DNA from: Paraescarpia echinospica
Lineage: Eukaryota; Annelida; Polychaeta; Sabellida; Siboglinidae
Direction: 5' to 3'
DNA length: 64,000 bases
Assembly: GCA_020002185.1 (NCBI GenBank)
Contig: CM034541.1
Location: forward strand, 26,293,114-26,357,113
A program made the translations under genes and the position numbers. Position 1 is the first letter of the stretch, and each line of letters starts with the position of its first letter. The notes beneath the pieces are model-generated. The model did not search any database. It was not told the origin of the DNA and saw only the letters and a list, made by a program, of their open reading frames with translations. Positions 1 through 64,000 of the stretch are shown piece after piece.

Positions 1-10
1 AAATAAAATA

Positions 11-50
11 GAGTTAATTCTCTGGGTGGCAATCTTGTTAAATCTTGTTA
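11..50 (+). repeat. 3' tip of a CR1-like LINE (element A family)
   Basis: Two copies of the decamer AATCTTGTTA (31-50) follow a half hairpin ending in GGTGGC. The same tail ends element A at 33,334-33,363 and 47,636-47,655. Only the last ~40 bases of the element are visible, and the 5' half of the hairpin is replaced by AT-rich sequence. It abuts the minus-strand coding relic that follows. Confidence 0.65.
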
Positions 51-59
51 AAGATTGGG

Positions 60-478
60 ATCGTGCAGTTTGCTGAACATATGAAACCTTGCATCGTTCA
101 CCTCCTTGACTTTGGAAGCTCCATACATTTCACAAACGAACTCTTCTATTATACTGATTACATCAGCAGCTACTGCATTCGACTCACCAAGTCAGTCTGT
201 GAAACGCTCCGATGACCAGTGAGCACCTACTCTAGCACTGCCCACTACAGGATGGCTACAGGCGGTTGGCATGGCCAGAGGACACGCCACTGAACGAGAA
301 GATATATGATGATCCCGAGGCATTGAGGAGGACAGCAACATTTCTGAAGTGGACAAGGTTTCCGTCCCGTTACCATCAGTTGACAAGGCCTCACTTTGCA
401 TTGGCATGAAAACTTGGGAAGGCATAGCAAACGCCAGACCTGAGTTTTGTACCCAGGTTGGTAATGTTGATAACACAT
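60..478 (-). pseudogene. C-terminal relic of a transposon-like protein (FVCxxYG block)
   Basis: The minus strand reads as about 140 codons with one internal TGA (184-186). It contains the block EEFVCEMYGA...VNDARFHMF, which resembles a C-terminal block shared by a dispersed, multi-copy invertebrate protein family that I know only as transposon-associated. A second block compatible with the same family (LSCDHEEAGAK) lies further upstream on the same strand at 1,180-1,262. Insertions of hexanucleotide repeats separate the two. Family assignment is from memory of motif shape and is weak. No promoter or start can be defined. It is broken by the TGA and by the LINE 3' tip at its end. Confidence 0.35.
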
Positions 479-597
479 CGTGAATTCGTTGTGCTGATAC
501 CTACATCAACCCAAAGACATTCTTCAACTTGTTCTGCATCGTGCAGCAGAAGGATGAATATGTCAGTGATGTTACAACGGACAGCTGATTGTGGTAG

Positions 598-735
598 TAT
601 CAGGACTGGGGTAATAGTAATAGTAACGATTACAAATATTTAAGTAATAGTAATAGTAATATGTTGAGCAAAAACTCAATGTAATAGTAATAGTAACAAT
701 AATATGGAGCAATGTAATAGTAATTGAGCTATTAC
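598..735. repeat. (AATAGT)n-like hexanucleotide repeat
   Basis: Imperfect runs of GTAATAGTAATAGTAAC. A second, shorter run lies at 1,063-1,140 and a (GAT)n run at about 867-895. Together they occupy the gap between the two blocks of the minus-strand coding relic. Confidence 0.8.
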
Positions 736-1179
736 TTTTATATTACTATTGAACATATACGTTCTATCCTTAGTCAATGTAGTTAGTACATTATACTAAA
801 TATGGTATATACTATTATATATTTGTGGAAATATTTATGATTCTTTTATATTTTATAATACTTCCCTAATGATGATGATGATGATGATGATGATGAAAGT
901 ACTTGACATTCTCAAATATTATTTCAAATACTTTGGGCGTGGGTATCATTAAAGGGCAAATTAGATTTTTATTCACCTATCTTGCTTAACTTCTTGGGAC
1001 TGTGAGTGAGTGAGACATATGCATACAGTGCAGAGCATTATACCATAAAATGTTCCGATGAAAAATGTAATAGTAATAGTAATAGGAATAATTCAGCATG
1101 CAATAGTAATAGGAAGGAGACAAAGTCATAGTAATAATCATATATTATATTGCAATGTAATTTACCCCAGGCCTGGTAC

Positions 1180-1262
1180 TTTATGTGTTGGGTACAATGC
1201 AGTTGACATGGAACATGATTTTAGCGCCTGCTTCTTCATGATCACAAGACAACCTAGCTTCA
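1180..1262 (-). pseudogene. Upstream block of the same coding relic (HEEAGAK)
   Basis: On the minus strand the phrase LSCDHEEAGAKIMFHV is readable, then a stop. HEEADT/HEEAGA-type phrases precede FVC-x-x-YG in the family I associate with the 60-478 relic. Sequence on either side is degraded. The link between the two blocks is inferred from order and strand only. Confidence 0.3.
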
Positions 1263-2718
1263 TACTTAAAGCACAGTTCCCAGTAGCAAATATACAATGT
1301 GCCCTTGAAGTCCTGAAGCATATTTCGGAGAAGGCCATTTATCTACGAGGAATGTCTTCAGAGCTTTCTAGAATGAAGATGATAGTATTGCTCAATTTAA
1401 ATCACGTGGACGTTGTTGGGATGGTGATGATTAAGTATCACCGCGTGCGGCTGGTTTATGTGCTTACAACAGGCCGTCACCCATGTTTCACACACAATGT
1501 GCACTACTGGTGCAAGAGAACATGCTTGTTAGAGAATTGACTTTGCAATGCCACCAGGGAGAAGAACATGGCATCAATCAGATATGCATCAATACCGACG
1601 GACAACTGCATCCACATAAAGCGTTAAATAAATGCTTACTTATCAGGTGTGTTCGTGTAGCTATTGATATGGGCAAGTGACAATGGAACAATGGATATGA
1701 AAGTACTTGATCTAAGTCCTGTTTCTGTCATGCAGTTAGGAAAAGAAATCTTCCAACTAGATCCCTAGTGCAGCGAACCTCCTGCACTTTCATATAGTTT
1801 ATCTTCAGTTTCATTGTTACAGCATCTTGGTCAAAGTTCTAGACTTTACAAAGTGTTATTGGTTCACGAAAGCGAGCCTGATCATTATGGCATCCTCGGA
1901 AGAATTCGTCCGGCCACAATGCTCCGTTTCCAAAGACTGCCAGTAGCTCACAAGCATCCTCCGTTGATGCTCGGCATCCAGTTGTCAGGCATCCATTTGT
2001 CAGGCATACAGTTGTCAGGCAGTAGAGCTTTTCGTCTGATGTTGCTGACTTTAAAAAGGTTCATCGTCTACTCAAGCCCCTTCACGAGTTTCACAAGATC
2101 ATCGTTGTCTCTCATGGTGCGATATAGCTTCAGTTGTTGCGAAACATCTTACCTCATTGTAAGACATGTAATGTTTAGGAGACAATTCACAATAGCATCG
2201 CTGACTGGTCACACGACTGTGCATCTCTTTCGTGCATTGAAGCAATGTGTGAAAGCGTTGATTCCCGTTTGCATAGACGCTGCGTCTTTGTTAACCGTTT
2301 GTTCCAAAGCTTGACGTGCGTCGTATGGAAAAAAGCAATTTTTTTAATGGATTGGATTCCTTCATGGATGACATCCATGTAGACCAGATTCAGAGAGTAA
2401 TGTACCGTCCACCTAGCGTAATAGTGAACATGAGTTCCGAAGAAGAGTAGGCGTATTCTGCCAGAAGCACATAATATGATGCGATACAGGTCATTTTATT
2501 TGCATGCCCAATCAATCAGTAAGTACTTTTGGCGCATATCAACGTAGTCCATCCAAAACTTGTCAGTTGCTCGAATACCTTCTCTTCTTGTAGATTCACA
2601 GAATTGCTCGTAACTGCTCGCATGTCCTGTAAATACACGATGTGCTTGAACAGTGTCCAATGTTCTTGAGGTGGGTCTCTTTTCAATTGTTTAAGCAAGG
2701 TTTCGTATTCTTTAGATT
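1263..2718. other. No convincing gene; decayed sequence
   Basis: Short open stretches occur on both strands, but none shows a domain I recognise. A small tandem repeat of about 15 bases (core TTGTCAGGCATCCA) runs four times near 1,976-2,030. A minus-strand stretch at 2,516-2,710 reads smoothly (RDPPQEHWTLFKHIVYLQD) and could be the coding sequence into which the next element inserted. I do not recognise it. Confidence 0.4.
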
Positions 2719-2806
2719 TAACAAGATTGTCGTCCAGAGCTATAAGCTCCAGACGCCACGCGGACAAGGAAGCGTTTGGCTTATCGAGAATCCAACAATT
2801 TTCCAC

Positions 2807-5543
2807 CTACGTATGACACGCCCTCGCCAGAAAGCTGTCAATTTTATTTTTGAACGTATTCACACTGCTAGCATTAACACAATCACCAGATAATTTGTTG
2901 CAGTCATTTATTTTCCTCTGAGAGAATGAGTACTTTCTCATATCCAACCTACACTGTTCCTTGACTAATGCTGCATTGTGCCCTCTTGTTATACTGCCTT
3001 CTTTCAGTTTGTAGAAAATATTTCTATCAATATCCTCACGACCATTCAATATCTTAAAAACTTCTATTTGGTCTCAAGTAAGTATCCTAGTCTCTAGTGT
3101 TGTCAACCCACATTCTAATAAGCGTTTTTCATAACCAAGATCTTTCAGTTCAGGAATCAACTTAGTTGCTCTTAGTTGCACTCTTTCTAGCTTATCTATG
3201 TCCTTCCTATGATGTGGTCTCCATTCTTGTATACAATATTCCAAATGGGGCCTAACTATTGCTTTGTACAGTGGTACAATTAGCTGTTTCTCCTTATTTG
3301 TGATAGTTCTCCTAATTAGTCCTAGTATTTGGTTACCCTTTGAAGCAGCAATTCCACATTGCTCCGAAACGTTCGTGTCAACACAAACTATTACTCCTAA
3401 GTCCTTTTCTTTTACGGTTTTACCTAATATAGTATCCCCATTATATATATTCTTTGTTCACATTTCCATGTATTATGTGAATGCATTTACACTTCCCAAA
3501 ATTGAAAAACATTTGTGCAATTTTTCAGACCATTTGACCAATTTGGCTAGATCATCATATAAAGTGTGTTTATCTGAATCTGTTTTAACTATTCTGAATA
3601 CTTTTGTATCGTCTGCGAATTTCAGTACTTTGCTAGATACATCATCATCCAAATCATTTATATATATCAAAAATAATATTGGTCCCAACACCGACCCCTG
3701 TGGCACTTCACTCAAAACTGGTTTCCAGTTTGAAATCTCCCCCTCTACTATTACTCTCTGACTTCTGTCTGTCAACCATGTTTGTATCCAACTGATCACA
3801 CCATCCCCTATACCATGGGCTTTTAGTTTAAGTAACAATCTTTGATGTGGCACTTTAGCAAATGCTTTCTGAAAATTTAAGTAGACAACATCCACTGGTG
3901 ACCTATCATTTACCCACTTTGTAATTTCTTCTAAAAAAACATAAGAGGTTGGTTACACAAGACCTAGCTTTTAGGAACCCACGTTGAGATTCATTTATTA
4001 ATTTGTGTTTTACAAGGAATTTCACTATGTGGTCTCTAATAAGCGTTTCTAATAAAGTGCATAAAACTGATGTTAAGCTCACTGGTCTGTAATTCCCTGT
4101 CTTGCTCCTCGATCCCTTTTTAAATAATGTTATTATGTTTGTTTCTTTCCATTTCCAATGGAACGATTCCCTATATAGCAAGTGGTGTATTGATTTGGTC
4201 TACAATTTCCTTAAGCAGTTTTGGTGGTATCCCGTCAACTCCAGGTGATTTGTTTTCTTTCAGCATCTTAACTTTCCTTGTTATCATTTCAGGAGTAGTA
4301 ACCAACAGCTGCCCTAATTGATTCATCCCACTCAAAGTTATTAACTGGTAATGGCAGTAAACGTATGTCTTCTGTGGTAAACACTGAGCTGAAATGCTCG
4401 TTCAGGGCCTCTGCCATTTAAAATCCATCAGATATTACGTTTCCTGCACTGTTTTCAAGTGGTCCCACCATATCACGAACCTTCTGTTTACTCCTTACAT
4501 AAGTGTAGAAACTCGATCTTGCTATCATTTTATAGCATTCGCCAATTTTTTTTCAAAAGATCGTTTGGATTTTCTAATTTCGGTTGTAGCTAGGTTAAGG
4601 GCCTCTTTGTAGTTGTTATCGTCTTATATATTTCCAGTGTTCTCCACTTAATTTATTTGTAAGCAATCTTTCATATAGGTTCTTTTGATAGGTGTTTCTT
4701 CCAAGATCGTTTCCCTTGCTTTCTTAGGGGAACAAATCTTTCAATAATGCCCTCAATCTCATCTTTCAAAATGGTCCAACATTCTGTTGCTGTCTTGTCC
4801 TTCATTAAGTTAGTTCAATCTATGTGTGCTAAATATTTTCTCATCTATTTATATTTGCCTTTGTTAAAGTTTCTCCTCGATCGCTTTTTATCATTATTCC
4901 CTGATTGTACTTTTATACTAAATGGATCTGGTTATGATCACTAGATCCCAAAGGTTCATGTATTTTAACATTATCAACTAATTCGTTTTGAGAAGAGAAC
5001 ACTAAATCCAATACATTCCCTCCTCTGGTTGGTTCCAAAACATGTTGGGTAAATAAACAGTCCTGTATTAAAAGTAGAAACTGTTGGTCATCACCTCCTC
5101 CAGCACTCTCTAGTGATTTCCACTGAATATGTCCATGATTAAAATCACCCATTATAACACATTCCCCTTTACGTATCCCCTTTATAGCACTGTGCAGTTT
5201 TACATCATCCTCTTGTCTTATGTTAGGACTACGATAAACTAGTCCTATTGTTAATGTTGAGTTTCTGGTTTCTATGTTGCACCAAATAGCTTCCTCGCAA
5301 TCTGCTTCCCTTTTCATTTGTACTTCATATGCCTGTACGGATTCTTTAATATACAAAATGACTCCGCCTCCCATTCTCTCTTGTCTGTCCTTTCTAAACA
5401 TGACATAACCCGATAGAGCTAATTCAGCATCTACCATGTCTTCATGTGCCCGTGATTCTGTGATATCGAGGTCTATATCCGCTATCATGATAGCGGATAT
5501 AGATTCTCTTATTTACTACGCTTCTGACATTTAAGCATACACA
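2807..5543 (-). pseudogene. Element A ORF2 relic (endonuclease + reverse transcriptase)
   Basis: The endonuclease part (about 4,913-5,543) keeps CLNVRSVVNK near its start, then GDFNHGHIQW and SSDHNQIH. The reverse transcriptase part (about 3,473-4,330) keeps YRPVSLTSV, FQKAFAKVPHQRLL, VPQGSVLGPILF and FADDTKVF. The C-terminal part (2,807-3,049) aligns with the end of the intact ORF2 at 47.3-47.56 kb. Several frameshifts and stops separate these parts. The usual FDKVPH is FAKVPH here. A dead copy. Confidence 0.85.
5472..5503. repeat. 32-bp perfect palindrome inside the ORF2 relic
   Basis: TCTATATCCGCTATCA is followed immediately by its exact reverse complement, with no loop. It sits where the intact copies encode the start of the endonuclease domain. 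One half matches the expected coding sequence (MIADIDLDI). The other half is an inverted copy of it. Confidence 0.9.
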
Positions 5544-5637
5544 TCTAAGTTAATTTTTATGGGTATTTGGTGAACTTTTCCTTGTAGATTTGTTTGTAAT
5601 ATTTCTTTGAGGTGGCTTTACGTATCCCCCCGTGCTT

Positions 5638-5775
5638 CTAGTTTAAATACTCAACTGTGCCTGTACCTTCACCTACGCACCTAATGAACTCACTCCCTAG
5701 AACTGCTGCTGCTTTTCCTGTCAGATGAAGCCCATCACTCATAATCAGATCTTCTCTCCTTACAAAGCTAGAGAG
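5638..5775 (-). pseudogene. Element A ORF1 C-terminus relic (SGNH block V)
   Basis: The minus strand encodes REDLIMSDGLHLTGKAAAV, then ends in TAT-TTA-AAC-TAG. This aligns with the C-terminus of the intact ORF1 (REDMYMRDGLHLSGKGAAV...YLN). DGLH is the Asp-x-x-His block of SGNH esterases. The last four codons are identical to the intact copies, so the heptamer TTTAAAC (5,641-5,647, minus) is preserved next to the stop codon. The open frame runs on to 5,904, but upstream of about 5,775 it no longer resembles ORF1. Confidence 0.8.
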
Positions 5776-8195
5776 AGAAGATCTCTTTAGTGTTAGGACG
5801 TTGAAGCTCAACGATTCTACGGAAGGTGAGGATCTGAAGTGCTGTCGCAATAAGAGAGTGAAGTATCTTGCAACTATTGAAATGTTTTCTTCACAAGAAT
5901 CCATTCATCGAACCAGCAGCTAACATTTCTTCATCACAGAAAAGTTCATGTCCACTTGCAGATTCCAGAATACATCCTAAGGATGCAAAGTACGCCATTT
6001 CAATATGAAATGGGACGAAGCAAAATTAATGAAGACATCATCATAAAGTAGTGATTCTTGTGTTTGGATCTGAAGGGCAGGCTTCGCAGTAGGTAAGTCA
6101 TAGTCATAAGCACATTCATTTCTCACCACATTCATTTTTATGCATTGTGACATTATTGCAGAAATTCACTAGGTGGGATGGTTTCACCCGTGTGAACTGC
6201 GGACTAAAATGTAAAGTAATTTACAGCGTAGTACACGTATGACGTCATAATGACGTCATTATATCATAATTAAACATTAATTATGACATTATTTGGAAAG
6301 AGTATTCAAATATCTTTCTATTCTAACGATACCACATTTAATACAGTTTCGAAGATATATGTTGATAAAATGGACTACTATGTACCCCTACCCCCATATT
6401 TTATTATTCACACCTATTCAGTAATACCTACCGGACACCTGTTCATTTCAAACAAATAAATGACTGCTGGCTCTTGGACTAACATTGTAACATCCGCTGA
6501 CGGAACAAGATTCACTGGTAAATTGCCGAATACTATGGCATAGCATCGAATGTTTGATAGGTTCAGTATAATTGTAGTAATGTTGCCAGCCGTCTTGGCA
6601 TATCGTTGTATCCCATTGTTGTATGCTCCCCCAGAAATCCTCGGGTACAAAATAATATATTTAGATGCAATAAATAAAGTAAATATCTAGGTGACATTCC
6701 ATTGCAAATACGGCTATTTCTACCCATTTTCAGTTGTTGACGGCCATCTAGGACATTTCAAATTCGATGTCACGGTGGCACCATGCCTATTCTGAATCAA
6801 CAGACCTCAGTCTTACGTAGCCGATTGTTATATATATATGGTGCAACATTGAATTTATGATAACTTATATCTTCATTATTACGGTAGTGATTTTGGCAGC
6901 CATTTTGGATTATATCTGTATCGTTTTGTCATACGCTACCATCAGTTATCCCACTGGAATCCTCGAGTGCGAAAACATATATTTGGACAAAAAAGCAAGT
7001 ATCTAGGTGGACTAGCATGAAAATTATGGTTAATTCTATACATTTTCACATATTGGCGGCCATACTGGATATTTCAAACTATTGTTCTCATGTGTGTAAA
7101 GCTATAAATAGGCACAACACACATATAAGACAGCAACACACGGCAGGCACCTGCGCCTAGTATATTTCAGCTGTTTAATTTAAACTAAGTACAATAAATA
7201 CGAGTGTCCGTTTTGAAGATTGTTTGATAATGTATTTTTTAAATAAAGTATGTTTGTGAACACACACGAACGCAGAAACATAACCATATATGAGCACTGT
7301 TTTAATGCAGCCGGTATGCTACAGTATTGAAAGGTTTTCTCCGCTGCCTAGTTCTCCTAGCAACACCTCCTGGTGGCGCCACTGATTGGCAGGCTTCACG
7401 TTTCCACCATATACCTGCTTGACTTCTGCCTTATTCAGTTGTTTATCTGTAGCCGGATTACACTCGTTATTGAGTATTGGATGAACCGTTCAATTATCGC
7501 GAAAAGCACCAAAGCCAACATATTGGATAAAACTTATGTGAAGGTATGTAGAAACTTAATCGTGAGCTTGCTAGAGAATAAGTCCTTCTTTAGCCAACAC
7601 TCGATAGGTTTATAACAACAGCTCATTTCGTGATACGTTGCCCAGGGAAGACCATGTGCATCGAATACATTAACAGGTTCGTCGATCTCGCACACATTTA
7701 CATCATTGATTACCTCCCATAGACATATTAGCGTGTTTTATTTATGTCTGTGATCTATTGTCATACTATCTACACATCTATGAGATAGCATACATGTCAC
7801 TCGCTGGTGACCCAAATTACTGTCACTACTTTACAATGGACGCTACTGCGCATTCACTGCACCGGCTTCAACAGGCTCGCCCAGACCTCGCGGGCACCCC
7901 GCTGATCGTTACACCCATTCATTTGCTGTGTATAATGGCCAACCAATTCGGACGCAGCAAACATAATACAACAGAGAAAACGCGGTTATTTACCATATGT
8001 ACGTAGAACGTAAACAGGAAGCCTAATAGTGACGTTTGATGTTTCTATTTTCCATAAGACTAATAATGATATCGTTGGCCAGATTGAGGTCAATCTCGTT
8101 TATGCCCAACATCATCGCTCACACCCAGGGTTGGTGTGCATGTAGGGTATGGCGAGATACACATTTGTTATTGTTGACAGAAATTAAATGAACAT
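5776..8195. other. Intergenic sequence with diverged tandem copies and paired CRE-like sites
   Basis: I see no gene. Two perfect TGACGTCA octamers lie at 6,240-6,247 and 6,251-6,258, 11 bases apart. The stretches 6,590-6,740 and 6,890-7,080 are diverged copies of each other (shared ATATCTAGGTG and GGCGGCCAT-type phrases), about 300 bases apart. An 80-codon open frame at 7,373-7,615 (+) has no recognisable domain. Confidence 0.5.
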
Positions 8196-8303
8196 ATAAT
8201 AATAATAATGTATTTATTTCAGACAATCATGATGTCCATATATACAAATACATCAATAAAAGTATGTAAATAATATAAAAATACATAGATAAGAACAATA
8301 TGT

Positions 8304-11098
8304 TTAAAACTTATATAAATCCCGGACCCACTGGTGCCGCAGTTTCGAAGTACAATACACGTCGCTAGTTTTAATGCTATAAATAATGGGATTCAAAGAC
8401 ATGTCAATCCTATTCATTAAGCTAAAAATAGCCTTTCTGATTACACATTTACCCGAGCTGACATTAGCTGTAGCAAACATGTGGCTAGCGCTACATCTCA
8501 TGGGCAAATTGTTCAATATCCTGAAAGAGTTGTTATATGCAACAATGAATTGATGAAAATTAACTTTTCTAAAGTTCACCCATAACGCACACATATAGAT
8601 ATTACCAAAATACGCTGTAAATAGCTTATTTTTTACAGCAGTTGAACAAAAGTGAAACTTTTGACGTAACATGTTACTCTTGGCATACAAAAGTCTCACT
8701 TTGGCTTGCATGTCAGACTCATCAGACAAGTTATTAGAAATGACATGTCCAAGATATTTACAAGAGGTGGCAAAGTTTAACTTCTTTCCTCCTAATGTCA
8801 TTTCTTTAGACAGATTTGACTTTCTAGATTCAAAGTACATGACCAGGGATTTACTCGCATTGTATTGCACATCGTGCTCACATCCATATGAGTAACACAT
8901 GTCTAGTAGTGTTTGTAGTCCTTTAGCAGAAGGTGCAAACAGAAGTAGATCATCGGCGTATATAAGGTGATTAACAACCATGTTACCAAGACTACAACCG
9001 ATTTGTTTTTTGTGCAGTTGTATACTCAGATTATCCATATAAATGTTAAAAAGCAAAGGGGATAACTTCCCACCTTGCTTAACACCATTGCCTACCGAGA
9101 AGAAGTCCGAGTAGGTATTTCCCCATCGTATGCGTACACATTGATTATTAAATTAATTGCTGAGTACTCTTAAGATATAGTTCGGTACATTCCGTTGTTC
9201 TAGTTTCGTTATAAGTTTATTTCGGTTGACACGATCAAACGCCTTTGATGCATCTAAAAATGCGACGTGCATAGCTGAACCATGTTCAGTGTAGAACCTT
9301 AATAATTCCTTAAATGCAAACACGCATAACTCCGTTCCATGTTTAGGCTTAAAGCCAAATTGATTAGGAGTGGTTTCCAAGTACATTTTCATTCTGTTAA
9401 AAAGAACAGTGTCTATTATCTTCGAAAATATATTCGATAGACATATTGGCCTATAATTCCCTTTGTCGTTTACTCGTCTATTTTTGTCTTTAATAATTGG
9501 TACAATAACAGACTGTGACATTTCTTTTGGTAAATAACCATGCACCAGAATCGAAGACACAAGGATAGACAAAAGCACAGCGAGTTGATAATCAGCGAAC
9601 TTAATATGTTCTGCACTGATACCGTCCAGACCTGGTGACTTATTTTTTGAGAGTCCATTAATAATATCCATCAGTTCAACTGCACCAACAGTCATTCCTG
9701 TATTGTCAGTGGAACAGTCATAACAAACTTTATCACATCGACTATCCTCCACATCATTAAATAAATGTTCATAATGATGCTTCCACATTGACCCGATGTT
9801 TACGTCACCGTGTATATTATCAATGTTTGTCGGAAGTTTTACTTTACTGTTCGTACAGTGCTTAATTTCTTTCCAGAATTTGCGGTGGTCTTTCTGACAC
9901 AACTGTTCTGCAATGTTATCAGCAATGATAGTTTCTTTCTCCCTTTTACATTTTCTGATCGCCTGTTTGAATTTCATTCTGGATAATTTCATAACATTAA
10001 AAATGTCACCTTGTCTAGGTTTACCAGTCTCTTTCCATATACAGTAAGCATCACGGGCTGCACAATGAAGCTCTTTCACTCGCTCGTTCCAACCTGGTAC
10101 AACATTATACTTATAAGCACCTTTGCGATTTGACCGGAGTGTGTGACCACACCTCTTCAATGTAATCACGATAGAATTGTAAAAGTCATCGAGATCATCA
10201 TGATGATTACAGTTATGACAATTGGGATCATTGCATCTAACACCCGGTGGAACATTCAGTTTGCTCAATTCAACGTTCGTGCATTCTCTATATGCATCAA
10301 TATCTTGTGGGTTTAATCTGTCCCACTGTAAGCCTTGCTTACTCTCATTAGTATTGCCTCTACCACTAACGCATTCTGGTAGAATATCACTGTCTATGCT
10401 GAACGATATCGGGTGGTGATCAGAATAAATAACATCATAAAGTATGGACATGTTAGATAGGCAATCCTTCGCATCCGCGGTACATATGATATGGTCTAGC
10501 CATGATGTAGTTCCCCAGGCAGAACTAACGTATGTATATGTGTCTATTGGGAGAGTATCTTGATCACATATAGCCAGAGTAAATTCTTTGCAGAAATCAA
10601 GTAAGATATTCCCAAAAACTGATTTCTTGGAAATATCCGCGTTAAAATCACCAACAATAGTGATGCACGAGCTATTACTATTATTAACATATACAGCAAT
10701 TTTGGACATATAATCATTGAACTTGTCCCTGTTTTCCTCGCATTCATAAGGTAAATATACGTTTAGTAGATAATACTCCTTGTTACCCCAACAAATTCTT
10801 ATGCCGCATAGCCAATCATAGCACTGGTCAAGAATGGTGATGTATTGATCAAGGGAATGTTTCCATAAAAACCTACACCACCATACGGTCTACCAGTTAA
10901 AATACCACAAGATGCATCTACAGGAGAAACACCATAACCCACATAACCTTCGTGACAGGTGTTTAGTATTTGGCAATCTTGTTTAGTGAGCATAAGCTCT
11001 TGTAGGCACAGTATATCACATTCCATTAACACATCATTTAAGAAGGGCATAAAACCTTTAAATCCATTACAATTAAAAGATGTGATGTTAATTTCCAT
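8304..11098 (-). pseudogene. Element C ORF2 (endonuclease + RT), one stop and one frameshift
   Basis: It starts at ATG (11,096-11,098) with MEINITSFNCNGFKG, the N-terminal strand of an EEP endonuclease. IVGDFNADI (about 10,640) and SDHHPISF (about 10,420) supply later catalytic blocks. The reverse transcriptase shows NYRPICLSN, FLDASKAFDRVNR, GVKQGGKLSPLLFN and LIYADDLLLF. Two lesions break it: a frameshift at about 10,810-10,860, and an in-frame TAA at 9,153-9,155 between the AFDRV and GVKQGG blocks, with reading frame kept on both sides. So few lesions imply recent death, or an active sibling elsewhere. Products would act in target-primed reverse transcription. Confidence 0.85.
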
Positions 11099-11101
11099 AA
11101 C

Positions 11102-11386
11102 TTAGTTCTTGGTGTTAAAGAATTTCCTCAAGTATACACCAGATGGCCAGTTGTCCGGGTCATAAAACTTAGATGCGTCATTGCATATAACATCAACCTT
11201 GAATGAGGCATAACTCTCATGCTTAGTTTTTAGTTTCACACATTTGGCCTCGAGCTTATGCACAGACTTCACATACAAAGACATGTCATCGACAGTGACC
11301 GTAGGATCTAGACAGTGACCGTAGGATATATCTGCCTGATGGCGAAGTATGTTTTGCCAAGGCAGTGCAGTAATATTACATGACAA
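11102..11386 (-). pseudogene. Element C ORF1 C-terminal portion
   Basis: The last ~60 residues read SYASFKVDVICNDASKFYDPDNWPSGVYLRKFF, a C-terminal pattern (basic, DP-x-x-WP-x-GV) seen in ORF1-type RNA-binding proteins of several LINEs. A 19-bp tandem duplication around 11,293-11,330 (GACAGTGACCGTAGGAT twice) shifts the upstream frame. The N-terminal part is not recognisable. The stop lies three bases before the ORF2 ATG, which suits termination-reinitiation. Confidence 0.6.
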
Positions 11387-11541
11387 ACATCGAGACCTTG
11401 GTCAATCGACGGCAGGCCTGACAAATCCTCCCACAATAATATTAATTTATTTCCTTGCAATCGTGAGATTGAATAAAATACAAGAAACACGATAAAACGT
11501 TCATTTGCTAAAACTGGTACAGTTTGTAAGAAAATAAACAA

Positions 11542-12959
11542 AGTTTAAAAACATTTAAAGAAATATATATATATATATGCGTGCATGAATTATACACGCA
11601 CATGCTTATGCATACATGAATATAAGCACATACATGCATGCATAAATATACACATATATGAATGCATATATGTGCTTATTTATGTGTGCATAAGCATTTG
11701 TGTGTGAATATATATATATATATATATGTATATATATGTTTGTATATGTACAAACTGTCTCTCAATGGCAATGGGTTTCCACCATCCTCGCCTATCTATC
11801 TCTCTATCCTCGTCAGGTCGCGGTATACTTTCGTAGGAGGCATCCATATATAATTAGCGCAAATTTAACGGATTTAACGAGATATGTATGCGTGTGATGC
11901 AAACATGCGAGACTCCATGTGACAGTTTATGCAGGCAGTCTTGTAAACTGTCATAAATTTGCTTATATAAACATATCTAGACTACGAGTGTCCAGAATGC
12001 ATGCAATAGAAACAGCGCTTGGATACACACCGTGACATAACTATTTAGGAGTCTATTACTCTGTTTGTTTTCTTTATCTAAAACAAGCTATTTACGGTGA
12101 CTCTTCTGTTACAAATGTAAATGAGCCGTCTAGTCATGACACATTCGTCAAATAAATCACGCCGACGGACCATTATGTCTAGTATACATTGTAATTTCTG
12201 CACCGCGCTCTCTCTTTTATCGCTTGTTTGCCTTCTTTCCAAGATTTTCGCCGTCAGTTCTCGTGGTTCTTTCCAACCGACTTTCGCTATATTTAGTTTG
12301 GGCACACATTTGGATATTTATTTCAACAACAACAACAATTACAATGCAAAAAAATGCCAAATATACAATTGTAAATCACAGTTTTGAAGTCGAAAAGGGC
12401 AAGAAGAAGTGTGTTACTTCTAACATTTGCCCAAATTACAATGGATATACTTACAATCACAAATATATTACAATATGCAACATGCGTGATTACAACATAC
12501 GATTTATATTTTATTTATATATTTGTAAAGAATAAAATATCTATCACCAAAACCACTTGTGTTAAAGAATAAAAATGTGTGAAGTCCAATATAGACTATA
12601 CATTCGAGGAGGCTGAGTAACGCTGTGGCATTTGCTCTGATCACGTGATCACAATATCCATATTAAAGATAACCACGTTGGCAACCCCAGACAAGATGAT
12701 GGAGGCGGTAATCACCTTTGACCTTTATCTACCCCGGATCCCGGTCACAAGGCGACGGCGTGCCCACCACGTGAAACACACAACGGTCGATTCGTTTCAC
12801 TGTAGTGTGTCTGTAAAAAACACCGAATCCCAGCGTAGCGTGACGGCGTCTATTCAAGGTCCTGGCAGAGCATCTGATGAATCATGGCTGCGGGGTCGGT
12901 GCTTCGACGAGACCATGAAAGGGGCAAATGTCTGGGTGTTGTCTATAAATACCTGACGA
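11542..12959. other. No gene seen; AT microsatellite and low-complexity DNA
   Basis: 11,560-11,760 is an alternating TA/TG/CA-rich microsatellite. A 75-codon minus-strand open frame at 12,078-12,305 and short plus-strand frames have no recognisable domain and overlap each other. Nothing else can be supported. Confidence 0.5.
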
Positions 12960-13660
<701 letters not shown>

Positions 13661-14007
13661 CACTAATGTGGAATCAAATGTATTCCCTTCATTTAAGTCC
13701 GTTCACCAAGTTTGGTGTTACATTTAGAATTCGAACGAACAAAGAGACGGCAGAGGCGAGTCATCTGCCAACACAAACAATAATATTAATGTCAGCACAA
13801 TTGTTTAATAAGCAAATAAAATACAACCATTGTTCCAGTGAACTGTATCGCATCCAGGCACAAAGTAAACTCACTTCATTGCAACTGAGACTGGCTGTTC
13901 TTCTAGAAGCTTCTGTAAGCATCCAGAAGGTCAATACAGAAACGAAGATAATCATCTTTCATTCAGTTTTCACTTCAGTACCATAGACTACTTGTTATGA
14001 AGAAGAA

Positions 14008-14249
14008 GTCGTGAGTGGTGTATCAGAGTATTTGGTGTCGAGGAATCCAAAGGTGAGGATGTCAAGAAAACTCTAGCCAAGGATGTTCTCCTCAAACACA
14101 ACCTTGGTGGCAATCGTCACACTTGAACAAGCTATGGAGCGTGTTGAACACTGCCACAGACTCGGCCCTATCTCCAACAACAGATCTACAGGCAGACCCA
14201 TCATCGCGTCAATTGTTACTTACAGTTCTTACAGGTCCTCTTCTGGCTT
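14008..14249 (+). pseudogene. LINE ORF1 relic (RNA-binding domain)
   Basis: The plus strand reads CIRVFGVEESKGEDVKKTLAKDVL, then after a frame break MERVEHCHRLGPISNNRSTGRPIIASIVTYSSYRS. The pattern (R-I-F-G-V-x-E, later H-R-L-G-P and RPII-x-x-x-x-YxxR) is that of the RRM/C-terminal domain of LINE ORF1 proteins. It is cut at its end by the 3' end of element B on the other strand. Confidence 0.6.
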
Positions 14250-17195
14250 TTAGGCTGTGATGCCTCTTACGCCAGCTCTGATGTTTGTCGTCAAACTATA
14301 TGGTGCGCATGCGTCTGACGAGTTGTTCCATAATAGGGGTGGGGCTGTGTAATCGAGCTTAATTGGGTGGTTTTTCCATAATTTGTCTAATTTTCCCTCG
14401 AAGGACTGAACTGATGGAGCCTCTACCACAGACTGTGGGAGGCTGTTCCATACGTCCATGCATCGGTGTATAAATGAATTGTTTTTAATGTTTAACCGAC
14501 AACGTCCTTTGAATATGTTTAGGTGATGTCCTCGCGTACATGATTCAGTATCCCTCAAAGTTATAAAGTTCGATGTCACAGCTGTATCATATTTGTCTGT
14601 TACAATCCTATACATTTCAATCATGTCTCCTCTGAGGCGACGATATGACAGAGTTGGTAATTTTAGTCTTTGCAGACGTTCATTGTATTCAAGATCTTTA
14701 AAGCCTGGAATTAATTTGGTTGCTCTACGCTGAACATTTTCAAGAGCTGTAATGTGTTTCATTAAGAATGGAGCCCATACTTGATTTGCATATTCAATAT
14801 GTGGGCGGACGAGAGATTTAAAAACAGTAGAAAAACATTGTTCATCCATGTAATCAAAAGTGCGACGAATTATCCCCATCATTGAATTGGCTTTATTAAT
14901 TTTTTCCGACATATGTGCCTCAAAGTTTAGTGATGAGTCAAAAGTGACGCCAATATCCTTCACCTTATCCGTACTTGCCAGCGTTATATGATTAGGTCCC
15001 AGTGTGTAGCTGTCGTTTCTTATTGTTGATGATCCTACTCTCATATGGCTGCATTTGTCTGGGTGGAACTTTAAAAGAGATTCGTATGTCCAATGTTCTG
15101 CATGGGTAAGATCTTGTTGAAGCTTTGTGCAATCTTCAGTGGTGTAAATTGGATGGAAGAGTTTCATATCATCCGCAAACAGGAATATTTCGGAGCTCTT
15201 TATAACATCCGGTAAATCATTAATAAATATAACAAAAAGTAAGGGACCAATCACCGATCCTTGTGGTATGCCGCTGATGACATCATGCCAATTTGAAAAA
15301 GAATTATTGACCCTTACACGTTGTGTTCTGTGGGCCAATAGAGCTGCAACCCAGCTTAGAATATTTCCTTGAATTCCATAGCTCTGGAGTTTCTCTATAA
15401 GTCGTAGATGTGGGACTTTGTCAAATGCTTTCATAAAATCACAATATACTACATCAATACATCCACCGTTATCTAGTGTCTCAGTCCATGAATCGAGTAC
15501 TTTAAGTAATTGGAGAACTGTAGACCGCCCTTTGATGAATCCAAATTGTTTGTCGCTCAACAGGTCATTATCTTTCAAATGTTTAGTGATGGTATCTCTA
15601 ACTATGCCTTCCATTATTTTCCCTACTATGCTCGTTAGGCTGACTGGCCGGTAGTTATGTGCTAGATTTTTGTTTCCTTTCTTGTGAATTGCAGATATGT
15701 TTGCTATTTTCCAGTCTTTGGGTAGTATGCCTGTTTTCAGCGACGTGTTAAAAATTTTGGATAGTGGAGTGCTAATACTCTCTGCCAATTCGTTTAGTAC
15801 ACGAGGATGGAGGCCGTCAGGTCCTGGTGATTTGAATATTTTTAGTTTCTTTAGCTTTAAAGCCACTATCGATGGAGTGATAGTGCAAGATTCAACTTTG
15901 TTATGACATCTTATTGGCTCCTCCAGAATGTCTCCTTCTGGTTCTCTCGTAAATACGGAAGAGAAATGATTTGCCAATACCTGTGCTTTTTCCAAATCTG
16001 TCTTTGTCAGATCATCCTTGTCTTTGCTTTTTATTAAGTTCGGTATTCCCATTCTTGTGTTCATTTTTGCCTGCGCATATTGCCAGAACTTCTTGGGATT
16101 CTGTTTTATTTGATTTATGATATCTTTTTCATATAGTTTCTGTGCCTTTCTTGTCAGTCTCCTGACCTGATTTCGGAGTCGACAAAATTCCTGATAAGTT
16201 TGGGCATCTTTGGAGAGAAGATATTTTTTCAACAACCTGTTTTTTCTTTTGATTTTGGTTCGGATTTTGAACTCCAGTGGAACTGGGTATTTTCTGGCTC
16301 TCTCAGTTATCACCTTCTTTGGTATGCATTTTCCTTCTGCATATCTAAGCTTAGAAGTAAGGATATCCCACTGAGTTTGCACATCCTCCTGGTGATTAGA
16401 AAATTCCTCCTCCCAATCAATGTTTAGTATGTCTTTCATTTTGGTGTAATCCCCCTTGTCGTATTTATAGACAGTTTTGCTGATTGGTTCATAGACTGGC
16501 ATGCAGTTAAGAACCACCTTAATAATAGAATGGTCACTTCTTCCTAGTGCTGAGGCTGTTTCAATTGTTGAGATCTCTGTGTCTTCACTAGTGAGGACAA
16601 GATCAAGGAGTGATGGTTCAGTTGTACCTCTACCTCTAGTGGGCTCTGTTATATGTTGCACAAAGTAACAGTCTCGAAGTTTCTCAATGAATTTAAATTC
16701 TTTCTCCTCTGTACTTGCTGCTGTAGTTGACATTGTTTCCCAATCAATTTTAGGATAGTTAAAATCTCCAAGTAGTAGAACACGTGCAAATTTTTTCTCA
16801 CTTATTTTATCAAGTAGTTTGTTAAGGTTGTCATTATTCTCGGTGGTACTGTTTGGACTCCTATAAAAGGAGCCTATGAGAAGAGTGTCTTTCCCTTTCA
16901 GTTTTAAAGTGCAAAATTGTGCTTCATTGAACTCAACATCAAACTGGTGCACTTCAAATGGCAACGAATTGTGAAGAAACAAGATCATCCCTCTGCCTGT
17001 GTCCTCGCCAATATTTATAGTTTCCATAGAATATCCTTCCAGGTTATATTCTTGTGTGGTAAGTTGTCTTTTATAATGTTTAGGTTTTACTTCTGACACT
17101 GCTATAACCTGTGGTGGAGTTGAATGGTTTTTTATTCTACATTTTAGTTCTGTTAGTTTTACTTTTGTTAGCACATCAGCATTTGTGTACCATAC
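14250..17195 (-). CDS. Element B ORF2: EEP endonuclease + reverse transcriptase
   Basis: An intact protein of about 980 residues. The endonuclease opens with VWYTNADVLTKVKLTEL, then VSEVK, YRSPN, LLLGDFNYPKIDW and LGRSDHSII, which are the EEP catalytic blocks. The reverse transcriptase has SPGPDGLHPRVL, NYRPVSLTS, FMKAFDKVPH, GIPQGSVIGPLLF and FLFADDMKLF. The C-terminus carries the connection-type region seen in CR1 elements. The first in-frame ATG is at 17,025-17,027, about 50 residues inside the endonuclease. I therefore begin the feature at the conserved WYTNAD block (17,195). The frame stays open upstream through the end of ORF1, so a frameshift fusion or non-AUG start is implied. It nicks target DNA and copies the element RNA in place. 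Confidence 0.88.
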   Translation of the reverse strand, partial: VWYTNADVLTKVKLTELKCRIKNHSTPPQVIAVSEVKPKHYKRQLTTQEYNLEGYSMETINIGEDTGRGMILFLHNSLPFEVHQFDVEFNEAQFCTLKLKGKDTLLIGSFYRSPNSTTENNDNLNKLLDKISEKKFARVLLLGDFNYPKIDWETMSTTAASTEEKEFKFIEKLRDCYFVQHITEPTRGRGTTEPSLLDLVLTSEDTEISTIETASALGRSDHSIIKVVLNCMPVYEPISKTVYKYDKGDYTKMKDILNIDWEEEFSNHQEDVQTQWDILTSKLRYAEGKCIPKKVITERARKYPVPLEFKIRTKIKRKNRLLKKYLLSKDAQTYQEFCRLRNQVRRLTRKAQKLYEKDIINQIKQNPKKFWQYAQAKMNTRMGIPNLIKSKDKDDLTKTDLEKAQVLANHFSSVFTREPEGDILEEPIRCHNKVESCTITPSIVALKLKKLKIFKSPGPDGLHPRVLNELAESISTPLSKIFNTSLKTGILPKDWKIANISAIHKKGNKNLAHNYRPVSLTSIVGKIMEGIVRDTITKHLKDNDLLSDKQFGFIKGRSTVLQLLKVLDSWTETLDNGGCIDVVYCDFMKAFDKVPHLRLIEKLQSYGIQGNILSWVAALLAHRTQRVRVNNSFSNWHDVISGIPQGSVIGPLLFVIFINDLPDVIKSSEIFLFADDMKLFHPIYTTEDCTKLQQDLTHAEHWTYESLLKFHPDKCSHMRVGSSTIRNDSYTLGPNHITLASTDKVKDIGVTFDSSLNFEAHMSEKINKANSMMGIIRRTFDYMDEQCFSTVFKSLVRPHIEYANQVWAPFLMKHITALENVQRRATKLIPGFKDLEYNERLQRLKLPTLSYRRLRGDMIEMYRIVTDKYDTAVTSNFITLRDTESCTRGHHLNIFKGRCRLNIKNNSFIHRCMDVWNSLPQSVVEAPSVQSFEGKLDKLWKNHPIKLDYTAPPLLWNNSSDACAPYSLTTNIRAGVRGITA

Positions 17196-17197
17196 AG

Positions 17198-18295
17198 TTA
17201 TTTCTTTGGCACTGGCACTTGTGGTGCGAGAGTTTGGTTGGTATTTCCGCCCCTCTTTTTTACTTTGATGATCTGTCTTTCTCCTGGGCGCCCTCTTACC
17301 AGGTAGACAAAATTTGTTGTCTGCTCCTGCTGTGTTTTTTCCCTTGCCTCCTTCTGTAGTAGTCGCTCCTTCTCTCTGTCATCTTTGCTCATGTCATGCT
17401 TTATAACCATTCCACTGAATGGTTCCCCTTTGTTTTTCAGTTTGTATAGGTTTTTCATGACAAAAGCTTTTTTATCCTCTTCTGGGAATGTTACAAGTAA
17501 CGGACGAGTTCTTGTTCCCTCTGTTTCCATTTCCTTTCTTTGTTTGCTCCCTAATCTCCTTACTTGTAGGTCTTCAGGTTGGTATTTACCATCTGTAGTG
17601 TATCCTGAAATTTCCCTCATTAGTTTCCTGTCATGAATAGTGTTGTCTTCTTTCAGAGTGCTGGTCCCCTCTGGCACATTGTATACCACAATGTTCTTCA
17701 TTCTGGTCATTCGGTCATTTATTTGGGTGCACACAGTGGCGACCATTTCATCTTTGTTTATGACTGGTTCTACGTATGTTGCTCCTAGTGATTCATGTGG
17801 TGTCTGAGTTTGCAGATTGGATACTTTTGAGACTGTCTCCTCAAGTTCATTGACTCTGGTTTGGAATGCTTTTTGTTTATTTTCCATTGCAGTCAATTTC
17901 TTTTCAAATTGGTCTTGACGCTCGTTCATGATAAGGATGTGTGACATGATTGCCTTTGCCCCTCTTTGGCATGATTTACAGTACCAACTGATTCGTTGGT
18001 TTTCATCGCTGGTTAATATGGCATACAAGGCATCAGACACACTTTGACAGACTTTGTGATACCATCCCTTACAGATGTCACACTCAATGGCGTCCTCGTT
18101 ATCTTTAACTTCCAAGCTGCAGTCAGGGCAGACACATTTTTCTTGATCTCTGTCAGCCTCTAATTTCTTGTTTGTTTTATGACTTTTCTTTGAATTGTGT
18201 CTTGATGATGTTGCCTTAGAGCTAGACGAGCTAGACGAGCTACCTCGTAGAGATCTTGATGTTTTAGATAACACTGGTGTACCACCAGTTGCCAT
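17198..18295 (-). CDS. Element B ORF1: PHD finger, coiled coil, RNA-binding domain
   Basis: 365 residues from ATG at 18,295. A Ser-rich basic N-terminus (1-50) leads into a C4HC3 PHD-type zinc finger (about 54-108: CPDC, CDIC, WYHKVC, WYCKSC). A coiled coil follows (about 120-165), then an RRM-like segment beginning NIVVYNVPEG (about 195-290) and a basic tail. This order is typical of CR1-group ORF1 proteins, which trimerise and coat the element RNA. It ends PVPKK-TAA at 17,198. A run GTA-AAA-AAG lies 18 codons before the stop and gives A-AAA-AAG in frameshift phase. Confidence 0.85.
   Translation of the reverse strand: MATGGTPVLSKTSRSLRGSSSSSSSSKATSSRHNSKKSHKTNKKLEADRDQEKCVCPDCSLEVKDNEDAIECDICKGWYHKVCQSVSDALYAILTSDENQRISWYCKSCQRGAKAIMSHILIMNERQDQFEKKLTAMENKQKAFQTRVNELEETVSKVSNLQTQTPHESLGATYVEPVINKDEMVATVCTQINDRMTRMKNIVVYNVPEGTSTLKEDNTIHDRKLMREISGYTTDGKYQPEDLQVRRLGSKQRKEMETEGTRTRPLLVTFPEEDKKAFVMKNLYKLKNKGEPFSGMVIKHDMSKDDREKERLLQKEAREKTQQEQTTNFVYLVRGRPGERQIIKVKKRGGNTNQTLAPQVPVPKK
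17255..17261 (-). promoter_or_regulatory. Candidate -1 frameshift heptamer A-AAA-AAG in element B
   Basis: In the ORF1 frame the codons are GTA-AAA-AAG, so the heptamer has the X-XXY-YYZ phase. ORF2 is in the -1 frame and open through this point. Because the heptamer is an A-run in AT-rich coding sequence, chance is a real alternative. Confidence 0.35.
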
Positions 18296-18989
18296 ATTTA
18301 TTAGATACTTAATACATACAATTTTTCATTAACCTACTATTAAATAATGTTTAATTCATTAATTTAAATATATATATATATCTATAAAAAAAAATATAAA
18401 TAATATTTTATTAACTTTTATACTAAATTGAATAGGTGCAAGTGCAGGGTTTGGGACTAGTGCAAACACCAACAGATAGAAGCAATGATAGGGTAAATGT
18501 TAGGTTTTTTTTTCTAGCCCTGGGCCGACTCAGGGCTTGAAATATGTTGAAGACACAAGGGTGATGATGATACACCCGAAGAAAGGCCTGTTAGTTCAGG
18601 AAGTGGCAAGACAGAGGAGAAGGATTTAAGAATATATAATCTACGTGTCTTATATACGTGTCTTATATAGCTAATGTATATTTAATTACTGTGATGTTTA
18701 GTGTTTAGAACACCCTGATTTATGCGAGTTGCATTGGGGGTGATTTGTGTTTCGCGCTCTTAGCTTATTGTTTACTTTTCCGCCATTTTGTTTTAAATTC
18801 TACAGGTGGTTGCTAAGCAAATATTTTGGCGAAATAAGACTTTGGAATGATTGATTGCAAATATATTAATACGTACGTATAGTAATGATGATATTACTGC
18901 ACCTTTGTAAGATTTAAACAATAACAGTCTTTATAACTTATGATATTAACTATAAATGTACGAGCGGGAAATAAGAAGAGATATAACCT
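18296..18989. other. No gene; possible 5' UTR of element B then unique DNA
   Basis: AT-rich near 18,300-18,420, with a small duplication of TCTTATATACGTG near 18,645-18,667. No coding signal. Confidence 0.5.
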
Positions 18990-19737
18990 ATGTCTGTCTC
19001 TATGTCTGTATCTATGTATGTCTCTATGTATATCTCTATGTCTGACTCTATGTCTTTATCTGTATATATCCCTATGTCTGTCTCTTAGTATGTATATATG
19101 TCTGTCTCTATGTATGTATCTATATATGTCTCTATGTATGTCTGTATGTATGTATCTATGTATATATGTATGTTTGTCTCTATGTCTGCATCTTTGTATG
19201 TATCTATGTATATATCTATGTATGTTTCTATGTATGTATGTATGCATATCTCTATGTCTGTCTCTATATATATATATCTATATCTGTCTCTATGTATATC
19301 TCTATGCATATCTCTATGTCTGTCTCTATGTCTGTATATATGTATGTCTCTATGTATGTATCTATGTATGTATCTATGTATGCACCTATGTATGTATCTA
19401 TGTATATATATATGTATGTATCTATGTATATCTCTATGTCTGTGTGTATGTATGTATCTATGTCTGTCTCTATGTATGTATCTATGTATATCTCTATGTC
19501 TTTCTCTATGTCTGCATCTATGTATGGCTCTATGTATGTATCTATGTATGTATCTATGTATGTCTCTATGTATGTATCTATGTATATATCTATGTCTTTC
19601 TCTATTTCTGCACCTATGTCTGTCTCTATGTATATATCTATGTCTGTCTCTATGTATGTATCTTTGTATATATCTATGTCTGCTCTATGTATATATCTAT
19701 GTATGTATGTATGTATGTATGTATGTATGTCTGTCTC

Positions 19738-19774
<37 letters not shown>

Positions 19775-19866
19775 CTCTATGTCTGTCTCTATGTCTGTAT
19801 CTATGTGTGTATCTATGTGTGTATCTATGTCTGTATCTCTGTCTGTCTCTTAATATGTATCTATGA
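18990..19866. repeat. ~880-bp array of TCTATGTATGTA-type 12-mers
   Basis: Imperfect tandem repeats built from TCTATGTATGTA and TCTATGTCTGTC, with a pure TA run near 19,748-19,770. The period is a multiple of three and stop codons are rare on both strands. It therefore gives long spurious frames of alternating Y, V, C, S, L and M. These are not genes. Confidence 0.95.
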
Positions 19867-21130
19867 GTTGGTTTTCAGTTACCGATGACAGGTTAGGAGT
19901 TTTATGACAGAAGCAAGTTTGAAAGGTTTTACCGAAGAAGCACGACTTCAAACACTGTAGTACGAAAAAAATAAAAATAAACATTTTAATGGGCTTTTGT
20001 ACACTTGACCCCTAATACGGTAAACTATATAAATACTGATATATCCTATCTGGACGTTTATTATGTTCTTGTACATCTGTACTGTTCTATCACAACGCTT
20101 CACTTTGTTACGCGCTTGTTTCGAAAAAGAGGTTTGGCACCTTTGGTGTCAAGGCCGCCGAGTCGACATTGCACATCGCGCGTGTTTATTTATTTAATAA
20201 TGACATTGAACGAAATTATATACATACGTGTAAGTTAAGAATGCTAGCATGATAAAATGATGAAACAGTACTGTCGGTCTCTAGGTGGAGATGAGACTTG
20301 GATAGGGAATATCATTTCAAAACAGTTTGGAACCAGTTTGCAACCAGGAAATCAACTGAGATACGTCCGGTAAGTATATATATCATCTGTCGATAGCCGG
20401 GTGTTCTTCCAACACACAGATCATTCGATACCAGTTTATACCGGTTTGGTTACACCATGGGTTCAATATAGTTCTTACAAATGTTGGCTAACCAAATCAC
20501 TATGATAGCTTTGACGTAAAACAGGGCTTGCGCGCGCCCGCAACAAACAAACAAGTCCAGACATGTCTCCAGGACACAGTAGCACACAGTAGCGTCGGTT
20601 TTGTATTGTGTTGACAAAATTAGCAAAGAAACTTCTAGAATGAAATTTTACAGGGGAATTTGACGTCACTGTTGATGACATCACAGGATGGGATTACCTT
20701 TCTGCACGAAAGTTCAAAACAATGACTAACCAAATCACTATGATTACGACCTAATTGACACGCGCACAAAATTACTGCGCGTACCATGACGTTATACAGG
20801 GCACGCGCGCTCACGCTCGCACGAAAAACAAACACGTTCAGACACGTCTCCCCGTACGAGTTTTATTTATAGCCACGAACGATGGTATTGCGCAATCGTA
20901 GTGTGGTTCCCGCGCGCAGCAAACAAACAAGATCAGATACGTCTCGAGTACGGGTTTTATAAAAGACACGAATTTAACCACTACCTAATAACACTAGTCT
21001 ATATGTCTGACCTATGATGTATGTCTCTATGTGACCTATGATGTATGTCTCTATATGATAAAATGTCGGTGTTTGTTTGTAAGTTGTTTGTCAGTGGTTA
21101 TGAGCTGGAGGTCAGATAGGTTTTAGCCCC
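19867..21130. other. Intergenic; three diverged repeats near 20.48-20.97 kb
   Basis: The phrases AACCAAATCACTATGAT, a GC-rich GCGCGC stretch, then AAACAAACA...CAGACAYGTCTC recur three times at about 20,487-20,570, 20,725-20,860 and 20,905-20,965. No coding signal. Confidence 0.55.
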
Positions 21131-21600
21131 TATGCTTTAACATGGACAAAATTCCCTATCTTTTAACATGGGGAAAATTTGTAGGATAGTTTCAGAGGAT
21201 AATTTTGGGGTAAAAATTGATACCTCCAACTCAAAATGCCGTCGTATACCTTTACGATAATAGCTCCTATCCTTTAACATGGGGACAATTCCTTATCCTT
21301 TAACATAGGGAAATTTGTAGGACAGTTTCAGAGGATAATTTGGGGTAAATTGATACCTTCAACTAAAAATGCCGTCGTATACCTTTACAATAATAGCTCC
21401 TATCCTTTAACATAGGGAAATTTGTAGGACAGTTTCAGAGGATAATTTGGGGTAAATTGATACCTTCAACTCAAAATGCCGTCGTATACCTTTACGATAA
21501 TAGCTCCTATCCTTTAACATGGGGAAAATTCCCTATCCTTTAACATAGGGAAATTTGGTAGGACAGGTTTCAGAGGATAATTTAGGGTAAATTTATACCT
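21131..21600. repeat. Tandem array, ~110-135-bp units carrying CCTATCCTTTAACATGGGG
   Basis: Four units repeat CCTATCCTTTAACATGGGG, then GAGGATAATTTGGGGTAAA, then ATGCCGTCGTATACCTTTAC. Units differ by small indels. The core CCTATCCTTTAACATGGG also forms the arms of the foldback element immediately to the right. Confidence 0.85.
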
Positions 21601-21605
21601 CCAAA

Positions 21606-21905
21606 GTAGTATAGTAGGTGGTCTAGCGCGTACGTTGGATTACTATTGGAGGAAATCCATGTTAAAGGATATGGATTTTCCCCAGGGCGCTCCCGGGTTA
21701 AAGGATAGGGAGTGAAAAAGTAGTTCCGGTCCCATGTTAAGGATTTTAATATGGAGAAAATGGCCTATCTTTTAACATGGGGAAAAATGGCCTATCTTTT
21801 AACCTGGGCACGCCCTGGGGGAAAGCCGGAGGAAATCCCTATCTTTTAACATGGGATTTCCCCCGGGGCGCGCCAGCGTAACTGGTGGACCACCTATATT
21901 ACTAC
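21606..21905. mobile_element. Foldback MITE (~300 bp)
   Basis: The left end GTAGTATAGTAGGTGGTC and the reverse complement of the right end (GTAGTAATATAGGTGGTCC) match. The inverted similarity continues inward through CCATGTTAAAGGATA, CCAGGGCG and GGTTAAAGATAGG phrases, so nearly the whole element can fold back. No coding capacity. I cannot assign a superfamily without a clean target-site duplication. Confidence 0.65.
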
Positions 21906-22023
21906 TCACACACACACACGCGCGGGCGCGCTCGCACACACACACACACACACACACACCAACAGGAGCAGCAGCAGCAGCAGCAGTAGTAGCAGCAGCA
22001 GCAGCAGCAGCAGCTGCTGCTGC
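21906..22023. repeat. (CA)n then (GCA)n microsatellites
   Basis: A CA run with a central CGCGCGGGCGCGC interruption (21,906-21,959) is followed by a CAG/GCA run (21,967-22,023). Open frames across it are poly-Ala, poly-Cys and similar artefacts. Confidence 0.95.
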
Positions 22024-23459
22024 TGAGCATTTTAATGAAACCATGTATTTGCACCGTATAATATAGTTGTAAAGGTAAGGTCAACAGGGAACACGATGTT
22101 CATGAAACAAATGTAACAACCGAGATCTTCCATACATTGGATAACATATCTCTTGATAGAGTTAAATGTGTATTGGGCTTACACGCAGCGGAATCAGTGT
22201 AAGGCACTAGTAACGTAGATTTTTGTAATCTTATACCGGGTCGTTATTATTAAGCCGTTGGTTTATATTTCTTTCTTTCTTTCTTTCTTACTTCATTTTA
22301 TGTAACCCAATTGTTTACTGCATTTCACTGCATTGCCAGATGACCCAATGAAAAGCTCAAACATGTTTATGACAAATTGTGTTTTTTGATCTGAATAATT
22401 GTAGTAATAGCATGCCCATTCCGGGAGAGGCAAAGGCTAAGTTCGGTACATTTCGCAACGTTATTGGGATGCAGATTTATATTCTAAATGAAAACGTCAT
22501 GTTGTGCTGTGACGTCGGTATATTGTTTAGAAGGTAGGACAGAACGGGAACCATTGACACGTTCGGAGAATCCTGGGTAAAAATGTGTTCATCGGCATAG
22601 TGCGAAATATTCAATTTAATCAAACAGTAACGAGAACAGCTGTGACAAGCGACGACTGCTGTCAAAGTAAGTTTGATGCTACACAGAAAACTAGTAATTA
22701 ATTTACACAAATCGGAAGCCAATTCACTTTGTAAACAAGCTGTTAATTGTCATACATTCATGTGTTTACATACGCCTATTGGACGAAATTCTCCCCACAA
22801 TTGGCAATCTCCGAACAGGTCAATTGTGATAGGATGACTGCATAGCAAACTACTACCCTTGGGTCTCTAAGTTCTAATCTGACACAGTGCAGTCTACCTC
22901 CTTGTCAATGGCAATTGTGCCTCTAGACGGCGACTTTCCAAGTTTTTTTGGACACAATCACATCAACCCGCCAGCAGTATAGAGTGACAGAGTGGCAGGT
23001 CCCCATGATTACACCGGTTGCCTAGCACTGCATGACACTATAAATAAATAGCATAAAAGGTGACGAGTGCTCGCAGCAGAACAAATGTAAATGGTGTGTG
23101 TGTGCGTGTGCGCGTGTGCGCGTGTGTACGTGCGTGCGTGCGTGTGTGTGTGCGCTTGGTCAAAAAGGGCAATACTCTGCGTCAGTGATCTTGAATAAGC
23201 CCACGTGTTTGGAGAACGGAATAAACCGAGCAAGACCAAGTAGTATTATAGCGTACATGTCAACCCTGAATTCTGCCAAATTGCGTAAAACCCATTTTTC
23301 CTATCTTTTAATATGTTTGCTGATAGAGCAAACGTCTGACGAGCTACATGCTAGAGGCGTCACCATCGCGTCGTTAAAACATTTTGCAAACGTCTGACGA
23401 GCTACACGTTAGAGGTGTTACTGTCGCTGGTGTAAAATTGACCAATCAACGTCTGGTAC
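22024..23459. other. Intergenic; (GT)n run and a short tandem duplication
   Basis: A GT/GC alternating run lies at 23,093-23,153. A phrase of about 65 bases beginning GCAAACGTCTGACGAGCTAC is repeated in tandem at about 23,327 and 23,388. No gene recognised. Confidence 0.5.
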
Positions 23460-25510
23460 TTAGAAATGTGTATCATCAGTGATGGTCCGGCCCATTTTCT
23501 AGAAGTTTCTGTGTGAGAAAATGGAGGTCGAGGTAGATGTTAAAGACGCTGCGACTATGGTTGTTTTTTTTCTTGGGAGAAGATTACCAATCAGCGACGA
23601 CTATTGATAAAATGCCCGTATGTAATAAAAATGGCGGGTGATTTAAAAAGTTTGAGTAGGATGCGATGTTGCGTGGGTAGTTGTTATTGACATCGTATGC
23701 GATGACGTCATTGGTGATGGCCCCGCCCCGTTTCAAGAAGTGTCGGTGTGAAAGCTGTGTTTCTGAAAGTATGTGTTTTGATAGCCGTGGGAGGGTAGAT
23801 AGGACGGTATAGTAAGCTAAATTAATAAGTAGGAATATACTTTCAACGTTTTATTCAGGATTACAATGCATACAACATACGAGAACGAGTTCTTTATGTA
23901 TAATATGTACATAATACATATATAAATATTGTACTGCGCTTTGAGCATATCATGGATATTGCGCTCTATAAATATTAAATGTTATTATTAAAAATAGCGT
24001 TTAAAAGCACTATTCCCTTAAGACGACCTGTGTTTTTGATTCTTCCGTCAACGGGAAGCGCTGAAAAGCCACCTAACGACGTGTCGACCGACGACGAAAT
24101 GATGCCGCGTTAGAGAAGGGGGACAGTTGGTGTTGGAAAGATGTACTGAAAGTCGGAAAGATATTCTCCATAGAAGAGTAGCACATAGCCGAATTTTCTG
24201 ACTTTTCATACAAAACTAGTAGGACTTAGTCGATAGTTCACGCCTGTCACATAAACGGTCTAATTCTCCTATCTCAACGCGCGTCGACGACGCTAACAAC
24301 AAACTGCGTCAGTTGTTGTTTTCGATTATAAATTAGCGGGTTTTTTTCCACGCGCACGGCCGAATAGCACTGTTCGCCCCAAAATAAAAAGGCATTGGTT
24401 TTATGTTAGGAGGGACTTTCCACACAGAAAAGTCCCGAATTTATCATAATTAATTTCTCACATTAAAAACCACACCCTATATTCATAAAAAATACAGGTC
24501 GTCGGTCGTTCTTAATGGATTAGTGCTTTTAAGCACTATTTTTATATGTATTATGTATATATTATGTCTATAGATCTCGTTCTCGTATGTTGTATGCTTT
24601 GTAATGGTGAATAAAACATTGGAAGGTATATTCCAGATTCCTTTACGGACCAGTTAAAGGCACCGCCCGCCGTCACGAACGATGACTCGTCGGGCGTCGG
24701 CCTGCACATACGAGCGCCATCGCTATCTCTCAATCCCTATCCACAAAAAGACCGACACGGTAACGACTTTCCCATGGCTATCAAATTGGGTTATTATAAT
24801 ATCGCGCTAGACCTACACCAACTCCCACATACATCACATCGGACAAATAACGATTTGTTGAATTCGTAAAACCTCTCATTCATCGCAGCACCTTATCATA
24901 AACATCTCATTCTAACCTACGCTCCAACAACCATACCGCTCGCACGCTTCACCAAAATCCGTCGGAATCTCAACCGATCAACGCCGGTAGGCGGTGCCAC
25001 CATAATCGCACCATTTCAAAATAAGCGAAAACATAAATCTTAAGGGAATAGTATTTTACGCGCTATTTTTATATGTATAAATTATGCACGAGTTCCCGTA
25101 CACTGTATGCTTTGTAATCCTGAATAAAACGTTGGAAAGTCTATTCCAACTTATTAATTTAACTTACTATACCTTCCTATCTACCCTCCTACGGCAATCA
25201 AAAATATACACGTGTTCCCTCGAGCTTTCACACCGACATTTCTAGAAACGGGGCGGGGCCATCGCCAATGACGTCATCACATACGATATCAACAACTACC
25301 CACGCAACAACGCATCCTTCTCAAACTTTTTAAATCACCCGCCATTTTTATTACATCCAGGAATTTTATCAATACTCGTCGCTGATTGGTCATCTTCTCC
25401 CAAGAAAAAACAAACATAGTCGCAGCGCCTCTAACGGCTACCTCAGCCTCCATATTCTCACACATAAACTTCGAGAAAAAGGGACCGGACCAACAAAAGC
25501 AACTGTGATT
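23460..25510. mobile_element. ~2-kb foldback element with long inverted arms
   Basis: Arm 1 (about 23,470-24,030) and the reverse complement of arm 2 (about 25,035-25,500) share many phrases in the same order: GTGTGAGAAAATGGAGG, AATGGCGGGTGATTTAAAAA, GGCCCCGCCCCGTTTC, GAGGGTAGATAGGA and CGTTTTATTCAGGATTACAA. A further partial copy in the arm 2 orientation lies at about 24,515-24,640 in the middle. No transposase is encoded. Arm 1 carries an extra ~60 bases (23,935-23,995) absent from arm 2. Confidence 0.7.
23935..23995 (+). repeat. Insertion resembling a LINE/SINE 3' tail
   Basis: The sequence TGCGCTTTGAGCATATCATG then GCGCTCTATAAATATTAAATG and an ATT-rich end interrupts arm 1 of the foldback. 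GCGCT-x-TATAAAT-x-TTATTA tails are common at the 3' ends of SINEs and their partner LINEs. The SINE at 63.3 kb ends in the related GCGCTATATAAGAAC. Confidence 0.5.
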
Positions 25511-26835
25511 AAAGAATAGTCATTCTCTTTTTTTCTATAGAGATATCTAACAAACAAAATTACTCTTGCAAGTGGTTCATTAGATGCCTTAGTCAGGACC
25601 CCCAATCAGGCCATTTCCCCACAGTCCTGCCCTTTTGTGATAGTATTAAAAAACTTACAATATACAACATTATCCATAAAGGGCAAAGTCCCGAAAGAGC
25701 ACTTTCAGTGGTAACAAGGTAAAATAAAAATATATGAAATTTATTGAGATGAAGATCATGTTTTTATAATAAAGACACCTAAGTGGGATAAAAACCCGTG
25801 TCGAAACGGGCCAATTGCACCACGAAAGAGCAAACTACAAGGGACTGTCGTGTGTCAAAAGGGCTATTTCATAGGATAGTCCTAAAATGGAAAATATCAA
25901 TTTTGTTCAAAAGTACAACTATTTGAGAGCAAATGCGTGAGAATATATTTTCCGTTGCAGAGAGGGTAACGTCCTCCATAATAAGAAAAACTGTTGGAAG
26001 ACAAAATTACACAAGGTCTCGTGCAAATTATTCTACGCAGATACCGCAAACGCTTGCAGTAACATCCCCAAAGGGTCATTTTTGTAACAAATGGACAATG
26101 TCTTCATAAAGGGCAAGCCCAAAATTACACTATTGGGGGAAATGTTCCCGAAAGGGCACATTGATGGTTAAATATGAGGAATTATAATTTCCTTTCAACT
26201 GTAAAAAACTCCCTTGAAGTTTAAGTTCAAAACAACACATTTGGTCAAACATGCATATAAAATGACAAGTTACCGGGACGACGTTCCAAGATTGCACTTT
26301 AATTGTGACAAAATACTTCGCAGGAACAGGAATAGGGGAATGCACCTGAACAAGTAAATTAACTCTCAGTTTAACTAATACACTGGATGACTAAACACGT
26401 CCACTTTTTCACAAAATTGCAAGCCTAATATGCTATATTCCTTTGTAAAAAGAGCAAAGGATGCCATAAAAAACGTAGTGTTTGGGGAAAGGACCCAAAC
26501 AACGCACTTTCGCGGTAAAAAGGACAACGTTTTCACACATTGTACACTTATATTGTCCTATCAGTTGTAAAAAGAACACCATATTGGATGACATGTCCAA
26601 AAATGAAATCTTTGATTAAAACAGCAAATTATTTATTAAATATTTACCAAACCTGGACTTATAATGGTGATAAAATACGTCAATGAAAAAGGAATACATG
26701 CCCTTTGTTGTGTTTATTACCTTAATTAACTACGAAAATTACTTACCCCCTTAGTAAAAACCTCAGTTTATCAAAATATTAACCTAAATAAAATGATTCA
26801 CTGTAAATCTAATTAATATCGGTGAATGATTAAAT
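25511..26835. other. AT-rich region with a loosely repeated motif
   Basis: The pattern CCC-(A/G)A-x-x-GCAC(T/A)TT followed by GGTAA or GTGAC recurs irregularly near 25,690, 26,147, 26,287 and 26,490, often with AAAGGGCAA nearby. It looks like a badly decayed tandem repeat. No gene seen. Confidence 0.4.
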
Positions 26836-27404
26836 CAGTGGTTATTAACCCCTGGGTCGCGAGCTAAATTTGGGTCACCAAGCAATTTTGAGTGAGTCGT
26901 CAAGAGTCTCTAGTGGCTGTTTAACCTTTCATTTAGTGTCCCAATGCGAAACAAAACAAGTTATGCCAGACGTTGCATTAATTTGGAACGCTGTATATGA
27001 TATGAATAAAACTAATTCTACATAAGTTGTCGTAATTGATCAATTTAATGTTTGTTTTTAAATGACCTACCACCAGATGAAAGATTATTATATATAATTG
27101 TACACTGGCGACGTATATTTTGCTGTGCGGCATTGTGCTTGTGTGCAATATAAACTGATGCCAATTTAATATGACGAGAATAATACGCAAATTTTTTTAT
27201 GCATATAAATTATATAATAGAGAGGGCGATGACGTTCTCTCGAATCTCGACCCTTCTTTTTGTTACTTCAATCCGCCGTCGTGTCTACATCTCGCGGTTT
27301 CCGCATCTACGTTCACCCAGCTGTATCACAGGCAACAAAGCGTGGTGAAAACCTTCCAGGGACGACGTCAGTGGGTCCGAGTAAATTGAGGTCGTAAATT
27401 GGCT

Positions 27405-28530
27405 TGACCTCCTGATAACCCGTTCAGCTTGTAATACTATCCAAATACCAACTGTTTCAGATGAGTTATCAGACCTCCATACTGTCATTGCTAATGTTAA
27501 CGTTTCTATAACTCCATTAGAGTCGAGACACAATGTGTCTTACAGAGCCATTCACAGGATTAACATTGCAGCTTTAATGGCTGACATCGTTAAATCTGAC
27601 CTTATCACAGATAAAAAAAAACATTTATCGGACTTATATAGACTGTGATATTAAGTACTCAATGCATTACTTAACAAACAAACAAACACCTATGAAATCC
27701 AAATGTGTGTCAGAAAGGCCACCGGCTCCAAGGATGACTTCCAAAATTATACTATCTAAAAGGCGTCGTCGTTATTTAGAGCATGTATGGTGTAAATCAC
27801 GCTCGTCTTTAGACAGGTCGCGCTATTCTAAGCCATATCACCTCTGTATCAAACAAATGGCCAAATCTAAATCAGATTATTATACAAATATGGTCTATAA
27901 TAAGTCTGATAATCCGCGTCAGTTATAAAACTGCATTAATAACATTCTACATAGACGGCCTACTCCATCGCTACCTGACCATGTATCAATTAAGTCTTGA
28001 TGTGGTTCATTCTCTAGTCACTTTAAGAATAAAATCAGAATTTCCACAAGTAAATTCTCTACTTGTATCATCTGAACCTGCAACAGTTGATGAAGTTAGG
28101 AAAATAATTATGTCCTCCCCAAATAAGTTTTGTGAACTTAATCCATTTCCAACAATACAGCTAAAATCATGTCTCGATACACTAATTGGACCTATAACAA
28201 ACAAATATTATAAATGCATCAATTTGCTCTGGCTGATTTCCTGATGATTTCAAATACGCCCATGTCACTCCACTTCGTAAGAAGTCAACTCTGCCTAAAC
28301 AATAAATAAACAGTTATATACCTATTTCTAACCTCAGCTTTATTTCCAAAATACTAGAAAAGATTGTTGCAATTCGTCTAAGGTCTCACATTGGCACAAA
28401 TGCCATAATTAATGTGTCACAATCGGCATGTAGACAGTTTCATTCAACAGAGACTGTCCTCTTAAAGGTTCGTAATGACAGTAACTTGAACATTAACAAT
28501 GGTAAATTGACTGCGCTTACCTTACTAGAT
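27405..28530 (+). pseudogene. L2-type LINE relic, 5' half (linker and start of RT)
   Basis: Read across frameshifts, the plus strand gives SKCVSERPPAPRMTSKIIL, RRRRYLEHVWCKSRSSLDR, then EPATVDEVRKIIMSSPNKFC, PISNLSFISKILEKIVAIRLR and LTALTLLD. These are inter-domain and early reverse transcriptase blocks of the L2 clade. The reading stops in mid-motif at LLD and resumes at 33,362 with DLSAAFDTIDHNIL, on the far side of element A. Confidence 0.8.
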
Positions 28531-29154
28531 ATAACCTGTCGAGGCTATATTTGGCGGAGATAGATCGTTGAAATTGGTGGTGTATCAAAGTTCATAAGCA
28601 AGTGGAATTACTGATTGATAAGTATTATTCTTGCCTTAATATCATTCATAAAGTACCAGTAAACATATATTGAGTAGCAGTTGTGCTTAAAGTTAGTTAG
28701 ATAAAGTATTTTAGGACACTTTAGTCTAGTGAGTGATAATAGGGTACGTTAGCTTACGGCTACGATAAGTTTGTAAACAAGATTTAACAAACCTCGTTAT
28801 GTGGTAGAATATATAGGTGATAAAGTAACAACCATAAACTACCTACATAAGATAATATCTGTGTAAGTCAGTACCTGCTAGACATTTTGATAAGGTAGCT
28901 TTGTTGTTAAAATTAAGCATTTGCGATAATCGGGCGAACTAAGTTTATGTAGCTAGTGTCTCTCTTATTCGCTAGGGCGCTGTATAACCTAAATAAATAA
29001 GGCAGTCTAGCGTACGCAATCTTACGTAAAGTGTAACATTTGTGCACAGAAAACAGTCTTCTTAAAGACTACATAGACAGTGAATAGTGTAAACACAGTT
29101 GACAAAACTATTTTAAATAGCTAATTAGATTATTATTATTAAATAAATTCTGAT

Positions 29155-30375
29155 ATGGCGCCTTGCAAGCGGCAAGTCAAGGCAAAGAGACACTTGGTGT
29201 GCGACGACTGCCACAGTTGGGTAGATTTTGCCTTATCCGGCTGTACGAAGTCATGGACAGAAACCAAGGAGGAGGGATTCACCTTTCAGTGCGTGGGGTG
29301 TTGGAAGGTGAAATGTCTGGAGAAAGAGGTAGCTAGGTTGGTAGATATTGTGAAGGGGATGGAGATGAGAATCAGCAAGGAGACAGATGGAATGGAGAGA
29401 GACGACAGGGATAAAGTTGGGAATACTGTGAAACTGAAGGAGCAGAGTAGTGGCAACAAGACCGAGGAAAGGAGACTGAGAGGAGGGAAGGTGATCGGAG
29501 GGGAAGAAAGTGGAGGATCGACGGCAGGAAATGTGACAGGTGTGAAGGTGGCAGGAGAGAAAGTGACCGTAGAGAAAGAGGTAGGAGGGAAAAAGAGACG
29601 GGAGAGGAGAGAAGGAAATGCAATGGGAGGAAAGATGACGGGAAGAAAGGAAGTGAGAGTACATGTGACAGAAGAGAAGTCGGGAGGGACGATGACAGGA
29701 AGAAAGGTGACAAGAGAAACAGCGTCAGGAAAGAATGGAACGGACGAGATTGTGACAGGAGAGCAGAAGACAGGGGAACAAGATTACAACCAGACAGATG
29801 CAAACCGTAGAAAGAGCTACACTGAGGCAGTGATTGAGGGGGCAATGAGGAAAGAGAGGGTGTTTATGGGCGATTCGATTATGAGAAAGACAGATAAGAC
29901 TCTAAGCGAGGGGGAGGACGTCGTTGTTTGTCTACCGGGGGCTAGGATAGAACATGTAACTGAAAGGGTAGAGAAGGTACTGGGGCATGGCAAGGGAGGG
30001 TCTATACTAGTACATGTAGGGACAAATAACGCAGAGAGGGAGGGAACAACTGGGATAGTTCAGAAGTACAGACAGTTAGTGAAGAAGTTAAAGAAGACAA
30101 GAGTAGAACAGATTATCCTCTCAGGAATTTTGCCAGTAATGGGAGGAAGGGGGCCGACATATAGAAACTGCAAGAGGATGGCGATCAACGCACTAGTTGA
30201 GCAGATGTGTAAAGAAGAGGGGGTGGGATTCGTAGATTTATGGGGATACTTTGTTGGGAGGGAAGATATGTACATGAGAGATGGCCTACATCTAAGTGGA
30301 AAGGGGGCAGCAGTTTTCTCAGAGAACTTGCTGCAATCTGTTGACAGTGGGACAGGCTGCATCTATTTAAACTAG
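29155..30375 (+). CDS. Element A ORF1: zinc domain + SGNH esterase
   Basis: 406 residues from the first ATG. Residues 16-54 hold a PHD-like cysteine cluster (CDDC at 16-19, C30, CVGC at 46-49). Residues about 80-215 are a Gly/Lys/Glu/Thr linker with imperfect GGKMTGRK-type repeats. From about 235 there is an SGNH hydrolase: GDS (about 239-241), LPGARIE (block II Gly), HVGTNN (about 286-291) and DGLH (about 376-379) supply Ser, Gly, Asn and His. SGNH esterase ORF1 proteins are known from CR1/L2 elements, where the role is unclear but may involve lipid association. It ends TAT-TTA-AAC-TAG, placing the frameshift heptamer against the stop. Confidence 0.88.
   Translation: MAPCKRQVKAKRHLVCDDCHSWVDFALSGCTKSWTETKEEGFTFQCVGCWKVKCLEKEVARLVDIVKGMEMRISKETDGMERDDRDKVGNTVKLKEQSSGNKTEERRLRGGKVIGGEESGGSTAGNVTGVKVAGEKVTVEKEVGGKKRRERREGNAMGGKMTGRKEVRVHVTEEKSGGTMTGRKVTRETASGKNGTDEIVTGEQKTGEQDYNQTDANRRKSYTEAVIEGAMRKERVFMGDSIMRKTDKTLSEGEDVVVCLPGARIEHVTERVEKVLGHGKGGSILVHVGTNNAEREGTTGIVQKYRQLVKKLKKTRVEQIILSGILPVMGGRGPTYRNCKRMAINALVEQMCKEEGVGFVDLWGYFVGREDMYMRDGLHLSGKGAAVFSENLLQSVDSGTGCIYLN
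30366..30372 (+). promoter_or_regulatory. Candidate -1 ribosomal frameshift site T-TTA-AAC, copy 1
   Basis: The ORF1 codons TAT-TTA-AAC-TAG contain the canonical U-UUA-AAC slippery heptamer in zero-frame phase, followed directly by the stop. Slipping back one base gives TTT-AAA-CTA-GAT, which is exactly the ORF2 frame. That frame is open across the junction and encodes the endonuclease N-terminus before any ATG. The same heptamer and stop occur at 44,671-44,680 and in the diverged minus-strand copy at 5,638-5,647. No stable downstream stem is obvious by eye. Confidence 0.65.
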
Positions 30376-33257
30376 ATTCGCAGGGGGGATTCACAGAGAA
30401 GCCTGAAACTGGAGGCATAGATAAAGACAGCAGAAATAAATCGGCAAAGAACAGCCTGGAAAACTGTTCTGAATCAGGATATAAATGCATTTGTTTAAAT
30501 GCAAGGAGCATAGTAAACAAAAGAAGTGAACTAAACATTATGGTAGAAGATATTGACCCTCACATAATAGGTATAACCGAATCGTGGGCCACCACTGATA
30601 TATCAGATGCCGAATTGGGACTAACAGGATATGTAATGTTTAGGAAAGATAGAATAGGAAGAAAGGGAGGTGGAGTTATTTTATATATTAAAGAATCTAT
30701 CCAGGCTTATGAAATAAAATTAGAAAGAGAAGCAGATTGCGAAGAAGCTGTTTGGTGTAACATAGTTACAGGAAACTCAACGTTAACAGTTGGGTTAGTT
30801 TATCGAAGTCCAAACATAAGCATAGAAGAGAATGAAAAAATACAAAACGCTATAAGGGAAGTAAGCAAACGGAACTGTATTATTATGGGGGACTTTAACC
30901 ATGGGCATATACAATGGAAATCTCTACAGAGTATGGGGAGTGAGGACCACAAGTTTTTAGTTTTAGTACAAGATAGTTTCCTTTCTCAACATGTGCTAGA
31001 ACCAACCAGGGGAGAGAATGTGTTAGACTTAGTTTTGTCCTCACAGAAAGAATTAGTTGACAATGTCAAGATATGTGAGCCACTGGGGAGTAGTGATCAC
31101 AACCAGATACATTTTACCATCAAAGTAAAATCAGAAAGGAATAGTAAAAAGCAGTATAGGAGAAATTTCCACAAAGGAAGGTATAAGGACATGAGGAAAT
31201 ATTTAGCAAAGATAGACTGGAATAACACACTGAAGAATAAGACAGCAACCGAATGCTGGAATATCTTAAATAGTGAAATTAAGTGCATAGTCGATAAATT
31301 TGTACCTTTCAAAAAACAAGGGAAACGGTCTAAAAAGAAACACTTATCGAAAGAAGCCATTAGAAAAATTAAGTATAAACAAATGATGTGGAAGTCATAT
31401 AGATGTACTGGAAATGATGAAGACTACAACATTTATAAAGAAGCACTTAATCAAGCTACAGCTGAAATTAGAAATTCAAAGAGAAGCTATGAAAAAAAAT
31501 TAGCTAGTAATATAAAACATGACAGTAAGAGTTTTTATGCGTATATTCGAAGCAAACAGAAAGTTCAGGATAAGGTCGGTCCTCTAGAAGATAGTGCTGG
31601 AAATACAATATCAGAGGGATTCTTAATGGCAGAAGACCTGAATGAGTATTTTAGTTCAGTGTTTACCAGGGAAGATATTAGTTCACTGCCAGTACCAGAG
31701 GCTAAGTTCAAGGGGGCAGATTCAGACTATTTAGGACAGTTAGTTTGTAACCTCGGAAATGGTAGCTAAGAAAATAAGGGCTATGAAGGATAATAAATCA
31801 CCTGGAGTGGACGGATTCCGCCCAAACTACTATTGGAAATTGTAGAACAAATTAGCGTACCGCTTGCAACAGTTTTCAACTTGTCATTAGAAGAGGGAGT
31901 GGTTCCTTTAGAATGGAAAGAGGCAAACATATACCGTTATTTAAAAAAAGGTTCGAGAAACAAGTCAGAGAACTATAGACCAGTGAGTTTAACATCAGTG
32001 ATTTGCAAATTATTAGAAAGACTAATTAAAGATCACATGGTGGATTTTCTTGTTAAACATAACTTGATAAACCCATCTCAACATGGGTTTTTAAAAGCGA
32101 GGTCATGCTTAACAAATATGTTATGTTTTTTGGAAGACATCACTAGGTGGGTAGATGAGGGTCACCAGTAGATATCATCTATTTAGATTTTCAAAAAGCT
32201 TTCGACAAAGTACCACATCAAAGATTACTCCTTAAGCTAAAGGCCCATGGCATAGGAAATGGTATAATAAACTGGATAGAAAAATGGCTGATTGACAGAA
32301 GACAACGTGTAGTAGTTGATGGGGAGGCTTCAAACTGGAAATCGGTATTGAGTGGGGTACCACAGGGATCAGTACTAGGACCTATATTATTATTAATATA
32401 TATCAACGATTTGGACGATGATATAACAAGCAAGGTGTTAAAATTTGCGGATGATACAAAAGTGTTTAGATGGATTAAAAGTGATGGAGACAGACAGCAT
32501 TTACAAGATGATCTTGATAGGTTGATCAAATGGTCTGAAAAGTGGCAAATGCTGTTCAATTTTGGGAAATGTAAATGCACACTCCCACTGATCCACTTGG
32601 AATGAAGAGGTAAAATATAAAATGGGGGGTACTGTTCTAAGTACTACTGTAAAAGAAAAGGACTTGGGGTTAACCATTAGTGCTGATATGAAGGTTTCAG
32701 AGCAGTGCGGAATTGCAGCGTCAAAGGGAAATCAAATCCTTGGATTAATTAGGCGAAATATAACGTATAAGAAAAAAGAATTAATAGTACCGCTGTACAA
32801 AACAATAGTGAGGTCTCATTTAGAATATTGTATACAAGCATGGAGGCCATATCGCAAGAAGGACATAGATATGCTAGAAAGAGTACAGAGGAGAGCGACT
32901 AAAATGATACCAAATCTGAGGGATCTTAGTTACGAAATACGCCTAAAAGAATGTGGTTTAACAACATTAGAGACCAGGAGATTGAGAGGAGATCACATAG
33001 AAGTGTTTAAAATATTGAATGGTTATGAAAATATTGATAGAAACATTTTTTTCTCAGTTAAGAAAAATAGAAGGACCAGAAGACATGAAACTACATTAGT
33101 AAAGGAGCAGTGTAGATTAGATATAAGAAAGTTCTCATTCTCACAAAGGACTGTAAATGAATGGAACAGCTTATCTCCTGATTGTGTTGGTGCTAGTAGC
33201 GTGAATATGTTTAAAAATAAAATCGACACACACCTAAAAAAGGCGGGATACATGTAG
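30373..33257 (+). pseudogene. Element A ORF2, copy 1, with clustered frameshifts
   Basis: Endonuclease (GDFNHGHIQW, SSDHNQIHF) and reverse transcriptase as in the intact copy at 44.67-47.56 kb. Relative to that copy there is an extra T near 31,745, a missing G near 31,816, a missing T near 31,931, a missing A near 32,162, and a scrambled patch of about 20 bases near 32,577-32,600. Outside 31.74-32.61 kb the two copies are almost the same. Lesions clustered like this, mostly single-base indels, could be sequencing or assembly errors rather than decay. Confidence 0.85.
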
Positions 33258-33306
33258 ATAAAAAGTATTGGACTCTCGATAAGCCAAAAGGCTTCCTTGT
33301 CCACCT

Positions 33307-33363
33307 GCCATCCAGAGTAATTTTCTGGATGGCAATCTTGTTAAATCTTGTTAAATCTTGTTA
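33307..33363 (+). other. Element A 3' hairpin and decamer tail
   Basis: GCCATCCAGA and TCTGGATGGC form a perfect 10-bp stem around a 7-base loop, followed by three AATCTTGTTA repeats (33,334-33,363). In CR1/L2/UnaL2-type LINEs a 3' stem-loop plus short repeats is the part recognised by the element's own reverse transcriptase. A smaller hairpin (AAGCC-AAAA-GGCTT) lies about 20 bases upstream. Confidence 0.8.
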
Positions 33364-34290
33364 GATCTCTCTGCCGCTTTTGACACGATTGATCACAACA
33401 TTCTCATTGAACGCTTACTAAGGTGGTACAACATATCTGACACAGCTCTACGCTGATTTTCTTTATTCCTAACTGATAGATACCAAGATAAAGATTGGGA
33501 ACTGCTTTTCGGCTGCACTGCCAACTTTATTTGGTGTTTCCCAGGGTTCTGTTCTTGGGCCTTTGCTTTTTACTCTTTACATCACGCCACTAAGCTCTGT
33601 TATACAAAGACATAACTTGGATCATCATCTTTATGCTGATGATACTCATATCTATATTTCGTTGGCTACCTTAACCATTGTTAGCAGCATATTTGGCTAT
33701 TGGAATTAACTCCTTTATAATATCACTAGCAAGGATATTACGAAACTTCAACGTGTCCAAAATTGTCTAGCAAGGGTAGTTAAAAGATCTCTTAGTTTTT
33801 CTCGCTCTGTACCACTTTTGAAATCTTTGAATCGGCTTCCTGTACGATATCGTATAATACTTCAGATCTGTACCATTACATACCAGGCACTGTCCAGTAA
33901 GCAACCATCTTATTTGCATTCAATGCTTAGTCCTGTAAGAAAACCTATCGAGCTTCGATTATCTAGTTCTGACCTACTTCTTGTTCCTAGAGTCAACACT
34001 AACATTGGAAATAGGGCTTTTTCTGTTTCTGCACCAATTCTTTGGAATATTCTCCCTCTTAGTGTTAGATCAGTTGAAAATATTACAAAATTCCGTCGTC
34101 ATTGAAAAACTTATCTTTACAACCTTGCTTATCCACCGTAGCTCCTTAGCGCCTTGACCCATCTTTTGACAACTGGAATACTGCATATGGATTTTGAGAT
34201 TGACCAATTCTTTTGTCTTGATGCGCCTCTGATCTTGGTTTCCAATGATTTAGGCGAAATAGAAGTTATCTTATTATTATTATTATTATT
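33362..34290 (+). pseudogene. L2-type LINE relic, 3' half
   Basis: It opens with DLSAAFDTIDHNILIERLL, continues through decayed blocks equivalent to [10 protein letters not shown] and [13 protein letters not shown], and keeps a readable C-terminus at 33,818-34,105 (LPVRYRIILQICTITYQALS, NRAFSVSAPILWNILPLSVR). It ends near 34,290 in an ATT microsatellite tail, as L2 elements do. Paired with 27,405-28,530 as one interrupted element. Confidence 0.8.
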
Positions 34291-34769
34291 AAGTAGTAAT
34301 ACGTCATCGTAATCCAACAAACATATGACATGGCATACATAACTAAACTCAAAAGAAAGCAATATCACTTTTGTTTTACATACAAACTGTATGTTATTGT
34401 CATGGCAACAATGAGGGAGCTTTTGGCAAGAACTGGTTGGCATAGGTCAGAAGTTGTTAAACACTGGTTGGCGACACAAAATTAGATCGCGCAGCGGGTG
34501 TCCTGTTTCTAGGTCGTTAGACCAACGAACAGCTCAGAGTTAGTGATTCCTCATGTTTAATAAGCTTTTTCAAAACACAAGTTATGATTTGTAATTTATT
34601 TTATGTTATGCATATTTATTTAACATACTTTTTCTTATCTTCCAAACTTAATTGCCTGAATGTATGGGTCGCCGGGTTAGTTCCCCCACACAAATTTGAG
34701 TTGCAGCCAAAAAAAGTTAAGAACCGCTGAACTAAATAATATCAGTTTTATATGTGACGTCTAGGCCCA

Positions 34770-34881
34770 GTGCTTATTCTTAATATTATGCTACCGGTAG
34801 GTGGTATATACATACGTGTATATACATACGTATACACACACATATATACATATATTTACATACACACGCACACGCACACGC

Positions 34882-34912
<31 letters not shown>

Positions 34913-35070
34913 TACGTATATCACACACCCGGTAATATATAATGTTCCTCTCCGATTCATATTCATTGAAATCATTTAGCCCATCGTATCGTAAGTGTGT
35001 GTGTATGTGCGTGCGTGCGTGCGTGCATGGATGTGTACGCGTGCGTACACGCATGGATGCGCGTGTATAC
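34770..35070. repeat. (CA)n / (GT)n microsatellites
   Basis: CA-rich runs at about 34,825-34,915 and a GTGC/GTGT run at about 34,995-35,050. The second copy at 49,100-49,345 differs in repeat number. The two runs are complementary in type and could pair. Confidence 0.9.
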
Positions 35071-35490
35071 ATTAATTATCTGTAAAATGTGCCCTTTTTA
35101 TTAATGATATTGCTCTTTTGTGACAATGCCCCCCCCGTGAAAATTCAATAAAAATGCACTGGGCACCATTGTAGCAATTTATTCCCAGCGATACAGGATG
35201 ACAAACGCCACGTAAAACTAACATATTTTGGGACTTTGCAAACTGATGCAACCTTTCTTAAACACTATGTATGGACCGTGTCTCAACCTTCCATCTCCCG
35301 TCTGACTGGGGGGGATACTCCCGATCTGTAAAGGTGCCACATCTTTTAAATTTCAAACCTTTGACTACCATGTCACTACTTCTCGTTGTTTCAGATTGGT
35401 GAACTGGCGCGACAAGCGGACACTACCACAACAACGTGTCGAAACTTCGATTGCTTCCATTGATCGTGACTACATCTTGGTCATTTGACG

Positions 35491-35550
35491 ATGGCGTTTA
35501 AACAGTGGAGCGTTAAAGTGTTTGTACTATTAATGGTAATCGTCATAATG
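35491..35550 (+). CDS. 5' end of the FKRP/LicD-like gene, copy 1, cut by the gap
   Basis: The first 20 codons (MAFKQWSVKVFVLLMVIVIM) are identical to the start of the complete gene at 49,776. Sequence then becomes N at 35,551. The same upstream acceptor-like TTGTTTCAG is present at 35,388-35,396. After the gap no LicD sequence is seen, so either the remainder lies in the gap or this copy is an assembly duplicate of the locus at 49.8 kb. Confidence 0.75.
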
Positions 35551-36550
35551 NNNNNNNNNNNNNNNNNNNNNNNNNNNNNNNNNNNNNNNNNNNNNNNNNN
35601 NNNNNNNNNNNNNNNNNNNNNNNNNNNNNNNNNNNNNNNNNNNNNNNNNNNNNNNNNNNNNNNNNNNNNNNNNNNNNNNNNNNNNNNNNNNNNNNNNNNN
35701 NNNNNNNNNNNNNNNNNNNNNNNNNNNNNNNNNNNNNNNNNNNNNNNNNNNNNNNNNNNNNNNNNNNNNNNNNNNNNNNNNNNNNNNNNNNNNNNNNNNN
35801 NNNNNNNNNNNNNNNNNNNNNNNNNNNNNNNNNNNNNNNNNNNNNNNNNNNNNNNNNNNNNNNNNNNNNNNNNNNNNNNNNNNNNNNNNNNNNNNNNNNN
35901 NNNNNNNNNNNNNNNNNNNNNNNNNNNNNNNNNNNNNNNNNNNNNNNNNNNNNNNNNNNNNNNNNNNNNNNNNNNNNNNNNNNNNNNNNNNNNNNNNNNN
36001 NNNNNNNNNNNNNNNNNNNNNNNNNNNNNNNNNNNNNNNNNNNNNNNNNNNNNNNNNNNNNNNNNNNNNNNNNNNNNNNNNNNNNNNNNNNNNNNNNNNN
36101 NNNNNNNNNNNNNNNNNNNNNNNNNNNNNNNNNNNNNNNNNNNNNNNNNNNNNNNNNNNNNNNNNNNNNNNNNNNNNNNNNNNNNNNNNNNNNNNNNNNN
36201 NNNNNNNNNNNNNNNNNNNNNNNNNNNNNNNNNNNNNNNNNNNNNNNNNNNNNNNNNNNNNNNNNNNNNNNNNNNNNNNNNNNNNNNNNNNNNNNNNNNN
36301 NNNNNNNNNNNNNNNNNNNNNNNNNNNNNNNNNNNNNNNNNNNNNNNNNNNNNNNNNNNNNNNNNNNNNNNNNNNNNNNNNNNNNNNNNNNNNNNNNNNN
36401 NNNNNNNNNNNNNNNNNNNNNNNNNNNNNNNNNNNNNNNNNNNNNNNNNNNNNNNNNNNNNNNNNNNNNNNNNNNNNNNNNNNNNNNNNNNNNNNNNNNN
36501 NNNNNNNNNNNNNNNNNNNNNNNNNNNNNNNNNNNNNNNNNNNNNNNNNN
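35551..36550. other. Assembly gap of exactly 1000 N
   Basis: A run of N from 35,551 to 36,550. The round length marks a scaffolding gap of unknown true size. Open frames spanning it are meaningless. Confidence 0.99.
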
Positions 36551-37180
36551 AATGTGAAATTAGGGGAATACGGTAACGAATATGTACAATATACAATGGG
36601 GGTACTGTACTAAGTACTACTTTAAAAGAACAGGAATTAGGGTTAACCATTAGTGCTAATATGAAGGTTTCAGAGCAGTGCTGAATTGTAGCTTCAAGGG
36701 GAAATCAAGTGCTTGTGTTAATTAGGCGAAATATAACATATTAGGAAAAAGAACTAATAATACCGCTGTACAAAACAATAGTGAGGCCTCATTTAGAATA
36801 TTGTATTCAATCGAGATGCCAAAACTGATGGATCTTAGTTACGAAATACGCCTACAAGAATATGGTATTACAACACTAGAGACAACGAGATTGAGAGGAG
36901 ATCATATGGAAGTGTTTTGTCATTTAAGAAAGATAGAATGACTAGAGGACATGAAGTTACAATAATGAAGGACCAGTGTAGGTTTCACATAAGAACGTTC
37001 TCGTTTGCATAAAGGACTGTAAAGAATGGAACAGATTATCAGCTGATTGTGAGGGTGCTAGTACCGTGAATATGTTTAACATTGACACATACCTCAGAAG
37101 GGCGGGATACACGTACATAAAAAGTGTTAGACTCTCGGTAAGCCAAAAGGCTTTCTTGTCCACCTGCAACCTAGAGTTAT
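36551..37180 (+). pseudogene. Element A 3' end relic
   Basis: Beginning at the gap edge, it aligns with the last third of ORF2 and the 3' UTR of element A (GGTACTGTACTAAGTACTAC, ATTGAGAGGAGATCATATGG, then AGCCAAAAGGCTTTCTTGTC), with stops and a deletion. The 3' hairpin is degraded. Older than copies 1 and 2. Confidence 0.8.
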
Positions 37181-37199
37181 AATAATTATTATAATGTGT

Positions 37200-37725
37200 A
37201 CAGTTTTGCATTGCAAGGGTTACGATTCGGTCTGCGCGGAATTCTCACTCAGTGCCTCTTCTGCTGAGGTCTTTGCATTAGCTTCCTGTCAGGTATCGTA
37301 TCATTTCTAAGTCCCGTACTGTTACCTACCAGGCAATGTCATGTAAGCAACCAGCAAATTTACATTCACTGCTTACGTAAGAAAGCCCATCCAGCTTCGA
37401 TCATCTAGTTTTGATTTACTTTTTTCCAACTAATATTTGAACTAGGGCATGTTCTGTTGGTGGACCAACACTTTAGAATATGCTATTTTAATGTTAGATC
37501 AATTGAAAATATTACACACTTTCGTCGTCATTAAAAAACGTACCTTTATATCCTTGCGTATCCACCTTAGCTTCCTGGCGTATACATCCATCTGTTAACG
37601 ACTTTAATACGGCTTATCGAGTTTGAGAGGGACTGACCCATTGTGTATTGATGCGCCTCTGAGCTTGGCTTCAGAGGATTTTGGTGCAAAAGAAATTAGC
37701 CTATTATAATAATTATTATTATTAT
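37200..37725 (+). pseudogene. L2-type LINE 3' end relic
   Basis: Diverged counterpart of 33,790-34,290: TTAGCTTCCTGTCAGGTATCG, then TTAGATCAATTGAAAATATT and GATGCGCCTCTGAGCTTGGC, ending in an ATT/AAT tail. The last ~150 bases (37,569-37,720) are repeated at 37,819-37,985 on the other side of an AGT microsatellite. Confidence 0.75.
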
Positions 37726-37726
37726 T

Positions 37727-38110
37727 AGCAGTAGTAGTATAAGTAGTAGTAGTAGTAGTAGCAGTAGTTGTAGTAGTAGTAGTAGTAATAGTAAAAGTAG
37801 TAGTAGTAGTAGTACTACTAGCTTCCTGGCGTATACATCCATCTGTTAACGACTTTAATACGGCTTATCGAGTTTGAGAGGGACTGACCCATTATGTATT
37901 GATGCGCCTCTAAGCTTGGCTTCAGAGGATTTTGGTGCAAAAGAAATTAGCCTATTATTATTATAATAATAATTATTATTACTATTATTATTAGTAGTAG
38001 TATAAGTAGTAGTAGTAGTAGCAGTAGTTGTAGTAGTAGTAGTAGTTGTAATAGTAGTAGTAGTAGTAGTAATGGTTGTAGAAGTAGTAATATTAGTTGT
38101 AGTAGTTTAG
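37727..38110. repeat. (AGT)n microsatellites around a duplicated L2 tail
   Basis: AGT/AAT runs at 37,727-37,818 and 37,985-38,110 flank a second copy of the L2 3' end. The arrangement suggests a tandem duplication of tail plus microsatellite. Confidence 0.85.
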
Positions 38111-38460
38111 GAAAATGGGAGTACTAGGCTGAAATATCCTCTGTTAAGGATTTGAAACATGAACAAAGACCCTAATGCACTGGCACCGGAGTATAAGTGG
38201 CGAATGTGAACCCTAAACCCAGACATCTAATAAAATCAGTTTAGTCCTTTCGGGTAGATGGTCTTCTCTGCAAAACAATTTTTTTAAATAAAATCTAAAA
38301 AAGAAAAACATGTATGATTAATGGTACATCCAAATAACAACTATCGGTCTACAACGGAGACGAGAATGCGTGATTATCCTGTCATGCCACAAGGATGCAT
38401 TCAGCCGTTACATTCCCATGCCACTGAACATTAAACAATGACCAATTGGACATAGCCTAT
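38111..38460. other. No feature seen
   Basis: Unique AT-rich sequence between two trinucleotide arrays. No coding signal. Confidence 0.5.
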
Positions 38461-38474
38461 CATTATTATAATAA

Positions 38475-38599
38475 TTATTTGTAGTAGTAGTAATAGGTGT
38501 ATTAATAGTACTGCTACTAGTAGTAGTAATAGTATAAGTATTAGTAAGTAATAGGAGTAGTAGTAGTAGTAGTAGAAGTAGTAGTAGTAGTAGTAGTAA

Positions 38600-38634
<35 letters not shown>

Positions 38635-39129
38635 CTAGTAATAGTAATAGTAATAGTAGTAATAGTAATAATAGTAGTGGTAATAGTAGTAGTAGTAGGG
38701 GCAGTAGTAGTAGTAGCAGTAATAATAGTATTAGTAGTAGTTGTAGTAGTAGAAGTAGTAGTAGTGGTAGTATAAGTAGTAGTAATAGTAATAGTAGTAA
38801 TAGTAGTTGTAGTATTAGTAGTAGTAGTAGAAGTAATAGTAGTAGTAGTAGCAGCAGCAGCAGTTGTAGTAGTAGTAATAATAGTTGTGGTAGTAGTATA
38901 AGTAGTAGTAGTAGTAGTAGTAGTACTATAAATAATAGTAGTAATATAAGTAGCAATAGTAGTAGTATTAGTAGTAGTAGTAGTAATAGTAGTAGTAGTA
39001 GTAGTAATAGTAGTAGTAGTAATAGTAGTGGTAGTAGTAGTAGTAATAGTAGTAGTAGTAGTAGTAGTAATAGTAGTAGTAGTAGTAATAGTAGTGGTAG
39101 TAGTAGTAGTAATAGTAGTAGTAGTAGTA
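38475..39129. repeat. ~650-bp (AGT/AAT)n trinucleotide array
   Basis: A nearly continuous AGT array with scattered AAT, TGT and GCA variants. It yields spurious poly-Leu, poly-Thr, poly-Tyr and poly-Val frames that should not be annotated as proteins. Confidence 0.97.
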
Positions 39130-39709
39130 CATTTGACCAAGAAATATCAAATTACGCACACGGTTTCTGGCTTACTAAACGCTAATTGCGAGCAATATAC
39201 CGTTAACGTATTATTCTAGTTGTGAAACTGGGTATGATTTAATGTAAACAAACAAGGAACAAAAAACGTCACTTTGAAAACAGGCAGTCTGTTCCTAGTT
39301 TTTTATTTAGTAATTAATAAAATGTTCTTAAAACTACACTATATTGAACGTATACTGCCCGCCAAATAAGCCCTTAACAACGTTTGCAATTTGGAAGATA
39401 CGAACTACAGAATGTTCACAATGTAAACAAAATAGCCATTTTCAAAACATGTTTCATTGACAATAACGCCGAGACGGGCTGAGTTCGTCACAATGCCCTA
39501 CACAAATTTCCAATTTTCTCAAGTTCTACACGGCTGACGACTTGTTACAAATGTCTAAACTGGCTAATTCAGGGTAGATGAACATATTGACTCCCTTGAA
39601 CATGACAACGGACTGGACAGCAGGACCCTAAAAATGTGGCACAGCCTCTAGCCTATTCACAACCCACTTTATTAACATCGTCCGTCCTGCTATATCAGCA
39701 GGTTATCAT
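39130..39709. other. No feature seen
   Basis: Unique AT-rich sequence, no coding signal or repeat that I can see. Confidence 0.5.
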
Positions 39710-40025
39710 TACTTGAGTATATGAACGCGTATAATTATTACTGGAGGATATGAACGCGTAGAAGTATTACTCGAGGATACGAACGCGCAGAATTATTATT
39801 GGAGGATATGAACGTGTAGAATTGTTACTCGAGGATATGAACGCATAGAATTATTACTGGAGGATATGAACGCGTAGAATTATTACTCGATGATACGAAC
39901 GCGTAGAATTGTTACTGAAGGATACGAATGCGTAGAATTGTTACTCGAGGATATGAATGCATATAATTGTTACACGAGGATAGGAACGCGTAGAATTGTT
40001 ACTGGAGGACATGACCGCGTGGAAT
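39710..40025. repeat. 29-bp minisatellite, ~11 units with a dimeric pattern
   Basis: The unit is close to GAACGCGTAGAATTATTACT then GGAGGATAT. Variants GGAGG and CGAGG alternate over most of the array, so the higher-order unit is about 58 bp, and every second unit tends to carry CTCGAG. Confidence 0.9.
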
Positions 40026-41019
40026 AGGGCCTGTAAGTGTATCACGATATGCATGGCGATATTCCGCGCGAGTGGAGCCGACTGGCGACAGGAAGTTACT
40101 GCTTAGGGAATAGGATGTTTTTTGTTTTGGGGTGTAATCACATGAATTACATACAAAGACTGATAGTAGTTTTGGTTTCTTACTGATAAAATTAAACTAA
40201 AACGATGAGGGAAGTTTTGTAAATAAACATTTACGGTAATCGTGTTAGTAGTGGTTATGGTTTGATAGCTGTAGTACAGCACGGGAACATAATTACCAAC
40301 AGCAATTTCCCCACCGCGTTAACTGAAAAGAGAACAGTGTTAACGAGATCGGTTGTATATATCTCATGTGGCTGTTGTATCCCCAAATGAAGCACAAACT
40401 GCCTTACGTCAAGTTACGACGTAGACACATCGCCCGAGCAATATTACAGGTATCCAATTATTACCAACGCTAAACTCGATTACTGTAACATTGTTACTTT
40501 CAAAACTTCTCCCACCTGTTTTATTTCCGTCAGTCGGAGACAGGAACATTCATTAGTCTTCTGTGGCATTCCTGTGATAATACCTCAAATAAAAATATAT
40601 ATCCTATTCCATATAGTCAGTGCGCCTGCGTGATCCAGTGGAAATTCAGTGATGAAAGCAAACCATCGATGCAGATGGCTAAAGGGGACCCCAGTGAAAA
40701 ATGAAACATGAGTCGGCAGTCTTGGAATATGTCCTGTCATTTTTTTATGAGGGATTATAAATTTAAGCGCGGGAAACACTATGCCAAGATTTTTTATTTT
40801 GAAAAATCTGAAAATGTTTAGATTTATTGAGAAATGGCTGCCATAATGAGGAAATATACTTAATTGCGTGAGGTCTCCAGCTATTTCTGAAGAAGACAAT
40901 TCATATTCAAGTAACTGCCACATTTGGCTTACCTAGTAGTATGCAATTATAATATTAAATTTGAAATGCATGTTAATTATATTATGGTATTCGTACTGAA
41001 ACACATAGTCGTAAAACAG
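40026..41019. other. No gene recognised
   Basis: A minus-strand open frame of 112 codons (40,585-40,923) has no domain I recognise and no supporting splice or start context. Otherwise unique AT-rich sequence. Confidence 0.4.
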
Positions 41020-41020
41020 A

Positions 41021-41113
41021 GATACAAATACGTACACCACAACATAATCATGATACAAATACGTACACCACAACATAATCATGATACAAATACGTACACC
41101 ACAACATAATCAT
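41021..41113. repeat. 31-bp tandem repeat, 3 units
   Basis: GATACAAATACGTACACCAC followed by AACATAATCAT, repeated three times without variation. Confidence 0.95.
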
Positions 41114-41210
41114 GCAACTAATTTCAAATGCATTGCTATAGTTGTATGGAGAATGTAATGGAGAATACAACGATATGGAAACTGATTCACATTATTTTAG
41201 TGTGCACTGT

Positions 41211-41416
41211 TTACACCTCATCGCTGTCGTCTTCATTTTCCTCATCATCTCTCTCATCATCGTCCTCGTCGTTTTCCTCATCGTTCACATCACACGCTGT
41301 GGTAATCTGCTCAATAGTGTTGCAACGTTCACAATTATCTGAACATCTGCAAATGTCTGTGCAGTGGCAAGAGCACATGTCCGTTAGATTGCGTTTGACA
41401 CCCGCATTTGATTAGG
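41211..41416 (-). pseudogene. Cys-rich, acidic-tailed C-terminal coding fragment
   Basis: The minus strand is open for about 67 codons and has strong coding character. A cysteine knot-like stretch (CSCHCTDICRCSDNCERC) is followed by an acidic tail (NDEENDEDDDERDDEENEDD), ending at TAA (41,211-41,213). There is no start codon, so it is the end of a longer gene or a relic. Cys-rich ends of this spacing occur in several transposon-borne proteins. I cannot name the family. Confidence 0.45.
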
Positions 41417-41450
41417 TGTAACACATACAATGGCGCTGGTAGTTCCGTTG

Positions 41451-41830
41451 TCATGACGGGGCCCACTCATCCGTCTTAACCTCCTTCTGGATGCGGAGGT
41501 TGGAACGACGAAAGTACTGATCTCGTTTGTCCGCCTCTACCTCCAGAACGTCCACCTTCTCTTCTAGGGCACTAATTTGTATGTCTTTGCTTTTCAACAG
41601 TTCATTTATATTTGCCGTCTGGTGGCCCATGACGGCTGCCATTGTTTTTTTTTATTAGTGACGGCATGTGTTCATTGACGTCAATTGCAGCAGTTTCGGG
41701 CTCAACGACACAGGTCGACTTGCTTCGAGTCCGCTCGGTCTTCGCCGGGTTTACGTTTCCTCGCAACAGCATAAATTGTTCGATTTCGGCCGTAAAGCAT
41801 TGCTGCACTATGTCAGTTATTGTGTCCGCC
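41451..41830 (-). pseudogene. LINE ORF1 relic (coiled coil + start of RNA-binding domain)
   Basis: It begins MADTITDIVQQCFTAEIEQF (about 41,833) and, after one frame change near 41,640, continues MGHQTANINELLKSKDIQIS, a coiled coil, then DQYFRRSNLRIQ. The Q-Y-x-R-R-x-N-L-R-I junction between coiled coil and RRM is typical of LINE ORF1 proteins. It is truncated just after that point. Confidence 0.65.
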
Positions 41831-42114
41831 ATGGCAAGAAGAGGTGAGACAAACAAGCAAAGCGTGATGTCTGACGCACGTCTGCGGGACAGGAAACCTG
41901 GGCATTGCCGTAGGTAACTATGCGGTGTTCTTGGAGTTCGATTTAAGTTTCCCACTTCTTTACCGCAAACGCACCACAGCACAAAATACAAATCTAGCCA
42001 TTAAATCCCTATATTGCTTCAACGAAACAATGTCACTCAGTTCAAATTTCCATACATTTTGATACCCTCATATCAAGTAGAAAAGACCGGCACCGCCACG
42101 TACTCCAAGATATG

Positions 42115-43125
42115 GCCCAATTAAAGCAAGGACGTGGAATTCCGGATTTGACCCTGAGGACTGGAAAGACGGTGCGGTCATCTGTATCCCCAAGAAAGAG
42201 AATATTGCTGACTGTGACAATTGGAGGAGAGTGACTTTGTTGTCTATTCCTGGTAAAGTTTACTGCCAGATGATCTTGAACCCGACTAGCATTTGATAGC
42301 ATCCACAGACCTTCCTTGTGGAGAGTACTCATCTCATACGGAATCCCGGAAATGGTAGTCAGAGCAATTGAGCACATCTATGTCATGGATGGTTTCAGCG
42401 ACTGGTTCCATGTCCTTACCGGCGTCCGTCAAGGCTGCATTCTCTCTCAAATTATCTTCACTGTGACTATTGACTGGGTCCTTAAGAAAGCAACGAAAGA
42501 CCAGGGCATCGACTGGAATGAATAAAGCAAACTGTCTGATCTTGACTTCGCTGATGATATTACAGCGTTGTCCAACAGTACACAGGATCTCCATGATATA
42601 GTGGAATCCATTGGTGAAGCCGCAGGAGGACTATACCTGTTATCAGCAGCAAGAAGACCAAGAATATGTTGTCGGTTGACCACCAGATACCTTCTGACGT
42701 CGAAATTGTTGACGACTTTACCTACGTGGGAAGTTCCATCAACAACCAGAGTGCAATGGACCATGATATCAACTGCAGAATAGGTCAATCCTCAGCAGCC
42801 TTCAACCAGCTAAACAAGATCTGGTCAAGCAAGAAGTTCACACTCAAGACCAAGCTGCGCTTCAACAGGTCTAACGTCTTGTTCATATTACTCTATGACT
42901 GCGAAACTTGGCATCTAAAATCAAGCCATGAGAAGAAGCTTGACGCCTTCGACTCAAGATGCATTAGGAAGATCTTGGGCATCAAATGTAGCGACTTCTT
43001 TATTAACGAGGAAGACAGAGAACGGTCGAAGCAAACTGCAGTGTTCAGTACGATCTGCAAGCGGCGCCGAATTGGCTGGGTTCTGTCTCACTGCTTCCTC
43101 ACACAAGATTCATCAACCAGGTAGC
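42115..43125 (+). pseudogene. RTE-clade LINE reverse transcriptase relic
   Basis: Blocks in order: DPEDWKDGAVICIPKKENI and NWRRVTLLSIPGKVY, a deletion of roughly 90 residues, then AFDSIHRPSLWRVLISYGIP, TGVRQGCILSQIIFTVTIDW, LDFADDITALS, VDDFTYVGSSINN, and a C-terminus with LLYDCETWHLK and CIRKILGIKCSDF. The phrases GVRQGC-x-LS and YGCETW-like are characteristic of RTE elements. Multiple frameshifts. It runs directly into the truncated 5' UTR of element A copy 2. Confidence 0.85.
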
Positions 43126-43460
43126 ATGCAGTAGCTAATACATACTACCTACATAAGATAATATCTGTGTAAGTCAGTACCTGCTAGACATTTTGATAAG
43201 GTAGCTTTGTTGTTAAAATTAAGCATTTGCGATAATCGGGCGAACTAAGTTTATGTAGCTAGTGTCTCTCTTATTCGCTAGGGCGCTGTATAACCTAAAT
43301 AAATAAGGCAGTCTAGCGTACGCAATCTTACGAAAAGTGTAACATTTGTGCACAGAAAACAGTCTTCTTAAAGACTACGTAGACAGTGAATAGTGTAAAC
43401 ACAGTTGACAAAACTATTTTAAATAGCTAATTAGATTATTATTATTAAATAAATTCTGAT

Positions 43461-44675
43461 ATGGCGCCTTGCAAGCGGCAAGTCAAGGCAAAGAGACACT
43501 TGGTGTGCGACGACTGCCACAGTTGGGTGGATTTTGCCTTGTCCGGCTGTACGAAGTCATGGACAGAAACCAAGGAAGAGGGATTCACCTTTCAGTGCGT
43601 GGGGTGTTGGAAGGTGAAATGTCTGGAGAAAGAGGTAGCTAGGTTGGTAGATATTGTGAAGGGGATGGAGATGAGAATCAGCAAGGAGACAGATGGAATG
43701 GAGAGAGACGACAGGGATAAAGTTGGGAATACTGTGAAACTGAAGGAGCAGAGTAGTGGCAACAAGACCGAGGAAAGGAGACTGAGAGGAGGGAAGGTGA
43801 TCGGAGGGGAAGAAAGTGGAGGATCGACGGCAGGAAATGTGACAGGTGTGAAGGTGGCAGGAGAGAAAGTGACCGTAGAGAAAGAGGTAGGAGGGAAAAA
43901 GAGACGGGAGAGGAGAGAAGGAAATGCAATGGGAGGAAAGATGACGGGAAGAAAGGAAGTGAGAGTACATGTGACAGAAGAGAAGTCGGGAGGGACGATG
44001 ACAGGAAGAAAGGTGACAAGAGAAACAGCGTCAGGAAAGAATGGAACGGACGAGATTGTGACGGGAGAGCAGAAGACAGGGGAACAAGATTACAACCAGA
44101 CAGATGCAAACCGTAGAAAGAGCTACACTGAGGCAGTGATTGAGGGGGCAATGAGGAAAGAGAGGGTGTTTATGGGCGATTCGATTATGAGAAAGACAGA
44201 TAAGACTCTAAGCGAGGGGGAGGACGTCGTTGTTTGTCTACCGGGGGCTAAGATAGAACATGTAACTGAAAGGGTAGAGAAGGTACTGGGGCATGGCAAG
44301 GGAGGGTCTATACTAGTACATGTAGGGACAAATAACGCAGAGAGGGAGGGAACAACTGGGATAGTTCAGAAGTACAGACAGTTAGTGAAGAAGTTAAAGA
44401 AGACAAGAGTAGAACAGATTATCCTCTCAGGAATTTTGCCAGTAATGGGAGGAAGGGGGCCGACATATAGAAACTGCAAGAGGATGGCGATCAACGCACT
44501 AGTTGAGCAGATGTGTAAAGAAGAGGGGGTGGGATTCGTAGATTTATGGGGATACTTTGTTGGGAGGGAAGATATGTACATGAGAGATGGCCTACATCTA
44601 AGTGGAAAGGGGCAGCAGTTTTCTCAGAGAACTTGCTGCAATCTGTTGACAGTGGGACAGGCTGCATCTATTTAA
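43461..44675 (+). CDS. Element A ORF1, copy 2, frameshifted near its end
   Basis: Identical in layout to ORF1 at 29,155 (zinc domain, linker, SGNH esterase), with two or three substitutions. One G is missing from a G-run at about 44,609, so the last 23 residues read GQQFSQRTCC... and the frame stops at 44,675, five bases before the normal TAG at 44,678-44,680. All SGNH catalytic blocks precede the lesion. Loss of one G from a homopolymer is a common sequencing error. If real, ribosomes would end in the wrong frame for the TTTAAAC site. Confidence 0.85.
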   Translation: MAPCKRQVKAKRHLVCDDCHSWVDFALSGCTKSWTETKEEGFTFQCVGCWKVKCLEKEVARLVDIVKGMEMRISKETDGMERDDRDKVGNTVKLKEQSSGNKTEERRLRGGKVIGGEESGGSTAGNVTGVKVAGEKVTVEKEVGGKKRRERREGNAMGGKMTGRKEVRVHVTEEKSGGTMTGRKVTRETASGKNGTDEIVTGEQKTGEQDYNQTDANRRKSYTEAVIEGAMRKERVFMGDSIMRKTDKTLSEGEDVVVCLPGAKIEHVTERVEKVLGHGKGGSILVHVGTNNAEREGTTGIVQKYRQLVKKLKKTRVEQIILSGILPVMGGRGPTYRNCKRMAINALVEQMCKEEGVGFVDLWGYFVGREDMYMRDGLHLSGKGQQFSQRTCCNLLTVGQAASI

Positions 44676-44677
44676 AC
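44671..44677 (+). promoter_or_regulatory. Candidate -1 frameshift site T-TTA-AAC, copy 2
   Basis: Same heptamer as in copy 1, followed by TAG (44,678-44,680). The ORF2 frame is open from a TGA at 44,647-44,649 through the heptamer and into the endonuclease. Confidence 0.65.
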
Positions 44678-47559
44678 TAGATTCGCAGGGGGGATTCACA
44701 GAGAAGCCTGAAACTGGAGGCATAGATAAAGACAGCAGAAATAAATCGGCAAAGAACAGCCTGGAAAACTGTTCTGAATCAGGATATAAATGCATTTGTT
44801 TAAATGCAAGGAGCATAGTAAACAAAAGAAGTGAACTAAACATTATGGTAGAAGATATTGACCCTCACATAATAGGTATAACCGAATCGTGGGCCACCAC
44901 TGATATATCAGATGCCGAATTGGGACTAACAGGATATGTAATGTTTAGGAAAGATAGAATAGGAAGAAAGGGAGGTGGAGTTATTTTATATATTAAAGAA
45001 TCTATCCAGGCTTATGAAATAAAATTAGAAAGAGAAGCAGATTGCGAAGAAGCTGTTTGGTGTAACATAGTTACAGGAAACTCAACGTTAACAGTTGGGT
45101 TAGTTTATCGAAGTCCAAACATAAGCATAGAAGAGAATGAAAAAATACAAAACGCTATAAAGGAAGTAAGCAAACGGAACTGTATTATTATGGGGGACTT
45201 TAACCATGGGCATATACAATGGAAATCTCTACAGAGTATGGGGAGTGAGGACCACAAGTTTTTAGTTTTAGTACAAGATAGTTTCCTTTCTCAACATGTG
45301 CTAGAACCAACCAGGGGAGAGAATGTGTTAGACTTAGTTTTGTCCTCACAGAAAGAATTAGTTGACAATGTCAAGATATGTGAGCCACTGGGGAGTAGTG
45401 ATCACAACCAGATACATTTTACCATCAAAGTAAAATCAGAAAGGAATAGTAAAAAGCAGTATAGGAGAAATTTCCACAAAGGAAGGTATAAGGACATGAG
45501 GAAATATTTAGCAAAGATAGACTGGAATAACACACTGAAGAATAAGACAGCAACCGAATGCTGGAATATCTTAAATAGTGAAATTAAGTGCATAGTCGAT
45601 AAATTTGTACCTTTCAAAAAACAAGGGAAACGGTCTAAAAAGAAACACTTATCGAAAGAAGCCATTAGAAAAATTAAGTATAAACAAATGATGTGGAAGT
45701 CATATAGATGTACTGGAAATGATGAAGACTACAACATTTATAAAGAAGCACTTAATCAAGCTACAGCTGAAATTAGAAATTCAAAGAGAAGCTATGAAAA
45801 AAAATTAGCTAGTAATATAAAACATGACAGTAAGAGTTTTTATGCGTATATTCGAAGCAAACAGAAAGTTCAGGATAAGGTCGGTCCTCTAGAAGATAGT
45901 GCTGGAAATACAATATCAGAGGGATTCTTAATGGCAGAAGACCTGAATGAGTATTTTAGTTCAGTGTTTACCAGGGAAGATATTAGTTCACTGCCAGTAC
46001 CAGAGGCTAAGTTCAAGGGGGCAGATTCAGACTATTTAGGACAGTTAGTTGTAACCTCGGAAATGGTAGCTAAGAAAATAAGGGCTATGAAGGATAATAA
46101 ATCACCTGGAGTGGACGGGATTCCGCCCAAACTACTATTGGAAATTGTAGAACAAATTAGTGTACCGCTTGCAACAGTTTTCAATTTGTCATTAGAAGAG
46201 GGAGTGGTTCCTTTAGAATGGAAAGAGGCAAACATTATACCGTTATTTAAAAAAGGTTCGAGAAACAAGTCAGAGAACTATAGACCAGTGAGTTTAACAT
46301 CAGTGATTTGCAAATTATTAGAAAGACTAATTAAAGATCACATGGTGGATTTTCTTGTTAAACATAACTTGATAAACCCATCTCAACATGGGTTTTTAAA
46401 AGCGAGGTCATGCTTAACAAATATGTTATGTTTTTTGGAAGACATCACTAGGTGGGTAGATGAGGGATCACCAGTAGATATCATCTATTTAGATTTTCAA
46501 AAAGCTTTCGACAAAGTACCACATCAAAGATTACTCCTTAAGCTAAAGGCCCATGGCATAGGAAATGGTATAATAAACTGGATAGAAAAATGGCTGAATG
46601 ACAGAAGACAACGTGTAGTAGTTGATGGGGAGGCTTCAAACTGGAAATCGGTATTGAGTGGGGTACCACAGGGATCAGTACTAGGACCTATATTATTCTT
46701 AATATATATCAACGATTTGGACGATGATATAACAAGCAAGGTGTTAAAATTTGCGGATGATACAAAAGTGTTTAGAAGGATTAAAAGTGATGGAGACAGA
46801 CAGCATTTACAAGATGATCTTGATAGGTTGATCAAATGGTCTGAAAAGTGGCAAATGCTGTTCAATTTTGGGAAATGTAAATGCCTCCACACAGGTCATG
46901 GGAATGAAGAGGTAAAATATAAAATGGGGGGTACTGTTCTAAGTACTACTGTAAAAGAAAAGGACTTGGGGTTAACCATTAGTGCTGATATGAAGGTTTC
47001 AGAGCAGTGCGGAATTGCAGCGTCAAAGGGAAATCAAATCCTTGGATTAATTAGGCGAAATATAACGTATAAGAAAAAAGAATTAATAGTACCGCTGTAC
47101 AAAACAATAGTGAGGCCTCATTTAGAATATTGTATACAAGCATGGAGGCCATATCGCAAGAAGGACATAGATATGCTAGAAAGAGTACAGAGGAGAGCGA
47201 CTAAAATGATACCAAATCTGAGGGATCTTAGTTACGAAATACGCCTAAAAGAATGTGGTTTAACAACATTAGAGACCAGGAGATTGAGAGGAGATCACAT
47301 AGAAGTGTTTAAAATATTGAATGGTTATGAAAATATTGATAGAAACATTTTTTTCTCAGTTAAGAAAAATAGAAGGACCAGAGGACATGAAGCTACATTA
47401 GTAAAGGAGCAGTGTAGATTAGATATAAGAAAGTTCTCATTCTCACAAAGGACTGTAAATGAATGGAACAGCTTATCTCCTGATTGTGTTGGTGCTAGTA
47501 GCGTGAATATGTTTAAAAATAAAATCGACACACACCTTAAAAAGGCGGGATACATGTAG
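44671..47559 (+). CDS. Element A ORF2, intact: EEP endonuclease + reverse transcriptase
   Basis: The open frame runs without a stop from the frameshift site to TAG at 47,557-47,559. The first in-frame ATG is at 44,845, but CLNARSIVNK (44,797-44,826), the conserved first strand of the endonuclease, lies upstream of it. I therefore start the feature at the heptamer. Endonuclease blocks: GITESW, YRSPN, IIMGDFNHGHIQW, GSSDHNQIHF. Reverse transcriptase blocks: SPGVDGIPPKLL, NYRPVSLTSV, FQKAFDKVPHQRL, GVPQGSVLGPILF and FADDTKVF, then a C-terminal VQRRATKMIP region. About 960 residues in the fused frame. With ORF1 it should perform target-primed reverse transcription in the nucleus. Intactness suggests recent activity. 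Confidence 0.9.
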   Translation, partial: FKLDSQGGFTEKPETGGIDKDSRNKSAKNSLENCSESGYKCICLNARSIVNKRSELNIMVEDIDPHIIGITESWATTDISDAELGLTGYVMFRKDRIGRKGGGVILYIKESIQAYEIKLEREADCEEAVWCNIVTGNSTLTVGLVYRSPNISIEENEKIQNAIKEVSKRNCIIMGDFNHGHIQWKSLQSMGSEDHKFLVLVQDSFLSQHVLEPTRGENVLDLVLSSQKELVDNVKICEPLGSSDHNQIHFTIKVKSERNSKKQYRRNFHKGRYKDMRKYLAKIDWNNTLKNKTATECWNILNSEIKCIVDKFVPFKKQGKRSKKKHLSKEAIRKIKYKQMMWKSYRCTGNDEDYNIYKEALNQATAEIRNSKRSYEKKLASNIKHDSKSFYAYIRSKQKVQDKVGPLEDSAGNTISEGFLMAEDLNEYFSSVFTREDISSLPVPEAKFKGADSDYLGQLVVTSEMVAKKIRAMKDNKSPGVDGIPPKLLLEIVEQISVPLATVFNLSLEEGVVPLEWKEANIIPLFKKGSRNKSENYRPVSLTSVICKLLERLIKDHMVDFLVKHNLINPSQHGFLKARSCLTNMLCFLEDITRWVDEGSPVDIIYLDFQKAFDKVPHQRLLLKLKAHGIGNGIINWIEKWLNDRRQRVVVDGEASNWKSVLSGVPQGSVLGPILFLIYINDLDDDITSKVLKFADDTKVFRRIKSDGDRQHLQDDLDRLIKWSEKWQMLFNFGKCKCLHTGHGNEEVKYKMGGTVLSTTVKEKDLGLTISADMKVSEQCGIAASKGNQILGLIRRNITYKKKELIVPLYKTIVRPHLEYCIQAWRPYRKKDIDMLERVQRRATKMIPNLRDLSYEIRLKECGLTTLETRRLRGDHIEVFKILNGYENIDRNIFFSVKKNRRTRGHEATLVKEQCRLDIRKFSFSQRTVNEWNSLSPDCVGASSVNMFKNKIDTHLKKAGYM

Positions 47560-47608
47560 ATAAAAAGTATTGGACTCTCGATAAGCCAAAAGGCTTCCTT
47601 GTCCACCT

Positions 47609-47655
47609 GCCATCCAGAGTAATTTTCTGGATGGCAATCTTGTTAAATCTTGTTA
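47609..47655 (+). other. Element A 3' hairpin and decamers, copy 2
   Basis: The same 10-bp stem as copy 1 (47,609-47,635) with two AATCTTGTTA repeats instead of three. L2 sequence resumes at TAGAT. Confidence 0.8.
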
Positions 47656-48582
47656 GATCTCTCTGCCGCTTTTGACACGATTGATCACAACATTCTCATT
47701 GAACGCTTACTAAGGTGGTACAACATATCTGACACAGCTCTACGCTGATTTTCTTTATTCCTAACTGATAGATACCAAGATAAAGATTGGGAACTGCTTT
47801 TCGGCTGCACTGCCAACTTTATTTGGTGTTTCCCAGGGTTCTGTTCTTGGGCCTTTGCTTTTTACTCTTTACATCACGCCACTAAGCTCTGTTATACAAA
47901 GACATAACTTGGATCATCATCTTTATGCTGATGATACTCATATCTATATTTCGTTGGCTACCTTAACCATTGTTAGCAGCATATTTGGCTATTGGAATTA
48001 ACTCCTTTATAATATCACTAGCAAGGATATTACGAAATTTCAACGTGTCCAAAATTGTCTAGCAAGGGTAGTTAAAAGATCTCTTAGTTTTTCTCGCTCT
48101 GTACCACTTTTGAAATCTTTGAATCGGCTTCCTGTACGATATCGTATAATACTTCAGATCTGTACCATTACATACCAGGCACTGTCCAGTAAGCAACCAT
48201 CTTATTTGCATTCAATGCTTAGTCCTGTAAGAAAACCTATCGAGCTTCGATTATCTAGTTCTGACCTACTTCTTGTTCCTAGAGTCAACACTAACATTGG
48301 AAATAGGGCTTTTTCTGTTTCTGCACCAACTCTTTGGAATATTCTCCCTCTTAGTGTTAGATCAGTTGAAAATATTACAAAATTCCGTCGTCATTGAAAA
48401 ACTTATCTTTACAACCTTGCTTATCCACCGTAGCTCCTTAGCGCCTTGACCCATCTTTTGACAACTGGAATACTGCATATGGATTTTGAGATTGACCAAT
48501 TCTTTTGTCTTGATGCGCCTCTGATCTTGGTTTCCAATGATTTAGGCGAAATAGAAGTTATCTTATTATTATTATTATTATT
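47656..48582 (+). pseudogene. L2-type LINE relic 3' half, copy 2
   Basis: Duplicate of 33,364-34,290, with the same frameshifts. C-terminus readable at 48,110-48,397. The hAT right end (GAACCGCTG, ending 49,021) follows, but no hAT left end exists on this side. Confidence 0.8.
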
Positions 48583-49099
48583 AAGTAGTAATACGTCATC
48601 GTAATCCAACAAACATATGACATGGCATACATAACTAAACTCAAAAGAAAGCAATATCACTTTTGTTTTACATACAAACTGTATGTTATTGTCATGGCAA
48701 CAATGAGGGAGCTTTTGGCAAGAACTGGTTGGCATAGGTCAGAAGTTATTAAACACTGGTTGGCGACACAAAATTAGATCGCGCAGCGGGTGTCCTGTTT
48801 TTAGGTCGTTAGACCAACGAACAGCTCAGAGTTAGTGATTCCTCATGTTTAATAAGCTTTTTCAAAACACAAGTTATGATTTGTAATTTATTTTATGTTA
48901 TGCATATTTATTTAACATACTTTTTCTTATCTTCCAAACTTAATTGCCTGAATGTATGGGTCGCCGGGTTAGTTCCCCCACACAAATTTGAGTTGCAGCC
49001 AAAAAAAGTTAAGAACCGCTGAACTAAATAATACCAGTTTTATATGTGACGTCTAGGCCCAGTGCTTATTCTTAATATTATGCTACCGGTAGGTGGTAT

Positions 49100-49345
49100 A
49101 TACATACGTGTATATACATACGTATACACACACATATATACATATATTTACATACACACGCACACGCACACGCACACACACACACACACACATACGTATA
49201 TCACACACCCGGTAATATATAATGTTCCTCTCCGATTCATATTCATTGAAATCATTTAGCCCATCGTATCGTAAGTGTGTGTGTATGTGCGTGCGTGCGT
49301 GCGTGCGTGCATGGATGTGTACGCGTGCGTACACGCATGGATGCG
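49100..49345. repeat. (CA)n / (GTGC)n microsatellites, copy 2
   Basis: Length variants of the arrays at 34,825-35,050: a shorter CA run and one more GTGC unit. Confidence 0.9.
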
Positions 49346-49775
49346 CGTGTATACATTAATTATCTGTAAAATGTGCCCTTTTTATTAATGATATTGCTCT
49401 TTTGTGACAATGCCCCCCCCCGTGAAAATTCAATAAAAATGCACTGGGCACCATTGTAGCAATTTATTCCCAGCGATACAGGATGACAAACGCCACGTAA
49501 AACTAACATATTTTGGGACTTTGCAAACTGATGCAACCTTTCTTAAACACTATGTATGGACCGTGTCTCAACCTTCCATCTCCCGTCTGACTGGGGGGGA
49601 TACTCCCGATCTGTAAAGGTGCCACATCTTTTAAATTTCAAACCTTTGACTACCATGTCACTACTTCTCGTTGTTTCAGATTGGTGAACTGGCGCGACAA
49701 GCGGACACTACCACAACAACGTGTCGAAACTTCGATTGCTTCCATTGATCGTGACTACATCTTGGTCATTTGACG

Positions 49776-51587
49776 ATGGCGTTTAAACAGTGGAGCGTTA
49801 AAGTGTTTGTACTATTAATGGTAATCGTCATAATGCTTGCTCTACTGGCGACCAAACACCGCTACACGTATGACAACACAATGTCAACACTTCCTAACAA
49901 ATACAAAGCACATTTGCAGAACATTGCCATACATTTATCGAAAGTCGTTGAGGCGACATGGCGTACGCCAGAAGCCCAGATAGAGGCACGCAATGCATTG
50001 ACACTCACGCAGGCCACACTAGCGGAATACGGCGTTGAGTTTTCGCCGAATAAAGTAAGCGAAACGACAAAGGGATCGCGAGAAAGGCCAACGGAGAAAC
50101 TCTTGGATGTATGCCCTGAGAAATATCTGGGAACCTCTGTCGACTACCCGTGGTTCGAGAAGGGACGCGTGTTGACCAACTGCACCAATGCGCGACCATT
50201 CCCTAGTGTCATATCTATTCTGTTGAATGGTTTTGATTACTCCAACGAAAGTCAGATTGTCTTGGTTCTACGCGAGATCTACGCCACGTATCCCCTTCTC
50301 ACCGTACATCTGGCCGTGGCTGAAAAGGTAGTCATTCCAGACGCTGTGAAACTGGGCGTTCAACAGCATATCCTCGGAAAGAATCCAGAAGCGAATGACG
50401 TATGGAATGGGCTTGTGGAAAAGGCAACGACAGATTACGTATTAGTCGGACGAAGAATTGAACGTTTCCAGTGGTACGCCCTCTTAGAAAGAATGGTTCG
50501 AATCGTGTCCGAATTGGGCGTCGATGCTGTAGGCGGTGCACTCCGGACACCAGATGGACATTGGTCAATGGGCTGTCAACAGACGCGTCTCCGGAACTAC
50601 ACTCTCACCTACAGAGACGGATATCACATATCGACAAATTCATGCGCCTACTGCGACTATATCCCGTCGCCATTCGTGAGTAGGACGTCGACGCTGCGAT
50701 ATTTCAAGTTCAAGATAGCGTCGCCAGACACGGTCTTCCACGACTACTTCTTGCGCCTGCAGAGAGACCGGAAACTGGTCATGTCGTGTCCGGATGCCAT
50801 GTTTTACGTCCTCGCGAACAACAAGAGTGCGTCCTCGCTACACAAACAATGGATACCGATGGTACAGAAGTATGCAATAAACCACGTGAGCTTGGCCGAC
50901 GGCCGACATTTGGCGTTTTCTTGTGGTGAGGCGAAGACCAAATTCTCTTGGGCAGGCGGTATTATCATACCCGTTTGTGCTGTCGAAACGTTGCTAAAGG
51001 GAATCATCGACGCGATGGACATTTGCAAAAAGATCGGCCTCTTCTGCCACTTGGACGGGGGAACAACATTAGGAGCAATGAAGTTCAAAGGCATTCTTCC
51101 TTGGGAACGCGACGCAGACTTGTCTTATGTGACGTCGAAAACCATCACTTTCTGGGAGCATCGTGACGAGTTCACGAAACTCGGCTACAAGTTGTCATTA
51201 AAGTATCCAAGCGAGTGTCGCAAGTTCGACCCGAGTAACGGACGGTGCCTTCACTATGATCTGGTCATTCCCCACTGGCGTATTGAATTGTGGGGCGCCA
51301 CTCCCCGTCTGATGACTGACTTCCTGCATGAGAACAGGATAGAGTCGACGAAGTTGTTGATCGGTGATCGCTGGATGAACGCCCCGACCAACCCCGCGTT
51401 GAACTCGCGCAATCGCTACGGCTACGAACTGTGGAAGCACGCGGAGCACTGGATTACCTTGGGCTACTCCTCGTCGTGGGTGCCATACCACGGGGGGGAG
51501 TACAAGAAGTGTCCTAAACCCGGAAGTCACGTGTGCTTGGACGGACAATATCCGGTCGATGGAAATATGGATTTCATCTACCCGTAA
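49776..51587 (+). CDS. FKRP/fukutin-like LicD-family transferase (type II membrane protein)
   Basis: A single-exon gene of 603 residues starting at ATG 49,776; an in-frame TGA lies about 24 bases upstream, so this start is sound. Residues about 8-27 (VKVFVLLMVIVIMLALLAT) form a signal anchor after a short cytosolic end, as in Golgi type II enzymes. Residues about 125-370 look like the glycosyltransferase-like stem domain of FKRP (RPFPSVISILLNGFDY, later MGC...SCAYCDYIPSPF, a Cys cluster). The LicD catalytic core is at about 418-450: CHLDGGTTLGAMKFKG then PWERDADL. FKRP and fukutin transfer ribitol-phosphate from CDP-ribitol to alpha-dystroglycan glycans. Here the first Asp of the PWDxDxD motif is Glu, a change I associate with LicD-like paralogues in invertebrates, so the acceptor is unknown. 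An acceptor-like TTGTTTCAG at 49,671-49,679 suggests a 5' UTR intron. Base composition is visibly richer in GC than the flanks. Confidence 0.78.
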   Translation: MAFKQWSVKVFVLLMVIVIMLALLATKHRYTYDNTMSTLPNKYKAHLQNIAIHLSKVVEATWRTPEAQIEARNALTLTQATLAEYGVEFSPNKVSETTKGSRERPTEKLLDVCPEKYLGTSVDYPWFEKGRVLTNCTNARPFPSVISILLNGFDYSNESQIVLVLREIYATYPLLTVHLAVAEKVVIPDAVKLGVQQHILGKNPEANDVWNGLVEKATTDYVLVGRRIERFQWYALLERMVRIVSELGVDAVGGALRTPDGHWSMGCQQTRLRNYTLTYRDGYHISTNSCAYCDYIPSPFVSRTSTLRYFKFKIASPDTVFHDYFLRLQRDRKLVMSCPDAMFYVLANNKSASSLHKQWIPMVQKYAINHVSLADGRHLAFSCGEAKTKFSWAGGIIIPVCAVETLLKGIIDAMDICKKIGLFCHLDGGTTLGAMKFKGILPWERDADLSYVTSKTITFWEHRDEFTKLGYKLSLKYPSECRKFDPSNGRCLHYDLVIPHWRIELWGATPRLMTDFLHENRIESTKLLIGDRWMNAPTNPALNSRNRYGYELWKHAEHWITLGYSSSWVPYHGGEYKKCPKPGSHVCLDGQYPVDGNMDFIYP

Positions 51588-51796
51588 TCATGTTAAATTG
51601 TGTTTCGCAAGTCTAGATGGAAACAAATTCCACAAAATATCTTGCATATCTAGTATCCACTTAAAACTTCTAGCCCGTTTTTATGATTCTTCCTAACATA
51701 GTTTCAGTATAGTAATCGATAGCCTATTGCTTTTTTTTTACCGCAATTGGTCAACAAAGAAATTGTTCTAAATTAACTAGAACTCGTTGAATCGCA

Positions 51797-52211
51797 ATGG
51801 TCGTATCATCATCGTCGAGACAATCCGATTCTGGTAATTTTACTTGTGTACAGTTGACCAACAATGTGGACCAGAACGGGCACCCGTATTACCTATATGG
51901 TGATCATGCCTATCCGTTGCTGCCCTTTCTGCTGTCGCCATATGGAGGTGCTCGAATCACTCAACAGCAGATAAATCTGAACAAGGTGATGGCACCACTT
52001 CGTCAATGTGTCGAATGGGGATTTGGGAACGTTGCTAGAAATTTCGCATTGATTGATTTCAAAAGAAAATCTCAGGTTATACCTGTCACCAATTGCATAA
52101 TACTACTATGTTGCCTGCCTGTTGTTCAACTGCAAAACGTGCCTCTATGGTAACATCACTAGTTCCTACTTCGACGTTGAGCCACCTATCCTAGAAAACT
52201 ACATGCGTTGA
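51797..52211 (+). pseudogene. PIF/Harbinger transposase C-terminal relic
   Basis: It reads YYLYGDHAYPLLPFLLSPYG, QQQINLNKVMAPLRQCVEWG and FGNVARNFALIDFKR, which are the DDE C-terminal blocks of HARBI1-like transposases (GDxAYPL, N-x-x-R-x-x-VEWGFG). A frameshift near 52,100 separates these from NCKTCLYGNITSSYFD, the usual C-terminal NCH-type block, ending at TGA 52,209-52,211. The catalytic N-terminal two-thirds is missing. It lies about 200 bases downstream of the LicD gene on the same strand. Confidence 0.8.
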
Positions 52212-52619
52212 GCAAACGAATGTCTCTTGATGTATGAACTCTGAAAGAGATCTAGAGAACATCAATAATGTAATGTTGGTTCACAGGTAAATAGAAACTT
52301 CGTTACGCAAACGTGCGGTGCACATATGTAATAAACGCTTTGTTAATCGTTTATGTTTACTAAGTGTGACTTGTGAATACGTTCACCAACCACTTCGTAT
52401 TAAATTTTGGAACAGTACAAATTCCAAAGACTTATAAGTGTATACATGAACGCCTTACACACCGACCAGTAGACATCAAGGTTTAATCATTTACTAAATT
52501 AAAAAACAAAATAATTAAACGAGAAATTATGTGATAACAAAATGCAGCACATACGCACGAATATAAAATATAATCATAACATTTGTGTATATGTCTACTA
52601 TGTGTTGTATGCAACAAGC

Positions 52620-53337
52620 ACGTCTGTGTCTAATCGTTCCTATGTTTGAACATGTCCATCATCATATGGGTCTGTTGTCGCTGCATTTCCGTCTTTCTGC
52701 CCGTTCTGCAGCCTCTCCTGCCTCTCTTCTTTTTCTAGCTCGAATCGATCTCTCTCGAGCTGCAGTCACTGAAATAAGTATCATCTCCTAAGTCTTCATA
52801 TTGAAATACTATTTTAAAAACAAGAAAAATATGATATGGTATATGATGAATATTTGAATTTTGCGATAGCCATGAATAGGTTTACCCGTATCAACGATAT
52901 ACCTACTAACTTTCTCGAATTTCATCACCGAGTACATATTAATTTAAACAAATAATTTTTAAATATTTTATTTGTAACTAAGAATAATGTTTATATATAA
53001 TTGTGTCTATCATAATTTACGTTTCGGCCTTTGTTGCGACTCATCCTTCTCTGGGATGTCGACCTCCTTCGCCGTGGCGTCTGGGGCGTCCGTGTCGTCA
53101 TTTGCAACGATGGGCCCGGGCTGCGGTCGGTGCAGCTCTGGTGGCTGCAACTGTTTTCATGGCGTCTAAGCGTGCCATGGCTGTATCGCGTATCGCTATA
53201 CCTTCTTCGCGAGCACGCACCACCTTGTCCCATTTTTGCTGCTGGACATCAGCGATGTTTTCCTCGCTGTCTCTTATTAACTGAACGGTCTCCGCCAGCA
53301 ACTTCTCTTTATCTGTAAACATTTCTTCTGTGCCTGA
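52620..53337 (-). pseudogene. Coiled-coil protein remnant, possible Harbinger Myb-like partner
   Basis: The minus strand has an exon-like block at 53,337-53,098 beginning after an acceptor-like TTTTATAG (SGTEEMFTDKEKLLAETVQL...). After a frame change it continues IVANDDTDAPDATAKEVDIP then KRKL. A second block at about 52,770-52,630, after CTGCAG or TTTCAG acceptor-like sequence, reads LERDRFELEKEERQERLQNG. Harbinger elements carry a second gene for a Myb/SANT protein with an E/R-rich C-terminal helix, often oriented opposite to the transposase. The Myb domain itself is not visible, so this identity is inferred from position and composition. Confidence 0.35.
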
Positions 53338-54345
53338 CCTATAAAACAGAATACGTCATAATAAATTATGCAGATTTCATAGAAAACAATTACATACAAC
53401 TGTTAGTTAATGTTTTAGGCGATTCTCCAATGGGTTATATACCCAGTGCTAACAGCATAACACATGACCGGATTGATCCAATTAAATAAATAAGAACGCG
53501 ATAATGAGCCCTACCTATTTTATGCATCATGAAAACACCCCTAAAATAATAAAATCGTCCACGACAACGCGAGTTAATTAAAGGCTAATGATCACCACGC
53601 TTCACTGATTTCTAGAGCCTTTTTCAGATTTTGGGCCTAGACTAAAATGTCCATTGCAAAAATGTAATTTCCCAAGTAACCACCTTAAGTTACGAGTTTT
53701 TACTTTCGCGCTTGATTTAGTAGCAGTAAAGCAGCCGACTTCCCAGGTCACTCCTCAGTTAGTGTCAGAGACAGGTGCGATCTGAAAGACCATTCAGTCA
53801 TAACGTAGTCACAGTGCATATGCACTTTGCAAATCTGGTGATCATACAGACTCGTAACATGGCTGTATTTTGTTTGGGGGTGATAATATTCTAGCCCCTA
53901 AAACTTGCTGATTTGCACATTGCCTATATAGATACCACGTATACACAACTTGTTTTGTGGTATTTGTATTGTGCTCACAATCAAGGTCTGAAAACCTTCT
54001 CAAGAGTGATTTATCGAATAAATTGTTATTCTTATCAGATGGATGCACATTAACCAGAAAGTGCATTTATGTTCTAATTATATCTGTGTAATCTACACAT
54101 CGCAGAGAACAGTTCCACAAAGTTTCATTGAAACAAGTTGATTAGTTCAAGAGATATTAAACTGTGAAATATGAATAAACTACATTTCCTGATAGGGCAG
54201 ACCATTCTCAATTTAATGCAAAGTACATAATACATAAGTGTCACAGCATAATTCTCTAACTTTTTAGACTGAGACGGTCGTAAGAAACGTGTTGCAATGG
54301 CTAATGCATGGCATGTATGGCATGCATGGCAAAGCCAATGGTTAA
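53338..54345. other. No gene seen
   Basis: Unique sequence. A ~60-base phrase near 54,103-54,165 (CGCAGAGAACAGTTCCACAA, then TTCATTGAAACAAGTTGATT) resembles one near 63,787-63,835, so it is probably part of an old dispersed repeat. Confidence 0.45.
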
Positions 54346-54882
54346 AGCCTACATACATGTACATCATAGCCATAGCATACATACATGTACAACATAACCG
54401 TAGCATACATACATGTACATCATAGCCATAGCATACATACATGTGCATCATAGCCATAGCATACATACATGTACATCATAGCCGTAGCATACATACATGT
54501 ACATCATAGCCATATCATACATACATGTACATCATAGCCATAGCATACATACATGTACATCATAGCCATAGCATACATACATGTACAACATAACCGTAGC
54601 ATACATACATGTACATCATAGCCATAGCATACATACATGTACATCATAGCCATAGCATACATACATGTACATCATAGCCATAGCACACATACATGTACAA
54701 CATAACCGTAGCATACATACATGTACATCATAGCCGTAGCATACATACATGTACATCATAGCCGTAGCATACATACATGTACATCATAGCCATAGCATAC
54801 ATACATGTACATCATAGCCATAGCATACATACATGTACATCATAGCCATAGCATACATACATGTACATCATAGCCATAGCAT
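54346..54882. repeat. 28-bp minisatellite, ~19 units
   Basis: The unit is CATACATACATGTACATCAT followed by AGCCATAG. Variant units with ACAACATAACCGTAG occur near 54,390, 54,585 and 54,697, spaced by whole numbers of units. Open frames across it are artefacts. Confidence 0.95.
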
Positions 54883-56920
54883 AGGCCCTATTCAGTGATT
54901 CCAGGTATTGACATTGTTGTTGCTTTGAGTTTGACAGTTTTGTGCTATTTCGTTTTTTTGTTATGACCTCAGGTTTATTTTCTCTGTTAGTGCACACACA
55001 TGTAAGTGAATGAGTCTTATTAGTGCACGATCTTCAATTTTATCTTGAACTTCTGTTGCGTTTAGGAATAATTCGACTGCGCATGCGCTCGGTTGTCGAC
55101 AACATCATGTTTATTTCAGTAATTTGTCATTATATTTATTCGGTGTTAACATGAAACCAACATCATAATTATGTCTGATGGGAGTCTGTATACACATGAC
55201 AACGTTAGATTAAATATAATAGCTGATTCACTCCGTTTTCAATAAATAGCATCGTTTTCAGTACATGTTTACACTTTCTACCAAGCACGTGGACGATGAG
55301 TCAGGGATCAGGCCAACAGCCAATGGGCACCACGGAGATATTTCCCTATCTTGCTTGTTTGGGAAAACATTAATTAGCCGCCGTGTACCACCCTGGCTCT
55401 TTGGGCATTTTTCTAATTACCACAAACTTAGCGTAGATCAAGATCTATAAAAAGTGAAAGCCTGGTGGCAAACGGAAAACTACACAAACACCTGGTGTTA
55501 ACTGTTGAACTAACTCTAAAGCCTAAACTGGAGTTATTTAGATTGATACGTCCAATCGAATATTGCTGTTGATTGCCGTGCCACCCGTATAAAAAAATTA
55601 TCTAAAATCTGTATGAGATTTTATTTATATTGCCATATAACTGAAAGCTGGAAACTTATTGATTAAACGAGATGAGTAGTTTTAGTAGATGCGTGAACTT
55701 CGATGTTTCACCAGTAGCGGTGCTAGGTGCCAATGTATATACGTAGACGCCTAGCGGACAAGCAGGGACCATCGGTCCATCGTTGGCCGTCAGCAAAGTC
55801 CGTGTCTTATTGTATATTCACTATAGACAATGATATGCAGTGTTAAATAATGGCTCCTAAGGCTGCAAATACTATGTTCGTTTTGATACCATTGGTTATA
55901 GTAGCTGACCCCCCTTCTCCAACCATTGGCGGATCCCCCATCCTCACAAGCCAGGGGTGTGACTACTGGCATATTCTCCCGCTTTCTGCATCCGCCCATG
56001 CTAACATTGTTGATTTGTTTCCATTCTGGTCACAACGTTAATGTTTTCACGCTGGTTGTAGGCCAAGAACATTGTGTTTCTAGAATTCATATCCAAGTTC
56101 AACCCAATTCAAGGTCAAGTCAAGGTTTCCACTCAAGTTTCAAATAATTATCCTCCAAACAGCATTGGCTAACGCAGAAGTTTATGGTGGTGCGTATACC
56201 ATAATCCCAATTATTTTCATCCTTAAAAATGAATTATTAAATATTTTAGCTTTACGTGTTTGGGGGAAATCGAGCATTCTAACATAATAGTGAACTGTCA
56301 GTTCCAGCGAGTAATGTTTTAAATGATAAAACGCATTTTTTTCCAGAATAATACATGCACAACGTGGACTTGATGTAGCAGGCAAAAGTCTAAATTAACA
56401 GTTTAGTAGTCGACTATGTATAAAGTATTGCGCTGAGTCGCATTCGTTTGGTTAATGGGGTAAGATCACATTAAGAATTCGTCCGCCATTACCGAGTTAA
56501 AGAATGCCCTTGAAGATAGCGTTTTGGTGTTATATGTGAATTTGTTTCGAGCATTGTTACATGGGACGTGTTGGTCCAGTGAATACTGAGTCTACTATTG
56601 CACTAGATCTCTCACGAGGTACTCGTACCAATAAATATGCCCTAGTCGCCCGCCTATTCGCACGGTGGCTATTTTGCAGAACGCACCAATATTTCAAAAT
56701 CCGTCATCAGATTGGGGCGAAATTGAAGGATATCAGTTTTGGGTGGATTTTTCTGAAAATGTGTCAATGGAGGTTAAATATGCTGTTAAATTTTCAAGAA
56801 GATTGTTATATAAACTCTGCAGGAAATGAAGGAAACGTTATAATGGCCGCTTATGTAATATCTAATGTGGTCTTACCCTTAATGTGAAAGGGTCAACCCA
56901 CAAAGGAATTCTCAACTTAC
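54883..56920. other. No gene recognised
   Basis: Several open frames of 60-108 codons (for example 56,561-56,887, +) show no domain I recognise. No long repeats seen. Confidence 0.4.
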
Positions 56921-57203
56921 TTTGACCAAAAGGAATAGAAGGAAAGAGGCACCACTCAAGATAAATATCGGTCGAAAAGTGAAGCCAGGGCAATTAGTGG
57001 CGCCACCCGGCGGCTATCTAAGAGAACTACGCAGTGGAGCTATATTTTCAATGTTGTAGCATAGCGACTTCACTAAAACAGCGCACAAATCCTTATCCTT
57101 GTGGGTACGTATGTACACAAACACACGCTACTTTGAAGACAATTATTTATTCTTCAAATGGGCTCTCCATTTTTTCTTTTAAAATAAAATATGTTGGACG
57201 CAT

Positions 57204-57613
57204 GTGCCCGCCGTATGCTGGATGTCACGTATGTGGGTGCCCGCCGTATGCTGGATGTCACGTATTGGGTGCCCGCCGTATGCTGGATGTCACGTATGTG
57301 GGTGCCCGCCGTATGCTGGATGTCACGTATGTGGGTGCCCGCCGTATGCTGGATGTCACGTATGTGGGTGCCCGCCGTATGCTGGATGTCACGTATGTGG
57401 GTGCCCGCCGTATGCTGGATGTCACGTATGTGGGTGCCCGCCGTATGCTGGATGTCACGTATGTGGGTGCCCGCCGTATGCTGGATGTCACGTATGTGGG
57501 TGCCCGCCGTATGCTGGATGTCACGTATGTGGGTGCCCGCCGTATGCTGGATGTCACGTATGTGGGTGCCCGCCGTATGCTGGATGTCACGTATGTGGGT
57601 GCCCGCCGTATGT
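57204..57613. repeat. 33-bp minisatellite, ~13 units
   Basis: The unit is GTGGGTGCCCGCCGTATGCT followed by GGATGTCACGTAT. Almost all units are identical; the second-to-third junction lacks one G. Because 33 is divisible by three and the unit lacks stops in most frames, it appears as repeated RRMLDVTYVGA, CPPYAGCHVCG, WVPAVCWMSRM or RRAPTYVTSSI peptides. None has independent support as a gene. Confidence 0.97.
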
Positions 57614-57659
57614 TGCGCCTACTTACCTGTTTACATATGCGACAACTACGGGACTTTTC

Positions 57660-59010
57660 TATTTCTCTCACGTGAAGTTGTGAAGTTGTTGTTATTCATC
57701 ATCAACAAAGCTTGGAGGGAAATGTTGATGAATAAGTTCAACACATAATCTTTCAGCGTGCACATTCCGGCAGGACAGACAACTGAGTCTTCGGGTATTT
57801 CTTTGACGAGAAGACGGCGCAGTCTACTTCGGACTTTATCCATATGTAGAGTGTGGCTTGTTTTCTTGAAAGCACGCTCCGTGTTTTCAACTGTTGAAGC
57901 CAGTTCTTTACTTGGAGTTACAAGTCCAGTTTGAGTAGCAGCACTTCTGTCGATGAACTTGTCGGTGAACCAATCAGGGTTTGCTGACATTGTTGACGTA
58001 CTTTGTCACGCAGTTTCCTGGCCATGTACCCTGCTATGTATGTCAATGTGTTTTCTTCCTCAATGGAGAGGTCTTCCGTCTCAACGTTGAAATAATGACT
58101 GGTCATTTATCCTGTTTGAGAGAAAACGGTCAGAGGATCATCTTCATCGGCGGCGATGTGTTGACACGCAGTACTGAAAGACTTGAGATTGAGAAGAAAA
58201 ATGTCCCCGTCTTTCCTGCAGTTGCTCTCTTTGCTTTGCAATAGAATAGAATCAACCATTACCTGACGAAGGTAGAGTCGGAACTGCTCAGCTGAAGGGT
58301 TGGCCACCCTTAAACCTGATCACAGCAAAGGGGTTATCTAAGCAATATTGATTTAGCCGGCTAGTTATGAAAAACTTTGCCTGAAAATTGTGATAGCGAC
58401 AGCGACAGAAGACTACGAATGGTCATCAACCATCTGGGTAGACATGAAGTTTACGCGTGCTTCCAGACTCAAGTGACAAAAGCCACTCTATGGTAGACAG
58501 AAGAAATTCCCTGTGCCCTGATGTGTTTGACAAAGCTGTTGTGTATGCTTGAATGCCTTGCTGTTGAACCAGTTGAACAGACGTTCCAAGAACAGTGGTA
58601 TTTCTTCTGCGTCATCATGGAGTGACTTCAATGTAACCTTTGTAGAAATACCAGCAGCCACAGACTGACAGAAGACTTGGGTCGCATATTTAACTCGCAA
58701 AACCGAAAACGGGGGCAAGTCAATGTGCTTGTGTCTCAGTTTAGGAGCCATAAGCTCAGCATTTGTGGAATCGATCAGGAAAAACTGACGAATGTAGCTC
58801 CACTTACTGCTTTTCCCATCTCGTTTGAAGCCTGTTTTCGTGAGGTGGTTCATCGTGGTTTTTTTTAGCAGATGAGGTGGGTCGTACCTGACATAGATCT
58901 TGTTCTCGTCTTGGAGGAAGAAAGACTCATAGACGTGCCTCAAGTGTCTTTCGATTATTCGACCCTTGGTCATATATGACCACTTTGATGTCCAAACCAA
59001 CGCTGATCAT
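57660..59010 (-). pseudogene. THAP9/P-element-like transposase relic
   Basis: In minus-strand order: VIYDQGSNNRKTLEAR (about 58,960), ENKIYVRYDPPHLLKKT and WSYIRQFFLIDSTNAELMAP, then PPFSVLRVKYATQVFCQSVA (58,490-58,900), NPSAEQFRLYLRQVMVDSIL with SNCRKDGDIFLL (58,107-58,307), and IEEENTLTYIAGYMARKL, SKELASTVENTERAF (57,700-58,106). These are the GTP-binding insertion and C-terminal RNase H parts of P/THAP9 transposases. The N-terminal THAP DNA-binding domain and first catalytic part are absent. At least three frameshifts or stops. The original protein would have cut and pasted its own element. Confidence 0.75.
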
Positions 59011-59556
59011 CTAATTCATAGTCGTAGCGGATTCTCGTCCGTTTCAAATAACGGCACTGTTTGTTGACATTTCTATAACACCAGTTGAAGTACACAATTA
59101 TCTAGATTATAGTTTATCACAAACGCCCTAAATATTGTACGTAAACTACAAAAAACAACTTGCTAGTCTCTCTCTTCCTCCACCATTTGTTACATATAGG
59201 TGAACATTCAATTCTTCTGTAATCTAGTGTACCCGTAGGCTAGGCGCGTTGAGCAAGTGAATTCTTTAATTTATTTCATCAGTTATAAAATATAAGAATG
59301 TCAACAGTGATCTATAACACAACCATGTTCAATTGTTTGTACCTTTCAGCATCTTTAGGAAACCGAAAACACACTTATTGGGACATTTACTTTTATAATT
59401 GGAACAATTCGGTGCGCTGTACCAAGAGGTGCTGTCGTGTCTCTGTGCCAACGTGTAGTTATCCTAGATAGCCGCCCGAGGGCGCTCTTGCATGCCGGCT
59501 TCACTGAAACAGCGGAGTGGTGCCTCTTTCCTTCTATTCTTTTTGCTTTGACCAAG

Positions 59557-60160
59557 CCTGGTGAGTTGAATTTACTATATATAATGGCACAGCGGTAATC
59601 CTTGTTGTGCCTGTTTAATGCCAACAAATAATTGTCCTGATTAATCTACGCTGGAGTCGGGTTTGTTACTCAAATAGATTAAAGGCTGCATGATTACACA
59701 TGGGAAACACAAAGCAGTATTACCTACGACGATAAACAGCAATAATATATTATGCGGGAGTGCCGGTGTACTGGTCTGGAAGGAGGTTCCGGTCTGAGAG
59801 TAAGTTCCGGTTCCGTTTTGCGTATTGCGCATGCTCGCGCAAGCGCAGTACATCAAATTCGACCAACGGGGAGCAACATGACCTCAGGTGACCGATCAAC
59901 TTTGACCCCGTGCCAGAAGTATGCGGCGACTGAGTAACATCGCGGTGAGCAACGTGACCTCAGGTGACCGATCAACTTTGACTCTTGCTCGACGCACTTG
60001 GCGACTGAGTTACAAAATTAATCAAGTTTCGTTTGCTGTAGCGACCGTTACTCCACCGACCTATTTGCAACCCCCTACGGTGCTGAACAGGATCGTACAC
60101 CTGCGTGTGACTGCACTGTTTACAGGCACTTAGTTAGTATCGGTTGACATATCTTTTGTT
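59557..60160. other. Intergenic; 75-bp tandem duplication with nuclear-receptor-like half sites
   Basis: The segments 59,868-59,939 and 59,945-60,017 are two copies of a phrase starting GAGCAACRTGACCTCAGGTG. Each contains TGACCT-C-AGGTGA and, on the minus strand, a DR1-like pair (GGGTCA-A-AGTTGA or GAGTCA-A-AGTTGA). Matches to nuclear-receptor half sites are by eye only. Confidence 0.4.
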
Positions 60161-60163
60161 CAG

Positions 60164-60331
60164 AAAATAGCTGTGATGCAGCGGGAGAAACTTGGAGATG
60201 AGAACCGACGGTACATGGCATGCATAAGGCATTACCTAGTCACCAAAAAACACTTGGTGTTTGAGAAGCGAATGCGCAATGCTGTCTTGAAAGCTACGCA
60301 GCATGGCAAGTATCAAATAGACGTTGAGTAG
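60164..60331 (+). CDS. Possible terminal coding exon of an unknown gene
   Basis: A good acceptor-like tract (ATATCTTTTGTTCAG, ending 60,163) is followed by 55 codons, KIAVMQREKLGDENRRYMAC...GKYQIDVE, then TAG at 60,329-60,331. The peptide is basic, charged and helix-friendly, with no low complexity, unlike the random frames nearby. An internal ATG at 60,176 would give 51 residues. I do not recognise the family. It could be a host exon or a transposon remnant. Confidence 0.35.
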   Translation, partial: KIAVMQREKLGDENRRYMACIRHYLVTKKHLVFEKRMRNAVLKATQHGKYQIDVE

Positions 60332-61737
60332 ACTGTCCAGCCCCATGGCCAGGCCAATAGCCTGTAGCCTAGCGTATAGTATATTATGCCATAAGCCAGT
60401 CTATTAATATGGGTCTCTTAAATAATATAGATGTCAGAATAGGGGCCTATGTTTTTGAAAGAAGTATAATAATGAAACGATGGTTGGACGCAAGGACGTG
60501 GCTATTAACACAGCTGCTCTGCAGGCCCACCGTTTATTACATAGAATGGTTATTATTCTTATCTTTCTGTGGGTTGTACCTCTTGACTTCCTGAACCAGA
60601 AATAAATATTCCTTTGACAAAACAGACACCCATGACAGGCATTATAGGTTGGTGGCTATTTTTTGGCAAATATAAATAAAAATTGCACTCAACCTGATAT
60701 GTCAAACGGCTTCAGTCTTACTCTTAGATGACCAAATGTACTGCTAGTTTGTGTAAAATAAAATTTACATTCCTTGCCCATGGGAGCCAAACCTTAATAC
60801 ACGGGCCCCCACGATAAGTGCTATTTGAAATCGGTTAATTGTGATTTCTATTTTGTGAATATTCTTTCAGTTTAAATTATTAACGCTGTTAAACAATCGT
60901 TTTATCTCAAAATGTATAGGCCTAGGGGCCTACCACTAAAAATGTATACCAACCTAAATACCAATGTATTTGACCATATATAGTGCAATTAATGAATGAA
61001 ATAGATTAATAAATCATCGACAATCACTCGCTATCAGCATTGCATTTAGCAGAGGTACTTACATTGTTATTGTTACACATTGTATTTGTGTCTGAATAAA
61101 GTGATATTTTCTGTTTTAGAAGTAGACACAGTGACACACAAGCCTATTCACAGTGTCTGGGAATACTGTTACATTACAATAAGGAACTTACTAATTAATT
61201 TTATCATACTGACTTGGTAGACTTTGTAGTGTTAACTTGTTTCAAGTGAATTGTGACATTCTCTACATAGTCTGCTCTGGCCCTTATCACTAGAATTTAG
61301 GCTATGGCAGTGGCAGCATCAGGTAACTTGTGTTCGTCATTTCACCCGTCAGTTTTGTAGTAAGCTTTACTGATTAATTGTAACAAGTGAACAATGCTAT
61401 TGCAACAACTGCAACTTTTGTAAATGGCCCTTATTAAGTTGTCTGTTTTGTATTTTTTTATTGAAACTTGAACATTGTTTTTTTTTTAACATTGTTTATT
61501 TTAAATTAAGAGTAGATGCTAATGTCTCGGCATCTGTTGGTGGTTCAAATCCGTCAGGTAAATGCACAAACCTTTGTGCATAATTACCCCTGGCATGGGC
61601 TTATTGACCGATACATTGCATCTGCGAGTGTAATTATGTTGATATTTCATTAAAATGACTTTCAATGATGCAACAGTTAAAGCATCAGATATAGTCCATT
61701 GAAGAAAGATCCAAACAACTGATTTACCCCATACCTT
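60332..61737. other. No gene recognised
   Basis: AT-rich unique sequence. A 103-codon minus-strand open frame that begins inside the LINE tails (61,519-61,830) has no recognisable domain. Confidence 0.4.
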
Positions 61738-61787
61738 CCTTGTCCACCTGCCATCTAGAGTTAATTCTCTAGGTGGCAATCTTATTA
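61738..61787 (+). repeat. Element A 3' tip (hairpin plus one decamer)
   Basis: CTTGTCCACCTGCCATCTAG leads into a hairpin (61,750-61,777; stem GCCATCTAGAG with CTCTAGGTGGC, one G-T pair) and AATCTTATTA. Only the last ~50 bases of the element were inserted or retained. Confidence 0.8.
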
Positions 61788-61815
61788 AATATATATACTG
61801 TAATACATATATTAA

Positions 61816-62255
61816 AAAAGATTGCAACACAGAGAATTACCTCTAGATGGCAGGTGGACAAGGAAGCGTTTTGGCTTACTGAGAGCCCAACCCTTTTGCA
61901 TCCCGCCCTTCTGAGGTGTGTCGATTTTATTTACACATATTCACGCAGCTAACACCCACACAATCAGCAGCTAATCTGTCCTATTAATTTACAGTTCTTT
62001 GTGAAAATTTGAACTTTCTTAATAATATAGGTCCCAGTACTGATCCCTGTGGTACCCCACTCAAAACTGATTTTCAGTTTGAATCCTCCCCATCAACTAT
62101 TATTCATTGTCTTCTGTCAATCAGCCAATTTTCTATCCAGTTAATTATACCATTTCCTGTGCCATGGGCCTTTAGTTTAAGTACTAATCTTTGATGTGAC
62201 ACTTTGTCGAAAGCTTTCTGAAAATCTATGTAGATGATATGTACTGGTGATCTCT
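61816..62255 (-). mobile_element. Element A 3' fragment with internal deletion
   Basis: The minus strand carries the reverse transcriptase region (about 62,020-62,255, with counterparts of YLDFQKAFDKVPHQRL through VPQGS). It then jumps across a deletion of several hundred bases at about 62,015 to the ORF2 C-terminus and 3' UTR, ending in a hairpin (61,824-61,851) and tail (61,816-61,823). It faces the previous fragment tail to tail across 28 bases. Confidence 0.8.
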
Positions 62256-63270
62256 CCCATATATAAATATATGGAGTATCTTGAAAAGAATGGGTATGAC
62301 GTCCTATTGTGGGGGTCGTACATTAATTACTAAAAGTTTGGTGCTCCAGATTCAAGCTGAAAACTACCCACATGCATAATACGCAAGCTTGATTCTAAGT
62401 AAATGTTATGCCTCAGGTGATTTTCACAGGGCTGCTGTCATTAGATGTAAATTCTACATGCTCACTAGTAGCAGCCAGTGACCCAACTGACATGAACGCA
62501 ATTAGTTAGGTTCAGACAATTGTTTGCACAATCTCAAATCTCCAGCCAGGGACAGTCAGTGACTGAGCTGGGTGAACTGTGAATGTCCAGTGGGTGATCA
62601 GGTACGTCAGGGCTGGGTTAAAAATGTGAAAGTGAACACAATCCAGCTATACAGTATTTAACTTAAATTCTCAAATTGTACTTTCAAGTTTTAGATAAAT
62701 TTGTACAATGTAATTGGGTTTTATTAGCTTGCTTGGCCTATTACAGACATTAGTTCCAGTTAGCCTCTTCAGCGGATATTGTGTTCTTTTTGTCTTTTAT
62801 TAAAATTAATCGTCAAGTGAGTTAAAGTTGATTTCTAATTTAATTGAAGTTAGTTTACATTGAATGTTAATTAAATTAAAGTTATTTGTTAATTTAATTT
62901 AATTGAAAAAATTGGGAGGTTAATTTAATTTAATTGACCTCATAAATGTATAATATTAATTAATTTAACTGGAAAATATTTGAGTTCATGTATTTTAATT
63001 AATGTTCAAAGTTAGTTTCCCATGCCTGCTCTTAATATTCTTTGATGTGTCCTGCACTAAATAAGTGTAGGTATGCAAGCATACTAAATTGTTCTATGTG
63101 AAGGAATCTTCATAGTACATTGAGAGTTACTTTGTTGTAATAAATGTGATAGATCATAGAACGATATTTTATACTCAGTATTTAATTATTGTGTTGTGTT
63201 ATATTTTATAAATATCATAATGTGGCGTCTTGGCATCCATATAGTTTAACAAATAAGATAACTATAAGTT
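62256..63270. other. No gene; (TTAATTTAAT)-rich stretch
   Basis: 62,795-62,990 is a low-complexity AATTAA/TTAATT repeat. Remaining sequence is unique and AT-rich, with no coding signal. Confidence 0.5.
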
Positions 63271-63274
63271 AAAA

Positions 63275-63599
63275 AAGGTAAGTTCTTATATAGCGCAGTA
63301 TCCAGTCCTTAGGACTGTTCAATGCGGTTTACACTTTACTCCCTGGCAGACCTGTTCAATCGAACACCATCTCGACTTCTCTTGGACGTATTCAGCCACC
63401 CTGCGATTAATGCGTGAAGACTATCCGTACACAAATATCCACCACTGTCTACAGCAAGGTACTCAGTCATACAGCTGATTGAACTAAAGCAATGTAGAGT
63501 AAACGAACTTGCCCAAAGTTCGACACCGCCGCACAGGATTCGAACCTGCTTCCTCTCTGTCGAGAGTCCGGAGCTCTTACTCTTGTGCTACTGCGCTCC
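63275..63599 (-). mobile_element. tRNA-derived SINE
   Basis: The minus strand starts GGAGCGCAGTAGCACAAGAG and has an A-box-like TAGCACAAGAG (63,580-63,590) and a perfect B box GGTTCGAATCC (63,536-63,546), the internal RNA polymerase III promoter of a tRNA head. A body of about 230 bases follows, and the 3' end reads ACTGCGCTATATAAGAACTT. The GCGCTATATAA tail is typical of SINEs that borrow a LINE 3' end. It is not a functional tRNA gene, since the cloverleaf is incomplete. I saw no clear flanking duplication. Confidence 0.75.
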
Positions 63600-64000
63600 A
63601 CATACATTATATTATTATTTGTTATGAACAATGAATAGCATAGATATAATAAATGTAATTTACATTTATATATGATGCATGGTTACCATCTTGTGACTGT
63701 TTTACTAAATTGTGATTTGATCATCTTATGATACATTCACCATAATCATCATGTATGTTTCAATTGCAACTTTGTGATTTGCACTGCAGAGAATAGTTCC
63801 ACCAAGTGTTGTTTAAATGGTTTCATTAGTTCATCTGTTGTAAACCTTTGGAATGTGATTTGTTATTATTGGAAATGAGTAAAAAAATAGTTAATGTGTA
63901 AGATATAATAGGAATTGCGAGGCAATGTTAACATTTGGACACCGTATAGCATTATAATAATGTGTATTATGCAGTAGTAAAAGTGTCAATTGCCTACTCT
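63600..64000. other. No gene seen
   Basis: AT-rich unique sequence, including the second copy of the GCAGAGAATAGTTCCACCAA phrase near 63,787. Confidence 0.5.

Follow-up and report, generated by a model that had tools for sequence, protein, structure and literature searches.

A candidate −1 frameshift signal at the ORF1–ORF2 junction of an esterase-type LINE in the annelid Paraescarpia echinospica

The two-ORF LINE located in a 64,000 bp stretch of the Paraescarpia echinospica genome (contig CM034541.1, positions 26,293,114–26,357,113, hereafter the window) probably makes its ORF2 product by programmed −1 frameshifting at a U UUA AAC heptamer, the slip and the resulting fusion protein being deduced from the sequence. 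The initial annotation of the window had interpreted the heptamer in this way. Its interpretation was supported by the site, the phase, the reading frames, the missing AUG in the window and the conservation of the junction, from which we infer the mechanism.

ORFs and domain matches identified the element as a LINE of the esterase type with two ORFs (Table 1). The SGNH/GDSL esterase domain was present in the ORF1 of copy 1 (Pfam PF13472 Lipase_GDSL_2, 5.6e-13), which also matched the structure of the zebrafish L2 ORF1 (PDB 4c1b, “ORF1-encoded protein”, 1.4e-20), and the ORF2 of copy 2 carried an AP-type endonuclease and a reverse transcriptase (Pfam PF14529, PF03372 and PF00078). On the domain content of both ORFs, the element is assigned to the CR1/L2 group with a type IV (esterase) ORF1. 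Neither of the plus-strand copies had an intact ORF1 and an intact ORF2 together. A 1-nt difference between the two copies near position 31744 interrupted the ORF2 of copy 1, and a G present in copy 1 was absent from copy 2 (at about 44609), whose ORF1 as read ended at a TAA (44673–44675) out of phase with the heptamer. The 6.7 kb segments containing the two copies differed by 32 substitutions and 11 indels, and the duplication took in the sequence flanking the LINE, up to an N gap cutting a LicD-domain ORF. Because the 99%-identical segment includes the LINE flanks, copies 1 and 2 represent a single insertion whose duplication is either genomic or an effect of the assembly, and the window therefore contains two independent copies of the LINE, not three. 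The second one is the minus-strand copy, 74% identical over 2.7 kb. The agreement of three copies put forward in the initial annotation came down to two, and its “four independent agreements” were overstated. The near-identical 6.7 kb duplication stopped at the N gap (35551–36550) and several of the differences were single-base indels; it has the appearance of either a recent duplication or a haplotype left unmerged.

Table 1. Position of the LINE features in the window.
Feature	Position	Strand	Description
ORF1, LINE copy 1	29155–30375	+	406 codons; Cys-rich N-terminus, SGNH/GDSL esterase domain, C-terminus ...GCIYLN-stop
−1 frame open across the heptamer into ORF2, copy 1	30345–31769	+	
Candidate slippery heptamer T TTA AAC, copy 1	30366–30372	+	In ORF1 phase
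ORF1 stop TAG, copy 1	30373–30375	+	Immediately 3' of the heptamer
CAGGGGGG island	30381–30388	+	8 nt downstream of the heptamer; reads QGG in the −1 frame; common to families A, B and C
ORF1 region, LINE copy 2	43461–44680	+	Lacks 1 nt of copy 1 near 44609
Candidate slippery heptamer, copy 2	44671–44677	+	Same insertion as copy 1, duplicated
ORF2, copy 2	44650–47559	+	969 codons, −1 frame; AP-type endonuclease and reverse transcriptase
Endonuclease strand 1 (predicted)	44782–44805	+	Asn at 44803–44805 aligned with L1 endonuclease Asn14 in the model; precedes the first AUG (44845)
Candidate slippery heptamer, old minus-strand copy	5641–5647	−	Followed by TAG (5640–5638) and GGGGGG (5631–5626)
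Duplicated segment	28838–35550 (first), 43144–49835 (second)	+	99.0% identical throughout, LINE flanks included

TTTAAAC followed by TAG was found at the three places initially reported (30366–30375, 44671–44680 and, on the minus strand, 5647–5638). The zero-frame phase held in copy 1 (TAT-TTA-AAC-TAG) and in the minus-strand copy and failed in the ORF1 of copy 2 as read. The −1 frame was open into ORF2 in copies 1 and 2, whereas the minus-strand copy met a stop after seven codons, so that what persisted in this old copy was the phase and not the open frame. Within the 406 codons of the copy 1 ORF1, the heptamer was the sole in-phase XXX(AAA/TTT)Z, and when codons were shuffled, a heptamer of this kind fell on the two final sense codons with a probability of 0.005. 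TTTAAAC was common in the window and not enriched (21 occurrences versus 18.2 expected); what is unusual about it is its place, phase and conservation rather than its occurrence. The plus- and minus-strand copies were identical at 13 of the 13 positions of TATTTAAACTAGA, whereas the 60 alignment columns upstream gave 27 of 57 identities and the sequence further downstream 39 of 77. Readthrough of the stop codon was rejected, as only 14 codons separate the TAG from the next zero-frame TAG.

The −1 frame of copy 1 was devoid of AUG before position 30540 (44845 in copy 2, as the initial annotation had it). This first in-frame AUG is located 164 nt after the ORF1 stop, inside the endonuclease domain. 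Three ATGs were present in the 185 nt following the stop of copy 1, those at 30485 and 30499 in the wrong frames and that at 30540 past the endonuclease start, and no AUG overlapping or adjoining the ORF1 stop, as in SART1, was found in the window. A PDB sequence search gave no usable endonuclease alignment for ORF2. The endonuclease was placed by structure prediction of ORF2 (mean pLDDT 59, with 49–88 in the endonuclease blocks, and pTM 0.34; the reverse transcriptase part was poor and was left out), in which it matched the endonucleases of TRAS1, L1 and R1 by fold. In the model, the first strand contains an Asn aligned with Asn14 of the L1 endonuclease, which we take to be a catalytic residue. 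The earlier claim that no complete endonuclease can be made from an AUG start holds in the window, where the first ORF2 AUG lies past the first strand of the endonuclease.

The ORF1 relatives (120 listed of 1205 matches, two of the listed ones from the tubeworm Ridgeia piscesae) were split by script into the family of the window, A (37 proteins), and a family B (83 proteins). The C-terminus was xLN in 108 of these 120 (28 of 37 in family A and 80 of 83 in family B), and x was only S (78), F (16), Y (10), C (2) or L (2). The sequence just before xLN could not be aligned between the two families (...SGTGCNFLN in A, ...IFGSKHSLN in B). The 12 other ends among the listed relatives corresponded to a substitution (P0024, YVN), to a lost stop (P0060, SLN then KKCRGGT) and to fused, frame-broken or truncated models (P0011, P0049, P0103, P0016, P0012, P0017, P0073, P0038, P0039 and P0062, of which P0017, P0073, P0038, P0039 and P0062 were so classed from their ends only). 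In a third family, C, the zero-frame end was ...GKVRYLN, seen in one protein (P0154). The zebrafish L2 esterase was used as a control query, with 120 fish ORF1s listed of 482 matches; 66 of the 109 readable ends among those listed were RSI, RTI or HTI. None of the 120 listed, which represent one fish lineage, ended in LN, and the LN end is therefore not general among esterase ORF1s. In the family C models P0191 and P0194, the part corresponding to the LINE ORF1 contained an SH3 domain N-terminal to the esterase region (Pfam SH3_9, 1.7e-8 and 2e-8, respectively).

Relatives of ORF2 were collected with region 1–320 as the query (120 listed of 253 matches, 119 of the listed ones new). Among the matches listed in the ORF1 and ORF2 searches, 15 of 239 proteins ran across the junction in the −1 frame, with FKL in 12 cases and FKQ (P0016), VKL (P0121) and LKL (P0136) in the others; many of the relatives are multiple copies from a small number of genomes and several of the −1 readers are near-identical, so that these counts are not of independent events. 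Only NNTTTAAAYTAG satisfies both xLN-stop in the zero frame and FKL in the −1 frame in families A and C, a decoding which combines readings from different copies of one family and hence applies to the family. Every x residue can be encoded by NNT, and with TNT codons S, Y, C and F would be distinguished by the middle base alone; read from the proteins, the codon before LN is free apart from the T that opens the heptamer. Synonymous change in TTA-AAC across copies had been named earlier as a refutation; as far as the proteins tell, the outcome favours frameshifting, the preceding codon varying while nothing other than NNTTTAAAYTAG fits families A and C. The family B heptamer is known from the zero frame only. 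The bases after the family B stop were decoded as AARTGCAGGGGGGGTAC from P0060 joined with the P0130 type, using V for the written M of this family and with AAA or AAG as the first triplet. Outside the window, the last base of the heptamer is C or T from the protein data, and the nucleotide claim across families rests on proteins in two frames, the DNA comparison being that of the window copies. The heptamer is common to families whose ORF2s are 70–86% identical to that of the window and whose linkers cannot be aligned. At the DNA level, no relative was confirmed in viral contigs (queries: ORF2, P0003 and two alignments), and none was found with ORF2 in genome contigs or as ORF2 DNA in phages. 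The pattern TTTAAACTAGN5CAGGGGG had 0 occurrences in viral contigs; its presence in two bacterial contigs was attributed to chance, tblastn against ORF1 and ORF2 being insignificant (best E 0.13).

The CAGGGGGG island was read in the window and in family B. The corresponding QGG was the sole fully conserved stretch of the approximately 35-residue linker preceding the endonuclease in six representatives across families, with exceptions in single proteins (P0122 LGG, P0125 QGE, P0016 QGD and P0138 RGG), and the minus-strand copy kept GGGGGG. No stable downstream structure was found: nested folds of 128, 88 and 46 nt from copy 1 were no better than shuffles (z = −0.45, −0.42 and −0.48, respectively), and no downstream pairing partner for the G tract surpassed the shuffles. 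A candidate upstream pairing of the G tract was predicted at −10.8 kcal/mol. The CAGGGGGG island is probably part of the signal, as the arm of a stem or as a binding site for a protein or for rRNA.

The weak point of the frameshifting model is found in the linker of the relatives. Among the 119 new listed proteins, 42 ORF2 models started between the heptamer and the endonuclease motif, NARS included, and 41 were written with M: 4 before FKL or VKL, 5 (family B) just before QGG, 7 (family C) before GQGG or GRGG, 19 before SKK and similar, 2 as MGLSKK or MGLLKK, 3 before CLNARS and 1 at NARS. In P0126, which comes from another source, the linker start before QGG was written V. At the same places in the interior of proteins, the residue was V before GQGG (6 of 6), L before SKK and similar after QGG (12 of 14, the other two being K and E) and V before CLNARS (46 of 49), and in all three it was never M. 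From QGG onward, Met was absent in 27 of 29 readable linkers, P0121 and P0167 having one each. Because the same residue is V or L internally and never M, and because P0126 is written V, we think that the linker M starts are GTG or TTG starts written as M. The missing-AUG argument extends to the readable linkers of family A, except for one private Met (P0121), and is likely to hold in families B and C. The protein data permit ATG as well as GTG before QGG in family B, and in family C a true ATG before GQGG would give UAAUG, the SART1 arrangement. If these M were real AUGs, families B and C could reinitiate; since the B and C linkers may thus hold a true AUG, our confidence in frameshifting was lowered slightly, to the level of probable.

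Coupled termination–reinitiation would assign another role to the same region, the TTTAAACTAG...CAGGGGGG block keeping or recruiting the post-termination ribosome, with a restart that enters the −1 frame; the family of the window would use a non-AUG codon for it, and families B and C perhaps an AUG (UAAUG or close by). Reinitiation has been described in SART1, and L1 has been proposed to use it as well (PMC5902531 and PMC2881922). The conserved block indeed spans the stop codon, 12 of the 41 M starts (out of 42 models) lie just before QGG or GQGG, and the protein data allow ATG. However, the stop in the window has no AUG overlapping it or shortly after it, the internal residue at these places is V or L, E or K, but never M, the family A codons there (V/D and S) have no start in common, and a restart site does not need an in-phase XXXYYYZ. 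We consider this explanation rather unlikely.

The Leu-Asn terminus might alternatively be kept for a reason of the protein, with the heptamer as a by-product and ORF2 made otherwise. The LN end of 108 of the 120 listed ORF1 relatives agrees with this, but Leu has six codons and the FKL of the −1 frame nevertheless forces TTA, together with T as the third base of the preceding codon, a base for which the protein has no use, and LN is absent from the fish L2 ORF1s (0 of 120 listed) despite the shared esterase, making the explanation very improbable. The same low standing applies to chance or mere common descent of the junction heptamer: TTTAAAC is not enriched in the window and two of its three copies there are one insertion, yet the motif stayed intact between flanks diverged to about 50% and is common to families with unalignable linkers and 70–86% ORF2 identity to the window. 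Least credible is the production of ORF2 from an RNA that splicing or a promoter of its own would furnish with an upstream AUG. ORF1–ORF2 fusions do occur among the gene models (P0011, P0164 and P0168), but these are most simply artefacts and give no direct support; a LINE must copy its whole RNA, and the conserved heptamer would have no reason.

We propose that frameshifting would operate as follows. ORF1 would be translated from its own AUG, and on reaching U UUA AAC, whose UUA and AAC are the final sense codons, a minority of ribosomes would move back by one base ahead of UAG, thereby entering the −1 frame and producing an ORF1–linker–endonuclease–reverse transcriptase fusion. The other ribosomes would stop at UAG and release ORF1p alone, so that the slip rate would set the excess of ORF1p over reverse transcriptase. 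The G tract might contribute, possibly through a bound factor. A bare heptamer may yield a per cent or so of frameshifting, which may be enough for a reverse transcriptase.

The arrangement resembles that of retroviruses, LTR retrotransposons and coronaviruses, with a zero-frame XXXYYYZ and a polymerase ORF in the −1 frame lacking a separate start, and UUUAAAC is the coronavirus heptamer. It differs from these viral and LTR sites by its non-LTR host, by the stop directly after the heptamer, by the absence of a detected stem and by the G tract at the usual spacer distance. SART1 (UAAUG) and human L1 similarly have an ORF1 upstream of an endonuclease–reverse transcriptase ORF2, whereas the LINE of the window has no AUG at or near the stop and its first in-frame AUG is inside the endonuclease domain. 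Zebrafish ZfL2-1 and the fish L2 elements share the SGNH esterase ORF1 (PDB 4c1b) and lack the LN end in all 120 listed proteins. According to PMC5902531, LTR elements frameshift and non-LTR elements reinitiate at UAAUG; Zorro3 requires the ATG of its ORF2 (PMC1965478). Section 13 of PMC5009743 gives no ORF1–ORF2 frameshift for a LINE and mentions that the HeT-A gag needs a frameshift. For non-LTR elements of Paramecium, PMC5405496 suggests, from consensus sequences, +1 frameshifting, reinitiation or readthrough for ORF2, the shift being +1 as opposed to −1 here. No report of −1 frameshifting at a CR1/L2 ORF1–ORF2 junction was found in the literature searched, though subscription papers might mention one.

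It is conceivable, although we regard it as doubtful, that a lineage of animal LINEs comprising at least three families uses a gag-pol-like UUUAAAC-UAG slip driven by the fixed CAGGGGGG at spacer distance and not by a pseudoknot, with ORF1p, a host factor or rRNA perhaps bound to it. The C-rich motif of arteriviruses is bound by protein. A canonical and conserved slip site in a LINE lineage would, if true, add the retroviral solution to the non-LTR class; the ratio of ORF1p to reverse transcriptase would be set by a readable signal of seven bases, and a single fusion protein would carry the esterase, the endonuclease and the reverse transcriptase.

A second, different LINE was observed on the minus strand of the window (14250–18325). 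Its ORF1 (17198–18325) showed a weak PHD-finger match, and its 1042-codon ORF2 (14250–17378), which lay in the −1 frame as well, shared about 180 nt with ORF1. This ORF2 had no Met in its first 117 residues, past the likely endonuclease Asn as judged by eye. The overlap contained an in-phase AAATTTT (from 17315) and an in-phase AAAAAAG (from 17261), that is two such sites versus 0.44 expected (codon shuffle P = 0.08), and this LINE may need the same frameshift. Among the fish L2 models, P0271, P0313 and P0314 continued beyond the usual ORF1 end as ...SI-WLVSQFSNN..., with a Trp at the position of the stop in other copies, a hint of TGA there and of an in-frame continuation. Lastly, a short tandem repeat at 57183–57683 of the window was open in several frames on both strands (CPPYAGCHVCG and RRMLDVTYVGA repeats).
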